Shown piece by piece: positions 1 to 64,000 of a DNA stretch of 64,000 nt. The translations under genes and the position numbers were made by a program. Numbering within the stretch: position 1 is the stretch's first letter; each line of letters begins with the position of its first letter. The stretch comes from an uncultured Tenacibaculum sp. (GTDB lineage: Bacteria; Bacteroidota; Bacteroidia; Flavobacteriales; Flavobacteriaceae), in assembly GCA_947492185.1 (NCBI GenBank), contig CANLMR010000004.1, forward strand, positions 124,001-188,000, in the 5' to 3' direction. The notes under the pieces are model-generated. The model did no database searches. It was not told the DNA's origin and saw only the letters and a program-made list of their open reading frames with translations.

Positions 1-46
1 TTGGGCAGAGAAGAGAAGAGAACGAGTTAAAACTGCAAAAAAGTAA
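1..46 (+). CDS. rpsF: 30S ribosomal protein S6, C-terminal end (partial)
   Basis: Only the last 14 codons are in the window. Frame 2 reads WAEKRRERVKTAKK and ends at a TAA six bases before rpsR. The basic tail and the position directly upstream of rpsR-rplI fit ribosomal protein S6, since rpsF-rpsR-rplI is the usual order in Bacteroidota. The identification rests mainly on context because so little sequence is present. Confidence 0.65.
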   Translation, partial: WAEKRRERVKTAKK

Positions 47-52
47 TCAATT

Positions 53-349
53 ATGTCATCAATTGAACAACAAGCAAAAGGAAACAAGCAAGGTGAAGTA
101 CGTTACTTAACTCCGCTTGACATTGAAACTAAAAAGGAAGCTAAATACTGTCGTTTCAAAAGAAACGGTATCAAGTATATCGATTACAAAGATCCTGATT
201 TCTTAATGTACTTAGTAAATGAGCAAGGTAAGATTTTACCAAGACGCTTAACAGGAACTTCATTAAAATATCAACGTAAAGTTGCACAAGCTATTAAAAG
301 AGCTCGTCATTTAGCTTTAATGCCGTACGTTGGAGATATGTTAAAATAA
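53..349 (+). CDS. rpsR: 30S ribosomal protein S18
   Basis: Small-subunit ribosomal protein of 98 residues, which binds next to S6 on the 30S platform. The central block [16 protein letters not shown] and the C-terminal [20 protein letters not shown] are the S18 signature (residues about 32-82). The N-terminal extension of about 25 residues ([20 protein letters not shown]) is usual for flavobacterial S18. The gene starts six bases after rpsF and is followed 15 bases later by rplI, so the three are one operon. Nothing unusual. Confidence 0.97.
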
Positions 350-364
350 TAAAGAAGTAGAAAC

Positions 365-814
365 ATGGAATTGATATTAAAACAAGACGTAGAAAATTTA
401 GGTTTTAAAGACGATGTTGTAACTGTTAAGAATGGTTATGGTCGTAATTACCTAATACCTCAAGGATATGCAGTTTTAGCTACTACTTCTGCTAAGAAAG
501 TATTAGCTGAAAACTTAAAGCAACGTGCTTTTAAAGAAGCTAAATTAGTTGAAGATGCTAACAAATTAGCTGAAACAGTTAAAGGATACGAATTAAAAAT
601 TGCTTCTAAAGTAGGTTCAGGAGATAAGTTATTTGGTTCTGTAAACAACGCAGATGTTGCAGCAGCCTTAGCTAAACAAGGAACTGAAATCGAGAAAAAA
701 TATATTAAGGTAACAGGTGGTAATGTAAAAAGATTAGGTAAGTATAATGCTGCCGTTCGTTTACATAGATCTGTAGTTGCTGATATTATTTTCGAAGTAG
801 TAGCTGAGAAATAA
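365..814 (+). CDS. rplI: 50S ribosomal protein L9
   Basis: Large-subunit protein of 149 residues, the normal L9 length. The N-terminal rRNA-binding domain is clear: MELILKQDVENLGFKDDVV followed by VKNGYGRNYLIPQGYA, the L9 signature. A helical linker then leads to the C-terminal domain ending in LHRSVVADIIFEVVAEK. It is the last gene of the rpsF-rpsR-rplI operon and is closed by a strong hairpin terminator about 25 bases downstream. Confidence 0.97.
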   Translation: MELILKQDVENLGFKDDVVTVKNGYGRNYLIPQGYAVLATTSAKKVLAENLKQRAFKEAKLVEDANKLAETVKGYELKIASKVGSGDKLFGSVNNADVAAALAKQGTEIEKKYIKVTGGNVKRLGKYNAAVRLHRSVVADIIFEVVAEK

Positions 815-835
815 AATTCAATTAAAAGAATATAG

Positions 836-866
836 AAAAACACATCATAATTGATGTGTTTTTTTT
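836..866 (+). terminator. Intrinsic terminator of the rpsF-rpsR-rplI operon
   Basis: CACATCA (841-847) pairs with TGATGTG (852-858) across a TAAT loop. The flanking A/T runs extend the stem, and a run of eight T follows on the + strand. Confidence 0.85.
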
Positions 867-1000
867 ATTTAGACTTATATTAAATATTCTCCTAAGTTCA
901 ATAAAGGGTGTTTTTCCTTATAGTACATTCAAGTATTTATTGATATTTGTAATAACATTTACATACTTTATATAATTTTTAGGGGATTATGAATTATATA

Positions 1001-1036
1001 AAAAAAACTCTGACGACACTAGTCAGAGTTTTTTAT
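1001..1036 (-). terminator. Intrinsic terminator downstream of lysA
   Basis: AAAACTCTGAC (1004-1014) is the exact reverse complement of GTCAGAGTTTT (1022-1032). The hairpin abuts the lysA stop codon and is symmetric enough to work on both strands. The 815-1000 stretch upstream holds no gene, only AT-rich sequence and the rplI terminator. Confidence 0.85.
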
Positions 1037-2238
1037 TATAAAACTATTTCTTGATTTTTCATGATATCTTCGAAGGATTCTCTTTTACGTATTAAGTAAT
1101 CTTTACCTTCATGAATCATCACCTCTGCTGGTCTATACCTTGAATTGTAGTTTGAAGCCATAGAGAAGCAATAAGCTCCAGCGTTTGAAAAACAAAGCAC
1201 GTCTTCTTCTCTAATCTCATTAATTCTTCTGTTTGTTCCAAAAGTATCAGTCTCACAAATATATCCAACGATACTATAAAAGCGTTCTCTACCTTTTGGG
1301 TTTGATAAATTCACTATTTTATGATATGAGCCATAAAACATTGGACGAATTAGATGATTTAATCCACTATCTATACCGGCAAAAACTGTAGAAGTTGTTT
1401 GTTTAATAACATTTACTGATGCTAAAAAGTAACCAGCTTCACTTACCAAGAATTTACCAGGTTCAAACATTAGGGTTAAATCTTTACCATATTCTTTACA
1501 GAAATCATTGAATCTCTTTGATAAATGCTTCCCTAAATCTTCTATGTTTGTTGAAATGTCACCTTCTTTATATGGAACTTTAAATCCACTTCCAAAGTCA
1601 ATAAAATCTATATCCTTAAAATGCTTAGCTGTATCAAATAAAATTTCAGTAGCCATTAAAAATGTATCTACATCTAAAATATCTGATCCAGTATGCATGT
1701 GAATACCATTGATATTCATTCCTGTATTTTCAACTACTCTTTCAATGTGTGGTACCTGATGTATTGAAATACCAAATTTAGAGTCAATATGACCAACAGA
1801 TATTTTAGAATTTCCTCCAGCCATTACATGAGGATTAATTCTAATACAAACAGGAATTTCAGGATGTTTTTGCCCAAATAATTCTAATATCGATAAATTA
1901 TCAATATTAATTTGCACTCCTAATTTGGCAACATCTTCAATTTCTTTCAAAGAAACGCCATTAGGAGTATAAATTATATCTTTTGGTTCAAATCCAGCTA
2001 ACAATCCAAGTTTAACTTCTTGAATTGATACCGTATCTAAGCCGCTATTTAACTGATTAAAAACCTTGAGTATATTAACATTCGATAATGCTTTAGCGGC
2101 ATAATTAATCTTTACATTTTTTACCTTAGAGAATGCTTTAATAATACGTTTATATTGACTTGCAATTTTTTCAGTTTCGTAAACGTACAAAGGGCTATCG
2201 TATTTCTTAGCCAGATCTAAAAGTAAATTTCTATCCAT
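1036..2238 (-). CDS. lysA: Diaminopimelate decarboxylase
   Basis: PLP enzyme converting meso-diaminopimelate to L-lysine and CO2, the last step of lysine synthesis. The 400-residue product is of normal length. The N-terminal barrel has the PLP lysine in NYAAKALSNVNILK (about residue 48) and the HMHTGSDI and EPGKFLV motifs. The C-terminal domain carries the conserved cysteine in CETDTFG and the substrate-binding GSYHKI region. It is a single-gene unit with a TAnnTTTG element 20 bases upstream and a hairpin terminator downstream. Confidence 0.95.
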   Translation of the reverse strand: MDRNLLLDLAKKYDSPLYVYETEKIASQYKRIIKAFSKVKNVKINYAAKALSNVNILKVFNQLNSGLDTVSIQEVKLGLLAGFEPKDIIYTPNGVSLKEIEDVAKLGVQINIDNLSILELFGQKHPEIPVCIRINPHVMAGGNSKISVGHIDSKFGISIHQVPHIERVVENTGMNINGIHMHTGSDILDVDTFLMATEILFDTAKHFKDIDFIDFGSGFKVPYKEGDISTNIEDLGKHLSKRFNDFCKEYGKDLTLMFEPGKFLVSEAGYFLASVNVIKQTTSTVFAGIDSGLNHLIRPMFYGSYHKIVNLSNPKGRERFYSIVGYICETDTFGTNRRINEIREEDVLCFSNAGAYCFSMASNYNSRYRPAEVMIHEGKDYLIRKRESFEDIMKNQEIVL

Positions 2239-2257
2239 TTTAATTATTTTAAAGGGC

Positions 2258-2265
2258 CAAAAGTA
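2258..2265 (-). promoter_or_regulatory. Candidate -7 promoter element of lysA
   Basis: The minus strand reads TACTTTTG, matching the Bacteroidota TAnnTTTG consensus, about 20 bases before the lysA start. No clear -33 TTTG is present at the usual distance. Confidence 0.4.
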
Positions 2266-2370
2266 ATCGATATCAAAAGGAAAAAAAATTGAATTTTAGA
2301 ATATAACACAATTGAAATATGTGTGAAATACTATACTAGTAATAATTTAATTAAAAAAAGACGAAAATCT

Positions 2371-2403
2371 TTTGTTTAATAAGATCTACAACCCTTATAT
2401 TTG
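2371..2403 (+). promoter_or_regulatory. Bacteroidota promoter driving a short + strand transcript
   Basis: TTTG (2371-2374) and TATATTTG (2396-2403) are separated by 21 bases, matching the -33/-7 promoter consensus with correct spacing. The only thing downstream is a 16-codon ORF and a terminator hairpin. Confidence 0.6.
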
Positions 2404-2410
2404 CTACGAA

Positions 2411-2461
2411 ATGAATATCAATTCGTTATTAGTTATTGATTTTATTTTAATGGGAGGTTAA
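2411..2461 (+). CDS. Short leader-peptide-like ORF (16 aa)
   Basis: ATG to TAA encodes MNINSLLVIDFILMGG. Seven of the sixteen residues are Leu, Ile or Val, as in classical branched-chain amino acid attenuator leader peptides. The ORF begins about seven bases after a well-formed promoter and ends just before a terminator hairpin, so the predicted transcript is only about 85 nt. No branched-chain gene follows, because pepT converges from the other side. It could be an orphan attenuator, a small RNA carrying a chance ORF, or a real micropeptide. The composition and architecture are seen directly; translation is inferred. Confidence 0.4.
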   Translation: MNINSLLVIDFILMGG

Positions 2462-2463
2462 TT

Positions 2464-2492
2464 AAAAACTCCAGCCATAGGCTGGAGTTTTT
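2464..2492. terminator. Bidirectional intrinsic terminator between the short ORF and pepT
   Basis: ACTCCAGCC (2468-2476) pairs perfectly with GGCTGGAGT (2480-2488) around an ATA loop. T runs occur on both strands, so it can end both the + strand short transcript and the pepT mRNA. Confidence 0.85.
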
Positions 2493-2516
2493 TCATTTTA
2501 TATAGAAGTATAATTC

Positions 2517-3755
2517 TTATTTGAACTTTACAGTTACCTTTTCAGCTATTCCTACAATTACTTCTGCTGCCTTCATAATAGATTCAACAGGTACATATTC
2601 GTATCGACCATGGAAGTTGTGTCCGCCTGCAAAAATATTAGGACAAGGTAATCCTTTATAAGAAAGTTGAGAACCGTCTGTACCACCTCTAATGGGTTTA
2701 ATTAATGGTGTAATGCCCATATCTTTCATCACTTCTTCAGCAATATCAACAATGTACATTACAGGTTCAACCTTTTCTTTCATATTGAAATATTGGTCTT
2801 TTATTTCAATTTCAATTGCTTCTTTACCTAATTTATCATTAATAATCTTAGCTGTATTCAACATTAATTCCTTTCTTTCATTGAAAAGATTCATGTCGTG
2901 ATCTCTAATGATATATTTTAAAACCGTTTTTTCAACTTTACCTTCCATTGTATGTAAATGAAAAAAACCTTCATAACCTGAGGTTCTTTCTGGAACTTCA
3001 TTAGCTGGTAATGCTTTAATAAAATCACTTGCGATTGTCATTGAATTTACCATTTTACCTTTAGCATAACCAGGATGTACAATTTTACCATTAATAGTTA
3101 CTACGGCTCCTGCTGCATTAAAGTTTTCGTATTCTAATTCTCCAATTTGGCTACCATCCATTGTATAGGCCCACTGTGCACCAAATTTTTCAACATCAAA
3201 CAAATGAGCTCCTTTACCAACTTCTTCATCTGGAGTAAAACAAATTCTGATTTTACCATGTTTAATTTCAGGATGTTGAATTAAGTATTCCATTGCAGAA
3301 ACAATTTCTGTTACACCTGCTTTATCATCAGCTCCTAATAAGGTTGTTCCATCTGTAGTAATAATTGTTTGACCTTTGTATTGTAATAAGTCTTCAAAGT
3401 AAGAAGGAGATAAAACGATATTTTGTTCCTTGTTTAATAGGATATCTTTTCCATTATAATTCTCATGGATCTGAGGCTTAACATTTGCTCCAGTAAAATC
3501 TGGACTTGTGTCTATATGTGCAACAAATCCAATCGTAGGAACATCGTAATCAATATTACTGGGTAAAGTAGCCATTAGATAACAGTTTTTATCTAATTCC
3601 ACATCTTCCATTCCAATTTCTTTTAACTCTTGTTCTAATACACGCGCTAAATCCCATTGTTTTTCTGTGCTTGGAAACTTTGGGTTTGAAGGATCAGATT
3701 CAGTATCTATAGTTACATATTTTACAAATCTGTCTATAATATGTTGTTTGTTCAT
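2517..3755 (-). CDS. pepT: Peptidase T (tripeptide aminopeptidase)
   Basis: Cytoplasmic zinc metallopeptidase of family M20B that removes the N-terminal residue from tripeptides. The 412-residue length is normal. Metal and catalytic motifs are in place: VAHIDTSPDF near residue 80, TTLLGADDKAGV near 138, TPDEEVGKGAH near 175, TMDGSQIGELE near 198, and IRGGTDGSQLSYKGLPCPNI plus the C-terminal GGHNFHG. It is monocistronic, with its own -7 element just upstream and a bidirectional terminator downstream. Confidence 0.95.
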   Translation of the reverse strand: MNKQHIIDRFVKYVTIDTESDPSNPKFPSTEKQWDLARVLEQELKEIGMEDVELDKNCYLMATLPSNIDYDVPTIGFVAHIDTSPDFTGANVKPQIHENYNGKDILLNKEQNIVLSPSYFEDLLQYKGQTIITTDGTTLLGADDKAGVTEIVSAMEYLIQHPEIKHGKIRICFTPDEEVGKGAHLFDVEKFGAQWAYTMDGSQIGELEYENFNAAGAVVTINGKIVHPGYAKGKMVNSMTIASDFIKALPANEVPERTSGYEGFFHLHTMEGKVEKTVLKYIIRDHDMNLFNERKELMLNTAKIINDKLGKEAIEIEIKDQYFNMKEKVEPVMYIVDIAEEVMKDMGITPLIKPIRGGTDGSQLSYKGLPCPNIFAGGHNFHGRYEYVPVESIMKAAEVIVGIAEKVTVKFK

Positions 3756-3773
3756 TTTTTAATTTTTAAAGTT

Positions 3774-3781
3774 CAAAAATA
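3774..3781 (-). promoter_or_regulatory. Candidate -7 promoter element of pepT
   Basis: The minus strand reads TATTTTTG (TAnnTTTG) in the 28-base gap between pepT and the upstream lipoprotein gene. This suggests pepT is transcribed separately from that gene. Confidence 0.45.
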
Positions 3782-3783
3782 AG

Positions 3784-4338
3784 TTATTTCAAACGTATTT
3801 TATCTATCAATTTTACAGCTTTACATAAGCGTTCATCTACTAATGAATCGCCGTAAATTTCAGTTTTAATGTGCATAAAGCCTAAATTTGCTTTTGTAAA
3901 AACATTCAAAAGATGATAAGAGTACTTTCCTTTCTTTCCTTTTACATAATTATAAAATGCATCATTTCCAAGGTATTGTATTTCTTTTGATATCAATTCC
4001 TCTAGTTGTTCAGTTGCATTTTCAGTTTTTATTTTATTTATAAATTCTTTATTAATTTCAACTGGATTTAAAACAAACGAAGCGTCTATAATTACAGTTT
4101 CTTTAATACTTACTGTTGTATCCGCAGTATAAATAGAAGAGACTACTTCATCATAATACAAATTCGTTTTCCAATTTTTTGGAAGATCAATAGTGAAGTT
4201 CTTCTTGAAATCTGTTACTTCTTCTAAATTATTAAAATCTGGAGAAGAACATTTAAATTCTTCAGAAAGCTTATTAGAAGTACAAGAACTGAAAAGTATG
4301 CATCCAATTATTGTTGAGTATATATAAGAAAATTTCAT
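3784..4338 (-). CDS. Predicted lipoprotein of unknown function
   Basis: 184 residues. The N-terminus is a lipoprotein signal with lipobox LFSSC, cysteine at about residue 19, so the mature protein should be lipid-anchored in the envelope. The remainder (residues 35-184) has no domain I recognise. The pattern DLPKNWKTNLYYDEVVSSIYTAD resembles stress/PsbP-like lipoproteins that begin with a short 'PxxW' strand, but this is only an impression. Its start overlaps the stop of the upstream DUF3810 gene by four bases (ATGA), so the two are translationally coupled. Confidence 0.7.
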   Translation of the reverse strand: MKFSYIYSTIIGCILFSSCTSNKLSEEFKCSSPDFNNLEEVTDFKKNFTIDLPKNWKTNLYYDEVVSSIYTADTTVSIKETVIIDASFVLNPVEINKEFINKIKTENATEQLEELISKEIQYLGNDAFYNYVKGKKGKYSYHLLNVFTKANLGFMHIKTEIYGDSLVDERLCKAVKLIDKIRLK

Positions 4339-5408
4339 AAATTATTTTGTTCTCTGTAGGCAATGAGCAAATCTACAACATAGCTGTAAGATTCAATACC
4401 TTTGGTTTGATTATTTGCTTTTAAGTAAGAGTTATATCCCTTTTTAAAATAAGGTTCAATTGGATTTTCATATTGTTTCCAAAACTCATAATTATCCTTC
4501 AATTCTTTTCGAATTCCCTTATTGATTTTATACCAAAACTCTTTGTATAACTCTTTATCTCTCTTTCTAATTTCTCTAATACAGTAACGTACAGCCATTC
4601 TGTAACCAGAGTATTGAAAGTATTCATCATTACTTGAAATACAAGCTAAAAAGCCTATAAAATTAGCTTCATTTTCAGCAGACCAACCTATTTGGTGTGC
4701 TACTTCATGACAAGCCGTTGAAGGAAGTCCAGTTTTTGGTATCATACTATTAACTTGAGCTTCACCAGTAATTGGATTTAAATAACCAGAAGTTCCATTA
4801 TAAGACTGAAATAAACTAACTAATGAATTCTTTAAAGCTGGATTCGGATAAGATAAAGAAGGGAAATCTGTACTTAAATTTTTAAAAGCAGCTGGAACTT
4901 TCTTATAGATTTCAGAATTTGAATATGGAACAAAAACTTTAATTGTATCATTTCCTGTTATATTATGCTGTAAGGTATTTAATTTTTCTAAGAAAAAACC
5001 TGTCGTAGAAACTAACTGCTCTGTAGAATACTTTGAATGTTTTAAGTTGAGTTTTTTTGCTAAAGGTTCTCTAAAATAGTTTAATCCCCAGAAGAGATAA
5101 AAACAAAAGTAAATTATTGATAGAAAAGCGATTAGTTGTATTGTTTTTTTGATTAAATTACGGAATCTGTTTTTAATTAGTTTGTAAGTTTCAAAAACAA
5201 ACATAGATAATAATACCAATCCGATAAGGTCCCCAACAGAAAAAGGAATCCAACCAAAAATAAATCTAAAGAATTTTGAAATGTAAGGATAAATTCCATT
5301 AGAATAATAATACTCAATAAATTCAGGCTTTTGACTAACTATTTTTATAAATAGAATTTGCAAAGGCAATAAAATAGCAAGAAAAATAGTTTTTTTATTA
5401 AGTTTCAT
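4335..5408 (-). CDS. DUF3810 family membrane metalloprotease-like protein
   Basis: About 357 residues. Two or three hydrophobic segments near the N-terminus (about residues 8-25, 48-68 and 88-108) are followed by an extracytoplasmic domain carrying an HExxH zinc motif, CHEVAHQIG near residue 236, and a downstream glutamate in ENEANFIGF. This matches the DUF3810 family of Bacteroidota as I know it; the substrate is unknown. A GTG three bases further upstream is possible, but the ATG at 5408 is preferred. A TAnnTTTG element lies only six bases before that ATG, so the mRNA could be almost leaderless. It is coupled to the following lipoprotein gene. Confidence 0.8.
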   Translation of the reverse strand: MKLNKKTIFLAILLPLQILFIKIVSQKPEFIEYYYSNGIYPYISKFFRFIFGWIPFSVGDLIGLVLLSMFVFETYKLIKNRFRNLIKKTIQLIAFLSIIYFCFYLFWGLNYFREPLAKKLNLKHSKYSTEQLVSTTGFFLEKLNTLQHNITGNDTIKVFVPYSNSEIYKKVPAAFKNLSTDFPSLSYPNPALKNSLVSLFQSYNGTSGYLNPITGEAQVNSMIPKTGLPSTACHEVAHQIGWSAENEANFIGFLACISSNDEYFQYSGYRMAVRYCIREIRKRDKELYKEFWYKINKGIRKELKDNYEFWKQYENPIEPYFKKGYNSYLKANNQTKGIESYSYVVDLLIAYREQNNL

Positions 5409-5522
5409 CACACCAAAAATAGGAAGTTATAATGTTATTAACATACTAATAACAATTTTGTTTACAATTTTTGTGAATAAAGAAAAACTTAGAAAGCTGT
5501 TATAAATATCAATGTAAAAAAT

Positions 5523-5530
5523 TACTTTTG
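5523..5530 (+). promoter_or_regulatory. Candidate -7 promoter element of dnaB
   Basis: TACTTTTG matches TAnnTTTG and ends five bases before the dnaB ATG, predicting a very short or absent 5' leader. No -33 element at the usual distance. Confidence 0.4.
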
Positions 5531-5535
5531 TCCAT

Positions 5536-7056
5536 ATGGAGAGAACGCAAAGTTTAAGGGGAACAAGGATAGATAAATCTAGAATAATAAATTTAGAAAA
5601 AGGAAAGTTACCACCACAGGCATTGGATTTAGAAGAAGCTGTTTTGGGTGCTATGATGATCGATAAAAAGGGAATTGATGAAGTAATTGATATTTTACAT
5701 CCTGAAGCTTTTTATGATAAAAGACATCAAGAAATATATGCTGCGATTTATGCGCTTTTCCAAAATTCAGAGCCAATTGATTTAAAAACAGTAGCTCATC
5801 AATTAAGAAGTAATGGGAAAATTGATTTAGCTGGAGGTGATTTTTACTTGGTAAACCTTACTCAAAAAGTTGCTTCATCTGCACATATTGAATTTCACTC
5901 TCGAATAATATTACAGAAATATATTCAACGAAGACTGATATCTATCTCTTCTGAGATTATTGAAAATGCTTACGATGAAACTACTGATGTTTTTGATTTA
6001 TTAGATGATGCTGAAGGGAAATTATTTGAAGTGACTCAAGGAAATCTTAAAAAAGGAGCAGAAGTAGCCGAAAGTTTAGTAAAACAAGCAATTAATAAAA
6101 TCCAAGAAATTTCTAATAAGGAAGGGATGAGTGGTTTAGCTACTGGTTTTACCAAATTAGATGCGTTAACATCTGGTTGGCAACCTTCTGATTTAATTAT
6201 TATTGCTGCTAGACCTGGTATGGGTAAAACAGCATTTGTAATTTCAATGGCAAAGAATATGGCTATTGATTTTAATGAAGCTGTTGCTTTGTTTTCGTTA
6301 GAGATGTCATCAGTACAGTTAATTACTCGTATGATTTCTTCTGAAACCGGATTAACTTCCGAGAAATTACGTAAAGGAAATTTAGAACCGCACGAATGGG
6401 AGCAGTTAAATGTTAAAGTTAAAAAACTTTCTGATGCCCCAATTTTTATTGATGATACTCCTGCATTATCTATTTTCGATTTACGTGCCAAAGCACGTCG
6501 TTTAGTTTCGCAGCATAATGTTAGAATTTTAATTATAGATTATTTGCAGCTAATGACTGCTGGTGGATCTGGAGGAAATCGAGAGCAAGAAATATCTACA
6601 ATTTCCCGTAACTTAAAAGCATTAGCTAAAGAATTAAATATACCTGTAATAGCATTATCTCAGTTATCTCGTGCTGTTGAAACTCGTGGAGGAAGCAAAC
6701 GTCCTTTATTATCCGATCTTCGTGAATCTGGAGCGATTGAGCAGGATGCTGATATTGTATCATTTATATTCCGTCCAGAATATTATGGAATGACAGAATG
6801 GGATGATGATGATCATACACCATGTGAAGGACAAGGTGAATTTATTGTAGCGAAACATCGTAATGGTGGATTAGATAATATTCGTTTAAAGTTTACTGGT
6901 CACTTAGCTAAGTTTTCTGATTTAGAAGAAGGATTTAGCAGTGAATTCCAATCAAGTATGAATTCTTTTGGTTCTGATGATTTACCTTCGGCAGAAGATG
7001 CATTTGGTGCACCTGAATCTTCTCCAGAAGATTTTAATAATGATGTCCCATTTTAA
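5536..7056 (+). CDS. dnaB: Replicative DNA helicase DnaB
   Basis: Hexameric 5'-3' helicase that unwinds DNA at the replication fork. The product is 506 residues. The N-terminal DnaB domain (about 25-130) begins PPQALDLEEAVLGAMMID. The RecA-like C-terminal domain has Walker A RPGMGKTAF (about residue 227), Walker B ILIIDYLQLM (about 334), the EQDADIVSFIFRPEYY segment and the R-finger region. The acidic tail (SSEFQSSMNSFGSDDLPSAE onward) is typical of Flavobacteriaceae. No intein or insertion is visible. A hairpin terminator follows. Confidence 0.97.
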   Translation: MERTQSLRGTRIDKSRIINLEKGKLPPQALDLEEAVLGAMMIDKKGIDEVIDILHPEAFYDKRHQEIYAAIYALFQNSEPIDLKTVAHQLRSNGKIDLAGGDFYLVNLTQKVASSAHIEFHSRIILQKYIQRRLISISSEIIENAYDETTDVFDLLDDAEGKLFEVTQGNLKKGAEVAESLVKQAINKIQEISNKEGMSGLATGFTKLDALTSGWQPSDLIIIAARPGMGKTAFVISMAKNMAIDFNEAVALFSLEMSSVQLITRMISSETGLTSEKLRKGNLEPHEWEQLNVKVKKLSDAPIFIDDTPALSIFDLRAKARRLVSQHNVRILIIDYLQLMTAGGSGGNREQEISTISRNLKALAKELNIPVIALSQLSRAVETRGGSKRPLLSDLRESGAIEQDADIVSFIFRPEYYGMTEWDDDDHTPCEGQGEFIVAKHRNGGLDNIRLKFTGHLAKFSDLEEGFSSEFQSSMNSFGSDDLPSAEDAFGAPESSPEDFNNDVPF

Positions 7057-7084
7057 AATTAACAATCAATCATAAAAAAATATT

Positions 7085-7120
7085 AAATACACAATTGCTA
7101 CTCAGTAATTGTGTATTTTA
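7085..7120 (+). terminator. Intrinsic terminator of dnaB
   Basis: AAATACACAATT (7085-7096) is the exact reverse complement of AATTGTGTATTT (7107-7118), with a 10-base loop and a T-rich tail. It lies just before the next gene's ATG at 7130. Confidence 0.75.
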
Positions 7121-7129
7121 GTTTTCCAT

Positions 7130-8389
7130 ATGAAGAAATACATTTATTTATTAGCATTTATATTTTTTTCAAATACACTTTGGGCATCTTTTATTTATTT
7201 GCCTATGAGTCATGATAATCAAAAAAATCATTTAAAAGCTTACGGGATAGTTTATTATGCATTACAAAATGGTTTAAAAGCAAAGTGGTTGTTGAATTAT
7301 GATGGAGGCGCATTTTTGATTGAAAATAATGCTGATGTGGTTAATGAATGTAAAATTAGAGGAGTATCATATGAAGAAATTTCTTCAGCTAAATCTCAAT
7401 TAATTTTAGAAGAGATTTCTTCTCCAAGTAAAAATCAAGAAGCAGTTACGTTAGAAAAGGCACCAAAAATAGCAGTGTATTCACCAAAAGATAAAATGCC
7501 TTGGGATGATGCCGTTACTATGGTGTTAACGTATGCGGAAATTCCTTTTGACGTCATTTATGATGAAGAAGTTTTAAACGATAAACTATTACTGTATGAA
7601 TGGTTACACTTACATCATGAAGATTTTACAGGACAGTATGGTCGTTTTTACGGAGCATTTAGAACAGCGCCATGGTATATTCGTCAAAAAAAAGATGCTG
7701 AAGCATTAGCCACTAAATTAGGATATTCTAAAGTTTCTGAAGCAAAGAGGGATGTTACCTTAAAAATTAGAGATTATGTTGTTGGTGGAGGATTTATGTT
7801 CGCCATGTGTTCTGCTACTGATAGTTTCGATATAGCATTGTCTGCAGATGGAGTGGATATTTGTGAGACTATGTTTGATGGTGATCCATCTGAGCCAAAC
7901 TATCAATCTAAATTGGATTTTAATAAAACTTTTGCTTTTACAGATTTTGAATTGATAAGAAATCCTACTACTTATGAGTTTTCTTCAATTGATATGACTC
8001 GTAAACGAAGAATTAGACAAGAGTCTGATTATTTTGTTCTTAAAGAATTTTCTGCAAAATGGGATCAAGTACCAACAATGTTGTGTCAAAATCATACACA
8101 AGTAGTAAAAGCATTTATGGGGCAAACAACTTCTTTTGATCGAAGTAATGTAAAATCTACCGTAATGGTTTTAGGTGAAAACACTTCTAATTCTGAGGCT
8201 CGCTACATTCATGGAACGAAAGGAAAAGGGATGTTCACATTTTATGGAGGTCATGATCCTGAAGATTATAGACATAGAGTAGGAGATCCAAAAACAGAAT
8301 TAGATTTACATCCAACATCACCTGGTTATCGCTTGATTTTAAATAACGTATTATTCCCAGCAGCTAAAAAGAAAAAGCAAAAAACGTGA
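7130..8389 (+). CDS. Exported protein often labelled asparagine synthetase B-like
   Basis: About 419 residues. The ATG at 7130 gives a clean Sec signal peptide (MKKYIYLLAFIFFSNTLWA); a TTG upstream would disrupt it. Flavobacterial homologues are commonly auto-annotated as asparagine synthetase B, but there is no N-terminal Cys2 and no ATP-pyrophosphatase motif. The protein cannot be a functional AsnB. The region from residue about 115 (APKIAVYSPKDKMPWDDAV) with GGGFMFAMCSATDSFD looks like a glutamine-amidotransferase/ThuA-type Rossmann-like fold, where C in FAMCSA would sit at a nucleophile elbow. Function unknown. Confidence 0.7.
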   Translation: MKKYIYLLAFIFFSNTLWASFIYLPMSHDNQKNHLKAYGIVYYALQNGLKAKWLLNYDGGAFLIENNADVVNECKIRGVSYEEISSAKSQLILEEISSPSKNQEAVTLEKAPKIAVYSPKDKMPWDDAVTMVLTYAEIPFDVIYDEEVLNDKLLLYEWLHLHHEDFTGQYGRFYGAFRTAPWYIRQKKDAEALATKLGYSKVSEAKRDVTLKIRDYVVGGGFMFAMCSATDSFDIALSADGVDICETMFDGDPSEPNYQSKLDFNKTFAFTDFELIRNPTTYEFSSIDMTRKRRIRQESDYFVLKEFSAKWDQVPTMLCQNHTQVVKAFMGQTTSFDRSNVKSTVMVLGENTSNSEARYIHGTKGKGMFTFYGGHDPEDYRHRVGDPKTELDLHPTSPGYRLILNNVLFPAAKKKKQKT

Positions 8390-8399
8390 TTTGTTTTAA

Positions 8400-8465
8400 T
8401 ACGTCATTGTGAATGTAGTGGAGCAATCTTTAGATTACTTCGTCATTCTTCCTCGTAATGACGTA
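8400..8465. repeat. Dispersed palindromic repeat (CGTCATT...AATGACG type)
   Basis: TACGTCATT (8400-8408) and AATGACGTA (8457-8465) are exact reverse complements. Inside is AATCTTTAGATT and a CTTCGTCATTCTTCCTCG stretch. This resembles a family of intergenic palindromes, seen in many bacterial genomes, that read like cgtcattgcgag...gcaatgacg. It sits downstream of the 7130-8389 gene and could also end its transcript. Confidence 0.55.
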
Positions 8466-8491
8466 ACTCAATGTCATTTCATGTTTTAATT

Positions 8492-8525
8492 GCCATTCCC
8501 GTGTAAACGGGAATCTAATGCATGG
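8492..8525. repeat. Second intergenic palindrome (CATTCCCGT...ACGGGAAT)
   Basis: ATTCCCGT (8495-8502) pairs with ACGGGAAT (8507-8514) around GTAA. A GCCAT/ATGGC pair flanks the core. Together with the repeat at 8400 it fills most of the 257-base gap before the transketolase gene. GC content is locally above the surroundings. Confidence 0.5.
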
Positions 8526-8618
8526 CAAAAATAAATTGACATAGCTATGAGTATCAAAATATGTTAATAACTATTCATTAAAAGCTACTTTTCCATATTT
8601 TCATTTCGAACACTTTTG

Positions 8619-8626
8619 TATTTTTG
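8619..8626 (+). promoter_or_regulatory. Candidate -7 promoter element of the transketolase gene
   Basis: TATTTTTG (TAnnTTTG) 20 bases before the ATG; no obvious -33 element. Confidence 0.4.
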
Positions 8627-8646
8627 CGTGTATTAAACAAAATAAA

Positions 8647-9492
8647 ATGCCAACAACACAACAACTTCAGGACTTTACGCAACAAGTTCGCAGAGATATT
8701 TTACGCATGGTACATGCTGTTAATTCTGGACACCCTGGTGGATCATTAGGATGTGCTGAATTTTTTACTTGTTTATATCAAGAAATCATGGATTATAGTA
8801 CTGATTTTGATATGAATGGTAAAAATGAAGATATGTTCTTTTTATCTAATGGACATATTTCTCCAGTATATTATAGTGTTTTATCTCGTAGTGGATTTTT
8901 TCCTGTTGAAGAATTAGCAACGTTTAGAAAGTTAGATTCTCGTTTACAAGGTCACCCAACCACTCACGAACATTTACCAGGTATTAGAATAGCTTCTGGT
9001 TCTTTAGGTCAAGGAATGAGTGTAGCTATAGGTGCTGCTGAAGCTAAGAAGTTAAATGGAGATGATAAAATTGTATATTCATTACATGGTGATGGAGAGT
9101 TACAAGAAGGTCAAATTTGGGAAGCTACAATGTATGCATCTGCAAAGAAAGTTGATAACTTAATCTCAACTGTTGATGTAAACGAAAAACAAATTGATGG
9201 AACTACGGATCAAGTTTTAGCAATGGGAAGCTTAAAGGCAAAATTTGAAGCTTTTGGTTGGGACGTATTAGAAGTTAAAGAAGGAAATAATGTTGAAGCA
9301 GTTTTAGCAGGTTTAAAAGAAGCTAAATCTAGAACAGGAAAAGGAAAACCAGTTTGTATTTTATTATATACAGAAATGGGTAATGGTGTGGATTTTATGA
9401 TGCATACTCATGCTTGGCATGGTAAAGCCCCAAATGATGAGCAATTAGCTACGGCATTAGATCAAAATCCTGCTACTTTAGGAGATTACTAA
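8647..9492 (+). CDS. Transketolase, N-terminal subunit
   Basis: 281 residues, covering only the thiamine-diphosphate-binding N-terminal domain of transketolase (GSLGCAEF near residue 32, SNGHISPVYYS near 75, GSLGQGMSVAIGAAEAKK near 118, and LHGDGELQEGQIWEA with the ThDP/Mg motif near 145). It acts in the non-oxidative pentose phosphate pathway. In this split form a separate C-terminal (pyrimidine-binding) subunit is required. The partner is usually the next gene, but here the following gene is bshA and a terminator intervenes, so the partner must be elsewhere. Confidence 0.93.
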   Translation: MPTTQQLQDFTQQVRRDILRMVHAVNSGHPGGSLGCAEFFTCLYQEIMDYSTDFDMNGKNEDMFFLSNGHISPVYYSVLSRSGFFPVEELATFRKLDSRLQGHPTTHEHLPGIRIASGSLGQGMSVAIGAAEAKKLNGDDKIVYSLHGDGELQEGQIWEATMYASAKKVDNLISTVDVNEKQIDGTTDQVLAMGSLKAKFEAFGWDVLEVKEGNNVEAVLAGLKEAKSRTGKGKPVCILLYTEMGNGVDFMMHTHAWHGKAPNDEQLATALDQNPATLGDY

Positions 9493-9512
9493 AAAAAATT
9501 AGATAATATTTT

Positions 9513-9551
9513 GAAACGCTGTTACTTAAAAGTATCAGCGTTTCTTTTTTT
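9513..9551 (+). terminator. Intrinsic terminator of the transketolase N subunit gene
   Basis: AAACGCTG (9514-9521) pairs with CAGCGTTT (9536-9543); an inner ACTT/AAGT pair extends the stem. A T-rich tail follows. Confidence 0.85.
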
Positions 9552-9621
9552 AATAATATTAACATTGTAGCGTAAACAAAAATGTATTTTTACGTCAAAA
9601 TCGAACAAATCAATTTTACAC

Positions 9622-10743
9622 ATGAAAATAGGAATTGTATGTTATCCTACATTTGGAGGTAGTGGAGTAGTAGCTACTGAGTTAGGAATGGCATTAGCAA
9701 ATAAAGGGCATGAAGTACATTTTATTACATATAATCAACCAGTTCGATTAGACTTTATTTCGTATAACTTACATTTCCATGAAGTTGCTTTAGAGGAATA
9801 TCCATTATTTCAATACCAACCTTATGAATTAGCATTGTCTACAAAAATGGTTGAAATAGTTGAGCGTTATGAATTACAGGTATTACATGTACATTATGCT
9901 ATTCCTCATGCTTATGCAGCATATATGGCTAAGAAAATGTTATGTGATAAGGGAATAAAAGTGAAAGTAGTAACAACACTTCATGGTACAGATATTACAT
10001 TAGTTGGAAGTCATCCAAGTTATAAAACAGCCGTTGAATTTAGTATTAATATGTCTGATGAAGTTACAACAGTGTCTTCAAGTTTAAAAGAAGATACATT
10101 AAGGTTATTCAACATTCAAAAGGATATTAAAGTTGTTTATAATTTTATTGATGGAACTAAGTATGAAATGGCAGACGAGGAAGAATGTAGAAGAAGTGCT
10201 ATTGCAAATGAGAATGAGCGTATTTTAACTCATATTAGTAATTTTAGACCAGTAAAAAGAGTGCTAGATGTTATTCAAATATTTAATAAAGTCCAAAAAG
10301 AAATTCCTTCTAAATTATTAATGGTAGGAGATGGACCAGAAAGATCTAAAGCAGAAAAACTAGCTCAAGATTTTGGAATTTCTGAAAAAGTTTTATTTTT
10401 AGGAAATAGTAATGAAGTTGCTAAGCTTTTATGCTATTCTGATATTTTTCTTTTACCTTCTGAAACAGAAAGTTTTGGTTTAGCAGCATTAGAAGCTATG
10501 GCTGCAAACACAGTAGTAATATCATCTAATACTGGTGGTTTGCCTGAAGTAAATATTCATGGTGAAACAGGTTTTTTAAGTGATTTAGGAGATGTAAATA
10601 GTATGGCAAATCATGCCATAAATATTTTAAAAGATGATGCTAAATTATTAGAATTAAAACGAAATGCTAAAGCACATACCAAGCTTTTTTCTTTAGAAAA
10701 AGTATTACCACAATATGAAAGCATTTATAAAGCTTGTTTTTAA
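9622..10743 (+). CDS. bshA: N-acetyl-alpha-D-glucosaminyl L-malate synthase
   Basis: GT4-family glycosyltransferase for the first step of bacillithiol synthesis, joining UDP-GlcNAc and L-malate. 373 residues. The N-terminus has the BshA signature MKIGIVCYPTFGGSGVVATE. The body has HFITYNQPVRLD, HVHYAIPHA and TTLHGTDITLVG. The C-terminal domain carries the sugar-nucleotide motif LLPSETESFGLAALEAMA (E-x7-E, about residues 278-295). BshB and BshC are not in the window. Its stop overlaps the stop of convergent aroB by four bases. Confidence 0.94.
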   Translation: MKIGIVCYPTFGGSGVVATELGMALANKGHEVHFITYNQPVRLDFISYNLHFHEVALEEYPLFQYQPYELALSTKMVEIVERYELQVLHVHYAIPHAYAAYMAKKMLCDKGIKVKVVTTLHGTDITLVGSHPSYKTAVEFSINMSDEVTTVSSSLKEDTLRLFNIQKDIKVVYNFIDGTKYEMADEEECRRSAIANENERILTHISNFRPVKRVLDVIQIFNKVQKEIPSKLLMVGDGPERSKAEKLAQDFGISEKVLFLGNSNEVAKLLCYSDIFLLPSETESFGLAALEAMAANTVVISSNTGGLPEVNIHGETGFLSDLGDVNSMANHAINILKDDAKLLELKRNAKAHTKLFSLEKVLPQYESIYKACF

Positions 10744-11798
10744 GAAGTGTAATAATTAATACTTTCTTTTATTAAACTTTCAGAAGCTTCTGCGTTAACA
10801 ACAAAATCTTGATAATCTTTAAGAAGTACGAATTTTACAATACCTGCTTCATTCTTTTTGTCGTGTTTCATTAAATCGGTAATCGGTAAGATGTCTTCTT
10901 GTGTAATTTCTATTATACCATAAATGTTAATAATAGCTTTCTTTATTTCATGAACTTTATCTATAGAAAACCCTAATTCTTTATGTGAAATATAAGCCTC
11001 ACAAACCATTCCGATAGCTATAGCCTCACCATGAGTTAAATTTTCTTTGTTTGGATTATCTAAGAAATAAGATTCAACACCATGTCCAATAGTATGTCCC
11101 CAATTTAATACTTTACGTAATCCTTTTTCTTTAGGATCTGCACTAACCACTTCATTTTTTATTTCTATTGAACGATGAATTAAACCAACAATATTTACTT
11201 TAGGATTATCTTTAATTTGATTAAACAAATGTATATCATGAGTCATCCCATATTTAATAATTTCGGCAGTTCCAGATCTTACTTCTCTCGCAGAAAGAGT
11301 ATGTAAATATTCTGGGTCTATTAAAACCATTTGAGGATTGGCAAATACACCAATTTGATTTTTTAAAACACCTAAATCAATCCCTGTTTTCCCTCCAACT
11401 GAAGCATCAACCATAGAAAGCAAGGTTGTAGGAATGTTAACAAAATCAATCCCACGTTTAAAAGTTGAAGCAACGAAACCACCTAAATCTGTAATTACTC
11501 CACCTCCTAGAGTAATTAATAAACTTTTTCTATCTGCTCCTAATTCAGTCATTACATTCCACACTCCAACACAAGTTTCAATATTTTTATGAACTTCACC
11601 TGGGGCAATTTGAATTACTTCAATAGTAGCTGTAGTTTCAAGATTTTGCATAAACCTAGGATAACAACATTCTAAAGTATTATCATCGACTAAAATAAAG
11701 ATAGAAGAATAGGAATTTGTATCAATTAAAATAGATAATTTTTGATACGCTTTTTCATTAAAATGTATTGGATATGTAGTTGCCTTAATGGTTTCCAT
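10740..11798 (-). CDS. aroB: 3-dehydroquinate synthase
   Basis: Converts DAHP to 3-dehydroquinate, the second step of the shikimate pathway, using NAD and a divalent metal. 352 residues, normal length. Visible motifs are GEVHKN, the NAD-binding LGGGVITDLGGFVASTFKRG (about residues 97-116), PTTLLSMVDASVGGKTGID, and the metal ligands in EIIKYGM, NWGHTIGHGVE and HGEAIAIGM. Monocistronic, convergent with bshA with a four-base overlap of the 3' ends. Confidence 0.96.
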   Translation of the reverse strand: METIKATTYPIHFNEKAYQKLSILIDTNSYSSIFILVDDNTLECCYPRFMQNLETTATIEVIQIAPGEVHKNIETCVGVWNVMTELGADRKSLLITLGGGVITDLGGFVASTFKRGIDFVNIPTTLLSMVDASVGGKTGIDLGVLKNQIGVFANPQMVLIDPEYLHTLSAREVRSGTAEIIKYGMTHDIHLFNQIKDNPKVNIVGLIHRSIEIKNEVVSADPKEKGLRKVLNWGHTIGHGVESYFLDNPNKENLTHGEAIAIGMVCEAYISHKELGFSIDKVHEIKKAIINIYGIIEITQEDILPITDLMKHDKKNEAGIVKFVLLKDYQDFVVNAEASESLIKESINYYTS

Positions 11799-11860
11799 TG
11801 TTTCTTAAAATAAGATGTAAAAATAAATAGAAATTATAAAAGAAATTCATTGTTCTCTTC

Positions 11861-11868
11861 TATATTTG
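11861..11868 (+). promoter_or_regulatory. Candidate -7 promoter element of the proline dehydrogenase operon
   Basis: TATATTTG (TAnnTTTG) about 31 bases before the ATG at 11900. Confidence 0.4.
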
Positions 11869-11899
11869 TCTTTCAAGAATAAACATGTAAATATTATTC

Positions 11900-13063
11900 A
11901 TGAAACTTTTTGAGAATACTGAAGTAGCTTTTAAGTTAAAGTCTGATTCTGAGTTAGAAAGAGCTCATTTTTTATTTCGATTAATTCAAAGCCAACCAAT
12001 GGTAAAAATAGGTACGGCAGTAACTAATTTTGCCCTTAAAGCACATTTACCTGTAGAAGGATTAATTCGTTCTACTGTTTTCGATCATTTTTGTGGAGGA
12101 GTAACAGAAGAAGATTGCATTCCTAACATTGAAAAAATGTATAATTCTGGGAATGTACATAGTGTATTAGATTACTCTGTTGAAGGTAAAGCAGAGGAAG
12201 AGAGTTTTGATAGTGCTGTTGAAAAAATAGAAAAGATTATTCAATTCTCAGAAGAGAAAGATTCTATTCCATTTGCTGTTTTTAAGCCAACAGGTTTCGG
12301 ACGCTTTGCTTTATATCAAAAAATAGGTGAAGGCAAGGAATTAACACTAGATGAGCAACAAGAATGGGCCAGAGTAGTAGCTCGTTTTCATAGAGTATGT
12401 AAACTAGCTTTTGACAAAGATGTTCCTCTTTTGATTGATGCTGAAGAAAGTTGGATGCAAGATGCAGCAGATAATTTAATTGAAGACTTAATGGCTACAT
12501 ATAATAAAGAAAAAGCTATTGTTTTTAATACACTTCAAATGTATCGTCATGATCGTATGGAATATTTAAAAACTTTACATCAAAGAGCACATCAAAAAGG
12601 GTTTCATATTGGAATGAAAGTAGTTCGTGGGGCATATATGGAGAAAGAAAGAGATAGAGCAGATGAAATGGGATACGCATCACCTATATGTAAAAATAAA
12701 GAAGCTACTGATAAAAATTATGATGAAGCAATCTTGTACATGATGGAACATAAAAACATGGCCTTATTTGCAGGAACCCATAATGAAGAAAGTTCGTATT
12801 TACTTATGCAATTAGCGGAGAAGTATAATATCGAAAAAAGCGATAAAAGGATGTGGTTCGGTCAATTATATGGAATGAGTGATCATATAAGTTTTAATTT
12901 AGCTCAAGAAGGATATAATGTAGCAAAATATGTTCCTTTTGGACCAGTTAGAGATGTTATGCCATATTTGATTAGAAGAGCAGAAGAAAATACTTCAGTA
13001 GAAGGTCAAACATCAAGAGAGTTAAAGCTTTTAAAAACAGAAAAGAAACGTAGAAAACTGTAA
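11900..13063 (+). CDS. Proline dehydrogenase
   Basis: FAD enzyme oxidising L-proline to pyrroline-5-carboxylate, the first step in proline use. 387 residues, a stand-alone PRODH domain rather than the fused PutA. Motifs: AVFKPTGFGRF near residue 130, LLIDAEESW near 177, MKVVRGAYMEKERDRA near 239 (flavin site), and YLIRRAEENTSVEGQ near the C-terminus, where the two arginines bind the proline carboxylate. The stop shares a base with the start of the next gene (TAATG), so the LETM1-like protein is translationally coupled. Confidence 0.93.
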   Translation: MKLFENTEVAFKLKSDSELERAHFLFRLIQSQPMVKIGTAVTNFALKAHLPVEGLIRSTVFDHFCGGVTEEDCIPNIEKMYNSGNVHSVLDYSVEGKAEEESFDSAVEKIEKIIQFSEEKDSIPFAVFKPTGFGRFALYQKIGEGKELTLDEQQEWARVVARFHRVCKLAFDKDVPLLIDAEESWMQDAADNLIEDLMATYNKEKAIVFNTLQMYRHDRMEYLKTLHQRAHQKGFHIGMKVVRGAYMEKERDRADEMGYASPICKNKEATDKNYDEAILYMMEHKNMALFAGTHNEESSYLLMQLAEKYNIEKSDKRMWFGQLYGMSDHISFNLAQEGYNVAKYVPFGPVRDVMPYLIRRAEENTSVEGQTSRELKLLKTEKKRRKL

Positions 13064-13368
13064 TGAATTCTGTAGAAGAAATAAAATCTTTATTACAAAA
13101 GAATAAAGCTCGCTTTTTAGAAGAACTTCAAGAAAGTAAAGAACTTGTTTTTTTAGTGAAGAAATCTATTACAACTACTTTAACTGAAGAAGAGAAAAAG
13201 AAAGTTAAAGAACAAACATTAGATATCTGTAAAGGAATACCTGCTTTTACCATTTTTATGTTACCAGGAGGAGCACTTTTATTACCTTTGCTTATTAAAT
13301 TGATACCCACAATTTTACCAAGTTCATTTAGAAAAGATAATTCAGAAAACTTTAATAACCCAGACTAA
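13063..13368 (+). CDS. Small LETM1-like protein
   Basis: 101 residues. The N-terminal 65 residues are helical and charged. Residues about 66-92 hold GIPAFTIFMLPGGALLLPLL followed by IKLIPTILPSSF, which closely follows the LETM1 core pattern (hydrophobic helix, then 'LLP..LK.FP.mLPStF'). In mitochondria LETM1 is an inner-membrane protein linked to cation exchange and ribosome binding; the role of these short bacterial versions is not known. It sits between proline dehydrogenase and glyA with almost no spacing, in one operon. Confidence 0.7.
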   Translation: MNSVEEIKSLLQKNKARFLEELQESKELVFLVKKSITTTLTEEEKKKVKEQTLDICKGIPAFTIFMLPGGALLLPLLIKLIPTILPSSFRKDNSENFNNPD

Positions 13369-13392
13369 AATTGGGAATAAAACAACACAACA

Positions 13393-14667
13393 ATGCAACA
13401 AGATCATCAAATATTTGATTTAATACAAGATGAAAAAGAACGTCAGCTTAATGGTTTAGAGTTGATTGCTTCAGAAAATTTCGTAAGTGAGCAAGTAATG
13501 AAAGCTCAAGGCTCTGTTTTAACTAATAAATATGCAGAAGGATACCCTGGTAAACGTTATTATGGAGGATGTGAAGTAGTAGATGTTATAGAACAGATTG
13601 CTATTGATAGAGCAAAAGAGCTTTTCGGAGCGGAGTATGTTAACGTCCAACCTCACTCAGGAAGTCAGGCAAATACAGCAGTTTTTGCTGCTTGTTTACA
13701 ACCTGGAGATACAATTTTAGGATTTGATTTAGCACATGGAGGACATTTAACACATGGTTCGCCAGTAAACTTTTCTGGAAAATTATATAACCCGGTATTT
13801 TATGGAGTAAATAAAGAAACTGGATTAATAGATTATGAGCACTTAAATGAACAAGCTCAAAAGCACAAACCAAAATTAATTATTGCTGGAGCCTCTGCTT
13901 ATTCGAGGGATATGGATTTTAAACGTTTTCGTGAAATTGCAGATAGCGTTGGAGCTATTTTAATGGCTGATATATCACACCCTGCAGGTTTAATTGCAAA
14001 AGGAATTTTAAGTGATCCGTTACCTCATTGTCATGTTGTTACTACAACTACTCATAAAACATTAAGAGGACCTAGAGGTGGAATGATAATGATTGGTAAA
14101 GATTTTGAGAACCCTTTAGGATTGAAGTTGAAAAGTGGAAAATTAAAGAAGATGTCTACTTTATTTAATAGTGCAGTTTTTCCAGGAAATCAAGGAGGAC
14201 CATTAGAGCATGTTATTGCTGCTAAAGCAGTAGCTTTTGGTGAAGCATTAACGGATCAGTTTTTAGAATATCAAATCCAAGTTAGAGCAAATGCTCAAGC
14301 TATGGCTGAGGCTTTTATAGCTAGAGGTTATAATATTATTTCTGGAGGTACAGATAATCATATGATGTTAATTGATCTTAGAAATAAGAATATTACAGGA
14401 AAAGATGCAGAAATTGCCTTAGGAAAAGCAGAAATTACTGTAAACAAAAATATGGTTCCTTTCGATACAGAATCTCCATTTGTAACTTCAGGTATCAGAA
14501 TAGGTACTCCTGCAATTACAACTAGAGGATTAGTAGAAGAAGATATGGAAAATGTGGTAAGCCTTATTGATGAAGCAATTCAAAATGTAGATAATGATGA
14601 TAAGCTTCATGAAATAGGAGAACAAGTGTATGAATTAATGCACCAAAGAAGGTTATTTGTGATGTAA
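13393..14667 (+). CDS. glyA: Serine hydroxymethyltransferase
   Basis: PLP enzyme interconverting serine and glycine with tetrahydrofolate. 424 residues. Motifs: [35 protein letters not shown], split here as ENFVSEQVM and [10 protein letters not shown] near residues 28 and 50; the PLP-lysine region [16 protein letters not shown] near 223; and [14 protein letters not shown] near 370. It is the last gene of the proline dehydrogenase, LETM1-like, glyA run and ends at a symmetrical terminator shared with the convergent amylase. Confidence 0.97.
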
Positions 14668-14693
14668 TCTTCACTTTTTATAGAGTATTAAAC

Positions 14694-14728
14694 AAAAAAC
14701 CGGTAATTTATAAACTACCGGTTTTTTT
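14694..14728. terminator. Bidirectional terminator between glyA and the amylase gene
   Basis: AAAAAACCGGTA (14694-14705) pairs with TACCGGTTTTTT (14716-14727) across a 10-base loop, with T runs on both strands. Confidence 0.9.
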
Positions 14729-14756
14729 AGGGATTATAAAATATTAAACGAACTTA

Positions 14757-17348
14757 TTACTGTTTAATAACTTTTATTGGTTTGGCTATAGGAGTTTCAT
14801 TCAAAGTAGTATTGATAATGTATATACCCTTAGCTCCGAAATCTGAATTTGATAATTCAATTTTATGGTTTCCTGAACTTTTTTCGCCTTTGAAAATTAC
14901 TTTTGTTTGACCTAATATATTTGAAATACTAACTTTTAAAGTTCCTTTTTTACTAGTAGAAATATAAAGATTAGATTTATTTTTAATTGGATTTGGAGCA
15001 ATAGATATATTATCTAAAATTAGTAAGTCAGAAGTAGCATTAACTGAACTTCTAGATGAAGCACAATTTGTAGGACAAGTATCTGACCATACTCCTGTTG
15101 ATTTTCCTGCACTACTTCCAGTAATTCTAAACCAACCATCTGTTCCTCTGGTTAAATCTATAGTTTGTTGTCCGTTTCCATTATTAAAAACAACACCAAC
15201 ATCATTTGTAGAAATACCATTTGGAATGATAAATGTATAGTTTGACCAATTTGTATTATTATCCATTTGTTGTCCTGGCCATCCTGGAGTTCCAGAAAGA
15301 GTGGAGTTAGTCGTTTTATTGTATAAATAAGCATTTACAGTATTTCCCCAAGAAGATGTTCTTAAGAAATTAATTGTTGCTGTAATATCTGCTGGAGGAG
15401 TTGTTCCGTTACAGTCTGAAGGACAACTATTCGTCCAAGTTCCATTATCATACCAACCGTTTGTACTTCGTGCTAAATCATCTGTTTGGTTATTACCATC
15501 ATTAAAAATCATTCTAATATTATTTGAAGATGTTCCTGAAGGCACATTTAGAGTATATTTATACCAAGACGTTCCTGAAATATTAGACATTGTTGCTCCT
15601 GGCCATCCTGAAGTTCCAGGAATAGTAGTGTTTGTAGAAGCATCAAAGAAATAAACATTAATATTTGAGTCCCAACTACTAGGCTTTTTATATTGAACAG
15701 TTAAATTTCCTGATGGCGGTGGCGGAGTTCCTGTACAGTCAGAAGGACAATTATTTGACCAACTTCCATTATTATACCAACCATCAGTACTTCTGCTTAA
15801 ATCATCAGTTTGATTGCTTCCATCATTAAATATCACTCTAATATTTTCGGCTACCACTCCAACTGGAGGAGTAACTTGTAATGAATACCAAGGAGTCCCC
15901 GAAATATTACTCATAGATTGTCCTGGCCAACCTGAAGTTCCAGGAATTATTGCATTAGTTGATGCATCAAAAAGATATGCATTTACATTATTATTCCAAG
16001 AATTTGGTTTTTTAAAGTTAACTGTAAAAGGATCAACTTGTGTTGGTGGAGGTGGAGGAGTTCCTCCTTGAGTCCAAATGGCATAATCAGTTCCAGAGGT
16101 TCTTAAAACCCAACCACTTCCATTAGGTGCCCAATTTCCACTACCTAATTTCATAGCAATCGTCCCATTTCTCCCATCAATGTATGCGGCGTATAAATCA
16201 TTTCTTGCTTCAGCAATATTAATAGATGAACCCGCAAAAATTCTAGCATCTTTACGAATAGCAATTAAATCTTTAATTGCATTTCTAACACCAGTTCCTG
16301 CATCAAAATAATGTGTCCAGAAGACCATTGGATTTCCAGGGTGAGTTAAAATGTAAGCATATCCTTTTCTTAAATTAGTTTCTCCACCAGGAAAAACATA
16401 ACCAGGTCCACAACATTGTTGTGCCGCTCCTGTATCATGATTATCTAAAAACGTAACAGATTTTGCAGGGTTTATTCCAATCATACCAGATGGATTTCCA
16501 CCACCATCTCTTAAATAAGAAAGGTTGTTATCTCTAAATGCATTTTGCAATGTAACTTTTGTATTAAAATCAAAAGCTGAAGAAGATTGTTGCGTAAAGT
16601 TTACCCAATTATTTGTTTGTACTCTGCTACTTTCTAATAACTCTCCAACTGCAAAATATGGATTTGTAGCATCATTATATTCTTTATTGAAAATAGGATC
16701 ATATCCATGAACAAAGTCATATCTCCAACCGTCGATACCAAGATCATTTTTTAAGAAATTCATCCAATTTTTAATTTCTTGACGCACTGCTGGGTTAAAA
16801 TGATCTAAATCTCTAGCTGGTCCATAAGTTCCATTTGATCCGTCTGCTTTAAGTGCAGTTCCTGGAAAATAATCTCCATTAATACTAAATTCTACAGGAT
16901 AGTTCACAAAATTTCTTCCTTCATCATCCGCTGTAATAAATGTAGTAGGCCATGCTGGATTTGTAAAAGTAACTGCATCATTTGTTCCAACACGATGATT
17001 GATTACAATGTCACCAATTATTTTTACACCTAAATTATGATAGGTATTAATAAGGTTTCTTAATTGTGCTTCAGTTCCATATGCACTATTAAAATTATAT
17101 AATTCTCTAGGTAAATATCCTTGCGGAGCTCCAGAATCACTAACAGGAGGCAGCCAAATCATATCAATACCAGCACTGTTAATTTCGTTGCTGTTTTGAG
17201 TAACAACATCGAACCAAGTTTGTCCGGAAGGTTGATTTTGTACATTCCAATCAAAAGCTTGGAAGAGTACATCTTCGTCTTGCGCAAGAACATTTAAAGA
17301 AAAAATGAACAGCAAGACTAACTGAAAAGTTTTTAGGGTTTGTTTCAT
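14757..17348 (-). CDS. Secreted alpha-amylase (GH13) with three starch-binding modules and T9SS sorting domain
   Basis: 863 residues. Signal peptide 1-22. GH13 catalytic domain about 25-425: region I DIVINH (113-118), region II GIDGWRYD with nucleophile D211, region III VGEL with acid/base E236, region IV FLDNHD with D305. A proline linker leads to three related modules of CBM26 type at about 438-540, 548-646 and 655-762. Each has a W..N/D..NVNAY-like start, a GWPG turn and an FNDG/FNNG motif. Residues about 770-863 form a type A type IX secretion sorting domain (IAPNP...GIYII...IKVIKQ). The protein should hydrolyse starch-like glucans outside the cell. The upstream region has two palindromes that may be operators. 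Confidence 0.93.
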   Translation of the reverse strand: MKQTLKTFQLVLLFIFSLNVLAQDEDVLFQAFDWNVQNQPSGQTWFDVVTQNSNEINSAGIDMIWLPPVSDSGAPQGYLPRELYNFNSAYGTEAQLRNLINTYHNLGVKIIGDIVINHRVGTNDAVTFTNPAWPTTFITADDEGRNFVNYPVEFSINGDYFPGTALKADGSNGTYGPARDLDHFNPAVRQEIKNWMNFLKNDLGIDGWRYDFVHGYDPIFNKEYNDATNPYFAVGELLESSRVQTNNWVNFTQQSSSAFDFNTKVTLQNAFRDNNLSYLRDGGGNPSGMIGINPAKSVTFLDNHDTGAAQQCCGPGYVFPGGETNLRKGYAYILTHPGNPMVFWTHYFDAGTGVRNAIKDLIAIRKDARIFAGSSINIAEARNDLYAAYIDGRNGTIAMKLGSGNWAPNGSGWVLRTSGTDYAIWTQGGTPPPPPTQVDPFTVNFKKPNSWNNNVNAYLFDASTNAIIPGTSGWPGQSMSNISGTPWYSLQVTPPVGVVAENIRVIFNDGSNQTDDLSRSTDGWYNNGSWSNNCPSDCTGTPPPPSGNLTVQYKKPSSWDSNINVYFFDASTNTTIPGTSGWPGATMSNISGTSWYKYTLNVPSGTSSNNIRMIFNDGNNQTDDLARSTNGWYDNGTWTNSCPSDCNGTTPPADITATINFLRTSSWGNTVNAYLYNKTTNSTLSGTPGWPGQQMDNNTNWSNYTFIIPNGISTNDVGVVFNNGNGQQTIDLTRGTDGWFRITGSSAGKSTGVWSDTCPTNCASSRSSVNATSDLLILDNISIAPNPIKNKSNLYISTSKKGTLKVSISNILGQTKVIFKGEKSSGNHKIELSNSDFGAKGIYIINTTLNETPIAKPIKVIKQ

Positions 17349-17464
17349 TGTGTTTAAGTTGTTTTGGTTTGAAAGGTTAAAAAGAATTATAAAACTTAAC
17401 GCCAGATAAAGTTGATTGAAAACTTTGCTTTTGAGGTGTTAAAAAATGAGAAATAATTCATTTG

Positions 17465-17526
17465 TTAACGAATTTATTGGGAATTCGTTAATTAAAAAAA
17501 ATAAGGGGATCTCGAAATCGATTTCG
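17465..17526. promoter_or_regulatory. Two palindromic operator candidates upstream of the amylase gene
   Basis: TTAACGAATT (17465-17474) is mirrored exactly by AATTCGTTAA (17482-17491). CGAAATCGATTTCG (17513-17526) is a 14-base perfect palindrome with a central CG, the symmetry typical of LacI-family operators. A further TTCGATTTCG lies at 17540-17549. All fall in the 298-base gap between the start of the amylase gene and the end of rmuC. No regulator gene is adjacent. The rest of the gap shows nothing else. Confidence 0.45.
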
Positions 17527-17646
17527 TGTTGATAACTAATTCGATTTCGTAAAGTTTCGTTGAAATAAACCCAAATTTTCAATAAAAATTATTGGTTTTT
17601 CCTATTTCGACACCGTTGTAGATTTTGGATATGATAAAGGAATTAA

Positions 17647-18981
17647 TTAATCTTCATCACTAGCTCTTTCAATAATACTTTCAGGTAAAGCTTTTTTGGC
17701 TTTTGCACCCATTTTTTTCAATTTTTCGACACTAGTAATTAAGTTACCTCTTCCTTCAACTAATTTGTTCATAGCAAGACTATAGTCATTTTTAGTAGCA
17801 TCAATCTTTTTTCCGATATTTATTAAGTCTTTAAGTAAACCTTCAAACTTATCATATAAAGCTCCAGCTTGTCTGGCAATTTCAATTGCATTACGTTGTT
17901 GTTTTTCATTATTCCACATTGTGTCAATAGTACGTAATGTAGCCAATAGAGTAGTAGGAGTAACTATTACAATATTCTTTTCGAAAGCTTTATTATATAA
18001 ATTATTGTCTTCATTTAAAGCTACGGCAAAAGCAGGTTCTATAGGAACAAATAACAATACAAAATCAGGAGATTCTATTTTATAAATGTCTTCATATTTT
18101 TTTTCGGAAAGCTGATCGACATGACGTTTTAAAGAATTGGTATGCTCCTTTAATAAACGTTCTTTTTCAATATCATCTTCTGAGTTTACCAATTGTTCGT
18201 AGGCCGTTAAAGAAACTTTACTATCAACAATCATTTTTTTGTTGTCTGGTAAATGAATAACTACATCTGGTAAAATGCGTTTTCCTTCATCGTTAGTAAA
18301 TGATTGTTGTACAAAATATTCTCGATCTTTTTCTAAACCAGATTTTTCTAAAACACGTTCTAAAACTAATTCTCCCCAGTTTCCTTGTGTTTTACTATCT
18401 CCTTTTAACGCTTTAGTAAGATTTAAAGTTTCCTTGCTCATTTGAGCGTTTAGCTCTTTTAATCCAAGTATTTGTTGACGAAGCGCAGAATGATAATCAA
18501 TACTTTCTTTGTGTGTTTTATCTACTTTTTCTTCAAAATCCTTTATTTTCTTTTCTAATGGATCAAGAATATTCTTAATATTCTCTTTATTTTGAACAGT
18601 AAATTTATTAGATTTTTCTTCTAAGATTTTATTGGCAAGATTTTCAAATTCTTTTGTGAATTTTTCTTGTAATCCTTCTATTTCTTTTTTATTGTCTTCT
18701 AGCTTAGTATTTAAGTTTTTTAATTTGACATCCTGTTCAGTGTTTACTTTAATCAAACTTTCTTTTTCTGTTTGAATAAATTTTAATTCACCTTTCAACT
18801 CATTTATAGCTTTTTCACTTTCTAGTTTACCTTCTTGTAGTAAATTATTTCTTTCTGATAAACTAGAATTATCCTTTTCTAGGATACTTGCTTTGTTTTT
18901 TTGAATGATATAAGCAACAAGAAATCCTAAAATAACTCCCAATAAACCAGTAAGTAAGATGTATAGCAATTGATCTGACAT
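17647..18981 (-). CDS. rmuC: DNA recombination protein RmuC homologue
   Basis: 444 residues. One N-terminal membrane helix (about 4-25), a long coiled coil (about 30-165) and the RmuC nuclease-like domain (about 190-400). Visible blocks include GDSKTQGNWGELVLERVLEKSGL, split as KTQGNWGEL and LERVLEKSGL, then LPDVVIHLPDNKKMIVDSKVSL, of which the LPDVVIHLPD and IVDSKVSL parts are characteristic. RmuC limits rearrangements at inverted repeats and has been linked to phage defence in some bacteria. Single gene. Confidence 0.92.
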   Translation of the reverse strand: MSDQLLYILLTGLLGVILGFLVAYIIQKNKASILEKDNSSLSERNNLLQEGKLESEKAINELKGELKFIQTEKESLIKVNTEQDVKLKNLNTKLEDNKKEIEGLQEKFTKEFENLANKILEEKSNKFTVQNKENIKNILDPLEKKIKDFEEKVDKTHKESIDYHSALRQQILGLKELNAQMSKETLNLTKALKGDSKTQGNWGELVLERVLEKSGLEKDREYFVQQSFTNDEGKRILPDVVIHLPDNKKMIVDSKVSLTAYEQLVNSEDDIEKERLLKEHTNSLKRHVDQLSEKKYEDIYKIESPDFVLLFVPIEPAFAVALNEDNNLYNKAFEKNIVIVTPTTLLATLRTIDTMWNNEKQQRNAIEIARQAGALYDKFEGLLKDLINIGKKIDATKNDYSLAMNKLVEGRGNLITSVEKLKKMGAKAKKALPESIIERASDED

Positions 18982-19026
18982 TCGATAAAAATTAAAACCC
19001 TAAATTTACCGTTTTAAAGTCAATTT

Positions 19027-19587
19027 ATGATACATCGCTTATCTAAATTTATATTTCATACCCTATTAGGTTGGAAGTTAGTTGGTAATTTTCCTCAAGA
19101 TTTGAAAAAATATCTTGTTATAGGTGCTCCGCATACAAGTTGGAAAGATTTTCCTATAGCTATTTTAGCAAGAACAGTAACAAGAATTCCTATTAATTAT
19201 ATAGGAAAAGCATCATTATTTAAACCACCATTTGGTTTTATTTTTAAAGCACTTGGTGGTACACCAGTTGATAGAAGTAAGAGTACAAATTTAGTTGATG
19301 CTATTGTATCTATTTTTAATGAAAAAGAAGAATTTCGTTTAGCTTTATCTCCTGAAGGAACAAGAAAATATACTGATAAATGGAAATCGGGATTTTATTA
19401 TATAGCTAAAGGAGCAAATGTGCCGATAGTTATGTTTGCTTTTGATTTTAAGAACAAGCAAATTATTGTTGCAGATCCATATGATTTAACAGATGATATG
19501 GAAAAAGATTTTGATCACTTTTTAAATTTTTATAAAGATATTGTACCTGCTAAACCTGAGCTATTTAACAATAAAAACCTACTTTAA
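19027..19587 (+). CDS. 1-acylglycerol-3-phosphate acyltransferase-like (PlsC family)
   Basis: 186 residues, shorter than classic PlsC. It has an HxxxxD acyltransferase motif as GAPHTSWKDFPIA (about residues 35-47), the second block GKASLFKPPFGFIFKALGGTPVDR (GTPVDR near 79) and SPEGTR near 112, the third acyltransferase block. It should transfer an acyl chain to a lysolipid at the inner membrane. Small stand-alone members of this family are common in Flavobacteriaceae; the exact acceptor is not known. The terminator hairpin overlaps its stop codon. Confidence 0.85.
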   Translation: MIHRLSKFIFHTLLGWKLVGNFPQDLKKYLVIGAPHTSWKDFPIAILARTVTRIPINYIGKASLFKPPFGFIFKALGGTPVDRSKSTNLVDAIVSIFNEKEEFRLALSPEGTRKYTDKWKSGFYYIAKGANVPIVMFAFDFKNKQIIVADPYDLTDDMEKDFDHFLNFYKDIVPAKPELFNNKNLL

Positions 19588-19599
19588 AAAGTAGGTTTT
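19574..19599. terminator. Terminator overlapping the acyltransferase stop codon
   Basis: AAAACCTACTT (19574-19584) pairs with AAGTAGGTTTT (19589-19599), with the stop codon in the loop. It faces convergent gcvT and could serve both strands. Confidence 0.75.
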
Positions 19600-19628
19600 C
19601 ATGTATATACAATATTTGCTTAAAGCCT

Positions 19629-20711
19629 TTATCCTTTATAAAAAGGTAACTTCACAACTTTAGCAGCTACTTGTTTTTTACGGATTTGAATTTTTATTTC
19701 TGTATCTACTTTTGAGTTTTCAATAGTAACATAACCTAATCCAATTCCTTTACTTAAACTAGGACTCATAGTTCCAGAAGTAACATTTCCAATTACATTC
19801 CCTTCTATATCAATTATTTCATAATCTTTTCTAGGAATTCCTTTTTCAGTAATTTCAAAAGCCACTAGTTTACGAGAGACACCTTCTTCTTTCTGTTGTT
19901 TTAATGCTTCAGCATTTACAAAATCTTTGGTGAACTTAGTAATCCAGCTTAAACCAGCTTCAATAGGAGAAGTAGTATCATTAATATCATTTCCGTATAA
20001 ACAATATCCCATTTCTAAACGAAGTGTGTCACGAGCAGCTAAACCAATAGGTTTGATTCCCCAGTCAATACCAGCTTCAAAAACATTTTTCCAAAGTTGT
20101 TCAACGTCTTTATTTTTAACATAAACTTCAAACCCACCAGAACCGGTATAACCTGTAGCAGAAACTACTACGTTAGGAATACTAGCGAAGTCTGTTATTT
20201 CGAAAGTATAAAATTTAATAGCAGACAAATCTACAGAAGTTAAAGATTGCATTGCTTCTGCCGCTTTAGGGCCTTGAATAGCTAATAAAGACCAATCTTC
20301 AGAACGATTTTCCATTTCAACATTTAAATCGTTATGTTGAGAAATCCAGTTCCAATCTTTTTCAATATTAGAAGCATTCACGACTAGCATGTATTCATTT
20401 TCAGCAATCATGTAAATAATTAAGTCATCTACAATACCACCATCTGCATTTGGCATACATGTATATTGTGCTTTTCCAGGAACTAATTTAGAAGCATCGT
20501 TAGTTGTAATTTTTTGAATTAAAGCTAAAGCGTTTTCCCCTTTTAAGAAAAATTCTCCCATATGGCTTACATCAAATACACCAACTCCATTTCTTACAGT
20601 TTCATGTTCTGCATTTACTCCTTCATATTGTACAGGCATATTATAACCAGCGAAAGGAACCATTTTTGCTCCTAATGCTTCGTGAACGTGCGTTAAAGCA
20701 GTGTTTTTCAT
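19629..20711 (-). CDS. gcvT: Aminomethyltransferase, glycine cleavage T protein
   Basis: Transfers the aminomethyl carbon to tetrahydrofolate, giving methylene-THF and ammonia in the glycine cleavage system. About 360 residues from the ATG at 20711, which gives the family N-terminus [21 protein letters not shown] longer reading from 20741 would begin upstream of or within the promoter element. Motifs: [10 protein letters not shown] near residue 50, [14 protein letters not shown] near 108, and [16 protein letters not shown] near 230 with the folate-binding glutamate. Other gcv genes are not in the window, though the glycine/serine enzyme glyA is 5 kb away. Confidence 0.95.
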
Positions 20712-20738
20712 TTGAATTGTTTGTTTAAATAATGTTTT

Positions 20739-20746
20739 CAAAAATA
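20739..20746 (-). promoter_or_regulatory. Candidate -7 promoter element of gcvT
   Basis: The minus strand reads TATTTTTG (TAnnTTTG) 28 bases before the ATG at 20711. Its position supports the shorter start. Confidence 0.45.
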
Positions 20747-20766
20747 TTGAATCATTTTGTAAAGAC

Positions 20767-23748
20767 CTATAATCTTTTTAAGTATTCTGAAAGAGGAATA
20801 TCAAATGAGAAACCAAATATGTAATTTTTGAAAGGTTCTGAATCAAATGGTACTGATAAACTTATGTTGAAATCTAAAGAGTTAAAAAAAGTGAACCCTG
20901 TGGCTAATCCAATTTGCGCACTATCGAAATCATTTCCTGAAGTATTGGCAATTTTATAAAGTATTCCTGAAACATAAGCCATTACATAATAGTCAGACAC
21001 ATATGCTTTTCTTCTTATTTTATGAATAAGCTCATTTTCTCTGTAGTATTTTTTATTCCAATCAATAACTTTCCATTTTGCGCCGATTTTTTCAGAAGCG
21101 GCATTAAACGAACCAAAACTATAGTTTGTATTAGATGGATTTTGCTTATCGAAATTTGGAATGAAAAATTGATTTACACCAACGGTAGCATAAAAAATCA
21201 CATCGCTTTTTTCTTGGTACTTTTCTAATAAATGTATTAAAACAGAAGCAACATCAATTTCAATTAAGTTTCTATCATAATCTATTATTGAATATGTTCT
21301 TAATGAGTTTATTAAATCTGGAATAATTCTTAAGTTTTCATCATCAAAATTTAATAGGTGTTTATAATCATCCATTGTTTTTAATAAAAAAGTAAAAGTT
21401 TCTGCTTTATTAAATTCCTTAATGTTACCAATGAATTTAAGAAAATTAAGAATGTTATCTATTGTATTCGTTGATAAGTATTTTTGATTTTCTTTGGTTT
21501 TATCTACTAATAGTTTTGTGTTAGAAAAATTAATACTATTAATAATTTTTGCTAATGAAATTTTTCCTTCAGCTCTAATTTTACTTGCTAGTACTCTTAA
21601 TTCAGATAAATACTCATCATTTAGATTTTGTAGAATGTTAAGATTTTGAACTTTTTCTTCTAAATTTCTATCTGAAAATGTTTCATATAGTTTTTTTAAT
21701 AATTCAGAGTCATTTTCTGTGAGAATTGAGTTTTCTTTAAGTTCAAAGTTGAAGATATTTAAAGTTTTTTTTATTTCTAAATAAAGATTGTACGTATTTT
21801 TTTTATAATAATCTCCTAAATTTATTTTACTTCCAACTTCAATTAAAGCACTTTCTAAACTTGCATAAAAATCATTACTTTTAATAGGTAAATTAATAGA
21901 GAAATCAATAGATTTAATTTGTATGTTGTTTAAGTCTTGCTGAATAAGATTAATAAATCGAGTTATTTTATTTTTAGTAGGAGTATAGCTTGTACTATAC
22001 AATTGAGCGTTTTTGAGCTTATCTACTATAAATTTATTTTTCTCCTTTTTTAGGAGAATATTATTTATATAATCTTCTAAATCATCATTCGTATTATCAA
22101 CTAAATAATTATAAGAGTATAATAATGCTTGAGAGAGTTTGAAAAGCTTTCTAATTTCATTATAATTATTGTTTATTTTAAGAAGTGTTTGATTAAAGTT
22201 TTCGTTTATAATTGAATTTTTCAACTTTAAATACTCACCTAGAAAAGTTTGATGATCTTTTACTTTAGCTAGATAACTCGAATAAAGGTTTATAGTATCT
22301 AGTTCTTCCATTAATTTCCCTACATACAAGTAGTTCTTATTCTCTTTAAGTTTTTTAATGTTATTATTAAGACTTACCAAATCTATTTTATATAGATTTG
22401 TTAGAGAATCTAGAGCTGATTTATTTATAAAATCACTTGTTTTACTATTTATAAAATTTTTATGATCTCTATTAGGTATTTGATTTATAACAGCTCGTAT
22501 GGATTCTTTACTTCCGTTTTTTACAGCATCTTCTAAAATATTATAAGCAATATTTTTACCAAGATAAATGTCAGAAGTTTGAATGCTTTTTATAGTTGTT
22601 AATGCATTATCAATATTACTTGACTGTTCTTTAAATCGATTAATTTCATTTTGAATGGTATTATAATGCGAGATAAGGTTTTTAATGTTTACTTTATTTT
22701 TAACTCCATTTTTAGAAGAAAAAATTAATTGGTCGTCATTAAAACTAAATACATTTAGTTTTTCATAGTTTTTGATTACTTCTGATAAATCTTTTTCTAT
22801 TGAACTAAATTTTATTCCACTTTTACTAGTTATATCTTTTAAAATATTACTATTTGAAATTAATTCTTTAATCGTTCTATAAATTTTTAAAATGGATATA
22901 CATTTTTTAATGTCTAGTTTTTCTAATAAATAACTATAATTTGGAATACTAGAGTCATTTGGAGTTTTAAGAAGGTCTTTAAGTGTTCCATTAAAACTTT
23001 TTATTGAAATAGAATCGATTTTATTAAAATCAAAATACTTTTCTAAAGAAATAAGTTTGATCAAATCACTTTTATTAGAATTAAAAGTTTCGTTATAAAT
23101 TTCTTTGTGTTCTAGGTAATTAAAGTCGTTTAAGAGTCCTAATTTTTTTACAATAGGAATTTCTTTACAGATCGTTAAAATACTAGTAATAATAGCATTC
23201 TTTACGGTGTAACTATCTATGTTTTCTAACTCTTTTTTAATATCAGAATAATTTTTAATATTTTTTATTTGGATAGTATCGAAGTTACTAAAGGCTTTGA
23301 TATTTTTATCTAAGTTTGTAAAAGAATCGTCTTTAAGGAAAAGGAATTTTACAGCTTCATTTTTCGATTGTAAAACATATTTAGTAATCCCTAGAATAAA
23401 TAAATAATTAGTAGTTTCTTCTAAAACTCTTTTAGTAATTACCCGATGGTTTTTTTCATTGAAAATTACGTCAACTACTCTTTCAATATAAAATTGAGTA
23501 AAATCATCTAGTTTTTCTGAATTTCCAATAGATTTATAGATAGTTCGTTTAATTCCTTCTCTTACTAATTCTTGTTGTTTTTCAGAGATTATTTTTGCTA
23601 ATAGCTCTACATCTAAAGTTCCTTTTTTAAAGGTTACATTATCTAAACCAGCAGATAGTGTAGGAGCTTGGTAGTTATTTTGACTAGTAAGTTGAAATGT
23701 AATGCATATAAATACAATAGTAATTTTTAAGAATCTTAAAAATTTCAT
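20767..23748 (-). CDS. Large exported protein of unknown function, possible C-terminal outer-membrane barrel
   Basis: 993 residues. A Sec signal peptide (about 1-22) is followed by a very long Asn/Lys/Ile/Leu-rich, mostly helical region (about 50-830) with no motif I recognise. The last 150 residues have alternating aromatic/polar strands ([34 protein letters not shown]) and end in [13 protein letters not shown], like an outer-membrane beta-barrel or half barrel. A periplasmic or surface helical body anchored by a small barrel is an inference. It lies directly upstream of gcvT on the same strand, but gcvT has its own promoter element. Confidence 0.75.
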
Positions 23749-23873
23749 ATAATTAAAGTTTGGTTAGTTAGTAACCACTAAAAATAGTATTTATAAAATT
23801 ATGTTAATACAGGATATTTCCCCTTATCGTATTTTTATATATCTTAACTTTAAGGTTTATTATTTAAAAAACT

Positions 23874-25499
23874 ATGAAATCAATTAAATTACTATTTATT
23901 TTATTTTTCTTGAGTGCTTCTTTTTATGCTCAAACACCAACGGATTACTTACCTGCAGAATTTCATAAAGAGCGAAGAAATATGTTGCGAAGTAAAATGT
24001 CTAAAAACACTGTCGTAGTAGTTTTTGCTAATCCAATACGTAATAGAGCAAATGATGTTGATTATGTTTTTCATCAAGATCCAAATTTTTATTATTTAAC
24101 TGGATTTAGAGAGCCGAATGCTGTTTTAGTTTTGTTTTCTGATAATCAAACAGATGATAGCGGAGTTGTATATAACGAGATTATTTATGTTCCTAAGAAA
24201 GATTCTAGAGCTGAATTATGGAATGGGAAAAGACTAGGAGTTGAGGGAGCAAAAAAAGAGCTTGGCTTTACTATGGCTAAAACTGCTGAAGAATTTACAG
24301 AACAACCTATAGATTTTACAAAGTTTAACAAAGTTTATATAAAAAAGTTTGAAGATGATTATAGGAATTCGTTAAATAAATTTGGAGAGACATATGATTT
24401 AGTTAACAGTTTTAAAAGAAATTCAGATTATAAAATTGCTACATTAATATCTGAGCCTAAAAAGAAAGTTTATGAATTAATAAAATCAACACCTATTGAA
24501 AATGCAGCGAATGTAGCCCAAGTTTTAGGAAAGGTAATAACTTATTATCCTGATTTAGGAGAGGATGAATTAATTCAAGGTTATAGAAATACAACAGATG
24601 CCAGTAAGATAAAAGATATAAAAGAAAAAACATCGTTAAAGCTAAATGTAAAGCATAATATAAACACAACATTTTTAAGTTCTAAAATGGCAGAAATGAG
24701 AGAAATTAAAACTCCTGTAGAACTTAAATTATTAACTAAAGCAATTCGTATTTCTGCAGTAGGGCAAATAGAGGTAATGAAAGCTATGAAACCACATATG
24801 TCTGAAACTGAAATTCAAGGAATTCATGAGTTTGTTTATAAAAAATATGGAGCAGAATATGAAGGATATCCTTCTATTGTAGGAGCTGGAAATAATGGCT
24901 GTATTTTACATTATATAGAAAATAATAAAACAAAAGTAGGACACGATTTAGTTCTTATGGATTTAGGAGCAGAGTATAGAGGGTATACTGCTGATGTTAC
25001 TAGAACAATTCCTGCAAATGGTAAATTTAATACTGAACAAAAAGCTATTTATGAATTGGTTTTAAAAGCACAAAATGAAGCGATTAAGGTTTGTAAAGAA
25101 GGAACAATGTTTTGGTCTCCAACTCAAATTGCTCAAAAAATTATTAATCAAGGGTTAGCTGATCTAGGAATTATTAGTTCGGTTACTGAAAAACATTCTT
25201 ATTTTCCGCATGGAGCTACACATCATATAGGATTAGATGTTCATGATCCTGGTACTTATGGTGAGTTAAAAGAGAATATGGTAATTACTGTTGAACCAGG
25301 AATTTATATTCCTGATGGGAGTAAGTGTGATAAAAAATGGTGGGGAATAGCCGTTCGAATAGAGGATGATATTCTGATTACTAAAGGAGAACCTGAAAAT
25401 TTGTCAGGAGAAGCTCCAAGAACTGTAGAAGGAATAGAAAAAATGATGGAGAAGAAGAGTGTTTTAGATGAATTTATTCTTCCAAATTTAGATGAATAG
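23874..25499 (+). CDS. Secreted Xaa-Pro aminopeptidase (M24B)
   Basis: 541 residues with signal peptide MKSIKLLFILFFLSASFYA. The N-terminal aminopeptidase P domain (about 28-170) contains NPIRNRANDVDYVFHQDPNFYYLTGF-type residues (DVDYVFHQD near 62). The C-terminal M24 pita-bread fold has metal ligands in DLGAEYRGYTADVTR (two Asp), THHIGLDVHD (His), VEPGIY (Glu) and RIEDD (Glu). It removes N-terminal residues preceding proline from peptides, here in the periplasm or outside. Monocistronic, with a terminator 28 bases downstream. Confidence 0.93.
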   Translation: MKSIKLLFILFFLSASFYAQTPTDYLPAEFHKERRNMLRSKMSKNTVVVVFANPIRNRANDVDYVFHQDPNFYYLTGFREPNAVLVLFSDNQTDDSGVVYNEIIYVPKKDSRAELWNGKRLGVEGAKKELGFTMAKTAEEFTEQPIDFTKFNKVYIKKFEDDYRNSLNKFGETYDLVNSFKRNSDYKIATLISEPKKKVYELIKSTPIENAANVAQVLGKVITYYPDLGEDELIQGYRNTTDASKIKDIKEKTSLKLNVKHNINTTFLSSKMAEMREIKTPVELKLLTKAIRISAVGQIEVMKAMKPHMSETEIQGIHEFVYKKYGAEYEGYPSIVGAGNNGCILHYIENNKTKVGHDLVLMDLGAEYRGYTADVTRTIPANGKFNTEQKAIYELVLKAQNEAIKVCKEGTMFWSPTQIAQKIINQGLADLGIISSVTEKHSYFPHGATHHIGLDVHDPGTYGELKENMVITVEPGIYIPDGSKCDKKWWGIAVRIEDDILITKGEPENLSGEAPRTVEGIEKMMEKKSVLDEFILPNLDE

Positions 25500-25526
25500 T
25501 AATATTAAAAAAAAGTTAATATAAAT

Positions 25527-25556
25527 AAAAAACAGATGGAAACCCATCTGTTTTTT
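25527..25556 (+). terminator. Terminator of the Xaa-Pro aminopeptidase gene
   Basis: ACAGATGG (25532-25539) pairs with CCATCTGT (25544-25551) with A and T runs outside. It is symmetric and could also end the convergent synthetase transcript. Confidence 0.85.
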
Positions 25557-25576
25557 GTTTGTATATAATTTATTAT

Positions 25577-27349
25577 TTAAGCTCTATCGTACATTTTTTC
25601 GTACAAGTCAGTATAAATCTCTTTAATTATTTTACGCTTCATTTTCATTGTTGGAGTCAAATGTCCGCTATCTATTGTCCACTCTTCTGGAGTTAGCTCA
25701 AAGCGCTTAATTCTTTCCCATTTTCCGAAGTTACAATTACATTCATCAACTTCTTCTTGAAGGCGAGCTATAACCTTTTCGTTACTCACTAATTTTTTAG
25801 GGTCTGTAAATTCAATATCATTTCTATTTGCCCATTCAGCGATAAAATCAAAACTAGGTTGGATAAGAGCTGTAGGCATTTTTTCTCCTTCACCAACAAC
25901 CATAACTTGCTCAATAAATCTAGATTGTTTTAATTTATCTTCTAACAATGTTGGAATAACATACTTACCACCAGATGTTTTAAACATTTCTTTAATACGT
26001 CCAGTAATACTTAAGAAGCCATTTTCAATTTTACCTTTATCACCAGTATGGAAATATCCATCTTTAATTACTTGGGCAGTTTTTTCAGGATCTTTGTAAT
26101 ATCCCATCATAACGTTAGGTCCTTTAACTAAAATTTCATCTTCTTCAGAAATTTTTACTTCTACACCATCAATAATTCTACCAACTGTTGCCAGTTTAAA
26201 ACCTCCATCTCGTATATCATTAACAGAAACAACAGGTGATGTTTCTGTTAAACCATATCCTTCCATAACAGGCATACCAGCTGCAGCAAAAACTCCCGCT
26301 AAACGAGGTTGTAAAGCAGCACTACCTGAAACCATTATTTTTAATTCTCCACCTAAAGCCGCTTGCCATTTAGAAAAAATTAGTTTTCTAGCAATACCTA
26401 ATTGCTTTTCATACCACCATCCGTTGGCACCGTATGGTTTATATTTTAATCCAAGTTTAATTGCCCAGAAAAACAATGCTTTTTTAATACCAGATAATTC
26501 TGTACCCTTAGCATATATTTTATCATAAATTTTCTCATAAAGCCTAGGAACTGCAGTCATTACATTAGGCTTAATTTCTTGAGCATTTTCACTTAGTTTC
26601 TCAATAGATTCAGCAAAATAAATAGAAATACCACAATATTGGTATAAATACAAAATCATGCGTTCAAAAATATGGCATACAGGTAAAAAGCTTAAACTTT
26701 TACCTTGCCCATGATCAACAGGAACTCTTTTTGCGCTTGTTAAAACGTTAGAAACTATATTGTTATGTGAAAGCATAACACCTTTAGGTCTACCAGTAGT
26801 TCCAGAAGTATATATTAAAGTAGCTAAATCTTCAGGTTTTACTGCATCTTTTCGACTTTCAACTTCGTTTTGATTGCTTTCATCTTTACCAAGTTCTAAA
26901 ACTTCATTCCAATTATTTTCACCTTTAATTTCATCAAAAGTATAAACAGCTTTTAATTTAGTGTTACCTTTAATTTGGTTTAATTTTTCTATTATTGTAG
27001 TATCTGACACAAAACAATAAGTAGCTTCAGAATGATTTAGAACATATTCGTAATCCTCTTTAGATATAGTAGGGTAAATAGGAACATTTTGCGCTCCTGT
27101 CTGTAGAATACCGATATCACAAATATTCCATTCTGTACGATTATTAGTAGATATTACAGCTATTTTATCATTAGGTTGAACTCCTAATCTTAATAAACCT
27201 CTACTAATAGTATTTGCTTTATCAACGTATTCTTTTGTGGAAATGGACTCCCAATTTCCGTTGTAATTTGTAGTTAGTGCTTTTTGAAGATTGTATTTTT
27301 CCAACTGATAGTATGGAAAATCAAAAAGCCGAGTAATTTCAATCGACAT
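25577..27349 (-). CDS. Long-chain acyl-CoA synthetase (AMP-binding)
   Basis: 590 residues. Adenylate-forming enzyme activating fatty acids to acyl-CoA. The P-loop LIYTSGTTGRPKGVMLSH is near residue 178, GYGLTETSPVVS near 360, YFHTGDKG near 420 and the hinge GRIKEMFKTSGGKYV near 445. The closest match by layout is the bacterial FAA1/FadD15-type ligases. No signal peptide. Monocistronic between two terminators. Confidence 0.92.
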   Translation of the reverse strand: MSIEITRLFDFPYYQLEKYNLQKALTTNYNGNWESISTKEYVDKANTISRGLLRLGVQPNDKIAVISTNNRTEWNICDIGILQTGAQNVPIYPTISKEDYEYVLNHSEATYCFVSDTTIIEKLNQIKGNTKLKAVYTFDEIKGENNWNEVLELGKDESNQNEVESRKDAVKPEDLATLIYTSGTTGRPKGVMLSHNNIVSNVLTSAKRVPVDHGQGKSLSFLPVCHIFERMILYLYQYCGISIYFAESIEKLSENAQEIKPNVMTAVPRLYEKIYDKIYAKGTELSGIKKALFFWAIKLGLKYKPYGANGWWYEKQLGIARKLIFSKWQAALGGELKIMVSGSAALQPRLAGVFAAAGMPVMEGYGLTETSPVVSVNDIRDGGFKLATVGRIIDGVEVKISEEDEILVKGPNVMMGYYKDPEKTAQVIKDGYFHTGDKGKIENGFLSITGRIKEMFKTSGGKYVIPTLLEDKLKQSRFIEQVMVVGEGEKMPTALIQPSFDFIAEWANRNDIEFTDPKKLVSNEKVIARLQEEVDECNCNFGKWERIKRFELTPEEWTIDSGHLTPTMKMKRKIIKEIYTDLYEKMYDRA

Positions 27350-27457
27350 ATGTACCTTTAATTTGTTACGCCAAATTAAACAAATTAACTTGGTTGTACA
27401 AAAATTGTTTATACCTGATTACCTAGGTTTTATGGTGCCAATTTTAGTGGTAAAAAC

Positions 27458-27493
27458 AAAAATCGGCTAGAAAAGATTCATCTAACCGATTTC
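27458..27493 (-). terminator. Terminator downstream of the class III aminotransferase gene
   Basis: AAATCGG-C-TAGA (27460-27471) pairs with TCTA-A-CCGATTT (27481-27492), with one internal mismatch. On the minus strand it lies about 55 bases after the aminotransferase stop. Confidence 0.6.
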
Positions 27494-27547
27494 AATAGTC
27501 AATAATAAAATCCCCAATCAACTATATAAGTATTATAAGAACGCGTA

Positions 27548-28729
27548 TTACTGACCTATATTGTTTAAAATTTTTGTTAAAATTTTACATCCTTTTATAA
27601 GTTCATCATTTGTAATTGTAAGTGGGGGAGTAATTCTAACAGCTCGTTTTTCATATAGCAACCAAAACAAAATTAATCCCTCTTCTAAAGCTTTTAAAAT
27701 AACCTTATCAGCAATTTCAGAAGACTCCATTATTAAAGCTAACATTAATCCTTTTCCTCGAATTTCTTTTATACTTGGATGTTGTAAATGTATTCGGATA
27801 ATTTCTTCTTTTCTTAAAGCTTCTTTATGTAATTGAGAATTAATAACTTCATCAATTGTAGCATTAGCTGCAGCTGCAATTACAGGATGTCCTCCAAAAG
27901 TTGTAATATGTCCCAGTTTTGGGTTGTTTTTTAATGAACTCATTATTTCATAAGAAGAAATAAACGCTCCGATAGGCATACCACCTCCTAAACCTTTACC
28001 AGTAATGAAAATATCTGGAATGATGTTATAATTTTCAAAGCCCCAAAAAGTCCCTGTTCTTCCAATCCCAGTTTGAATTTCATCTAAAATTAATAAAGCT
28101 CCTACTTCTTCACATCTTCTTTTAACTTTACTTAAAAAGTCATTTTTAGGTTCGATGAATCCTGCACCACCTTGAATAGTTTCTAATATTACACTAGCAG
28201 TTTTTGTAGTTATTTTTTGTAGCTCTTCTTCATTATTAAATTGAATAAATCGTGTCCCAGGAACTAATGGTCTAAATGCTCTATTTTGTTGTTCAGCTCC
28301 ACAAACACTCATAGCGCCTGCGGTATTCCCGTGATATGCATTATTGGCTGCAATTATCTCAGATCTTTTAGTATATCTTTTAGCTAATTTTAAAGCTCCT
28401 TCAGTAGCTTCAGTTCCAGAGTTTACTAAGAAAACTGTTGATAATGATTCAGGTAGGGTGGAAGCTAATTTTTTACACAATTCTAGTTGCGGTGTTTGAA
28501 TGAATTCTCCATATACCATAACATGTGTGTAAGTTTGAATTTGCTCAGCTATCGCTTTGTTTACATTTTCATTACAATGTCCAATACTATTGGCAGATAC
28601 TCCAGCTACAAAATCTAAATAAGCTTTGTTATTTGTATCATAAATATAGCTTCCTTTTGCATGAGAAACTTCAATCGCAAGAGGGTGTGGAGTAGTTTGA
28701 GCTTGGTATTTAAAAAAATCTTCTATCAC
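27548..28729 (-). CDS. Class III (acetylornithine/aspartate-type) aminotransferase
   Basis: 393 residues. PLP-dependent transaminase of the ornithine/acetylornithine group: FLVNSGTEATEGALKLAKRY near residue 106, ILDEIQTGIGRTG near 215, and the PLP lysine in ITGKGLGGGMPIGA near 245. The amino donor cannot be deduced. Its start codon shares a base with the stop of the upstream OstA-like gene, so the two are coupled. That pairing appears common in flavobacteria but its logic is unclear. Confidence 0.88.
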   Translation of the reverse strand: MIEDFFKYQAQTTPHPLAIEVSHAKGSYIYDTNNKAYLDFVAGVSANSIGHCNENVNKAIAEQIQTYTHVMVYGEFIQTPQLELCKKLASTLPESLSTVFLVNSGTEATEGALKLAKRYTKRSEIIAANNAYHGNTAGAMSVCGAEQQNRAFRPLVPGTRFIQFNNEEELQKITTKTASVILETIQGGAGFIEPKNDFLSKVKRRCEEVGALLILDEIQTGIGRTGTFWGFENYNIIPDIFITGKGLGGGMPIGAFISSYEIMSSLKNNPKLGHITTFGGHPVIAAAANATIDEVINSQLHKEALRKEEIIRIHLQHPSIKEIRGKGLMLALIMESSEIADKVILKALEEGLILFWLLYEKRAVRITPPLTITNDELIKGCKILTKILNNIGQ

Positions 28730-30372
28730 TATTCTTCTTCTAAATTTAATTTACGCTTCTTTTTACGTTTTTCTTTACGCTTTTTATTAAACTCTTTATT
28801 CAATATAGCTTTAGCATTTTCAACTTCTTGTAATTTTTTTCTAGGCTTTTTAATGGTTTTTTTATCTTTAATAAAAATATCTTCCATTGTTTTTGGTTGT
28901 TCATCTTCTCGCCAAATAAATCCTCTAAATTTTTTGTCCTCCTCTGGAAATTGTGATGGAGGATAAGTTTTTCCTTCAGTTTCTTTAAAGTACTTGGTTT
29001 GGACTACTTCATTGTTTTCTAATAAAAACTCAATATCACTAGCTATTTCTTTGGTAATGGTTTCTAATTTTTGTGTATCCTCATTTCTGTTGTAATACAA
29101 AGATTCTGCATTACCTTTTACCAACATTAATCTTAAATCGTTATCCTTAAACTTTCCGTAAATGTTTCTTCCTTTAATTTGATTAAAATTATTTGGATCT
29201 AAGGAGTCTTTTTGAATAATAAATGAATTTAGAAGTACCTTTAAAGAATCTAATTCATTGGTTGTTTTGTTAGTTTTAAAATGTATACTATCTCCTGTAA
29301 TTTGACTTTTACCTGACCATAAAATAGGATTTACAAACATTTGGGTTAATCCAGTAGCCTGATTTGTATGAATAGAATCGCACTTGCCTTGTAAATTTTC
29401 CTTAAAGATCTTTACATTATGATAGGTTCTAATAATTCTTTCTTCTGGCTTACCTGTTACCAATATAGTGTCTCCATGAATATATAAGGAATCTTTTTCC
29501 ATTATAGAAATAGCAACAGGTTTTTTGATGATGAATAGAGAATCTTGTAACTCAAAAATTTCGGCATAATTTCCTTTAACAACCATATCTTGAATAGTAT
29601 CTATGACTTTTATTCTATTGGTTGCAGAAGCAAAACCTCTTTTTTTGTCATAATATAGACTATCAGCTTCTATGGTTTTATCCTTTGAAAAAAGTTTTGC
29701 ATTTTTCACAAAATATGAAATGTCTCTATCTGTATCAAAAAAGCCTTTTTCAGCATAGATTTTAGTACTGTCTTTTCGATTAAAAACTGTTGAAGGGCCA
29801 TATATATATGCTAGGTTTGTAGAAGTATAGTAATCTAAATGATTTGAATCTAAAATATTATCAGGATTAACTACATTCACTTTAGTCTTAGCGGTAAACT
29901 TTTTGTCTTCTAGATAATAAGTTCCTTTATTACTTGTAAGTGTATTTATTTTGTCTTTTATAATTCCTTTAGTTGGGTAAAATAAAATTTGATCTGTTCT
30001 ATTGAAATATAAAGTATCAGTTGATAATTTCATTTCCTTATCATTTACCTCAACATTCCCCCATGATTTAGCTATTTTAGAGTTAGCATTGTAGTTTGCA
30101 AAATCAGAATATTGTATAATACTATCTCCTTGTTCTATAACTACTTCACCAATGGCTTGGAAAATATTTTTCTCTCTGTATAACAGCGCTCTTTTACAAT
30201 CTAAAGTAGCTCCTTCGTGTGCCACTTTAACATTTCCTATTAAAATAGTAGCACCAGGAAATTTATCTTCATCAACAGTTGAAATTTCAGATGACAAAAT
30301 CTGAATTTTTTTTGTTTGAGAATTTAAACTAACTACTATAATTAGTAAGAAAAAAAGAAATATTTTTTTCAA
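28729..30372 (-). CDS. OstA/LptA-like lipopolysaccharide-export protein
   Basis: 547 residues with signal peptide MKKIFLFFLLIIVVSLNSQ. The first 180 residues repeat the short beta-jellyroll strands of the OstA/LptA domain (GNVKVAHEGATLDCKRALLY, GEVVIEQGDSIIQYSDFANY, WGNVEVNDKEMKL). More such repeats run to about residue 480, so it is longer than enterobacterial LptA. It should sit in the periplasm and carry LPS to the outer membrane. The C-terminus is extremely basic (KKRKEKRKKKRK). Coupled to the downstream aminotransferase. Confidence 0.85.
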   Translation of the reverse strand: MKKIFLFFLLIIVVSLNSQTKKIQILSSEISTVDEDKFPGATILIGNVKVAHEGATLDCKRALLYREKNIFQAIGEVVIEQGDSIIQYSDFANYNANSKIAKSWGNVEVNDKEMKLSTDTLYFNRTDQILFYPTKGIIKDKINTLTSNKGTYYLEDKKFTAKTKVNVVNPDNILDSNHLDYYTSTNLAYIYGPSTVFNRKDSTKIYAEKGFFDTDRDISYFVKNAKLFSKDKTIEADSLYYDKKRGFASATNRIKVIDTIQDMVVKGNYAEIFELQDSLFIIKKPVAISIMEKDSLYIHGDTILVTGKPEERIIRTYHNVKIFKENLQGKCDSIHTNQATGLTQMFVNPILWSGKSQITGDSIHFKTNKTTNELDSLKVLLNSFIIQKDSLDPNNFNQIKGRNIYGKFKDNDLRLMLVKGNAESLYYNRNEDTQKLETITKEIASDIEFLLENNEVVQTKYFKETEGKTYPPSQFPEEDKKFRGFIWREDEQPKTMEDIFIKDKKTIKKPRKKLQEVENAKAILNKEFNKKRKEKRKKKRKLNLEEE

Positions 30373-30391
30373 TTTTTTAAATTTAGTTACG

Positions 30392-30399
30392 CAAAAATA
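30392..30399 (-). promoter_or_regulatory. Candidate -7 promoter element of the OstA-like gene
   Basis: The minus strand reads TATTTTTG (TAnnTTTG) 20 bases before the ATG; a possible -33 TTTG sits 15 bases further upstream, shorter than usual. Confidence 0.4.
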
Positions 30400-30460
30400 A
30401 CGAAAAGACTATGCCAAATTCTTAAAATAATATGAAAAAGATTTTTGAAATAATTGATAA

Positions 30461-30476
30461 ACTACACTTTTGTATA
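30461..30476 (+). promoter_or_regulatory. LuxR-box-like site upstream of the ThiF-like gene
   Basis: ACTACACTTTTGTATA matches 14 of 16 bases of the box found twice between the LuxR and acyltransferase genes. With the next two bases it forms a near palindrome CTAnAC-TTTT-GTnTAG. Exactly 23 bases separate it from TATTTTTG (30500-30507), a -7 element. There is no -33 TTTG at normal spacing, which fits an activator-dependent promoter. Confidence 0.65.
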
Positions 30477-30499
30477 GTAACAAACTTTATTTGTATGTG

Positions 30500-30507
30500 T
30501 ATTTTTG
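30500..30507 (+). promoter_or_regulatory. -7 promoter element of the ThiF-like gene
   Basis: TATTTTTG (TAnnTTTG). The gene's ATG at 30523 lies 15 bases downstream. The in-frame TTG at 30505 falls inside this element and is therefore unlikely to be the start. Confidence 0.55.
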
Positions 30508-30522
30508 ATAAAAACTTTTTTG

Positions 30523-31278
30523 ATGGAAACAAGATACATTAGAAATAGAATATACTTATCTCAAAATGAACAAGAGAAAATTAAAAATATTCCAATCCTT
30601 TTAGGAGGTTCAGGAATAGGTAGTGTTATAGCCGAATGTGCATTACGTTTAGGTTTTGAAAACATTACAATTATTGATGGAGATCAAGTAGAATTATCTA
30701 ATTTAAACCGTCAGAATTATACAATAGATGATATTGAAAAAGACAAAGTAAAAGCACTTCAAGATCGATTACAATCGATAAATCCTAATGCTAATATTAA
30801 TGTATATAATGAGTTTTTAAATTCTGAAAATGTTGATTCTTTTATAAAAAATTATGACATAGCAATTAATGCATTAGATTTTACAACAGATATTCCATTA
30901 AAATTTGATAAACTCTGCCAAAAAAATAATATTACAGTATTACATCCCTATAATTTAGGTTGGGGTGGAGTTGTTGCTGTGATTACGCCTAATGGACTTA
31001 CTTTAGATTCAATAGCTAAACCTAATGAAAAGTTTAATGAAATTCAAATGGTAAAATACATTACTAATTACATGAAATTTTGGGGCGAACCTCAAGAATG
31101 GATTGATAATGTTCTAGATCAATATTTGAATGAGAAGGAGAAGCTTTCTCCTCCTCAATTATCAATAGGTTCTTGGGTAGTAGCTAGTATGTGTGTACAT
31201 ATAATGTTTAATGTTGCTACTGAAAAAGAAATAAAAAAGTTTCCAGAATTTTATTTCTCATCTATTTATGCCGACTAA
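30523..31278 (+). CDS. ThiF/MoeB/E1-like adenylating enzyme
   Basis: 251 residues from the ATG at 30523. It has the E1-superfamily Rossmann core: nucleotide loop LLGGSGIGSVIAE (about residues 25-37), IIDGDQVELSNLNRQNYT (about 47-64, with the Asp and Arg that bind ATP), the conserved lysine in EKDKVKAL, and NALDFTTD. The CxxC zinc pairs of MoeB/ThiF and an obvious catalytic cysteine are missing. It probably adenylates a carboxylate, perhaps a peptide C-terminus or small acid, without thiolation. It is tail-to-tail (four-base overlap) with the PAS-LuxR gene and shares its promoter box with the acyltransferase gene. Confidence 0.8.
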   Translation: METRYIRNRIYLSQNEQEKIKNIPILLGGSGIGSVIAECALRLGFENITIIDGDQVELSNLNRQNYTIDDIEKDKVKALQDRLQSINPNANINVYNEFLNSENVDSFIKNYDIAINALDFTTDIPLKFDKLCQKNNITVLHPYNLGWGGVVAVITPNGLTLDSIAKPNEKFNEIQMVKYITNYMKFWGEPQEWIDNVLDQYLNEKEKLSPPQLSIGSWVVASMCVHIMFNVATEKEIKKFPEFYFSSIYAD

Positions 31279-32036
31279 ATTAATTTGTTATTAGTAGCGT
31301 ATACTATAGCTTCTGATATGTTGGCAACTTCAAGCTTATCAAAGAGTTTTTTTCGATGAAATTTAACTGTATCTGGTGAAACAAAAATAGATTTTGCAAT
31401 ATCATTTATTGTAAATCCTCTTACAGAATATCTAAGTACTTCTTTTTCTCTTGTAGTTAAACTAATCTTTTCTTCTTCTTTCCAATAATCATCTTCAAGG
31501 TTATATTTAAAAATCTTATTTTCTCCTTTTTTATAAACCTTTATGTTACCAGAATTTTGTTCATTTGATAAAGAAATAATACAAATAGCTTTCCATAATT
31601 TACCAGTACGTGTTAAAAACAGGGGTGTGAGCTTTTGATTAATTAGAATCTTCTTACCTTCTTTATTTTTCAAATGAAAATCGTAAGATATAGTGTATTC
31701 TAATCGTTCTTCTACAGGTAGTTGATCATAAAAATCAAATCCAACAGTATTAATTTTTAGTAATAGATCTAAATCTTCTTCAATAACGTATTTAAAATAA
31801 AACGCATATCCCATTTCTTCAACTTCTCCAGGAGTATGACCAGATAAGAATAAAGGATTCTCTGAAACATACTCAAATCCTTTCTTTTCATAATCTATAA
31901 TGTATATGCTTTTATATGTAGTTCTGGCAAACGCTCTAATAGGTGCCAGATAATTTTTAGTTTGATTTATATCCTCTTCAGAAATAGTATTAATACTATT
32001 TTTTAAGGAAAAGAAATCATTAACATTCTTATCCAT
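31275..32036 (-). CDS. PAS-LuxR family transcriptional regulator
   Basis: 253 residues. A PAS-like sensor domain at about 35-165 (YIIDYEKKGFEYVSENPLFL start, then LTPLFLTRTGKLWKAICIISL) and a C-terminal LuxR/GerE helix-turn-helix at about 190-250: LTTREKEVLRYSVRGFTIND, then VSPDTVKFHRKKLFDKLEVA. No receiver domain, so it is more like a ligand-responsive regulator than a two-component response regulator. It is divergent from the acyltransferase gene. The intergenic region carries a perfect inverted pair of 16-bp boxes that are the obvious candidate binding sites. Confidence 0.87.
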   Translation of the reverse strand: MDKNVNDFFSLKNSINTISEEDINQTKNYLAPIRAFARTTYKSIYIIDYEKKGFEYVSENPLFLSGHTPGEVEEMGYAFYFKYVIEEDLDLLLKINTVGFDFYDQLPVEERLEYTISYDFHLKNKEGKKILINQKLTPLFLTRTGKLWKAICIISLSNEQNSGNIKVYKKGENKIFKYNLEDDYWKEEEKISLTTREKEVLRYSVRGFTINDIAKSIFVSPDTVKFHRKKLFDKLEVANISEAIVYATNNKLI

Positions 32037-32062
32037 TCAGCTTTTAAATTTCGGGTGACAAT

Positions 32063-32070
32063 CAAATTTA
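32063..32070 (-). promoter_or_regulatory. -7 promoter element of the PAS-LuxR gene
   Basis: The minus strand reads TAAATTTG (TAnnTTTG), 27 bases before the regulator's ATG and 30 bases downstream of the inverted box at 32101-32116. Confidence 0.45.
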
Positions 32071-32100
32071 GTGAAACTTCTTAATAAAACAATTAAAAAC

Positions 32101-32116
32101 TACACAAAAGGGTAGT
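32101..32116 (-). promoter_or_regulatory. LuxR-box-like site, left arm, facing the regulator gene
   Basis: TACACAAAAGGGTAGT on the + strand is the exact reverse complement of 32137-32152. On the minus strand it reads toward the PAS-LuxR gene. It suggests autoregulation. Confidence 0.7.
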
Positions 32117-32136
32117 TTTCCTATGTAAAATGCAGT

Positions 32137-32152
32137 ACTACCCTTTTGTGTA
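32137..32152 (+). promoter_or_regulatory. LuxR-box-like site, right arm, facing the acyltransferase gene
   Basis: ACTACCCTTTTGTGTA, exact inverted copy of 32101-32116 with 20 bases between the arms. It is followed after exactly 23 bases by TAGCTTTG (32176-32183), the same geometry as at the ThiF-like promoter. Confidence 0.7.
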
Positions 32153-32175
32153 ATGCTAAGGCTTTGATTCCTAGG

Positions 32176-32183
32176 TAGCTTTG
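32176..32183 (+). promoter_or_regulatory. -7 promoter element of the acyltransferase gene
   Basis: TAGCTTTG (TAnnTTTG) 21 bases before the ATG at 32205, with no -33 TTTG at standard spacing. Confidence 0.55.
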
Positions 32184-32204
32184 AGAGTGTAAAAAATATC
32201 AACC

Positions 32205-32855
32205 ATGCTACTAGAAAACAATTTTATTAACGAAAACAAAAACAAAATAATGAGTTTAGCCGAATTCGTTGTTTTAGAAAATTACAAACATCATTCTAAT
32301 GGAAGTTTGCCAATTAATTATTATGAAAGTATTGAAGCTTTATATAATGAAGAAATGAATTACATGGATAATTCAGAAGTATTCATCTCAAGAAATGCTT
32401 ACGGTGAAATTTTAGGAACGATTAGAGTTTTAAGATGGAACTACAAAGTTAAGTTGCCTTTAGAAAAAATATTTGGAATTAACCCACTAGATATTACAGG
32501 TAATACAGTGCTAAAATCTATCTGGCACATTGGTCGTTTTGCTATAAAGAAAGATGTAAGAAACATCAATTTACTAAAGAAATTAATGATTCAAGCAATT
32601 GCTCCAATTTGTAAAAACAAAAACTCAATTGCTTTTGCAGAGTGTGATAGTAAATTATTAAGAATAATGCAGGCTATGGGAATTAAAGCTATTGTAATAG
32701 GTGAATCTATAAACTATTTAGGCTCAGAAACTATTCCTGTATGCATTACTTATGAAGGATTAATTGATTTCTATAATAATAACAAGAAGCTATTACTTGA
32801 TACTACAGAAGTTAATACCTACCCGTATAATTTAACTCAAAAGAATTTAGCTTAA
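32205..32855 (+). CDS. LuxI/FeeM-like N-acyltransferase (GNAT fold)
   Basis: 216 residues. The order of motifs resembles autoinducer synthases and N-acyl amino acid synthases: acidic residues early (EEMNYMDNSEVFISRN), GTIRVLRW near residue 64, the IWHIGRFAI block near 105 (compare 'ExSRFAV' in LuxI and FeeM), and INYLGSETIPVCITYEGL near 167. The product may be an acylated amino acid or a related signal; the acyl donor is not evident. It is the first + strand gene after the box promoter and leads into the outer-membrane protein and lanthipeptide genes. A plain GNAT acetyltransferase is the alternative. Confidence 0.65.
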   Translation: MLLENNFINENKNKIMSLAEFVVLENYKHHSNGSLPINYYESIEALYNEEMNYMDNSEVFISRNAYGEILGTIRVLRWNYKVKLPLEKIFGINPLDITGNTVLKSIWHIGRFAIKKDVRNINLLKKLMIQAIAPICKNKNSIAFAECDSKLLRIMQAMGIKAIVIGESINYLGSETIPVCITYEGLIDFYNNNKKLLLDTTEVNTYPYNLTQKNLA

Positions 32856-32892
32856 AAATACCCCGAAAAATCATACCTAAAGAATTTAAATT

Positions 32893-35295
32893 ATGAAAAT
32901 AATTCACTTTATAACAGTTTTATTGCTATGTCTAAATATTGCTCAAGCTCAAACTATAGAAGGAAAAGTTGTTGATTCTAAAGAAGAGCCTATAAGTTTT
33001 GCGAATGTTGTTGCACAACGAGTTTCCGATAATAAAATTGTAGGAGGTGTAGTTACCGATGAAGAAGGAAAATTTAATCTGAAGATTAAATCAGATAATG
33101 AATTTTATATAACAGTAAGTTTTATAGGTTTTGAAAAGAAAACTTTTGATTATCCAGTTTTAAAAGAAAATTATAACCTAGGAACTATAATATTAAAAGA
33201 ACTTGATAATAAGTTAGATGAAGTAGTTGTAGAAGCAAGAAAGCGACTCATTACAAGAAAAAGTGATCGTCTTGTTTTTAACGTAACCCAATCATTGTCT
33301 TCTAGTGGAGGAGATATGTTAGATGCATTGCGTGTAACTCCAGGAATAAAAGTGCAGAATGATGAACTGTTTATGATTGGGAAAGATAATCTAAGAGTAA
33401 TGGTAAATGGTCGTTTACTTAAAATTCCTCAACAAGAAGTATCTAATTTTTTAAGCTCAATATCTGCTGATGATATTAAAAGTATAGAGGTAATCACAAA
33501 TCCTCCAGCTAAGTATGAATCAGAGGGTAATAGCGGACTTATTAATATCATTTATAAAAAAGGTAGAAGAAATTCTTGGAGAAGTAGAATACGTGGAGTT
33601 TATACTCAAGCTACTTATGGAAGAGGAAGTTTAAGTGGTAACTTTAATTATCAAAAAGATAAGTTTTCGTTATCCAGTAATTTATATTACACCAATGGTT
33701 CTAAGTTAATTACTGATACAAATAGGTTTTTCTTTCCAACTGAAACTTGGGAAGGAACATATCCTAGAAGATATTTTAGTGAACCTTCTATTAGTGCACG
33801 ACTATCTTTAGATTATAATTTCACCAATGACTTTCTAATAGGAGCACAGTATTTAACAACTTATGGAAGGTTTAGAACTGTGAATAGAAATGATAGAGTT
33901 AATGTATTTGATAATATTACTAATGCATTATCAAGAACTATAAGAACTACTTCTAATAATTTAGAGGAAACTCCAACTCACTCTTTAAATGTTCATACCG
34001 AGTTTAAAGTTGATAGTATAAGTAAAGTTGAAATTAATTTAGATTATTTCAACTACACAAATGATCAAGAAAGAACATATAACACATTTAGTGAAGTAAA
34101 TAATACAATAACTCCTGGAACTTTGGATATTGGAAACAATATAGGTGATCAAGGTATTGATAATTATTCTTTAAGAATGGATATTGAATCTCCATTGAAA
34201 TGGGCAAAGTTTAGTTATGGAGGTAAACTCTCTTTTACTAAAACTAATAATGCTCTTGCCTTTTTTGATTTAACTTCAGGAACACCTGTTCAAGATGCTA
34301 GTAGAACTGATATGTTCACGTATAAAGAAAATACACAAGCGATTTACTTTTCACTTGAAAAAATGTTAAGTCAACAATGGATAGTTAATGGAGGTTTACG
34401 TTTTGAGAATACACAAACAGAAGGTAATTCAACAAGTTTAAGTCAGATTGATATCAATGACTATAGCAGACTATTTCCAACATTAAATGTTAATTATATA
34501 GCTAATCAAAATAATATATTCTCTTTAGCTTATAATCAAAGAATCAATAGACCTTCATTCGAATTTTTGAATCCATTTGAGAATGTTCAAAATCCTTTTA
34601 CCATTATCAGAGGTAATCCTTTTTTACAACCTTCGTTCTCTGATAACTTATCATTAACTCATATTTATAAACAAAAGCTAGTTAGTTCCTTATATTTTTC
34701 AAAAGTAAGAGATGGATTTCAACAATTAGCTCAAGTAGATCCAGTTACTAACATTCAAGAAATATCACCTCAGAACTATTATGAAACAATAAAAGTAGGA
34801 CTTACAGAATCGTATACATTTTCGAAGTGGAGATGGTGGGAAAGTGTAAATATTCTTGATATTCATTATAGTGATGCTACATCTTTGGTAGATTTCACCA
34901 ATGCAGGTGAGAGCGGTTTCAATACCTATATAGCTACAAATAACAGTTTTGTTTTAGATAGTGAAAAAAGAGTTATGGCTAGTGCTAATTTCTGGTACGC
35001 TTTCCCTGGAGTATATGATATATATACAACTTCTGCTACTTCAAATCTAGATTTAAGTTTAAAGTTCTTTTTCCTGAATAAGGATTTACAATTAGGGCTG
35101 AATGCTTACGATGTTTTTCGAGGTCAAAGAGTGAGGGTCGAAGGAGTTACAAATAATGTAAATGTTTCATTTAGAAATTACTACGACACACAAAGCTTCA
35201 GAATATCATTACTATATAAGTTCGGAAATAAAAAGATCCGAGTTAAGCGTAAAAAATTCGGAAATCAAGACGAAAAAAATAGAACAAAAGACTAA
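32893..35295 (+). CDS. Outer-membrane beta-barrel protein with carboxypeptidase-regulatory-like and plug domains
   Basis: 800 residues. Signal peptide about 1-19. CarboxypepD-reg-like domain about 20-105 (IEGKVVDSKEEPISFANVVA). Plug-like domain about 115-220 (LRVTPGIKVQND, IEVITNPPAKYESEGNSGLI). Large barrel to the C-terminus (OMP_b-brl_3 type). No TonB box is obvious. Position 38 bases after the acyltransferase gene and 93 bases before the precursors suggests a role in the lanthipeptide system, for example peptide passage across the outer membrane or protection. That is inference; such proteins are numerous in flavobacteria. Confidence 0.85.
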   Translation: MKIIHFITVLLLCLNIAQAQTIEGKVVDSKEEPISFANVVAQRVSDNKIVGGVVTDEEGKFNLKIKSDNEFYITVSFIGFEKKTFDYPVLKENYNLGTIILKELDNKLDEVVVEARKRLITRKSDRLVFNVTQSLSSSGGDMLDALRVTPGIKVQNDELFMIGKDNLRVMVNGRLLKIPQQEVSNFLSSISADDIKSIEVITNPPAKYESEGNSGLINIIYKKGRRNSWRSRIRGVYTQATYGRGSLSGNFNYQKDKFSLSSNLYYTNGSKLITDTNRFFFPTETWEGTYPRRYFSEPSISARLSLDYNFTNDFLIGAQYLTTYGRFRTVNRNDRVNVFDNITNALSRTIRTTSNNLEETPTHSLNVHTEFKVDSISKVEINLDYFNYTNDQERTYNTFSEVNNTITPGTLDIGNNIGDQGIDNYSLRMDIESPLKWAKFSYGGKLSFTKTNNALAFFDLTSGTPVQDASRTDMFTYKENTQAIYFSLEKMLSQQWIVNGGLRFENTQTEGNSTSLSQIDINDYSRLFPTLNVNYIANQNNIFSLAYNQRINRPSFEFLNPFENVQNPFTIIRGNPFLQPSFSDNLSLTHIYKQKLVSSLYFSKVRDGFQQLAQVDPVTNIQEISPQNYYETIKVGLTESYTFSKWRWWESVNILDIHYSDATSLVDFTNAGESGFNTYIATNNSFVLDSEKRVMASANFWYAFPGVYDIYTTSATSNLDLSLKFFFLNKDLQLGLNAYDVFRGQRVRVEGVTNNVNVSFRNYYDTQSFRISLLYKFGNKKIRVKRKKFGNQDEKNRTKD

Positions 35296-35388
35296 AATAT
35301 ATTAAAAATATTGTTTGCAAACATAGTCTTAAAAGAGTTTAGGACTTTAAATAAAAACTCATAATCAATAAATTAAAATTTAAATAAA

Positions 35389-35547
35389 ATGAAGAAAATT
35401 AAATTAACTAAAGGGTTACAGATCAACAAAGAAGCAGTAAGCAAATTACAAGAAGATCAAATGCAAGATGTAAAAGGAGGTAAAGCAGCTTTATCTTGTT
35501 TATGGAAATCTTGTAATGGTAGTAGCGAAGAGACAATCGAAAAATAA
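35389..35547 (+). CDS. Class I lanthipeptide precursor 1
   Basis: 52 residues, too short for usual gene callers. The leader (1-31) has KLTKGLQINKEAVSKLQEDQ followed by MQDVKGG, the Bacteroidota double-glycine type leader. The core begins KAALSCLWKSCNG and has an acidic tail SSEETIEK. Ser36, Cys37, Ser41 and Cys42 are the modifiable residues. It differs from copies 2 and 3 at D27, K40 and the tail. The 93 bases upstream hold a GTTTGCAAAC palindrome (35313-35322) but no standard promoter. The gene heads a tandem triplet. Confidence 0.88.
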   Translation: MKKIKLTKGLQINKEAVSKLQEDQMQDVKGGKAALSCLWKSCNGSSEETIEK

Positions 35548-35565
35548 GATTTCATCAAAGCTCAT

Positions 35566-35606
35566 GGGTAAAGAACCCATTATACTATTTATTCTTTACC
35601 CTTTTT
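35566..35606 (+). terminator. Terminator-like hairpin between precursors 1 and 2
   Basis: GGGTAAAGAA (35566-35575) pairs exactly with TTCTTTACCC (35592-35601), followed by five T. An alternative small hairpin, ATGGGT (35564-35569) with ACCCAT (35575-35580), uses the same bases, so the two are mutually exclusive. Confidence 0.65.
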
Positions 35607-35638
35607 CCAATAAATATTCACACTTAAATTTAAATAAA

Positions 35639-35797
35639 ATGAAGAAAATTAAATTAACTAAAGGATTACAGATCAACAAAGAAGCAGTAAGTAAATTACA
35701 AGAAGATCAAATGCAAGAAGTAAAAGGAGGTAAAGCAGCTTTATCTTGTTTATGGAGTTCTTGTAATGGTAAAGAAGAAGATAAGTTAGAAGCTTAA
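35639..35797 (+). CDS. Class I lanthipeptide precursor 2
   Basis: 52 residues starting MKKIKLTKGLQINKEAVSKL. The leader ends VKGG and the core is KAALSCLWSSCNG with tail KEEDKLEA. A longer in-frame reading from upstream is possible, but the three tandem copies share this ATG and its flanking AAATTTAAATAAA. The protein is identical to precursor 3, although six codons differ synonymously. Confidence 0.9.
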   Translation: MKKIKLTKGLQINKEAVSKLQEDQMQEVKGGKAALSCLWSSCNGKEEDKLEA

Positions 35798-35814
35798 TAA
35801 TTTATCAAAAATCT

Positions 35815-35855
35815 GGGTAAAGAACCCATTATACTATTTATTCTTTACCCTTTTT
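35815..35855 (+). terminator. Terminator-like hairpin between precursors 2 and 3
   Basis: GGGTAAAGAA (35815-35824) pairs with TTCTTTACCC (35841-35850), with five T after it. It is the duplicated copy of the hairpin at 35566; the competing small hairpin is one base pair shorter here. Confidence 0.65.
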
Positions 35856-35887
35856 CCAATAAATATTCACACTTAAATTTAAATAAA

Positions 35888-36046
35888 ATGAAGAAAATTA
35901 AATTAACTAAAGGGTTACAGATCAACAAAGAAGCAGTAAGTAAATTACAAGAAGATCAAATGCAAGAAGTAAAAGGAGGTAAGGCAGCATTATCTTGTCT
36001 TTGGAGTTCTTGTAATGGTAAAGAAGAGGATAAGCTAGAAGCTTAA
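35888..36046 (+). CDS. Class I lanthipeptide precursor 3
   Basis: 52 residues, same protein as precursor 2 (leader to VKGG; core KAALSCLWSSCNG; tail KEEDKLEA). The repeat unit of gene plus spacer is 249-250 bp, so genes 1-3 are tandem duplications. All codon differences from copy 2 are silent. Confidence 0.9.
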   Translation: MKKIKLTKGLQINKEAVSKLQEDQMQEVKGGKAALSCLWSSCNGKEEDKLEA

Positions 36047-36048
36047 TC

Positions 36049-36093
36049 AAAAGGATAGGGATAGGGAATGAGTACATTTTCCTTATCCTTTTT
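36049..36093 (+). terminator. Hairpin between precursors 3 and 4
   Basis: AAAAGGATA (36049-36057) pairs with TATCCTTTT (36084-36092), with an inner GGAA/TTCC pairing. The sequence is unrelated to the two upstream spacers but in the same position. Confidence 0.5.
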
Positions 36094-36112
36094 CTTTAAA
36101 AATTAAAAAGAG

Positions 36113-36262
36113 ATGAAAAAAATAAAACTAAACAACAAACTACAAATTCAGAAAGAAGCTGTTGCTAAGCTTCAAGATGAACAATTGAGTGCTGTTAAAG
36201 GTGCTAAAGGAAAACCATTATCATGTTTATGGCATACATGCGGTGGTGGAATAGATAAATAA
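36113..36262 (+). CDS. Class I lanthipeptide precursor 4 (divergent)
   Basis: 49 residues. The leader MKKIKLNNKLQIQKEAVAKL is clearly homologous, but it ends LSAVKGA, a Gly-Ala instead of Gly-Gly cleavage site. The core is KGKPLSCLWHTCGGGIDK: the SCLWx(S/T)C pattern is kept with Thr42 in place of Ser and a glycine-rich end. It may give a second distinct product, for instance a partner peptide. It lies 29 bases before the first LanC-like gene. Confidence 0.87.
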   Translation: MKKIKLNNKLQIQKEAVAKLQDEQLSAVKGAKGKPLSCLWHTCGGGIDK

Positions 36263-36291
36263 AATATTAACTCTACTTTATTAAAATTAAC

Positions 36292-37437
36292 TTGAAAACA
36301 TTAGAAAAAATACAAGATTGTTTACTAGCAAATACCGAATTAAACGGTATTGGAATTAGTAATGGAATTTTAGGAAAATCTTTATTCTACTATTATAATT
36401 ACTTATATACTCAAGATCAACAATGGTTAGAATTATCAGTAAGTTTAATAGAAGAGTCTTTGGAAATGCTTTCAACTGATTATTCAAGTATTTCTCCACA
36501 AAACGATATTATTGAAGCAGGAATTTATCTTAACTTTTTATATAAAAATCAAGTTTTATCTGATGAAGTAGAGTTTATTTTAAATGATTTTGAAGAATTA
36601 ATAGATGAGATTTTTACCACCCGATTAAAAGACGAAAATTTAGATGGCATTACCGGAGTTTTTGCCCCATTACAATTCTATTTATCGTCTGAAAAAAAGT
36701 GTAAAGAAAAATTAGACCAAGTATTTAAGTTAGTAGAACAAAAAGCTATTGAAAATGAAAATCAGGTGTATTGGTTATTTGATTTAAGATCACTTGAAAA
36801 TTCTTATGTAGAATTAGGTTACAATCATGGCCTTGCTGGAGTGATTTCTTTTTTAATTGAATGTTATGGTTATAATGTTAATAAAGAAGAATGTAAGAAT
36901 TTAATTTCAAAAGGGCTTAATTTTTTAGAGAGACATCTTGATAGAGAGGGGACGTGTTGGTTCCCACAAACCGCAAATAAAAATAACAAACTTCAATACC
37001 ACAACTTATCATATGGTGATTTAGGTATAGGTTATACTTTTTATAAGGCTGGAGAAGTATTAAAAAATTCTTATTGGACTTCTTTAGGGATAGAAATCCT
37101 TGAAAATGCTGCAGAATATAAAGATGATAATGAAAGTTATATCAGAGATGCGAATATGATCTACGGAGCGTCAGGTTTATACGCATTTTTCGATATGATG
37201 TATCGTTTAACATCAAAAAATATTTTCAAAGCATCAAAAGATTATTGGTATCTAAAAATCTTAGAGAAAGGAAATAATAATACGGTTTGGGCCGGATATA
37301 ACACATATTATAATGGTATTTATGATTTTGCTCAATTAGGAATTTCTCAAGGAATTCTAGGAATAGGATTAACTCTATTATGCAAAGAATTAGATATCAA
37401 AAATGAATATCTAAACTTTTTAAACTTCAAAAAATGA
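36292..37437 (+). CDS. LanC-like protein lacking the zinc ligands
   Basis: 381 residues from a TTG start; no ATG is available in frame before residue 59. The LanC alpha/alpha barrel repeats are visible, including GYNHGLAGVISFL with the conserved His179. At the zinc sites, the usual WCYGxxG is NLSYGDLG (Ser240) and the usual CHGxSG is MIYGASG (Ile290-Tyr291). All three zinc ligands are therefore replaced. It is unlikely to catalyse thioether formation itself and may be a scaffold, leader-binding or regulatory partner of the next gene. Its end overlaps LanC 2 by four bases (ATGA). Confidence 0.85.
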   Translation: MKTLEKIQDCLLANTELNGIGISNGILGKSLFYYYNYLYTQDQQWLELSVSLIEESLEMLSTDYSSISPQNDIIEAGIYLNFLYKNQVLSDEVEFILNDFEELIDEIFTTRLKDENLDGITGVFAPLQFYLSSEKKCKEKLDQVFKLVEQKAIENENQVYWLFDLRSLENSYVELGYNHGLAGVISFLIECYGYNVNKEECKNLISKGLNFLERHLDREGTCWFPQTANKNNKLQYHNLSYGDLGIGYTFYKAGEVLKNSYWTSLGIEILENAAEYKDDNESYIRDANMIYGASGLYAFFDMMYRLTSKNIFKASKDYWYLKILEKGNNNTVWAGYNTYYNGIYDFAQLGISQGILGIGLTLLCKELDIKNEYLNFLNFKK

Positions 37438-38615
37438 TAACACAAGAAAAAATGACTATAGATAAAATCGTAAATGATTATAACTCAAAAATTTTGTCCT
37501 ATCCAATTAAAGAATTATCAGGGGGTTTAGTTCAAGGTAAATTAGGTGTTCTTTACTATTTGATGTTTGTATACTTAGATACTAAGAAGGTAGTTTACTT
37601 TGACAAAATTACAGATATTCTTATTGATATTTTTAATTCTCTACAAAATCCAGAAGGAAACGATTTATTAAATGATTCTTCTTATGCTGAAGGAATTTCT
37701 GGTTTAGGTTTTGTAATTGCTACATTAATTGAAAATGATTTATTAGATGAAGAGTATAATGAGCAAATTCCTGTTTTAAGTCAGATTGCATATGAATATG
37801 CTTCAAAAATGATTGATATTGATAATTATGATTTTTTACATGGATCAATCGGTATATTATTATTTTTTTTAAAGGTAAAAAATAAAGACTTATTCAATGG
37901 AATAGTTGATAAACTTCATCAAAAAACTAAAGAGTCAGTAATGCTTTTTAGTACAGTTTCGGATAACCCTTATATAAGTGATATTAATTTCGGTTTTCCA
38001 CATGGTTATTTATCTACAATTAAAATATTACATGATGCTAAGAAAGTATTTGGAGAGAATGAAGTATATAATGTAATTATAGATAAATGCATTACTAAAA
38101 TCATGAAACATATTAATACCAGTTACGAAGTAGATGGTATACACATTTTTAAACCCCATAAAGTTTACATAGATGAAGGTAAGTTAATCGAGCATCAAAA
38201 TAATCGTTTAGCATGGTGTAATAGCGATTTAAGCTTGATTTTCTTACTTTCTAAAATGGATTTAGGATCAGAAAATAGTCAATTTAATGAGTTGATAGAA
38301 CTTATAGGAGAGAATGTAATCAAAAGAAAAGACATGAAGGTTACAGGAATAGAAAACCATCATTGGTGTCATGGATCTTCTGGAGTTGCTCAAATGTTTT
38401 CTGAATTGCATAAACTCTTAGGAGAGGATAAATATTTAGATGCAAATAATTACTGGGTAAATAGAACTGTTCAATATTTAAAGGAAGAATTATTGAATGA
38501 CCTTACAGAAAGAGACATGTCTTTATTCTATGGAAAATTAGGAGCATTACTCGTACTTCAATCATATCAAAAGGATTTTCCAATTCAATGGAAAGAAGTC
38601 TTTTTAATCAACTAA
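37434..38615 (+). CDS. Lanthionine cyclase LanC
   Basis: 393 residues. Zinc enzyme adding Cys thiols to dehydroalanine or dehydrobutyrine to close thioether rings. Ligands are in place: AWCNSD (Cys262) and HHWCHGSSG (Cys312, His313), with FPHG (His190) at the active-site position. Barrel repeat turns such as LHGSIGILLFF and FYGKLGALLVLQS are present. It is the only cyclase in the cluster that looks competent. Translationally coupled to the degenerate paralogue upstream and followed ten bases later by the flavin oxidoreductase. Confidence 0.9.
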   Translation: MITQEKMTIDKIVNDYNSKILSYPIKELSGGLVQGKLGVLYYLMFVYLDTKKVVYFDKITDILIDIFNSLQNPEGNDLLNDSSYAEGISGLGFVIATLIENDLLDEEYNEQIPVLSQIAYEYASKMIDIDNYDFLHGSIGILLFFLKVKNKDLFNGIVDKLHQKTKESVMLFSTVSDNPYISDINFGFPHGYLSTIKILHDAKKVFGENEVYNVIIDKCITKIMKHINTSYEVDGIHIFKPHKVYIDEGKLIEHQNNRLAWCNSDLSLIFLLSKMDLGSENSQFNELIELIGENVIKRKDMKVTGIENHHWCHGSSGVAQMFSELHKLLGEDKYLDANNYWVNRTVQYLKEELLNDLTERDMSLFYGKLGALLVLQSYQKDFPIQWKEVFLIN

Positions 38616-38625
38616 AAAACAAAAC

Positions 38626-39579
38626 ATGGAAAATATTAAAATAGGTCTTATTGATTTAGGTCAAAGAGACGATGCAACAAGTTTAGAAATTGTAGAACAA
38701 TTAATTGAATATGCAGTAGAGGCAGATTCAGCAGGGTTTAATAGGTTTTGGTTAGCAGAACATCATTATGCACATGTTAAAAATCATCCATATACAAATC
38801 CAGATATTTTATTACCAATCTTAGCTGGAATGACAGATCAAATTAAAGTTGGTTCAGCTGGGGTTTCATTATCACTTTATTCTCCTTACACGGTTACTTG
38901 CAATTACAAGCTATTATCTAATTTATATCCTAATAGAATCGATTTAGGTTTATCAAAAGGCTTACCAGATAGTAAAAAGATTGCAGAATTAGCACATCCT
39001 GAATTAACAAGGAAAACAAACAGAGAAATTTTTAATAATAATCTAGAAGTTATTTCTGATTTATTAGAAAATGAAGATGATAATTTAAATAATAATCAAA
39101 TATTAATTCCACCATATAAAGGAACAAAACCAAAACTATGGTATTTATCTACTTCTTTTAATAGTTATAAGGAAGCTATAAAATATAAAACAAATTACTG
39201 TGTTTCTCTTTTTCACAATTTCGGACAATCAAAGGAATTTGATAAACAACAAATAGATTCTTTTAAACAAGAGTATTATGCTGCTCATGGAGAATATCCT
39301 AAGATAGTGATTTCACTAGCTTTTTATATGGCTGAAACCATAGAAGAAGCGCAATTTAAAGTAAATGAAATGACTGAATATGCTAGAAGTCTTTCCTCTG
39401 AAGCTTTTATAATTGAACCAGTTACTGCAGACGAATTAAAAGAAATAACTCAAAAATATTACGATGAATATGGTTTAGATGAGTTTGTGTTTTATGATGT
39501 TGCTGGAACACATAAAGAAAAACTTCATAATCTTCATGCTATTGCAGAAAAATTCCAAATGTTAACACCAGTATATTAA
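38626..39579 (+). CDS. Luciferase-like (LLM) flavin-dependent oxidoreductase
   Basis: 317 residues. TIM-barrel monooxygenase family: the N-terminal IKIGLIDLGQRDDATSLEI, the FWLAEHHYAHVKNHPYTNPD signature near residue 42, VGSAGVSLSLYSPYTV near 85 and RIDLGLSKG near 105. In RiPP clusters, luciferase-like flavoenzymes (LanJ_C group) are known to reduce dehydroalanine or dehydrobutyrine to D-amino acids, and that is the most economical role here. An oxidation of Cys or Trp in the core is the alternative. Embedded in the lan operon between lanC and lanB. Confidence 0.83.
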   Translation: MENIKIGLIDLGQRDDATSLEIVEQLIEYAVEADSAGFNRFWLAEHHYAHVKNHPYTNPDILLPILAGMTDQIKVGSAGVSLSLYSPYTVTCNYKLLSNLYPNRIDLGLSKGLPDSKKIAELAHPELTRKTNREIFNNNLEVISDLLENEDDNLNNNQILIPPYKGTKPKLWYLSTSFNSYKEAIKYKTNYCVSLFHNFGQSKEFDKQQIDSFKQEYYAAHGEYPKIVISLAFYMAETIEEAQFKVNEMTEYARSLSSEAFIIEPVTADELKEITQKYYDEYGLDEFVFYDVAGTHKEKLHNLHAIAEKFQMLTPVY

Positions 39580-39586
39580 AATAAGT

Positions 39587-42500
39587 ATGGAAAACTTCAA
39601 TCATATCAATCGTTTTATTTTAAGAACACCATATAACAGTGTTAATCAGTTTTCAGAACTTCCTACCACTTCTGAAGAAACAATCGAGTTTGTAAAAGAT
39701 TTGTTTAATGATGAAGTTTTCAAAGAATCTGTTTTTTTGGCGTCTCCAGATTTATTTTATGAATGGAAAAGATCTATTTCTGATGGAGAATTAAGTGCTG
39801 AAAAACAATTAAAATTAGCGTTATCCATTATCAAGTATTATATAAGATCTACAACTAGATGTACTCCATTCGGATTGTTCTCTGGTTATACTGAAATACT
39901 TCATAAACAAGAGAGTCAAAAACCAGGTTTAGAAAGGTTTACTGGGTTGGATTTAGATTTTCTTTATACACTATTACATAAATTAAATAAAGAAGTAACT
40001 GTAAGAAATATTGTAAAATTTTCTCCTAATTCATCTATTTACAGCTTAGGGGAAAATTATAGATATGCTGAATACACTTTAATTAAAAATAAAAGATCGT
40101 ACACATTAGTAGAAATAGAAGCTAATGAGGTTTTAGAATTAATTTATAAGGTAACACAAAAAGAAGCACAAAGCTTAAGTCAATTAGTAGAGTTATTAGT
40201 CTACTCAATAGAAAATATTACAGAGGATGAAGTAATAGTTTATATTAACTCATTAATAGACGCACAGTTTTTAGTTAGTGATTTAGATATTTGTATCAAT
40301 GGAAATTCTCCATTAGAACAAATTGTTACTTATTTCGAAACAAACGTTATAAACAAAACGGATAACCCAGAACTATTAAGTTATTATCAATTACTTCTAA
40401 AGTTAAAAGAGAAATTAGCAAATTTAGATACTACTATTGTTGGGAATCCAATTTCTGTTTATGAAGAGATTTTTTCAATAGCGAAAGAATTTAATTTTTC
40501 ATTCGATAAAAAATACTTTATAAACACGAACTTAAGAAAGAATTTAACAAAAGAGAATTACGATTTAACTTCTAAAGAAATCTCCGATATTAAAAAAGCT
40601 ATAACCGCTTTATCTCGATTTAGTACTAAAAAAGAAAATATAAACCTTAACGAATTCAAAAAGTCCTTTTATAAAAGATACGAAGATAAAGAGGTACCAT
40701 TATGTATTGCGTTAGATAATGAAATTGGTGTAGGGTATTTACAAGAACATTCAGACGCTAGTAACTTTTCTTCTTTAATAGATGATATAAAACTTAAAGG
40801 TCATGAATCAGAAGAAATAAAACTTACTTACCATAATAAAATTCATAAATTTTGGACAGACCAACTCTCTAGAGCAAGAAATAAGAATGAAAAAGTAATT
40901 GATCTAAAAACAATCAACTTATCTGATTTTCCAATTAATACTGGCCAATTGTCTCAGTCATTTTATACAATGATTAATAAGTATAAAGAAAATGTTTCTA
41001 TTGAAGTTGTTGGTGGTACGGGAGCATTAAATTTAATAGGTAGATTCTCAAGTTTAGATGCTTCATTAACTGATTTGTTTAATGAAGTAAATATAAAAGA
41101 GGAAATAGAAGGAGATGAAGTTCTTGTTGAATTATTACATGTTCCAGATAATAGATCAGGAAATATATTACTAAGAAATATAGATCGCAAACATGAAATT
41201 ACTTTTTTAACTAAAGGAAGTAATAACGCAAAACATATATCAATAGATGATATTTATGTGAGTGTAAAGCAAAACAAAATTGTTTTACGTAGCAAAACTT
41301 TAAATAAGAAGATTAAAGTTGTAAATACTACGGCACATAATTTTCAATACAATGCACTTCCTATATATCAGTTTTTAGGAGAGCTACAAATGCAAGATAG
41401 CAATCCATCATTAAGTTTAAATTTAGGGAGTGTTAACTACAAAACATTTAAATCTAGACCAAGAATTTCTTATGGGAGTATTATTCTTTCACCAGCAAAA
41501 TGGAATTTCTCTATTGAAGAAATATCTCACTGCTTTGAAAATAATCAGTTGAATAATTCTAAACTAAAAGACTTTTTAAAACAACAAGAAATACCAAGAT
41601 ATGTATGTATAAGGGAACAACAAGATCATACGTTTTGGATTGATTTAGAAAATGATTTTATGTATACTTTTTTAGCAGAAAGTATAAAGAAGAAAAAACA
41701 ATTAATATTAGAAGAACTTCTTGTTGATTCTATAAATGCTGAAGAAGAAGTTTATAATTCAGAATATATTATTCCATTTTTTAAAGAGAATAAAAAAACA
41801 AGAAAAGTTTCTTTTCCAAAGATTTCTCAAAAAAGAACTTTCACACCAGGTGAAGAGTGGTTGTATTTTAAATTATATACAGGAACTAAAACAGGAGGTA
41901 AAGTTTTACAAGATGTAATAGATCCTTTAGTTCATAATTTAAAAGAAAACGGATTAATAGAGAAATGGCATTTTATCAGATTCAGAGATCCAGATTTTCA
42001 TATAAGATTACGCTTTTTAGTAAAAGACAATGCAGTTAATAATAGTAAAATTATTGAAAAATTAAATCAAGCTATTAAATCTTACGTAGACACTTATGCA
42101 ATATGGAAGGTAGAAATATCTACTTATAATCGCGAGTTAGAAAGATATGGCGATGAATTGATTATACCTTCAGAATCTGTATTTCATAGTGATAGTGATT
42201 TAGTTCTCAAGATATTAAATCTTGCCAAAAACACAAGTTCAGAAGTTTCTTGGTTACCAATCTTAAAAACCATAGATAACTTATATGAAATACATCAATT
42301 CTCTTTAGAAGAAAAAGCAAACCATATCAATGGATTGTATGATGCCTTTTTAAAAGAATTCAATGGAGATAAAACTCTAAAAAAGCAAATAGAAGCTAAG
42401 TTTAGAAAGTTTAAAAATGATATAGCTTTCTTAATGGAAGATTCATCCACTAAAATTGCTGAGGTGTTAGAAAATCACAATGAAAAACTATATAAAGATT

Positions 42501-42694
42501 TAGGAGAAAATAGTAATCAATTAATTAAGCAAATGAAATCTAATATAACTAGCTATATCCATATGCATGTGAATAGATTTTCAATTACAAATCCAAGAAT
42601 GCATGAATTGGTGTTTTATGGATTACTATCAAAATATTATAAAATGAGACTAGGAAAAGAAAAGCATGTTCAACCAAAAGCACTAACAATATGA
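39587..42694 (+). CDS. Lantibiotic dehydratase LanB (full length)
   Basis: 1035 residues. Glutamyl-tRNA-dependent dehydratase that turns Ser and Thr of the core into Dha and Dhb. The N-terminal glutamylation domain begins FILRTPYNSVNQFSEL and has RCTPFGLFSGYTE near residue 96. The C-terminal elimination (SpaB_C) domain starts near 755 with EEWLYFKLYTG, then WHFIRFRDPDFHIRLRFL. Both domains are in one chain, unlike the split LanB of the related pinensin system as I recall it. The last codon overlaps the exporter start (ATGA). Confidence 0.93.
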   Translation: MENFNHINRFILRTPYNSVNQFSELPTTSEETIEFVKDLFNDEVFKESVFLASPDLFYEWKRSISDGELSAEKQLKLALSIIKYYIRSTTRCTPFGLFSGYTEILHKQESQKPGLERFTGLDLDFLYTLLHKLNKEVTVRNIVKFSPNSSIYSLGENYRYAEYTLIKNKRSYTLVEIEANEVLELIYKVTQKEAQSLSQLVELLVYSIENITEDEVIVYINSLIDAQFLVSDLDICINGNSPLEQIVTYFETNVINKTDNPELLSYYQLLLKLKEKLANLDTTIVGNPISVYEEIFSIAKEFNFSFDKKYFINTNLRKNLTKENYDLTSKEISDIKKAITALSRFSTKKENINLNEFKKSFYKRYEDKEVPLCIALDNEIGVGYLQEHSDASNFSSLIDDIKLKGHESEEIKLTYHNKIHKFWTDQLSRARNKNEKVIDLKTINLSDFPINTGQLSQSFYTMINKYKENVSIEVVGGTGALNLIGRFSSLDASLTDLFNEVNIKEEIEGDEVLVELLHVPDNRSGNILLRNIDRKHEITFLTKGSNNAKHISIDDIYVSVKQNKIVLRSKTLNKKIKVVNTTAHNFQYNALPIYQFLGELQMQDSNPSLSLNLGSVNYKTFKSRPRISYGSIILSPAKWNFSIEEISHCFENNQLNNSKLKDFLKQQEIPRYVCIREQQDHTFWIDLENDFMYTFLAESIKKKKQLILEELLVDSINAEEEVYNSEYIIPFFKENKKTRKVSFPKISQKRTFTPGEEWLYFKLYTGTKTGGKVLQDVIDPLVHNLKENGLIEKWHFIRFRDPDFHIRLRFLVKDNAVNNSKIIEKLNQAIKSYVDTYAIWKVEISTYNRELERYGDELIIPSESVFHSDSDLVLKILNLAKNTSSEVSWLPILKTIDNLYEIHQFSLEEKANHINGLYDAFLKEFNGDKTLKKQIEAKFRKFKNDIAFLMEDSSTKIAEVLENHNEKLYKDLGENSNQLIKQMKSNITSYIHMHVNRFSITNPRMHELVFYGLLSKYYKMRLGKEKHVQPKALTI

Positions 42695-44925
42695 AATTTA
42701 TACCGCAACACGATCAAATGGATTGTGGTCCTGCTTGTATTGCAATGATCACAAAAATGTATGGAAAAGATTATCCATTACAATATTTAAGAGATGTTTC
42801 TCATATATCTAAAGAAGGTGTAAGTTTAATGAGCATCTCAGATGCTGCAGAAAAAATAGGTTTTGAAACATATCCAAGTTTATTGTCTATTGATGTATTA
42901 TTAGAAGAAGGAACATTACCATGTATTCTTCATTGGAATAAAAATCATTTCGTAGTACTTCATGATGTGAAGAAAAATATTTTTACTGGAAAAAATAGTT
43001 TTAAAGTAGCAGATCCGTCACATGGTTTAATAACGTTATCTGAAGAAGAATTTGCAAAATCATGGTGTTCTCAAGAAGATAAAGGTATTGTATTATTTCT
43101 TTCTCCAACAGAAAAGTTTGACGAGATAGAACCACCAAAAATGAATAAGCTTACCATTTCATATTTGTTAAATTATTTAAAGCCATTTAAAAAGCAGGTT
43201 GCTTTTATGTTTAGTATGCTTTTAATTGGAAGTTTATTAACATTAGTATTTCCTTTTTTAACTCAAAATCTTATTGATAAAGGAGTTACAGTAGGAGATA
43301 TGAATATGATTACACTAATTCTTTTAGCTCAACTGGGACTTTTTCTAGGAGCAATAACTATACAAATTATACGGAATTCACTCACATTGTATGTGGGTAC
43401 TAAACTGAGTATAAACATTATCTCAGATTTTTTAAAGAAAACTCTTCAACTACCCATTAAGTTTTTTGATTCTAAAATGGTAGGAGATTTTAATCAACGA
43501 ATTAATGATAACGAGCGTATTGAAGAGTTTTTAACGTCTCAAAGTCTAGTTACTGTATTTTCAATAATGACCTTCTCTGTGTTCTTTGGGGTTTTATGGT
43601 ACTATGATTTCACAATACTTGCTGTGTATTTAGCATTAACAGTATTTTCTATAGGATGGTCTTACTATTTCTTAAGGAAAAGAAGAATGTTAGATTACTT
43701 TAAATTTCAACAGAGAGCAGAAAACCAAGACTCCATTCTAGAAATTATTAATGGAGTTTCTGAAATGAAGTTAAATCAGTTTGAAGAGTTTAAACGTAAA
43801 GCTTGGGTTAAAATTCAAAATAAGCTGTTTAAAACCAACTTAAGAATCTTAAAAATTGATCAGATTCAAGTTTCTGGTTATGAATTCTTAAATCAACTAA
43901 AAAACATCTTAGTTACGTTTTTAGCTGCAATGTATGTTGTAAAAGGACAAATGACTTTAGGAGAGTTATTAAGTATCTCTTATATAATAGGTCAAATGAA
44001 TTCTCCTGTGAATCAATTAATAGATTTCTTTAGATCTTTACAAGATGCAAAATTGAGCTTAGAACGTCTAAATGAAGTGCAGCATCATCCTGAGGAAGAA
44101 ACTGTATTTATAGATGAAAAAGGAGAAGAATCTCCGATGAGAACTTTAAAAATTGGTGAGAGTATTTTCGTTAATAATGGAATTCAAAAAGGAATTCGAT
44201 TTAAAAATTTATCATTTCAATACGAAGGCCCTAAATCTCCTTTTATTCTTAAAGATATTAGTATGTTAATTCCCGAAGGAAAAGTAACAGCTATAGTAGG
44301 AGCGAGTGGTAGTGGTAAAACAACATTGTTAAAGTTATTACTTCGTTTTTATGATCCGACATTGGGAACCATACATTATAATTATGACGATATTTTAAGT
44401 TTATCACCTAGAAGTATTAGAGAAAATTGTGGAGTAGTAATGCAGGATGGTTATATATTTTCTGATACAATAGAAAGAAATATAGCAACAGGAGATGAAG
44501 AAATAAATTATGAAAAATTAATAAATGCGGTTAGGATTGCTAATATTGAAGAGTATATTATGTCTTTACCATTACAGTTGAAAACAAAAATTGGTGCTGC
44601 TGGAAATGGAATCTCAGGAGGACAAAAGCAACGAATTTTAATTGCCAGAGCAGTATATAAAAACCCGCATTACATATTTTTTGATGAAGCAACAAGTGCA
44701 TTAGATGCCGAAAACGAAAAAATAATTCATGACAATTTGCAAGAATTTTTTAAAGATAGAACAGCAGTTGTTATCGCTCATAGACTTTCAACTGTAAAAA
44801 ATGCAGATCAAATCATTGTACTTAAAAATGGAGAGATAGTAGAGCATGGTAATCATAAAACACTAGTAGAAAATAAAGCAGACTATTTTAATTTGGTAAA
44901 AAACCAATTAGAATTAGGAAATTAA
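42691..44925 (+). CDS. Peptidase-containing ABC transporter (C39, LanT-like)
   Basis: 744 residues. The N-terminal C39 peptidase (about 1-130) has the catalytic Cys12 in QMDCGPAC and the His in NKNHFVVLHDV, cleaving after Gly-Gly or Gly-Ala. A six-helix membrane domain follows (about 165-440). The nucleotide-binding domain (about 500-740) has Walker A VGASGSGKTTLL, signature ISGGQKQRI and Walker B IFFDEATSALD. It removes the leader and exports the peptide across the inner membrane. No HlyD adaptor or TolC-like protein accompanies it in the cluster. Last gene of the operon, with a terminator 38 bases later. Confidence 0.93.
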   Translation: MKFIPQHDQMDCGPACIAMITKMYGKDYPLQYLRDVSHISKEGVSLMSISDAAEKIGFETYPSLLSIDVLLEEGTLPCILHWNKNHFVVLHDVKKNIFTGKNSFKVADPSHGLITLSEEEFAKSWCSQEDKGIVLFLSPTEKFDEIEPPKMNKLTISYLLNYLKPFKKQVAFMFSMLLIGSLLTLVFPFLTQNLIDKGVTVGDMNMITLILLAQLGLFLGAITIQIIRNSLTLYVGTKLSINIISDFLKKTLQLPIKFFDSKMVGDFNQRINDNERIEEFLTSQSLVTVFSIMTFSVFFGVLWYYDFTILAVYLALTVFSIGWSYYFLRKRRMLDYFKFQQRAENQDSILEIINGVSEMKLNQFEEFKRKAWVKIQNKLFKTNLRILKIDQIQVSGYEFLNQLKNILVTFLAAMYVVKGQMTLGELLSISYIIGQMNSPVNQLIDFFRSLQDAKLSLERLNEVQHHPEEETVFIDEKGEESPMRTLKIGESIFVNNGIQKGIRFKNLSFQYEGPKSPFILKDISMLIPEGKVTAIVGASGSGKTTLLKLLLRFYDPTLGTIHYNYDDILSLSPRSIRENCGVVMQDGYIFSDTIERNIATGDEEINYEKLINAVRIANIEEYIMSLPLQLKTKIGAAGNGISGGQKQRILIARAVYKNPHYIFFDEATSALDAENEKIIHDNLQEFFKDRTAVVIAHRLSTVKNADQIIVLKNGEIVEHGNHKTLVENKADYFNLVKNQLELGN

Positions 44926-44962
44926 AGATAGTAGCAAGGTGAAAATTTTGAAATTGAAAAAG

Positions 44963-44992
44963 AAGGCGGGACGAGAGTCTCGCTTTTTTTAT
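44963..44992 (+). terminator. Terminator of the lanthipeptide operon
   Basis: AAGGCGGGAC (44963-44972) pairs with GTCTCGCTTT (44977-44986, two G-T pairs) across GAGA, then a long T run. Confidence 0.75.
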
Positions 44993-45047
44993 TGAGTTTA
45001 CTAAGGAAATAAGTTAGAATTAAGTTTCCTGATTTTTAAAAAGGAGG

Positions 45048-45055
45048 TAATTTTG
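45048..45055 (+). promoter_or_regulatory. Candidate -7 promoter element of the decarboxylase gene
   Basis: TAATTTTG (TAnnTTTG) 17 bases before the ATG, just after an AGGAGG run that would be outside the transcript if this element is used. Confidence 0.4.
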
Positions 45056-45072
45056 TAGCAAATTAAAAACTC

Positions 45073-46515
45073 ATGAAAAATAACTTCGATATGTCTTTAG
45101 AAGACATGAAGTCTTATGGATATAAAATAGTTGATTTAATTGCTGAACATTGGGATACAATTCATACTAAAAAACCTTTTGCTGAGCCAAAAACAAGAAA
45201 CGATTTAGATCAAGTTTTTCTACAAGAAGCTCCAGAACAACCAATGGATTCTGAAAAAGTTTTAGATTTCATTGTAGAGAATGTATTGCCAAATAGTACG
45301 TATACGTCTCATCCAAAATTTTATTCGTTTGTACCTGGTCCTAGTAACTTTATAAGTACAATGGCAGATACTTTAGCTACTGGTTTCAATATTTTCTCTG
45401 GAGGTTGGTTAGTATCTTCAGCTGCTGCAGAATTAGAAATTGTAACTATTAACTGGTTATTGAATATGTATAATTTCCCAGTTAAAAAAGGTGGTGGAAT
45501 TTTTACTAGTGGAGGTTCAATGGCAAATTTAACAGCTATAGTAACTGCAAGACGACTTAAATGCGGAGATGATTTCTCAAAAGCGGTAATTTATTTATCA
45601 GATCAAGCACATTCATCTAATATTAAGGCAATTCGAATTTTAGGTTTTAGAAAAGAACAAATTAGAATTATTCCAACTGATTTTGAATTTAGAATTGGAA
45701 TTAACAAATTAAAAAATGCGATTGCTAAAGATAAGTTAGAAGGTTTACAACCATTTTGTTTTATTGCCAATGCCGGAACTACTAACACAGGAACTGTAGA
45801 TCCACTTCATGAAATTGCAGACATTTGTGAAGATGAGAATATTTGGTTGCACGTTGATGGAGCTTATGGAGGTGCGGCAATCTTATCAAATAAAGGTCAA
45901 AGAATGTTACGTGGAATAGAACGAGCAGATTCTTTAACTGTAGATCCTCATAAGTGGTTTTTCCAACCGTATGAAATTGGTTGTTTATTAGTGAAAGATG
46001 CTTCTTGGTTAAGCGGAACTTTTAGTGAAAAACCAGAGTATTTAAGAGATGTAGAAGGAAATGAATCTGAAATTAATTTCTATGATTATGGAGTACAGTT
46101 AACCAGACGTTTAAGAGCTTTAAAGTTCTATACTTCTATTAAAACTTATGGTTTAGAAAGGTTTAGAAATGCAGTTACTTATAATATAGAATTAACAGAA
46201 GAAGTTGAAAATTATTTAAGAAAAAGTAAAGTATGGGAAGTTGTTTCTCCGGCTACTTTGGCTGTAATTAATTTTAGATATCACTCAATTAATGAAAATC
46301 TAGCGGAAAGTGTTATTGATGAATTAAATCAACGTATTTCTAAAAGAGTAATGGAATCAAGGGAAGCTGTTTTTGTAACAACAATATTAAATAAGCAAAT
46401 TGTACTAAGAATGTGTTTAATTAACCCTAAAACAACAATGGAAGATGTATTAGATACATTGAATACTTGTGAAAAGTATGGTGCTGAAATCTTAGAAGTA
46501 TTAAAAGCAAAATAA
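45073..46515 (+). CDS. Group II PLP-dependent amino acid decarboxylase
   Basis: 480 residues. Family of aromatic amino acid, histidine and glutamate decarboxylases. Features: YTSHPKFYSFVPG near residue 75, GGGIFTSGGSMANLTAI near 140, the HVDGAYGGAAIL PLP-pairing Asp near 263, and TVDPHKWFFQPYEIG with the PLP lysine near 297. The substrate cannot be set from sequence, but the overall pattern is closest to aromatic-L-amino-acid decarboxylases. It has its own promoter and terminator, so it is probably not part of the lanthipeptide pathway despite being next to it. Confidence 0.88.
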   Translation: MKNNFDMSLEDMKSYGYKIVDLIAEHWDTIHTKKPFAEPKTRNDLDQVFLQEAPEQPMDSEKVLDFIVENVLPNSTYTSHPKFYSFVPGPSNFISTMADTLATGFNIFSGGWLVSSAAAELEIVTINWLLNMYNFPVKKGGGIFTSGGSMANLTAIVTARRLKCGDDFSKAVIYLSDQAHSSNIKAIRILGFRKEQIRIIPTDFEFRIGINKLKNAIAKDKLEGLQPFCFIANAGTTNTGTVDPLHEIADICEDENIWLHVDGAYGGAAILSNKGQRMLRGIERADSLTVDPHKWFFQPYEIGCLLVKDASWLSGTFSEKPEYLRDVEGNESEINFYDYGVQLTRRLRALKFYTSIKTYGLERFRNAVTYNIELTEEVENYLRKSKVWEVVSPATLAVINFRYHSINENLAESVIDELNQRISKRVMESREAVFVTTILNKQIVLRMCLINPKTTMEDVLDTLNTCEKYGAEILEVLKAK

Positions 46516-46536
46516 AGCATATATAGATAGAAATAG

Positions 46537-46564
46537 AAAACCTGCTGATAGAGCAGGTTTTTTT
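46537..46564. terminator. Terminator of the decarboxylase gene
   Basis: AAAACCTGCT (46537-46546) pairs with AGCAGGTTTT (46552-46561) around GATAG, and a T run follows. It also lies downstream of convergent purA. Confidence 0.85.
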
Positions 46565-46585
46565 ATTTTAGGAACTAATTATGAT

Positions 46586-47857
46586 TTACATCATTATTGT
46601 TTGTTTTCTATCTGGTCCAACAGAAACAATTTTCACAGGAACTTCAGTTTCCTTTTCAATAAACTGAATATAGTCTACTAAGTTTTGAGGTAAAGTTTCC
46701 TTTTCAGTCATTCCAGTTAAATCCGCAGCCCATCCTTTAAAATCTGTATAAATAGGTTCGATATTTTCTGGCTCTATGTTATAAGGTAAATGCTGAATTG
46801 TTTCTCCTTTGTATTTGTACGCTGTACAAACTTTTAAAGTATCAAATCCAGATAAAACATCACCTTTCATCATCATTAATTGAGTTACTCCATTTACTTG
46901 AACAGCATATTTTAAAGCAACTAAGTCTAACCATCCACAACGACGAGGACGTCCAGTAGTTGCTCCAAACTCATGTCCAACTCTTCCCATAGTTTCACCA
47001 ACTTCGTCGAATAATTCAGTAGGGAAAGGTCCAGAACCAACTCTTGTAGTATATGCTTTAAAAATTCCAAAAACATCTTTAATTCTATTAGGAGCAATTC
47101 CTAATCCAGTACAAGCTCCGGCTGCAGTAGTGTTACTTGAAGTAACAAATGGATACGTACCAAAGTCAATATCTAATAGAGATCCTTGAGCTCCTTCTGC
47201 AAGAATAGTTTTTCCTTCTTTTATTGCACTATTTAAGAACTCTTCAGAGTCAATAAATTCTAATGTTCTTAATTTATCAATTCCTCTACAGAATTCAGCT
47301 TCTAGTTCATCTAAATCATACTGAATATCAACATCAAAGAAATCTAACATTTTAATATGCTTGTCTGTAAGAGCTTTATAACGATCTTTCCAATCATCAA
47401 GTTCTAAATCTCCTACACGCATACCATTTCTACCAGTTTTATCCATATAAGTTGGACCAATACCTTTTAATGTAGAACCAATTTTAGCTTTTCCTTTAGA
47501 AGTTTCTGAAGCAGCATCTAACAAACGGTGTGTTGGTAAGATTAAGTGTGCTTTTCTAGAAATTAATAATTTATCAGTATAGTTGATATTGTGTTGATCT
47601 AAATTTTCTAATTCTTTTTTGAAAATTACAGGATCAATTACAACTCCGTTACCTACAACATTAAGAGCTGTTTTGTGGAAAATACCAGAAGGAATTGTAT
47701 GTAAAACGTATTTGTTACCGTCAAATACTAAGGTATGTCCAGCATTTGGACCACCTTGAAAACGAGCAATGATGTCGTAATTTTGAGTTAAAACGTCTAC
47801 AATTTTTCCCTTTCCTTCATCTCCCCATTGCAAGCCGAGTAATAAATCTACCGCCAT
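46586..47857 (-). CDS. purA: Adenylosuccinate synthetase
   Basis: GTP-dependent enzyme joining IMP and aspartate in AMP synthesis. 423 residues. The N-terminal GLQWGDEGKGKIVD and PNAGHTLVF are the PurA signature; KGIGPTYMDKTGRNGMRVGD, EGAQGSLLDIDFGTYPFVTSSNTTA (as GAQGSLLDIDFGTYP) and TTGRPRRCGWLDL are all present. Downstream of and probably co-transcribed with the Fur-family gene (36 bases apart), as in many Flavobacteriaceae. Confidence 0.97.
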   Translation of the reverse strand: MAVDLLLGLQWGDEGKGKIVDVLTQNYDIIARFQGGPNAGHTLVFDGNKYVLHTIPSGIFHKTALNVVGNGVVIDPVIFKKELENLDQHNINYTDKLLISRKAHLILPTHRLLDAASETSKGKAKIGSTLKGIGPTYMDKTGRNGMRVGDLELDDWKDRYKALTDKHIKMLDFFDVDIQYDLDELEAEFCRGIDKLRTLEFIDSEEFLNSAIKEGKTILAEGAQGSLLDIDFGTYPFVTSSNTTAAGACTGLGIAPNRIKDVFGIFKAYTTRVGSGPFPTELFDEVGETMGRVGHEFGATTGRPRRCGWLDLVALKYAVQVNGVTQLMMMKGDVLSGFDTLKVCTAYKYKGETIQHLPYNIEPENIEPIYTDFKGWAADLTGMTEKETLPQNLVDYIQFIEKETEVPVKIVSVGPDRKQTIMM

Positions 47858-47893
47858 TATTTAGTGTGTTGTTATGTGTGTGTTTAAAGTTTA

Positions 47894-48340
47894 TTAAGAT
47901 TTTTTCTTAGTTCCGTAGAAATAAAGAGAGTGGTTTTGAATATCGATATCGAATACTTCCTCAATTGTTTTCTTGATGATTTGTATTCTTGGATCACAGA
48001 ATTCTTTTACTTCTCCAGTATCAGTAAGAATAACGTGATCATGATTTTTATCGAAATAACTCTTTTCATATCGAGCCATAGATTGCCCGTCAAATTGGTG
48101 TTTACGAACTAACCCACATTCTAATAATAAATCCATCGTATTGTAAAGTGTAGCTCTACTCACACGATAGTTTTTATTCTTCATTTTAATATATAAAGAC
48201 TCGATATCAAAATGTTCATCGGCATCATATATTTCTTGTAAAATTGCATATCGTTCTGGAGTTTTACGATGCTTGTTTTCTTCTAAAAATGAAGTAAAAA
48301 CTTTTTTTACGATTTCTTGATTTTCAGCCGGGTTACTCAT
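47894..48340 (-). CDS. Fur-family metalloregulator
   Basis: 148 residues. Winged-helix domain (about 15-90) with [20 protein letters not shown] and [15 protein letters not shown], then a dimerisation/metal domain with [17 protein letters not shown]. The structural CxxC zinc pairs at the C-terminus are absent, so it belongs to the cysteine-poor Fur/PerR-like group. Whether it senses iron, zinc, manganese or peroxide cannot be decided. Own -7 element (48364-48371) and likely co-transcribed with purA. Confidence 0.88.
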
Positions 48341-48363
48341 ATAAATTGAATTTTACCAAAAAA

Positions 48364-48371
48364 CAAATTTA
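48364..48371 (-). promoter_or_regulatory. Candidate -7 promoter element of the Fur-family gene
   Basis: The minus strand reads TAAATTTG (TAnnTTTG) 24 bases before the ATG. Confidence 0.45.
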
Positions 48372-48413
48372 CGCTTATTTATGAATAAAAAAAGATATGA
48401 GCTAAGAATATAT

Positions 48414-50657
48414 TTACAAACTATTAACACGAGTAACTTTTTGTACTCCTTCAACCTTTTTAATGCTGTTCATCATCTTTGTAAGTTGGTTTCTATTCTT
48501 AACAGTCAATGAGATTTTTCCTTCGAAAACGCCTGCATTTCCAGAGATGTTAATACTGTTTATAAAAACATCCATATTGCTTGAAATAATTCGAGTAATA
48601 TTATTTACAATACCTTTATTATCAACACCACTAACCATTAAAATAGCAGAGAATTCTTCCTTTGTAGAATCAATCCATTTTGCTTTTATGATTCTGTAAG
48701 CAAAGTTAGATTGCAAAGAAATTGAATTAGGGCAATTGTTTTTATGTACCTTAATTCCGTCATTTATAGTTACAAATCCAAAAACAGAATCTCCAGGAAT
48801 TGGTTTACAGCAAACAGACAATGAATACTCAAGTTTTTCTTCTTCTTGCCCAAATACTAAAGCATCAAATTTGTTAGTAACTTCTTCACTATTTGTTATG
48901 TTTTTATGTCCACTCCTTTTAAAAGGATTTTTAAGGAATGTCATTAAAGGATTAGACCTTTGACTCACAAATTCTTTAAGAAGTTTATTATCAATAGCAC
49001 CATTTCCAATTCTATAAAAAAGATCAAAACTAGTTTGTAAATTAAAGTAACTAGAAATTTCGTGAACTAGTTTTTCATCGTAATGAATTTTTAAGTGACG
49101 TAATTTACGAGTCAATATTGCTTTTCCTTCCTCGGCAATTTTTTTCTCATTTGCTTTTAGTGCTGATTTAATTTTGGTTCTTGCACGAGCAGTCATAACA
49201 AAATCTAACCAACGAGAATTTGGCTTGTTTGTTGGTGAGGTTAAAATATCTACTTGATCACCACTATTTAATTCGTGACTTAAAGGCACAAGTTTACCAT
49301 TAACTTTAGCTCCTCTACATTTTAATCCTACATCAGTATGAATTGCAAAAGCAAAATCTAAAGCAGACGCACCTTTAGGTAAAGATTTTAAATCTCCTTT
49401 AGGAGTAAATACATATATTTCTTTTGCATAAAGATTTAATTTAAAATCTTCAACAAAATCAACAGCATTTAATGTATTGTTTTCTAAGGTTTCTTTAAGT
49501 TTATTTAACCAATCATCTAAACCGTTTTCATTTTCATTTCCTTGTTTGTATTTGAAATGAGCAGCATATCCCTTTTCTGCAATTTCATCCATTCTTTCTG
49601 AACGAATTTGTACTTCAACCCATTTGGAATCAGGGCCAACTACAGTAATATGTAATGCTTCATAGCCTGTTGATTTTGGTTGCGAAATCCAGTCTCTTAA
49701 ACGTGCAGGATTAGGTTTGTAAAAATCGGTAACTATAGAATAAATTTTCCAAGCATCAAACTTTTCATCTTTAGAAGTAGGTTTATAGATAATACGAATC
49801 GCAAATTTGTCATATACTTCATCAAAAGATACATTTTGCTTACGCATTTTTCTTCTAATAGAGTAAATAGATTTAAATCTACCTTTAATTTGATATTTAA
49901 ACCCAACTTGATCTAATGCTTCACGAATTCTGGAATTAAAGCTGTCAATGTATTTTTGTTGTTCTTCTTTGTTTTCCTTTATTTTAATTAAAATATCGTT
50001 ATATACTTCAGGCTCAGTGTATTTTAATCCTAAATCTTCAAGTTCAGTTTTAATATTGTATAAACCTAAACGATGGGCTAGGGGAGCATATATGTACAGA
50101 GTCTCGGATGCAATTTTCACCTGCTTATGAGGAGGCATAGCATCCATAGTTTGCATGTTATGTAAACGATCTGCAATTTTAATTAATATCACACGAACAT
50201 CATCGTGCAACGTAAGTAACATTTTTCTGAAATTTTCTGCTTGAATAGAGTAATCTTGATCTTGTTTTAATCGTGATATTTTTGTGAGACCACTTACAAT
50301 TCTTGCTACAGTTTCACCAAATAACTGTTGCATATCGTCTACTGTATAATGTGTATCTTCTACAACATCATGTAATAATGCCGCAGCAATAGAAGTTGCC
50401 CCTAAACCAATTTCATCTGCTACAATTTTAGCAACAGCAATTGGGTGGAAAATATATGGTTCTCCGGATTTTCTTCTTTGACTAGAATGAGCTTCAACAG
50501 CTACTTCAAAAGCTTTACGGATAAGTTTTTTATCTTCTTCAGATAATGTTTGGTAAGTCCCTTTTAGCAAATTTTTGTAGCGATTTGCTATTTCCTTGTT
50601 TTCTTCTTCTACAGTTGCTGTGTACTCCATCATTACAGGGGATTTATTAATCTTCAA
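48414..50657 (-). CDS. RelA/SpoT family (p)ppGpp synthetase/hydrolase
   Basis: 747 residues from 50657; ATGs at 50633 and 50630 are equally plausible, because homologues start near the MMEYTATVEEENKE point. The HD hydrolase domain (about 50-200) has the HD pair in ALLHDVVEDTHY and intact DRLHNM. The synthetase domain is at about 240-370 with STGYEALHITVVG. A TGS domain (about 400-460, YVFTPKGDLKSLPKGASALD) and a C-terminal ACT domain (about 665-745) follow. Both catalytic halves look complete, so it is probably bifunctional and the cell's stringent-response enzyme. Confidence 0.94.
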   Translation of the reverse strand: MKINKSPVMMEYTATVEEENKEIANRYKNLLKGTYQTLSEEDKKLIRKAFEVAVEAHSSQRRKSGEPYIFHPIAVAKIVADEIGLGATSIAAALLHDVVEDTHYTVDDMQQLFGETVARIVSGLTKISRLKQDQDYSIQAENFRKMLLTLHDDVRVILIKIADRLHNMQTMDAMPPHKQVKIASETLYIYAPLAHRLGLYNIKTELEDLGLKYTEPEVYNDILIKIKENKEEQQKYIDSFNSRIREALDQVGFKYQIKGRFKSIYSIRRKMRKQNVSFDEVYDKFAIRIIYKPTSKDEKFDAWKIYSIVTDFYKPNPARLRDWISQPKSTGYEALHITVVGPDSKWVEVQIRSERMDEIAEKGYAAHFKYKQGNENENGLDDWLNKLKETLENNTLNAVDFVEDFKLNLYAKEIYVFTPKGDLKSLPKGASALDFAFAIHTDVGLKCRGAKVNGKLVPLSHELNSGDQVDILTSPTNKPNSRWLDFVMTARARTKIKSALKANEKKIAEEGKAILTRKLRHLKIHYDEKLVHEISSYFNLQTSFDLFYRIGNGAIDNKLLKEFVSQRSNPLMTFLKNPFKRSGHKNITNSEEVTNKFDALVFGQEEEKLEYSLSVCCKPIPGDSVFGFVTINDGIKVHKNNCPNSISLQSNFAYRIIKAKWIDSTKEEFSAILMVSGVDNKGIVNNITRIISSNMDVFINSINISGNAGVFEGKISLTVKNRNQLTKMMNSIKKVEGVQKVTRVNSL

Positions 50658-50715
50658 CTAACATTACAAAGTGAAAGTAATATAAAGATTTGTAATGAAC
50701 AAGTTTTTGTTATTT

Positions 50716-50754
50716 CAAAAAAAAGATGTTAACCTATTATAAGTTAACATCTTT
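50716..50754 (-). terminator. Terminator downstream of the NTF2-like lipoprotein gene
   Basis: AAAGATGTTAAC (50722-50733) pairs exactly with GTTAACATCTTT (50743-50754), loop of nine. On the minus strand a run of eight T follows. Confidence 0.85.
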
Positions 50755-50778
50755 ACTGGATATAAATATTCTAAAGGA

Positions 50779-51669
50779 TTAAAACTTTCCATTGTTATTT
50801 TTCCACTCTGATTTTTCTGGAATTGGTTGTATAACATCCCAATGTTCAACAATTTGTTCGTTTTCTAAACGGAACAAATCATAATATGATACATGATCTC
50901 CTTTACCAAATTTTCCTTCGCTTATGGTTAGTACAAAATTACCTTCTCCTAAAACTTTGTGAACTTTGTCATATTCCATAACTAAACCATTTTCAGCAAA
51001 ATATTTTAAAGCATTTCCTAATCCATCTAAACCATCCGCTACAGCAGAATTGTGTTGAATATATTTAGTAGGATTAACTAACTTTGTTAAGTTATCCATT
51101 TTGCCATTCATTAATACTTCCTCTGCAAATTGTTTTACGATTTTTTTATTTGCTTCTGTATTGCTAGTGTCGGTGATTTCAGTAGCTCCATCAAATTGTG
51201 TCCTTCCACTTGGGTTTGGAGGAGTTACTTCAGATAGATTATCCCAATGTTCTACAATTTTGCCTTTTTCAAATCTGAATACATCAAATCCAGCTTTAGG
51301 GCCAAAAAAATCATATTCAGTGTGCGTAAATACATAATCTCCATCTTGAAATGCTCTAACTACATTAGCTTTAAATCCTTGTGGAGGAGTGGCTTTCATT
51401 ATTTCACCAAAACCTGCTAAACCGTCACCAACAGCTAAGTTGTGTTGAATATATTTTTCTGGATTGATGTATGAAATTGGAGTTTTATCTCCTGTATTAA
51501 AACTGTTTAAAAGTGCTATTACTTTCTCTTTGTTTGATAATTCCATTTTGTTGTCTTTTTTTATTTGTTGTTCAGTTTTTTCTTCAAAACTTGTCCCTTT
51601 ATTTGAGGATTTGCATTTAGCTAATACTATTGCTAATGCTAATATTGATGTAATGGTTCTGATTTTCAT
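50779..51669 (-). CDS. Lipoprotein with two tandem SnoaL/NTF2-like domains
   Basis: 296 residues. Lipobox-type N-terminus ending VLAKC (cysteine about 19). Two homologous NTF2-like domains of about 120 residues follow: first with YIQHNLAVGDGLAGFGEI and FRFEKGKIVEHWD, second with YIQHNSAVADGLDGLGNA and FRLENEQIVEHWD. The repeated QHN and EHWD motifs are characteristic of SnoaL-like ester cyclase-type domains, which often bind small molecules. Function unknown. It lies downstream of the AraC-type regulator on the same strand. Confidence 0.85.
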   Translation of the reverse strand: MKIRTITSILALAIVLAKCKSSNKGTSFEEKTEQQIKKDNKMELSNKEKVIALLNSFNTGDKTPISYINPEKYIQHNLAVGDGLAGFGEIMKATPPQGFKANVVRAFQDGDYVFTHTEYDFFGPKAGFDVFRFEKGKIVEHWDNLSEVTPPNPSGRTQFDGATEITDTSNTEANKKIVKQFAEEVLMNGKMDNLTKLVNPTKYIQHNSAVADGLDGLGNALKYFAENGLVMEYDKVHKVLGEGNFVLTISEGKFGKGDHVSYYDLFRLENEQIVEHWDVIQPIPEKSEWKNNNGKF

Positions 51670-51698
51670 TGTATTAAAAGAATAATTTATAGCTGATT

Positions 51699-51706
51699 CA
51701 AAATTA
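51699..51706 (-). promoter_or_regulatory. Candidate -7 promoter element of the SnoaL-like lipoprotein gene
   Basis: The minus strand reads TAATTTTG (TAnnTTTG) 30 bases before the ATG. Confidence 0.4.
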
Positions 51707-51774
51707 TCTCTTAATTACAAATCTGAATGTGTAAAAAAAGTTGTTTGTACTGTAAAAATGGGAAAAAAGCTAAT

Positions 51775-52647
51775 TTAGCTAGCTTTTCTAAATAACTCAG
51801 GTGTAGTTCCTGAATGCTTTTTGAAGTATTTATATAAATTAGAAGGATCTTCAAAACCAACTTTATAAGCAATTTCTGTGACGCTTAAACTAGTACTTAT
51901 AAGCAAACGCTTTATTTGAATGATAACAACTTCATGAATCACAACCTTAGCAGATTTTCCAATTATACTATTACAAATGTTATTCAAGGTTTTTGATGAA
52001 CAGTTCATTTTACTAGCATAATCTGTTACTTTTTTAGTATCTACATAATGTTTTTCTATGAGTTGTTGAAATTGAACAAATTCATTAAAATACTTTTTTT
52101 GAAATAATCGATCACTATTTTTAGTTTTTATTCGAAATAACTTAGTGATGATCATATGTAAAGCACTTCTTATAATACCTCCAGAAAAATCATCATATGT
52201 ATCTAAATATTCAGTTTTAATTCTATTGACTAATTCCATTATATTCTTGAATTCACTTGAACTCAACTCTATTTTTGGCATAATCAAAAGATCATTAAAA
52301 AGTTGGATAGATTTCGATACCTCAATTTTATTAAAATGACTGATTAAAAAATCTTCAGTAAAAATGAGTAAGTATCCGTTAGCATTATAATCTTTAGAAA
52401 ATTTATGCAATTGATTTTTTCTTAAGGTAAAAAGAGTTCCTTTCTTGAAATTATAATCGGTAAAATCAATAGTATGTTTCCCTGTTCCTTCAATTACGAT
52501 AAATATATGATAAAATTCAACTCTATGAATTATTGTTAAATCATGATCTAGTTGAGTACGACTTAATAATTCTTTCAGTTCAATAATATCAAACTGAGAG
52601 TTTGGATGTTGTGAATTGTTAAATTTTATTTTTTTTACTTCAGACAT
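51775..52647 (-). CDS. AraC-family transcriptional regulator
   Basis: 290 residues. An N-terminal cupin-like sensing domain (HIFIVIEGTGKHTIDFTDY, FKKGTLFTLRKNQLHKFSKD) and a C-terminal AraC double helix-turn-helix (about 190-288) ending LSVTEIAYKVGFEDPSNLYK followed by YFKKHSGTTPELFRK. The likely target is the adjacent SnoaL-like lipoprotein gene about 105 bases downstream, but this is only inferred from position. The inducer is unknown. Confidence 0.9.
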   Translation of the reverse strand: MSEVKKIKFNNSQHPNSQFDIIELKELLSRTQLDHDLTIIHRVEFYHIFIVIEGTGKHTIDFTDYNFKKGTLFTLRKNQLHKFSKDYNANGYLLIFTEDFLISHFNKIEVSKSIQLFNDLLIMPKIELSSSEFKNIMELVNRIKTEYLDTYDDFSGGIIRSALHMIITKLFRIKTKNSDRLFQKKYFNEFVQFQQLIEKHYVDTKKVTDYASKMNCSSKTLNNICNSIIGKSAKVVIHEVVIIQIKRLLISTSLSVTEIAYKVGFEDPSNLYKYFKKHSGTTPELFRKAS

Positions 52648-52659
52648 TTATAAATTTAA

Positions 52660-53457
52660 CTATTTGAAAATCCTTTGTCTCTTGGCTTCAAAAATTACTA
52701 TTGCGCAGGCTACAGAGACATTCATAGAATCAATTTCACCTTGCATAGGAATATTGATGTTTTGAGTAGCTTTTTGTCTCCATATTTCAGTTAATCCAGT
52801 TGCTTCTGTGCCAACTACAATGGCACTAGCTTTAGTATAATCTTCTTTAAAATATTCATTTGAATTCTGAAGCGTAGCACTGTAAATATTGATATTCTTT
52901 TCCTTCAAGAATTCAATAATATTTTCAGAACTGTCTGTAGCTATTTGATTCGTAAAAATACAACCAACACTAGAACGAATGATATTCGGATTGAACATGT
53001 CAGTTTTAGGATTAGCAATAAATACAGCATCAACATTTGCTGCATCAGCAGTCCTTAACATAGCACCAATATTACCAGGTTTTTCTATTCCTTCCATTAC
53101 CATTACTAATGGTGTTTCAGTTTTAAATTTTATTCCCGATAAGGAAAAGTCTATAGTTTCAACAACAGCAATAATACCTTCTGTACTTTCTCTGTAAGCT
53201 AGTTTTTGATAAACTTCTTTCGTAATTTCTATTTTGTCTACTTCTTTAGATAACTTTGATAAAATATCTTGATTAGCATCATAAGATTCATCAATACATA
53301 AAACGGTTTTGATTTTATAATTACTTTTTAAAATCAACGAAATCTCCCTCTTTCCTTCAACTAAAAAAAGTTGTTTCTTTTTACGTTCTCTTGACTTTTC
53401 TTGAAGTTTTATGAGTTCTTTGATATACGAATTTTGAATGCTAGATATGTTCTTCAT
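52660..53457 (-). CDS. SpoU/TrmH-family RNA 2'-O-ribose methyltransferase
   Basis: 265 residues. N-terminal substrate-binding domain (about 1-95) and C-terminal SPOUT knot domain with motif 1 VMEGIEKPGNIGAMLRTADA (about residue 120), motif 2 VVGTEATGLTEIW and motif 3 IPMQGEIDSMNVSVACAIV. It methylates rRNA or tRNA ribose using S-adenosylmethionine; the exact site is not deducible. It lies 12 bases upstream of the AraC gene on the same strand, so the two may be co-transcribed. Confidence 0.92.
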   Translation of the reverse strand: MKNISSIQNSYIKELIKLQEKSRERKKKQLFLVEGKREISLILKSNYKIKTVLCIDESYDANQDILSKLSKEVDKIEITKEVYQKLAYRESTEGIIAVVETIDFSLSGIKFKTETPLVMVMEGIEKPGNIGAMLRTADAANVDAVFIANPKTDMFNPNIIRSSVGCIFTNQIATDSSENIIEFLKEKNINIYSATLQNSNEYFKEDYTKASAIVVGTEATGLTEIWRQKATQNINIPMQGEIDSMNVSVACAIVIFEAKRQRIFK

Positions 53458-53462
53458 TATAG

Positions 53463-53470
53463 CAAAAATA
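53463..53470 (-). promoter_or_regulatory. Candidate -7 promoter element of the SpoU methyltransferase gene
   Basis: The minus strand reads TATTTTTG (TAnnTTTG) six bases before the ATG, which predicts a very short leader. Confidence 0.35.
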
Positions 53471-53499
53471 ATTAAAACTTATTTGATTTTAAGTAATAA

Positions 53500-53526
53500 A
53501 AAAAGCTCGGATAAACCGAGCTTTTT
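53500..53526 (-). terminator. Terminator of the amidohydrolase operon
   Basis: AAAAAGCTCGG (53500-53510) pairs exactly with CCGAGCTTTTT (53516-53526), loop ATAAA. It lies 17 bases after the 53544 stop. Confidence 0.9.
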
Positions 53527-53543
53527 AACTATAATTATATTAT

Positions 53544-54839
53544 TTATTGATTTTTATACTTGTTAGCATAACGTTTCCAAAGCTTAGTTTGATGTGTTTC
53601 TAAACTAATTTTTCTTCCTTGTATAAAAGCGTTTAAAACTATGTTTGTTCTCATGTCTAAAGCATCGCCTTCAGATACAAATAAAGTAGCATCTTTACCA
53701 ACTTCAATAGTTCCAACTTTATCGTCTACACCTAATATCTTAGCAGTGTTAGAAGTAATTAACTTTAAAGCTTCTTCTTTACCTAATCCGTAAGCGGCAT
53801 AAGTACCAGCATAAAAAGGTAGGTTTCGAGTGCTCATTCTCTCCATACCTCCTTCCATTCCTAAACCAACTAAAATACCTTTATTAACTAATATTTTAGC
53901 TCTCCTAAATGGTAAATCATAATCTTCGTCTTCACTATTTGGCAAGTTATGAGCTCTATCAATAATTACTCCAATATTATTTTGCTTAATTAAATCAGCT
54001 ACCTTCTCGGCTCCATCAGCGTGTACTAAAACTAAATTTTTAATATTTAATTTTTTACAAGTGGCAATAACATCAGTAATTGGTTTTTCTCCAGAAACAT
54101 GAACAAATAATTTTTGATTACCATTAATTAGCTGTTCCATTGCTTCAAAAGGTAGGTTTTTAGGACTACGCTTACCTGCTAAATAATTCTTAGCGTCTTT
54201 GATATAATTTGCAATTCTATCAATAGATTTAGCGTAATTTTTATTTGGTTTTAAAGCTGGGTCTTCTCCTAACCACCAACGTCCTCTGGTAAAACTTGAA
54301 GGCCAATTGATATGAATGGCATCATCTAATTTAATAACAGCATCTTCCCAATTCCAAGCATCAAATTGTACTATTGTTGAAGTTCCAGAAATTGTTCCTC
54401 CTCTTGGTGTAACCTGTGCCATTAATACACCGTTTGGACGCATAGTTTCAATTACCTTACTTTCTGCATTGTAAGCAATAATACTTCTAATGTGAGGTAA
54501 ATTCCCACCTACTTCATCAAAATCTCTAGTTGCTCTAACGGCATCAATTTCAGCTAAACCTAACGAAGTGTTTGCAGCAATAAAACCAGGATAAACTTGT
54601 TTCCCATTGTAATTCATTACTTCACCTTCTGGAGATTTATCAGTAGCTTTCCCTACAAAAGTTATTTTACCATTAGAAAACTCAATTAAAGAGTTTTCAA
54701 TCACGGTTCCATTACCTAAATGAGCTGTAGCTCCAACTATTGATATTTTTTTTGATTGCTTAGGAGCAGGAGTTTGTTGCGCACTAAGATTTCCTATGAA
54801 TAAGAAACTTAGCAATATGTATATAAATTGTTTTTTCAT
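53544..54839 (-). CDS. Exported amidohydrolase-superfamily protein without the HxH metal motif
   Basis: 431 residues from the ATG at 54839, which gives a signal peptide MKKQFIYILLSFLFIGNLSA; a longer reading adds 29 basic residues that would hide it. The beta-sandwich and barrel of imidazolonepropionase-like amidohydrolases are present (VGATAHLGNGTVIENSLIEF, KILGVDDKVGTIEVGKDATL). At the position of the usual HTH is FIAANTSLGLAEIDAV, so the first two metal ligands are missing. It may be an inactive partner of the larger protein encoded just upstream, from which it is separated by 19 bases. Confidence 0.85.
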   Translation of the reverse strand: MKKQFIYILLSFLFIGNLSAQQTPAPKQSKKISIVGATAHLGNGTVIENSLIEFSNGKITFVGKATDKSPEGEVMNYNGKQVYPGFIAANTSLGLAEIDAVRATRDFDEVGGNLPHIRSIIAYNAESKVIETMRPNGVLMAQVTPRGGTISGTSTIVQFDAWNWEDAVIKLDDAIHINWPSSFTRGRWWLGEDPALKPNKNYAKSIDRIANYIKDAKNYLAGKRSPKNLPFEAMEQLINGNQKLFVHVSGEKPITDVIATCKKLNIKNLVLVHADGAEKVADLIKQNNIGVIIDRAHNLPNSEDEDYDLPFRRAKILVNKGILVGLGMEGGMERMSTRNLPFYAGTYAAYGLGKEEALKLITSNTAKILGVDDKVGTIEVGKDATLFVSEGDALDMRTNIVLNAFIQGRKISLETHQTKLWKRYANKYKNQ

Positions 54840-54858
54840 TTTGTTACGTTTTAAGTTC

Positions 54859-57810
54859 TTACTCTGTATCACAGTGGAATAATTTCTTTTGCTTTTTTGA
54901 AGGTGCTTGTGTTGGAGCTCCTCCAATTTTTTCCTTAAGCATCATTTCGATTAATTTTGCTTTTTCAGCTTTTATTTCTTTACGTTTTTGAAGATCTTTT
55001 TCTATGTCGAAATAAATCGTTCCGTCAATAATTGTTTTTTCAGCTTTACTGTATATTGATAACGGATTGTGACTCCAAAGTACTAAGTCTGCATCTTTTC
55101 CTACTTTAATACTACCAGTTCTATTGTCTAGATGTAATAATTTAGCAGGATTAATAGTTACTGTTCTCCATGCTTCTTGCTCTGTTAAACCTCCATATTT
55201 AACAGTTTTTGCAGCTTCTTGATTTAATCTTCTTGACATTTCAGCATCATCAGAATTAATAGCCACAGTTACACCTTGTCTGTGCATAATTGCTGAATTA
55301 TATGGAATTGCATCATTAACTTCATATTTATATGCCCACCAATCTGCAAATGTAGATCCACCAGCACCATGCTTTTTCATTTTATCAGCGACTTTATATC
55401 CTTCTAAAATGTGAGTAAACGTATTTACGTTAAAATTGAATTTTTCTGCAACTTTCATTAACATGTTTATTTCTGATTGTACATATGAGTGACAAGAAAT
55501 AAAACGTTCTTTATTAATAATTTCAGCTAAAGCTTCTAACTCAATATCCTTTCTGAACGGTTGTCCGCTTTTCTTTTTAGCATCATATTCTTTAGCACGT
55601 TGGAAGTAATCTATGAATACTTGTTCAACTCCCATACGAGTTTGTGGAAAACGAATGGTTTGACGATCTCCCCAATTCGATTGCTTTACGTTTTCTCCTA
55701 ATGCAAACTTGATGAATTTTGGAGAGTTATTGTAAATCATATTCTCTGCATTTTCTCCCCATTTTAATTTGATAATGGCAGATCTACCACCAATTGGGTT
55801 TGCAGAACCGTGTAATATTTGAATAGATGTTACACCACCAGCAATATTTCTATAAATGTTAATATCATCAGGATCAACAACATCTTCAATTGTTACTTCT
55901 GCAGTTGAATTATGTCCCGCTTCATTAACAGCTGAAGTGGCAATATGAGAGTGTTCATCAATAATACCTGCGGTTAAATATTTTCCTGTTCCATCGATCA
56001 CTTTGGCTCTTCCAGTAGATAAATTTTTACCAATTCTACTAATTTTTCCATCTTTTACTAATACATCGGTATTTTCAAGTATTTGATCATTTTCACTTGT
56101 CCAAACTGTAGCATTTTTAATTAATATAGTTTGTTGTGCTGGTTTAAATGAATTTCCTAAACCAACATTAGGATAACTTACGGCTACAACTTCAGGTGAT
56201 TTACTATCAGATTTTTTCTTGGATTTCTTTTTATCATCTGATTTTTTAACTTGTTTTGAAGCATTCCAAGTGATATCATTTCCAAAATGATCGGTACCAG
56301 TACCACTCATTCCATTAAGATTATTGATAATTGTTCCAGCTAAACGTAAAAACTTTCCTTCATCATTAATAGCTAATTGAATCCAGTTATCTTTAAAAGA
56401 AAAGGTAGATTTTAGTTTTTTATCACCTAACTTAACTTCTCCTTTTTGTTTAGCTCCTTTACCAGTAATAGTTAAGTCATACGTTTTTCCATTAGTATTT
56501 ATCATATAACTTCCTGTTAAATTAGGAATACTCATGTCATTAATCACATTTTTGTTTCCTTGAACCCAGTTTTCGTATATTGTAGTTTTGGTATCAAAAA
56601 TATCTCCAGATGTAATTAAGAAGTTTGCATAACTACCAGTATTTAAATTTCCAATTTTTGAATTGTTTAAAATTTTTGCAGGAACTGTAGTTAATGCTTC
56701 TAATGCTTTAGTTTTATCTAAACCATATTTGATCGCTTTTTGAATGTTTTTATTAAATTCTTTTACAGATTTTAACTTATGTGTAGTTAAAGCAAAATTT
56801 ACTCCGTTTTTAGCTAGTTTAGCAGGGTTTGAAGGCTCTTGATTCCATTTACGCATATCACGTAATGATATTACTTCAGCTAAAAACTTATTACTCACAT
56901 CGTAAGCTTTTCTAAAATTTAAAGGAATAATAAACGTTGCATTTGTGTTTTTAATGTCTTGAATTCGTTCAAATTCATCTCCACCACCTAAAATGGTATA
57001 CTGAATACCGAATTCATCTCCAACTTTATCAGCTCTTAAAGCATTCATAGCACTACCAGCATTAAAAATTTGTGGCAGTTCTTTTTTCTTATTAATTGCT
57101 TCTAATGATAGATCTGAATTTTTAGAATTTCCTTTAGCATACCAATCAGCATCCATATAAGCTTGTCTAATTAATGCCATTGCACCCATTTGAGAAGTAG
57201 GGTAAGATTGTCGAGATTTTTTACTTTTAGAAAACGATAAGTGATTAGATGTTTTTTTATCTAAAATTCGGTAAGCATTAGTTACATCTGAATTTAAAGC
57301 AACTAATATTCCGTTACCTTGCATAATTCCATCTTCTAAATGTGAATTCACAACACCAAACCCGGAATTGATAAGCTCCTTTGCTTTTTTTGGATTAAAA
57401 GAAAAAGAAGTTAAAGGATTTGTTTCTGGTCTGATATGATCATTCCAATAATAGCCTTTTCGATTGGCATCATATTGAGGTCCTCTATTATTTCCAGAAC
57501 TTCTTTTTATTGGAGCAATTCCAAAACTAGAATATATATCGATGAATGAAGGAAAAATAAATTTTCCTTTAACATCTATAACTTTAGCCTCTTTAGGAAT
57601 GGAAATGCTTTTCCCAACATTTAAAACTTTTCCATCTTTAATTAATAAAGTTCCCTTGTTGATTTTATTGGTTGGACTTAAATAAATAGTTGCATTAGTA
57701 AATGCAACAGTAGTGTTTTTTGAAGTTTTCACTCCTGTATTTGTAGGAAAGTACTCTTGAGAGAAACTTACTGATACACAGAAGAGAAATAGTAGTACTA
57801 TTTTTTTCAT
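54859..57810 (-). CDS. Double amidohydrolase-superfamily protein (degenerate N half, intact C half)
   Basis: 983 residues with signal peptide MKKIVLLFLFCVSVSFS. Two amidohydrolase-like units follow, about 30-420 and 560-960, joined by a small beta domain (about 430-515) and a Lys-rich linker (521-537). The N half has DIYSSFG (from residue 91) where HxH is expected, so it is probably not catalytic. The C half keeps DEHSH (H620, H622), SCHSY, TFTHI and NSDDAEM, consistent with a metal-dependent hydrolase. The substrate is unknown; a periplasmic peptide or cyclic amide is an inference. Co-transcribed with the smaller paralogue. Confidence 0.87.
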   Translation of the reverse strand: MKKIVLLFLFCVSVSFSQEYFPTNTGVKTSKNTTVAFTNATIYLSPTNKINKGTLLIKDGKVLNVGKSISIPKEAKVIDVKGKFIFPSFIDIYSSFGIAPIKRSSGNNRGPQYDANRKGYYWNDHIRPETNPLTSFSFNPKKAKELINSGFGVVNSHLEDGIMQGNGILVALNSDVTNAYRILDKKTSNHLSFSKSKKSRQSYPTSQMGAMALIRQAYMDADWYAKGNSKNSDLSLEAINKKKELPQIFNAGSAMNALRADKVGDEFGIQYTILGGGDEFERIQDIKNTNATFIIPLNFRKAYDVSNKFLAEVISLRDMRKWNQEPSNPAKLAKNGVNFALTTHKLKSVKEFNKNIQKAIKYGLDKTKALEALTTVPAKILNNSKIGNLNTGSYANFLITSGDIFDTKTTIYENWVQGNKNVINDMSIPNLTGSYMINTNGKTYDLTITGKGAKQKGEVKLGDKKLKSTFSFKDNWIQLAINDEGKFLRLAGTIINNLNGMSGTGTDHFGNDITWNASKQVKKSDDKKKSKKKSDSKSPEVVAVSYPNVGLGNSFKPAQQTILIKNATVWTSENDQILENTDVLVKDGKISRIGKNLSTGRAKVIDGTGKYLTAGIIDEHSHIATSAVNEAGHNSTAEVTIEDVVDPDDINIYRNIAGGVTSIQILHGSANPIGGRSAIIKLKWGENAENMIYNNSPKFIKFALGENVKQSNWGDRQTIRFPQTRMGVEQVFIDYFQRAKEYDAKKKSGQPFRKDIELEALAEIINKERFISCHSYVQSEINMLMKVAEKFNFNVNTFTHILEGYKVADKMKKHGAGGSTFADWWAYKYEVNDAIPYNSAIMHRQGVTVAINSDDAEMSRRLNQEAAKTVKYGGLTEQEAWRTVTINPAKLLHLDNRTGSIKVGKDADLVLWSHNPLSIYSKAEKTIIDGTIYFDIEKDLQKRKEIKAEKAKLIEMMLKEKIGGAPTQAPSKKQKKLFHCDTE

Positions 57811-57891
57811 TGTAGAATAAATTGATTGAAATAACGATTAAAAGTATTCAATTAATTCCAGAATGAATTTCCTTTAACATAAAATTAAGAA

Positions 57892-58932
57892 TTATTCAAT
57901 GCTTAATTTAGCTATTTTCTCATTTCCAGATAACCAAGCTGTATTTTTATTTACAAAATTAATTGAATAAAATTCTTCTTCAGAAAGCTTTTTCCAAGAA
58001 TTTCCCGCATCATTTGAATATGATATTCCTGTTTTTCCAACAGTGAAAATTTCTTTCCCGTTCCTTTCAGGAACATATTGTACACAACTTTTATAATTAG
58101 GGTTTTGGTTATCTGCAACTATTTCCCATGTTTTTCCTCCATCTTTTGTAATAGCTTTATTTTTACAATTATCATTTGGTTTAGAATAGTCTCCTCCTAT
58201 AATAATTCCATTATTTTCATCATAAAAATCGATGGAATAGATACCTTGTGGTCCATTCCCTTGAATAAAAGGAGTAGCGTATATATTCCATGTTTTTCCT
58301 TTGTCAGTAGATTTTAATATCCTTGCTTTTTTTCCTCCAGAAGCAATCCAGACAGTGTTGTTTATTATTTTAATATTAGTATTACTAGCTGCGAAAAATG
58401 CTTCTCCATCTTCGAATTTTGGTAATTCAGCACAAGGGATTTTTGACCAGTTATTTCCGCCATCATTTGTTAAAATAATTGAAGGACATCCTTCAGTAGG
58501 GTCTCCAACGGCTATTCCATCTTTTTCATTCGAAAAAAAATGCATTGAATCGTAGAATACTTTTTCATGTTTTTCAATATAAACGATTTCCTTAGTAGTA
58601 TCTATTTTATAAAGTAAAGCTGGATTTGCAATGGAAAGTGCAAAAACACATTCTTTTGTTTTTGTTAAACTTCTAAAATGAGGTTGTATAGAATCTTGAT
58701 AATTTACGGTTTCAATATCCCATGTTTTTCCTCCATCTTTAGTATTACCAATTTTTCCATTTGAACCAGCAAAATAGACAGTGTTTTCATCAATACTTTC
58801 AATTGCTCTTATACTTGTATTATCAATTTTAAAAACTTCAATTTCAAAATTGCTAATTTCTCTAGAAGTATATTTTTCTTTGCAAGAGAAGAAAAAAAGT
58901 GTTAATGAAATAATTGTAAGGAAACGTTTCAT
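57892..58932 (-). CDS. YCF48/BNR-repeat lipoprotein
   Basis: About 346 residues from the ATG at 58932, giving a lipobox FFFSC. The product is built of repeated beta-propeller blades with GKTWDI, GGNNWSKI, GKTWNIY, GGKTWEIV and GNSWKKL (the Asp-box / BNR motif SxDGGxTW). It is similar to YCF48/HCF136-like photosystem-assembly proteins in fold only. In flavobacteria such proteins are annotated as oxidoreductases or glycosyl hydrolases without support. Function unknown; probably a surface or periplasmic binding protein. Divergent from the patatin gene. Confidence 0.82.
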   Translation of the reverse strand: MKRFLTIISLTLFFFSCKEKYTSREISNFEIEVFKIDNTSIRAIESIDENTVYFAGSNGKIGNTKDGGKTWDIETVNYQDSIQPHFRSLTKTKECVFALSIANPALLYKIDTTKEIVYIEKHEKVFYDSMHFFSNEKDGIAVGDPTEGCPSIILTNDGGNNWSKIPCAELPKFEDGEAFFAASNTNIKIINNTVWIASGGKKARILKSTDKGKTWNIYATPFIQGNGPQGIYSIDFYDENNGIIIGGDYSKPNDNCKNKAITKDGGKTWEIVADNQNPNYKSCVQYVPERNGKEIFTVGKTGISYSNDAGNSWKKLSEEEFYSINFVNKNTAWLSGNEKIAKLSIE

Positions 58933-58982
58933 TTTTTGTCTATTTTTATGCATCTAAAAATAGATAAAATCATTTCATATTT

Positions 58983-59924
58983 ATGAAGAAAGCACTAGTA
59001 ATTTCTGGAGGTGGTAGTAAAGGCGCATTTGCCGGTGGTGTTGTAGAATTTTTAATGAAAGAAAAAAAGAAAGATTACGATCTGTTTTTAGGTACTTCAA
59101 CAGGTAGTTTAATGGTTTCACATTTGGCAGTAGGAATGGTGGATGAATTAAAAATGTTATATACAAACGTAAACCAGAGAAGTATTTTTAGTAATAATCC
59201 TTTTAGAATTAAAAATGTTCATGGAGTTAAAGTAATTTCTATTCGACATAGAAATACCTTTTGGAACTTTTTAAATGGAAGGAAAACTTTTGGGGAAAGC
59301 AAAAATTTAAGAAGATTGATAAGGTCAAACATTTCACCAAAAATGTATGAAATTATCAGAGAACGAAATAAAGAAGTAGTTGTTACGGTTTCTAATTTAA
59401 CTGCCAACGAAATTGAATATAAATCAATTCTAGATTGTACTTATGAGGATTTTTGTGATTGGATTTGGGGTTCTTGCAATTATGTACCTTTTATGAGCTT
59501 ATTAGAGAAGAATTCTTGCCAATACGCAGATGGAGGATTTGGGTGTTTAGTGCCAATTAGAGAAGCAATACAACGTGGAGCAAAAGAAGTAGATGCTATT
59601 ATATTAGAAACTGAGGTTAACCAAATAAATAGAATGCCAGCCAAAAACCCTTTTTCACTAATGTTAGACGTTTTTGGTTTTATGTTAGAGCATGTAGAAA
59701 AACATAATGTAACTATTGGTAAATTATCTGCAAAATATCAAGACGTTCAGTTAAATTTATATTATACTCCAACCGTATTAACTACAAATTCTTTGATTTT
59801 TGATAAAGCCCAAATGTCCTCATGGTGGAGACAAGGATATGAATATGCTAAAATGAAAGATTTATCAATTATGAATGATTTTAGACCTGATTTAATTGAT
59901 AAAAAAACTAAAGATGTTTCATGA
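58983..59924 (+). CDS. Patatin-like phospholipase
   Basis: 313 residues. Serine lipid hydrolase with oxyanion loop SGGGSKGAFAGG (about 8-19), nucleophile elbow LGTSTGSLM (Ser about 40) and catalytic Asp in YADGGFG (about 180). Close in layout to RssA/YchK-type bacterial patatins. No signal peptide, so cytoplasmic. Its end overlaps the next gene's start by four bases (ATGA). Confidence 0.9.
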   Translation: MKKALVISGGGSKGAFAGGVVEFLMKEKKKDYDLFLGTSTGSLMVSHLAVGMVDELKMLYTNVNQRSIFSNNPFRIKNVHGVKVISIRHRNTFWNFLNGRKTFGESKNLRRLIRSNISPKMYEIIRERNKEVVVTVSNLTANEIEYKSILDCTYEDFCDWIWGSCNYVPFMSLLEKNSCQYADGGFGCLVPIREAIQRGAKEVDAIILETEVNQINRMPAKNPFSLMLDVFGFMLEHVEKHNVTIGKLSAKYQDVQLNLYYTPTVLTTNSLIFDKAQMSSWWRQGYEYAKMKDLSIMNDFRPDLIDKKTKDVS

Positions 59925-60808
59925 AATTTGGAAAAGTAGAACAACCTGAACTAATAGATTTTTCGTTTCCGGAAACACATCAAGATACTATTAAGTTACT
60001 ATCTAAGTTTGATAAAAAAGAACCATTATCAGTATATGTTGGTTGTGCGAAATGGAATAAAACTGACTTAAAAGGATTTTACCCAAGTGGAACCAAAGAT
60101 GAATTGATATACTATTCTAGTCAATTTAATTCCATAGAACTTAATGCCACATTTTATCGTCAGTTTCCGCCAGAACAGTTTGAAAAATGGAAAAACAAAA
60201 CCCCTGAAGGTTTTAAGTTCTTTCCTAAATTGACTCAAGATATTAGTCATTGGAAACGTTTGCAGGGTGTGTCAGATCTTGTCAATTATTATTTGGATGC
60301 TGCAACAAGGCTAGAGGAGAAGTTAGGAACAATTTTTTTACAATTGCATGCTAATTTTGGACCAAAGAATTTTGATAGATTACAAAATTTTGTTGAAAGC
60401 TGGCCAGAAGAAATTCCTTTAACAGTGGAATGCAGACATACAGATTGGTTTACAGATGAGTCTGTAGCATCTGAGTTTTATGAATTGCTTGAAACCAATG
60501 GAGTATCTAACACAATAGTAGATACAGCAGGTAGGAGAGATATGATGCATATGCGTTTAACAAATAATGAAGCTTTTATTCGTTATGTTGGAGCAAATCA
60601 TAATTCAGATTATAACCGTTTAGATGATTGGGTTACTCGATTATCAGAATGGGTAGATTTAGGACTTAGAAACATTCATTTTTTCGTACATCAAAATTTA
60701 GAGCTTGAATCTCCTTTATTAGCAGCTTATTTTATAAAAAAGTTGAATAAAGCTTTAGATAGTGATTTAAAAATACCTAATGAGGATGATCAGCAAAGTT
60801 TATTTTAA
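59921..60808 (+). CDS. DUF72 (YecE-like) protein
   Basis: 295 residues. TIM-barrel-like DUF72 family: YVGCAKWNKTDLKGFYPSGT near residue 38, YSSQFNSIELNATFYR near 64, FKFFPKLTQDISHWKR near 92, LTVECRHTDWF near 168, and FFVHQNLELESPLLAA near the end. The biochemical function of the family is unsettled. Translationally coupled to the patatin gene upstream and convergent (four-base overlap) with the membrane protein gene. Confidence 0.88.
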   Translation: MKFGKVEQPELIDFSFPETHQDTIKLLSKFDKKEPLSVYVGCAKWNKTDLKGFYPSGTKDELIYYSSQFNSIELNATFYRQFPPEQFEKWKNKTPEGFKFFPKLTQDISHWKRLQGVSDLVNYYLDAATRLEEKLGTIFLQLHANFGPKNFDRLQNFVESWPEEIPLTVECRHTDWFTDESVASEFYELLETNGVSNTIVDTAGRRDMMHMRLTNNEAFIRYVGANHNSDYNRLDDWVTRLSEWVDLGLRNIHFFVHQNLELESPLLAAYFIKKLNKALDSDLKIPNEDDQQSLF

Positions 60809-61353
60809 CTAATTGTATTGACTGTATTAATTAATGATTCTTTTAAATCATTAAGATTTTGTTTGTCAATATCATTATAATGCTCAGATACTTCATATTT
60901 GATGCTTCTAACATATTTATGACACCCTTCGAAACGTTTCTCAATATTTATATTTCTATCAATAGTTTTTTGCTTAACTATACCTAAAGTAGTTACTATA
61001 AATAGTATAAGAAATATTACAATACAACTAGGGATTATGATAATAACAGAAGCAAAAACAACTAGAAAGTTGGTAACTCTACTGTTAAAAACTTCACTAG
61101 GATCATTATGGTATGCTTCGTGACAATGATTTGGCCCGTCAACAGGTCTAAATGTAAAGTCTATAATTTTCTCTAATATTTTCCAATAAAAAGGTACCAA
61201 ACTTCTGTCTGGAAAATAATGATTGTTGTAATATCCAATTCTTGCAGAGATAGTGTTATCGGCATAACCTCCAGCAATAACATTTCCTAATTGATCAATA
61301 GAAATAAAAATATTAGAAATGTATTTCCATAATAAAGATTTATTGGTAATCAT
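60805..61353 (-). CDS. Small membrane protein of unknown function
   Basis: 182 residues. The N-terminal region, IDQLGNVIAGGYADNTISAR followed by DGPNHCHEAYHND, resembles a widespread group of short hypothetical proteins in bacterial and phage genomes with a DQL.N...GG...T.S.R pattern; I know no function for it. A hydrophobic stretch at about 95-125 (VTNFLVVFASVIIIIPSCIV) predicts one or two membrane helices, followed by a charged tail. It ends overlapping the DUF72 gene. Confidence 0.7.
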   Translation of the reverse strand: MITNKSLLWKYISNIFISIDQLGNVIAGGYADNTISARIGYYNNHYFPDRSLVPFYWKILEKIIDFTFRPVDGPNHCHEAYHNDPSEVFNSRVTNFLVVFASVIIIIPSCIVIFLILFIVTTLGIVKQKTIDRNINIEKRFEGCHKYVRSIKYEVSEHYNDIDKQNLNDLKESLINTVNTIS

Positions 61354-61403
61354 TTGTAGCTAATTTTTCTGGTTTTCTCAAATTTATAAATTTAAATCAA
61401 TAA

Positions 61404-61431
61404 AAAAACTACCTATAATAAGGTAGTTTTT
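61404..61431 (-). terminator. Terminator of the S41 protease gene
   Basis: AAAAACTACCT (61404-61414) pairs exactly with AGGTAGTTTTT (61421-61431) around ATAATA, about 30 bases after the S41 stop. Confidence 0.85.
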
Positions 61432-61462
61432 CAAAAAATCTATATTTTAAAAAATAGTATTA

Positions 61463-62929
61463 CTATTTGAATTTTATATACATGTTGTTGTAATCTGGGT
61501 TTTTCATTTCTGAGTTCCAAAAAGGATTTTCAATTTCGTTTCTAGACATCACATTAGTTCCTCTTGCCCCAGTTGTAATGTATTGGATTGTTCTAGCTAA
61601 TAAAGGTTCAGTAGGTTCTCCTAGAATTCCTAAATTATTATAGTCTTCTGCTATTTGAACCTCAGCTGTAAATCCATTAGGCTCATTTTGTCCGTCTTTA
61701 TTTTGAATTTCTAAAACAATAGGTTGCATAGCCCAAGTATGTGAAGCGTTAAAGTTAGGTCCATTTCTGGTATAATCATCAGAATCGTATAATGTAATTG
61801 ACGCTACTTGTTTACCAACAGTTTCACTTCCTACAAGTTTTACATCTATATATGGTTTTAAACAATTAATTATTAATTCAGAAGCAGATGCTGTTTGATC
61901 ACTAACAATAACATATATTGTTGTAAGATTTAAACTATTGATTGCTTCATCTAAAATAGTATTGCCATTAATATCTTTTTTTATAATTCGATCAGTAAAA
62001 CGATCAATAAAACTTTCACTACTAAAACTACCCATTACTTTATCGTTCCATATTTTATTAGCAAAAACTTCTCCATTAAATTGTCCAGTAATCATACTCG
62101 ATAGGTAAACAGCAGAAGTTACAGAACCACCACCATTATAGCGTAAATCAATTACCAAATCAGTAACTCCACCAATTAAAAAATCAGCAAAAGCTTGATT
62201 TAATTGAGCATCAAAATCTGATGCAAACTGATTATACATTAAGTAACCAATTCTATTTGCACCTTGATTAATAATTGTAGCAACTTTAATAGGGTTTTCG
62301 GTTACTTCGGATTTGACAATATCTATAGTTGTTCCATTAACAATTGGATTTCCTCCATTATAATTTGCTAAACTGACTGTAAAATTATTTGGAGCAAATA
62401 ATTGATTTACATTTCCTGTAGTTATTTGTGTAGCATTTACTTCAGAAATAATCATTCCTCGAGTAATACCTTTAATATCTGCATCAGAACCAGTTACTAC
62501 TTCTCGAACTACCACATATGCATTACCAGAATTATCAGCATATGGAATAGCAACTAATTTTAAACCACTTGTTAATCTAATACCTTGAAAAGAGTTTTCT
62601 AAAGCTATATAGTCACTAGTAATCCAAGAAAAAACTCTATTAGGATCTTTAGGAAATTCGTTTGGTAATGATAATAAACTATTAAATAATTCATCAGGAG
62701 CATTAAAACCACTCAAATAACTATTTAATTGCTCTCTTGTAGAAAATTTACTATCCGACAAATCAGGAATTACACCTTGCCATTTGTAGTAAGCATTCAT
62801 ACCTCCCCATACAAAATCATTAATTTCTATATCTTGTGGTATGTCTTCAGTTTTAGAACAATTAACCATAGTTAATGTTAAAACAAGTAAAAAAACATAT
62901 TTAAGGTGGGAATATTTCTTCATATACAC
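61463..62929 (-). CDS. S41-family C-terminal processing-like peptidase (lipoprotein)
   Basis: 488 residues (start at 62929 or the ATG at 62923). Lipobox region TMVNC (cysteine about 24) predicts a lipid anchor. A PDZ-like domain lies at about 125-205 (ITRGMIISEVNATQITT). The S41 domain lies at about 215-400 with DLRYNGGGSVTSAVYL, catalytic Ser in VSDQTASASELIINCL and Lys in VGSETVGKQVAS. It should cut unfolded or tail-exposed substrates in the periplasm. Monocistronic and divergent from the ECF sigma gene. Confidence 0.9.
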   Translation of the reverse strand: MYMKKYSHLKYVFLLVLTLTMVNCSKTEDIPQDIEINDFVWGGMNAYYKWQGVIPDLSDSKFSTREQLNSYLSGFNAPDELFNSLLSLPNEFPKDPNRVFSWITSDYIALENSFQGIRLTSGLKLVAIPYADNSGNAYVVVREVVTGSDADIKGITRGMIISEVNATQITTGNVNQLFAPNNFTVSLANYNGGNPIVNGTTIDIVKSEVTENPIKVATIINQGANRIGYLMYNQFASDFDAQLNQAFADFLIGGVTDLVIDLRYNGGGSVTSAVYLSSMITGQFNGEVFANKIWNDKVMGSFSSESFIDRFTDRIIKKDINGNTILDEAINSLNLTTIYVIVSDQTASASELIINCLKPYIDVKLVGSETVGKQVASITLYDSDDYTRNGPNFNASHTWAMQPIVLEIQNKDGQNEPNGFTAEVQIAEDYNNLGILGEPTEPLLARTIQYITTGARGTNVMSRNEIENPFWNSEMKNPDYNNMYIKFK

Positions 62930-63086
62930 ATGTTTAATCTATCAGATAACGCAATTTATATAAAACTTAGTACTTTTTTTAACTTTCTTTGTAACAAAAT
63001 TATTTGTGCGTCGTCGTAAGGGTGTAAAATTGATAAATAAGACGTAAAAAAAATCAATTAATTACAACTAATTCAATAACCAAACA

Positions 63087-63596
63087 ATGAAACAGTCAGA
63101 CTTTTTAAAAGTTGTATTACCATTTAAAGATAAAGTTTTTCGTTTAGCAAAACGTTTACTAGTGTCTACAGAAGAAGCAGAAGATGCTACTCAAGAGCTT
63201 TATTTTAAATTATGGAGAAATAAAGAAAAGTTGGCAGATTATAAAAATGTTGAAGCATTTGCAATGACTATGACTAAAAACTATTGTTTTGATAGATTAA
63301 AATCTAAACAAGCAAGTAATTTAACCTTGGTTCATAGTAATTATAAAGAAAAGGAAACTTCTTTAGAGAAGAAGATAGAATATAGAGATAGTGTAAATAA
63401 TGTTCACAAGCTCATTGAAAATTTACCAGAGCAACAAAAAATAATCATACAATTAAGAGATATTGAACAATATGATTTTGATGAAATATGTGAAATGGTA
63501 GATATGAAACCAACAGCAGTAAGAGTAGCATTATCTAGAGCACGTAAAACAATAAGAGAAGCATTAATTAAACAACATAACTATGGAGTTAGCTAA
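63087..63596 (+). CDS. ECF-type RNA polymerase sigma factor
   Basis: 169 residues. Sigma region 2 (about 12-75) with TEEAEDATQELYFKLWRN and NVEAFAMTMTKNYCFDRLKS; region 4 (about 105-165) with LPEQQKIIIQLRDIEQYDFD and MKPTAVRVALSRARKTIREA. Its end overlaps the start of the next ORF by 14 bases, a common arrangement for sigma/anti-sigma pairs. Confidence 0.92.
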   Translation: MKQSDFLKVVLPFKDKVFRLAKRLLVSTEEAEDATQELYFKLWRNKEKLADYKNVEAFAMTMTKNYCFDRLKSKQASNLTLVHSNYKEKETSLEKKIEYRDSVNNVHKLIENLPEQQKIIIQLRDIEQYDFDEICEMVDMKPTAVRVALSRARKTIREALIKQHNYGVS

Positions 63597-64000
63597 CATA
63601 GAAAAGTTAATAGGAAAATACCTAGAAGCGGAAACAACATTACAAGAAGAAAATCAATTAAGAAAGTACTTTACTTCGAACAATGTAGCACCGCATTTGC
63701 AAGATTATGCAATAATGTTCGGGTATTTTAAACAAAATAAAAGCGAGACGTATACAAAAACCATTAAGTTAAAACCTGAGAACAAAAGAAAGAAGAACTT
63801 TAAATGGATTACTGTAGCAGCATCTTTAGCTTTATTAGTAAGTGCCTACGTAGGTAAAATACAATACGATGAATATCAACAAAGAGTTTATTTCGCCCAA
63901 GTAAAAGAAGCACTTCAAAAAGTTTCATTTCATTTAAACAAAGGAAACGATGCCTTATATGCTGTTTCTGATAATTTGAATAAAGGGAATGATGCTGTTA
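63583..64000 (+). CDS. Membrane-anchored anti-sigma-like protein (partial, runs off the window)
   Basis: 139 residues visible from the ATG at 63583, open to the window end. The N-terminal MELANIEKLIGKYLEAETTL is a short cytoplasmic helix-rich region that could bind the sigma factor. A single membrane helix follows (WITVAASLALLVSAYVG, about residues 78-94), then a periplasmic part with a short repeat (LNKGNDALYAVSDNLNKGND). It overlaps the sigma gene in another frame, suggesting translational coupling. Anti-sigma function is inferred from position and topology. Confidence 0.7.
   Translation, partial: MELANIEKLIGKYLEAETTLQEENQLRKYFTSNNVAPHLQDYAIMFGYFKQNKSETYTKTIKLKPENKRKKNFKWITVAASLALLVSAYVGKIQYDEYQQRVYFAQVKEALQKVSFHLNKGNDALYAVSDNLNKGNDAV

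Follow-up and report, generated by a model that had tools for sequence, protein, structure and literature searches.

This study revealed a class I lanthipeptide-type gene cluster in a 64,000-nucleotide stretch of DNA from an uncultured Tenacibaculum sp. (the window), whose precursors carry two [ST]C dipeptides at a fixed spacing and whose two LanC-like proteins differ in their zinc sites. The cluster is predicted, with about even confidence, to make a nested two-thioether product on which LanC1 and LanC2 share the work. The assignment to class I made in the original prediction is borne out by the precursor leaders, LanB, LanC2 and the C39 exporter. The two LanC-like genes, the flavoenzyme and the exporter named there are all present (PF05147 twice, PF00296, and PF03412/PF00664/PF00005), but the loss of the zinc site of LanC1 and the PF14905 barrel gene at 32893 had been overlooked. 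From the gene content, residue patterns and folds that we observed, we infer each of the reactions proposed below.

Four short precursor genes with a common leader and an SCLWx(S/T)C core are indeed present at 35389-36262 on the plus strand, as judged by alignment and by NF038153, a model of class I lanthipeptide leaders whose cut-off of 22 is exceeded by all four leaders. Precursor 1 (35389..35547, 50.6 bits) has the core KAALSCLWKSCNGSSEETIEK, and precursor 2 (35639..35797) has the core KAALSCLWSSCNGKEEDKLEA. Precursor 3 (35888..36046, 50.4 bits) encodes a protein identical to precursor 2, and precursor 4 (36113..36262, 48.2 bits) has GA in place of GG and the core KGKPLSCLWHTCGGGIDK. An earlier in-frame ATG of precursor 2 exists at 35516, and the start consistent with the other precursors is 35639. 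Alignment of the four shows an invariant L-S-C-L-W and an invariant second Cys that follows S or T. A genome-wide search for a fifth NF038153 precursor found none.

A profile search with the window's four precursors, much as originally proposed, identified eight related loci in the genome collection: two from Tenacibaculum, one from Chryseobacterium paridis, one from a further member of the Flavobacteriaceae, two from Psychroserpens and two from Aquimarina. A scan of the collection with LanC2 as a single protein found no relative. Among 395 genomes of the order, a LanC1 profile matched 24 and a profile of 34 precursors matched 22, the window's own genome being included in both counts. Regions were taken from 18 of the 28 other genomes matched by either profile, and yielded six more clusters in five genomes (L105 with L106, L107, L108, L109, L110 and L111). 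These five genomes matched the LanC1 profile with E-values of 1.1e-89 or better and the precursor profile with 8.4e-19 or better; the ten genomes left out had weaker matches (E >= 1.7e-46 and E >= 5.7e-6, respectively). L105 and L106 are taken to be one cluster because both break inside the precursor repeat in the same genome, with N at the break of L105. Each of the 15 clusters contains precursors, the barrel gene and the C39 exporter, together with LanB, LanC1 and a second LanC. In a sample of 397 genomes of the family, the window's precursor profile reached at best E 7.2e-5 in genomes other than the window's own, and the cluster therefore appears to be uncommon.

The pattern [ST]-C-x-x-x-[ST]-C follows the leader in all 58 precursors (49 distinct) of the 15 clusters, compared with 0.275 matches per 58 expected from shuffled cores, these precursors being related by descent and thus not independent rows. 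Among the 49 distinct precursors, the first hydroxy residue is Ser in 45 and Thr in 4, the second is Ser in 41 and Thr in 8, and the triplet between the two pairs takes 29 forms. Given this variety, the proposal that the Leu-Trp pair is the centre of the topology is not supported; among the 58 precursors the pair is limited to three Tenacibaculum-type clusters. The full motif was absent from all 42 Cys-bearing precursor-like ORFs of other flavobacterial loci, five of which had C-x3-[ST]-C alone. This is a contrast set rather than a census: a regular expression was applied to loci L006-L036 and L112-L124, whose flanks differ in length, and ORFs were dropped if they contained SCLW, as the window's own precursors in this range do, or had no Cys behind residue 25.

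The combination of four fixed positions with a free triplet suggests that all four core residues are used, and two crosslinks, or a disulfide and two modified hydroxy residues, would fit the sequences better than a single ring. The original prediction was one lanthionine between Ser36 and Cys42 (numbering of precursors 1-3), enclosing a free Cys37 and an unmodified Ser41. Such a ring is the sole one with the usual direction, Ser before Cys, that can be drawn between non-adjacent residues of the motif. Nevertheless, idle residues should drift as the triplet does, while Cys at position 37 and Ser or Thr at position 41 are kept in 58/58 precursors; because all four positions are invariant, we disfavor the lone ring and consider it quite unlikely. 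Closing each [ST]C pair on itself, to give a Ser36-Cys37 and a Ser/Thr41-Cys42 ring, would account for the dipeptide as a repeated conserved unit, and the earlier statement that adjacent Ser and Cys cannot close on each other was too strong, as mersacidin contains a bridge between neighboring residues. However, seven-membered rings formed from adjacent residues are rare, and this arrangement, which leaves the three-residue spacing fixed in 58/58 unexplained, appears very improbable. Labionin was also dropped, since the core spacing here differs from the labionin pattern of class III. Our first choice is the nested arrangement, in which both Cys and both dehydro residues would be consumed, most likely as two thioethers: an outer Ser36-Cys42 and an inner Cys37-Ser/Thr41 ring around the variable triplet. 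Against the nested reading, the inner Cys37-Ser41 ring would run in reverse, with the Cys N-terminal to the Ser, which is unusual.

With regard to dehydration, LanB (39587..42694, plus strand) carries its glutamylation and elimination domains on one chain (PF04738, E 7.2e-95; PF14028, E 1.4e-59; PDB 9g04 and NisB 4wd9). The single-chain LanB that had been predicted thus holds for the window but is not a general trait, as LanB is split into two genes in L040-L042. In the elimination domain, R798, H805, R809, E852, R853, H992 and N996 are common to the 12 unsplit LanBs of the related clusters, and these match residues needed in NisB. With this machinery in place, LanB would glutamylate and dehydrate both hydroxy residues of [ST]C-x3-[ST]C. 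A route through LanB to two rings is favored because the leaders score over the cut-off, LanB has both domains, LanC2 has its zinc ligands and the core is conserved in 58/58 precursors.

The two LanC-like proteins differ in the residues that would bind zinc. LanC1 (36292..37437, plus strand, TTG start; PF05147, E 9.4e-26) aligns with LanC over its entire length and keeps the active-site His, with S, I and Y replacing the zinc ligands C, C and H. A sequence search of the PDB gave no match for LanC1, and its structural model (mean pLDDT 78) shows the alpha/alpha toroid fold of LanC, with MadC (8byk, TM 0.70 by query length) as the best PDB match, followed by the human LanCLs and NisC. In the 14 aligned LanC1 proteins of the 15 clusters, the zinc positions are occupied by S/A/L/M (Cys in L109 only), I/F/L and Y; none of the 14 keeps the second or the third ligand, only L109 keeps the first, and the His taken as the equivalent of NisC His212 is kept in 14/14. 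When the LanC1 of L111, judged by motif scan only, is included, the zinc Cys-His pair is absent from LanC1 in 15/15 clusters. LanC2 (37434..38615, plus strand; PF05147, E 2.1e-28) has the zinc ligands C, C and H together with the active-site His and, on the basis of these residues, is most likely the active cyclase of the window's cluster. In NisC, as a review states in its available part, variants at Cys284, Cys330 or His331 gave an inactive product, and His212 variants bound zinc without cyclization (PMC7296275). A second LanC with all zinc ligands is found in 13 of the 15 clusters, L111 being judged by motif scan and the replacements in L040-L042 being counted. Besides LanC2 itself, a LanC2 search of the 397 family genomes matched 23 LanCs at 23-29% identity, and all 23 had both zinc motifs.

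In a tree of 65 LanCs, one branch (100/99) separates the 15 LanC1 rows from the rest and another (100/99) sets apart the LanC2 of 12 clusters (12 rows), the zinc LanC of L040-L042 falling in a different group. Since the second LanC has been swapped in L040-L042, LanC1 is the constant partner of the cluster. LanC1 joins the LanCs of L112, L113, L115 and L117 (19 rows, 100/99), which retain the first Cys alone; with a root outside this larger group, the loss of the Cys-His pair would predate LanC1.

The zinc ligands of LanC2 have also been lost in L105 and L107, and in these genomes (99-100% complete) a search at E <= 1e-5 found no further LanC beyond their two zinc-less ones. Since these genomes show no zinc LanC, cyclization that depends on zinc cannot be a feature of the whole family. 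The LanC2 of L108 and L110 keeps the zinc ligands and has Tyr in place of the active-site His. These residue changes, like the losses in L105 and L107, weigh against the preferred reading. In the proposed division of work, LanC2 would use its zinc to close at least one ring, and LanC1 would either close the other ring in the zinc-free manner of class III cyclase domains or hold the substrate. Such domains function without zinc according to the part of the review at hand (PMC7296275). We can go further only tentatively: that the free-standing zinc-less LanC is a dedicated [ST]C-x3-[ST]C cyclase, which forms the reverse second thioether and thereby nested bridges round the hypervariable triplet, and does so without any zinc LanC in two genomes, seems possible but rather doubtful. 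Zinc-less LanC-like proteins of Bacteroidales, encoded in clusters without LanB, were judged unlikely to be lanthipeptide cyclases in the available part of that study (PMC10352776), and by analogy LanC1 could have a function other than cyclization.

The flavoenzyme (38626..39579, plus strand) is a luciferase-like flavin enzyme (LLM; PF00296, E 3.3e-20). It is MsnO8-like and has an E-H-H motif, which is present in 17/17 LLM copies aligned from the related clusters; its nearest solved chain is the luciferase-like monooxygenase MsnO8 (4us5, E 9.3e-21). A nearly full-length LLM is encoded in 14 of the 15 clusters, with two copies in L040-L042. Only a stump (residues 1-74) is left in L044, which weighs against the preferred reading. 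The target of the enzyme may be a conserved site derived from Ser or Cys, which it would modify by thioether oxidation or by reduction of a dehydro residue. For the oxidation, work on actagardine reportedly provides a precedent. This option further rests on the sulfur oxidation of lanthionine crosslinks, which is among the known tailoring steps given in the accessible text of Walker 2020 (PMC7268733), and the reduction option rests on LanJC, a name proposed there for LLMs that reduce dehydrated residues. No paper on a flavobacterial lanthipeptide with a luciferase-like monooxygenase was found in the open-licence literature.

The same enzymes could lead to a product without thioethers, in which LanB dehydrates residues 36 and 41, the LLM reduces them or leaves them, Cys37 and Cys42 form a disulfide, and the LanCs hold the substrate. 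The two genomes without a zinc LanC (L105 and L107), the retention of the LLM in most clusters with two copies in L040-L042, and the proposed LanJC activity, as far as PMC7268733 describes it, are consistent with such a product. They have to be weighed against the full set of zinc ligands in the second LanC of 13 clusters and against L044, which has no intact LLM. Moreover, an MsnO8-like LLM with E-H-H in every aligned copy is more in keeping with an oxygenase than with a reductase, and we regard the disulfide as unlikely.

After modification, the C39 peptidase-ABC exporter (42691..44925, plus strand; PF03412, PF00664, PF00005) would cleave behind GG, or behind GA in precursor 4, and export the peptide. 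The outer-membrane beta-barrel protein with a carboxypeptidase-regulatory-like N-terminal domain (32893..35295, plus strand; PF14905, E 4.4e-81; in 15/15 clusters) is a candidate exit route or receptor, and may serve in passage or recognition of the peptide. The predicted peptides are probably secreted and serve as inhibitors or as signals.

The genes are arranged in the order precursors, LanC1, LanC2, LLM, LanB and C39-ABC, all on the plus strand and with minimal or zero intergenic space. Hairpins followed by U-runs were found on the plus strand after precursor 1 (35558..35612; MFE -11.7 kcal/mol, z -3.77), precursor 2 (35808..35862; -11.7 kcal/mol, z -3.83) and precursor 3 (36043..36098; -20.5 kcal/mol, z -3.95), the z values comparing the folding of each site with shuffled versions of it. 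A terminator consensus scan, restricted to short loops, found two in the precursor stretch versus 0.2 expected: one at the first site, smaller than the hairpin given above, and one on the minus strand at the second. Acting as partial terminators, the structures behind precursors 1-3 may favor precursor transcripts over enzyme transcripts and so supply precursors in excess of the enzymes.

The cluster lies within an insertion island of 14.7 kb (~30.4-45.07 kb), bounded by an OstA-like gene and a PLP decarboxylase gene, which are present in 30/30 and 21/30 sampled genomes of the genus, respectively. Both flank genes are on one contig in 18 genomes besides the window's own, where the gap between match ends is 136-1089 bp in 16; the other two have gaps of 1788 and 5774 bp, and the window has one of 14,700 bp. 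Because the flanks are near-adjacent in most of these 18 genomes, the insertion includes the ThiF-like, LuxR-type and acyltransferase genes upstream of the barrel gene, and the original span of 32893-44925, which does contain the genes assigned to it, is extended upstream to ~30.4 kb. In the Tenacibaculum loci L037 and L038 the whole island unit follows the same left neighbor gene, and in L038 the PLP decarboxylase gene is found downstream of it, so that the shared setting points to a probable Tenacibaculum origin of the window. The PLP decarboxylase (45073-46515) was dropped as a tailoring enzyme, being outside the island and found in 21 of the 30 genomes.

The three upstream genes encode a ThiF/E1-like adenylyltransferase (30505..31278, plus strand; PF00899, E 9.9e-37), a LuxR-type regulator with a C-terminal GerE HTH (31275..32036, minus strand; PF00196, E 3e-17) and a FeeM/LuxI-like acyltransferase of the GNAT type (32205..32855, plus strand; PF21926, E 7.3e-6, 26.3 bits with a cut-off of 27). 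In the window, the LuxR-type gene diverges from the acyltransferase gene and converges with the ThiF-like gene; in relatives, the ThiF-like gene shares its locus with the other two. The LuxR-type protein is 56-97% identical in L037-L039, L106-L108, L110, L111 and L113. An acyltransferase profile matched 11 of 196 genomes of the order, and seven further loci were taken from six of these. The LuxR gene adjoins the acyltransferase gene in six of the seven, and ThiF is in the same stretch in five (L137, L138, L140, L142 and L143; ~9 kb off in L140). Pooled with nine cluster loci, the window included, ThiF is found in 14/16 and LuxR in 15/16. A pattern search of the seven loci gave no precursor of the [ST]Cx3[ST]C family. 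In L139 the neighborhood includes a very long NRPS-like ORF, and L138, L140 and L141 have genes for other exporters. Being found beside unrelated clusters, the trio is not specific to this lanthipeptide; these neighbors make a role of the GNAT protein as peptide acyltransferase less likely than a regulatory one, though not with certainty. The trio is a probable regulatory module and a lead to small-molecule signaling in Bacteroidota; that it produces a signal is a reasonable guess and nothing firmer. As in LuxI/LuxR quorum-sensing pairs, the acyltransferase gene is divergent from a LuxR-type gene. A low-confidence model of the acyltransferase (mean pLDDT 54) matched AHL synthases in the first seven Foldseek rows, then other acetyltransferases, with EsaI and FeeM at ranks 10 and 11. 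Unlike in those pairs, no LuxI-type family profile matched the acyltransferase over its cut-off (TIGR03694, 27.9 versus 112), no domain match for an autoinducer-binding domain was found in the LuxR-type protein, and a ThiF-like gene belongs to the locus. A profile of the acyltransferase found no match among PDB sequences.

Compared with the nisin system, the cluster has a LanB that aligns with NisB over residues 33-1016 and a LanC2 with C, C and H ligands, but differs in its leader family, its C39 exporter, its second, zinc-less LanC and its one pair of [ST]C dipeptides. It shares the leader family, LanB with LanC, the GG site and the C39 exporter with the Bacteroidetes class I lanthipeptides, for which the available part of Walker 2020 (PMC7268733; NF038153) describes the LxLxKx5L leader type and the C39 partner; neither a [ST]Cx3[ST]C core nor a class I LanC that lacks zinc ligands is named in that part. 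The core had been predicted to be unlike that of any characterized lanthipeptide, and no counterpart was noticed in the open-licence lanthipeptide literature, supplements aside, although the leader is of a known kind (NF038153). The LLM is, like the LanJC reductases, a PF00296 protein in a lanthipeptide cluster, LanJC being set beside it by description. The cyclase domains of class III LanKC enzymes, as covered in PMC7296275 and PMC7268733, likewise have a LanC fold without zinc ligands, whereas LanC1 is free-standing beside LanB. Should the zinc-less LanC form rings, zinc would not be required for class I cyclization, and the fixed frame with its free triplet would offer a scaffold, made by nature, in which short loops are constrained; should LanC1 form none, the family would clearly exemplify a pseudo-cyclase that has been retained. 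Like LanC1, the LanC-like proteins of Bacteroidales RiPP loci are Bacteroidota LanC homologues without the C...CH motif, but those loci, as far as PMC10352776 presents them, have no LanB and mostly have radical SAM enzymes, whereas LanC1 always occurs with LanB and lanthipeptide-type precursors in the 15 clusters. Thus, this kind of cluster and the pseudo-cyclase as such are already known, while the motif family and its constant pairing with LanB and a zinc-less LanC are, as far as the open-licence lanthipeptide papers show, newly described here.

In several loci other than the window's, LanC proteins depart from the usual zinc site or active site. Both LanCs of loci L105 and L107 were found to lack the zinc Cys-His pair, and only two LanCs were found in each genome; these clusters comprise LanB, the luciferase-like flavin enzyme (LLM) and [ST]Cx3[ST]C precursors. 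In L108 and L110, LanC2 (the second LanC) retains its zinc ligands, and its active-site His is replaced by Tyr. The LanB clusters of L112, L113, L115 and L117, whose cores differ from [ST]Cx3[ST]C, each possess, within the locus, a sole LanC with the first zinc Cys and without the Cys-His pair, and no match to LLM was found in these four loci. L044, from Aquimarina sp. RZ0, exhibits an LLM stump at 12962-13177, and the core of the one precursor found there is TCRRHSC.

With regard to the precursors, hairpins with U-runs lie 3' of precursors 1-3 of the window (35558-35612, 35808-35862 and 36043-36098) and are candidate partial terminators. Genome G532 carries, on contig 1 at 2257057-2260169 (inside locus L119), at least 17 consecutive leader matches, a lower bound since scoring covered 17 of the 52 candidates. 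The spacing is ~180 bp for many of them, and a LanB lies ~4 kb away; this run is a large precursor array.

An outer-membrane barrel gene (window 32893-35295) is common to all 15 related clusters, and no membrane-fusion protein was identified by Pfam among ORFs of at least 120 aa in the window's island. ThiF-like, LuxR-type and LuxI/FeeM-like genes occupy window positions 30505-32855 and recur in L106-L108, L110, L111, L113 and L137-L142, except that the ThiF-like gene was not seen in L139 and L141. This set is a portable module, its neighbours being lanthipeptide, NRPS-like and other exporter clusters, and possibly an acyl-signal circuit of Bacteroidota.
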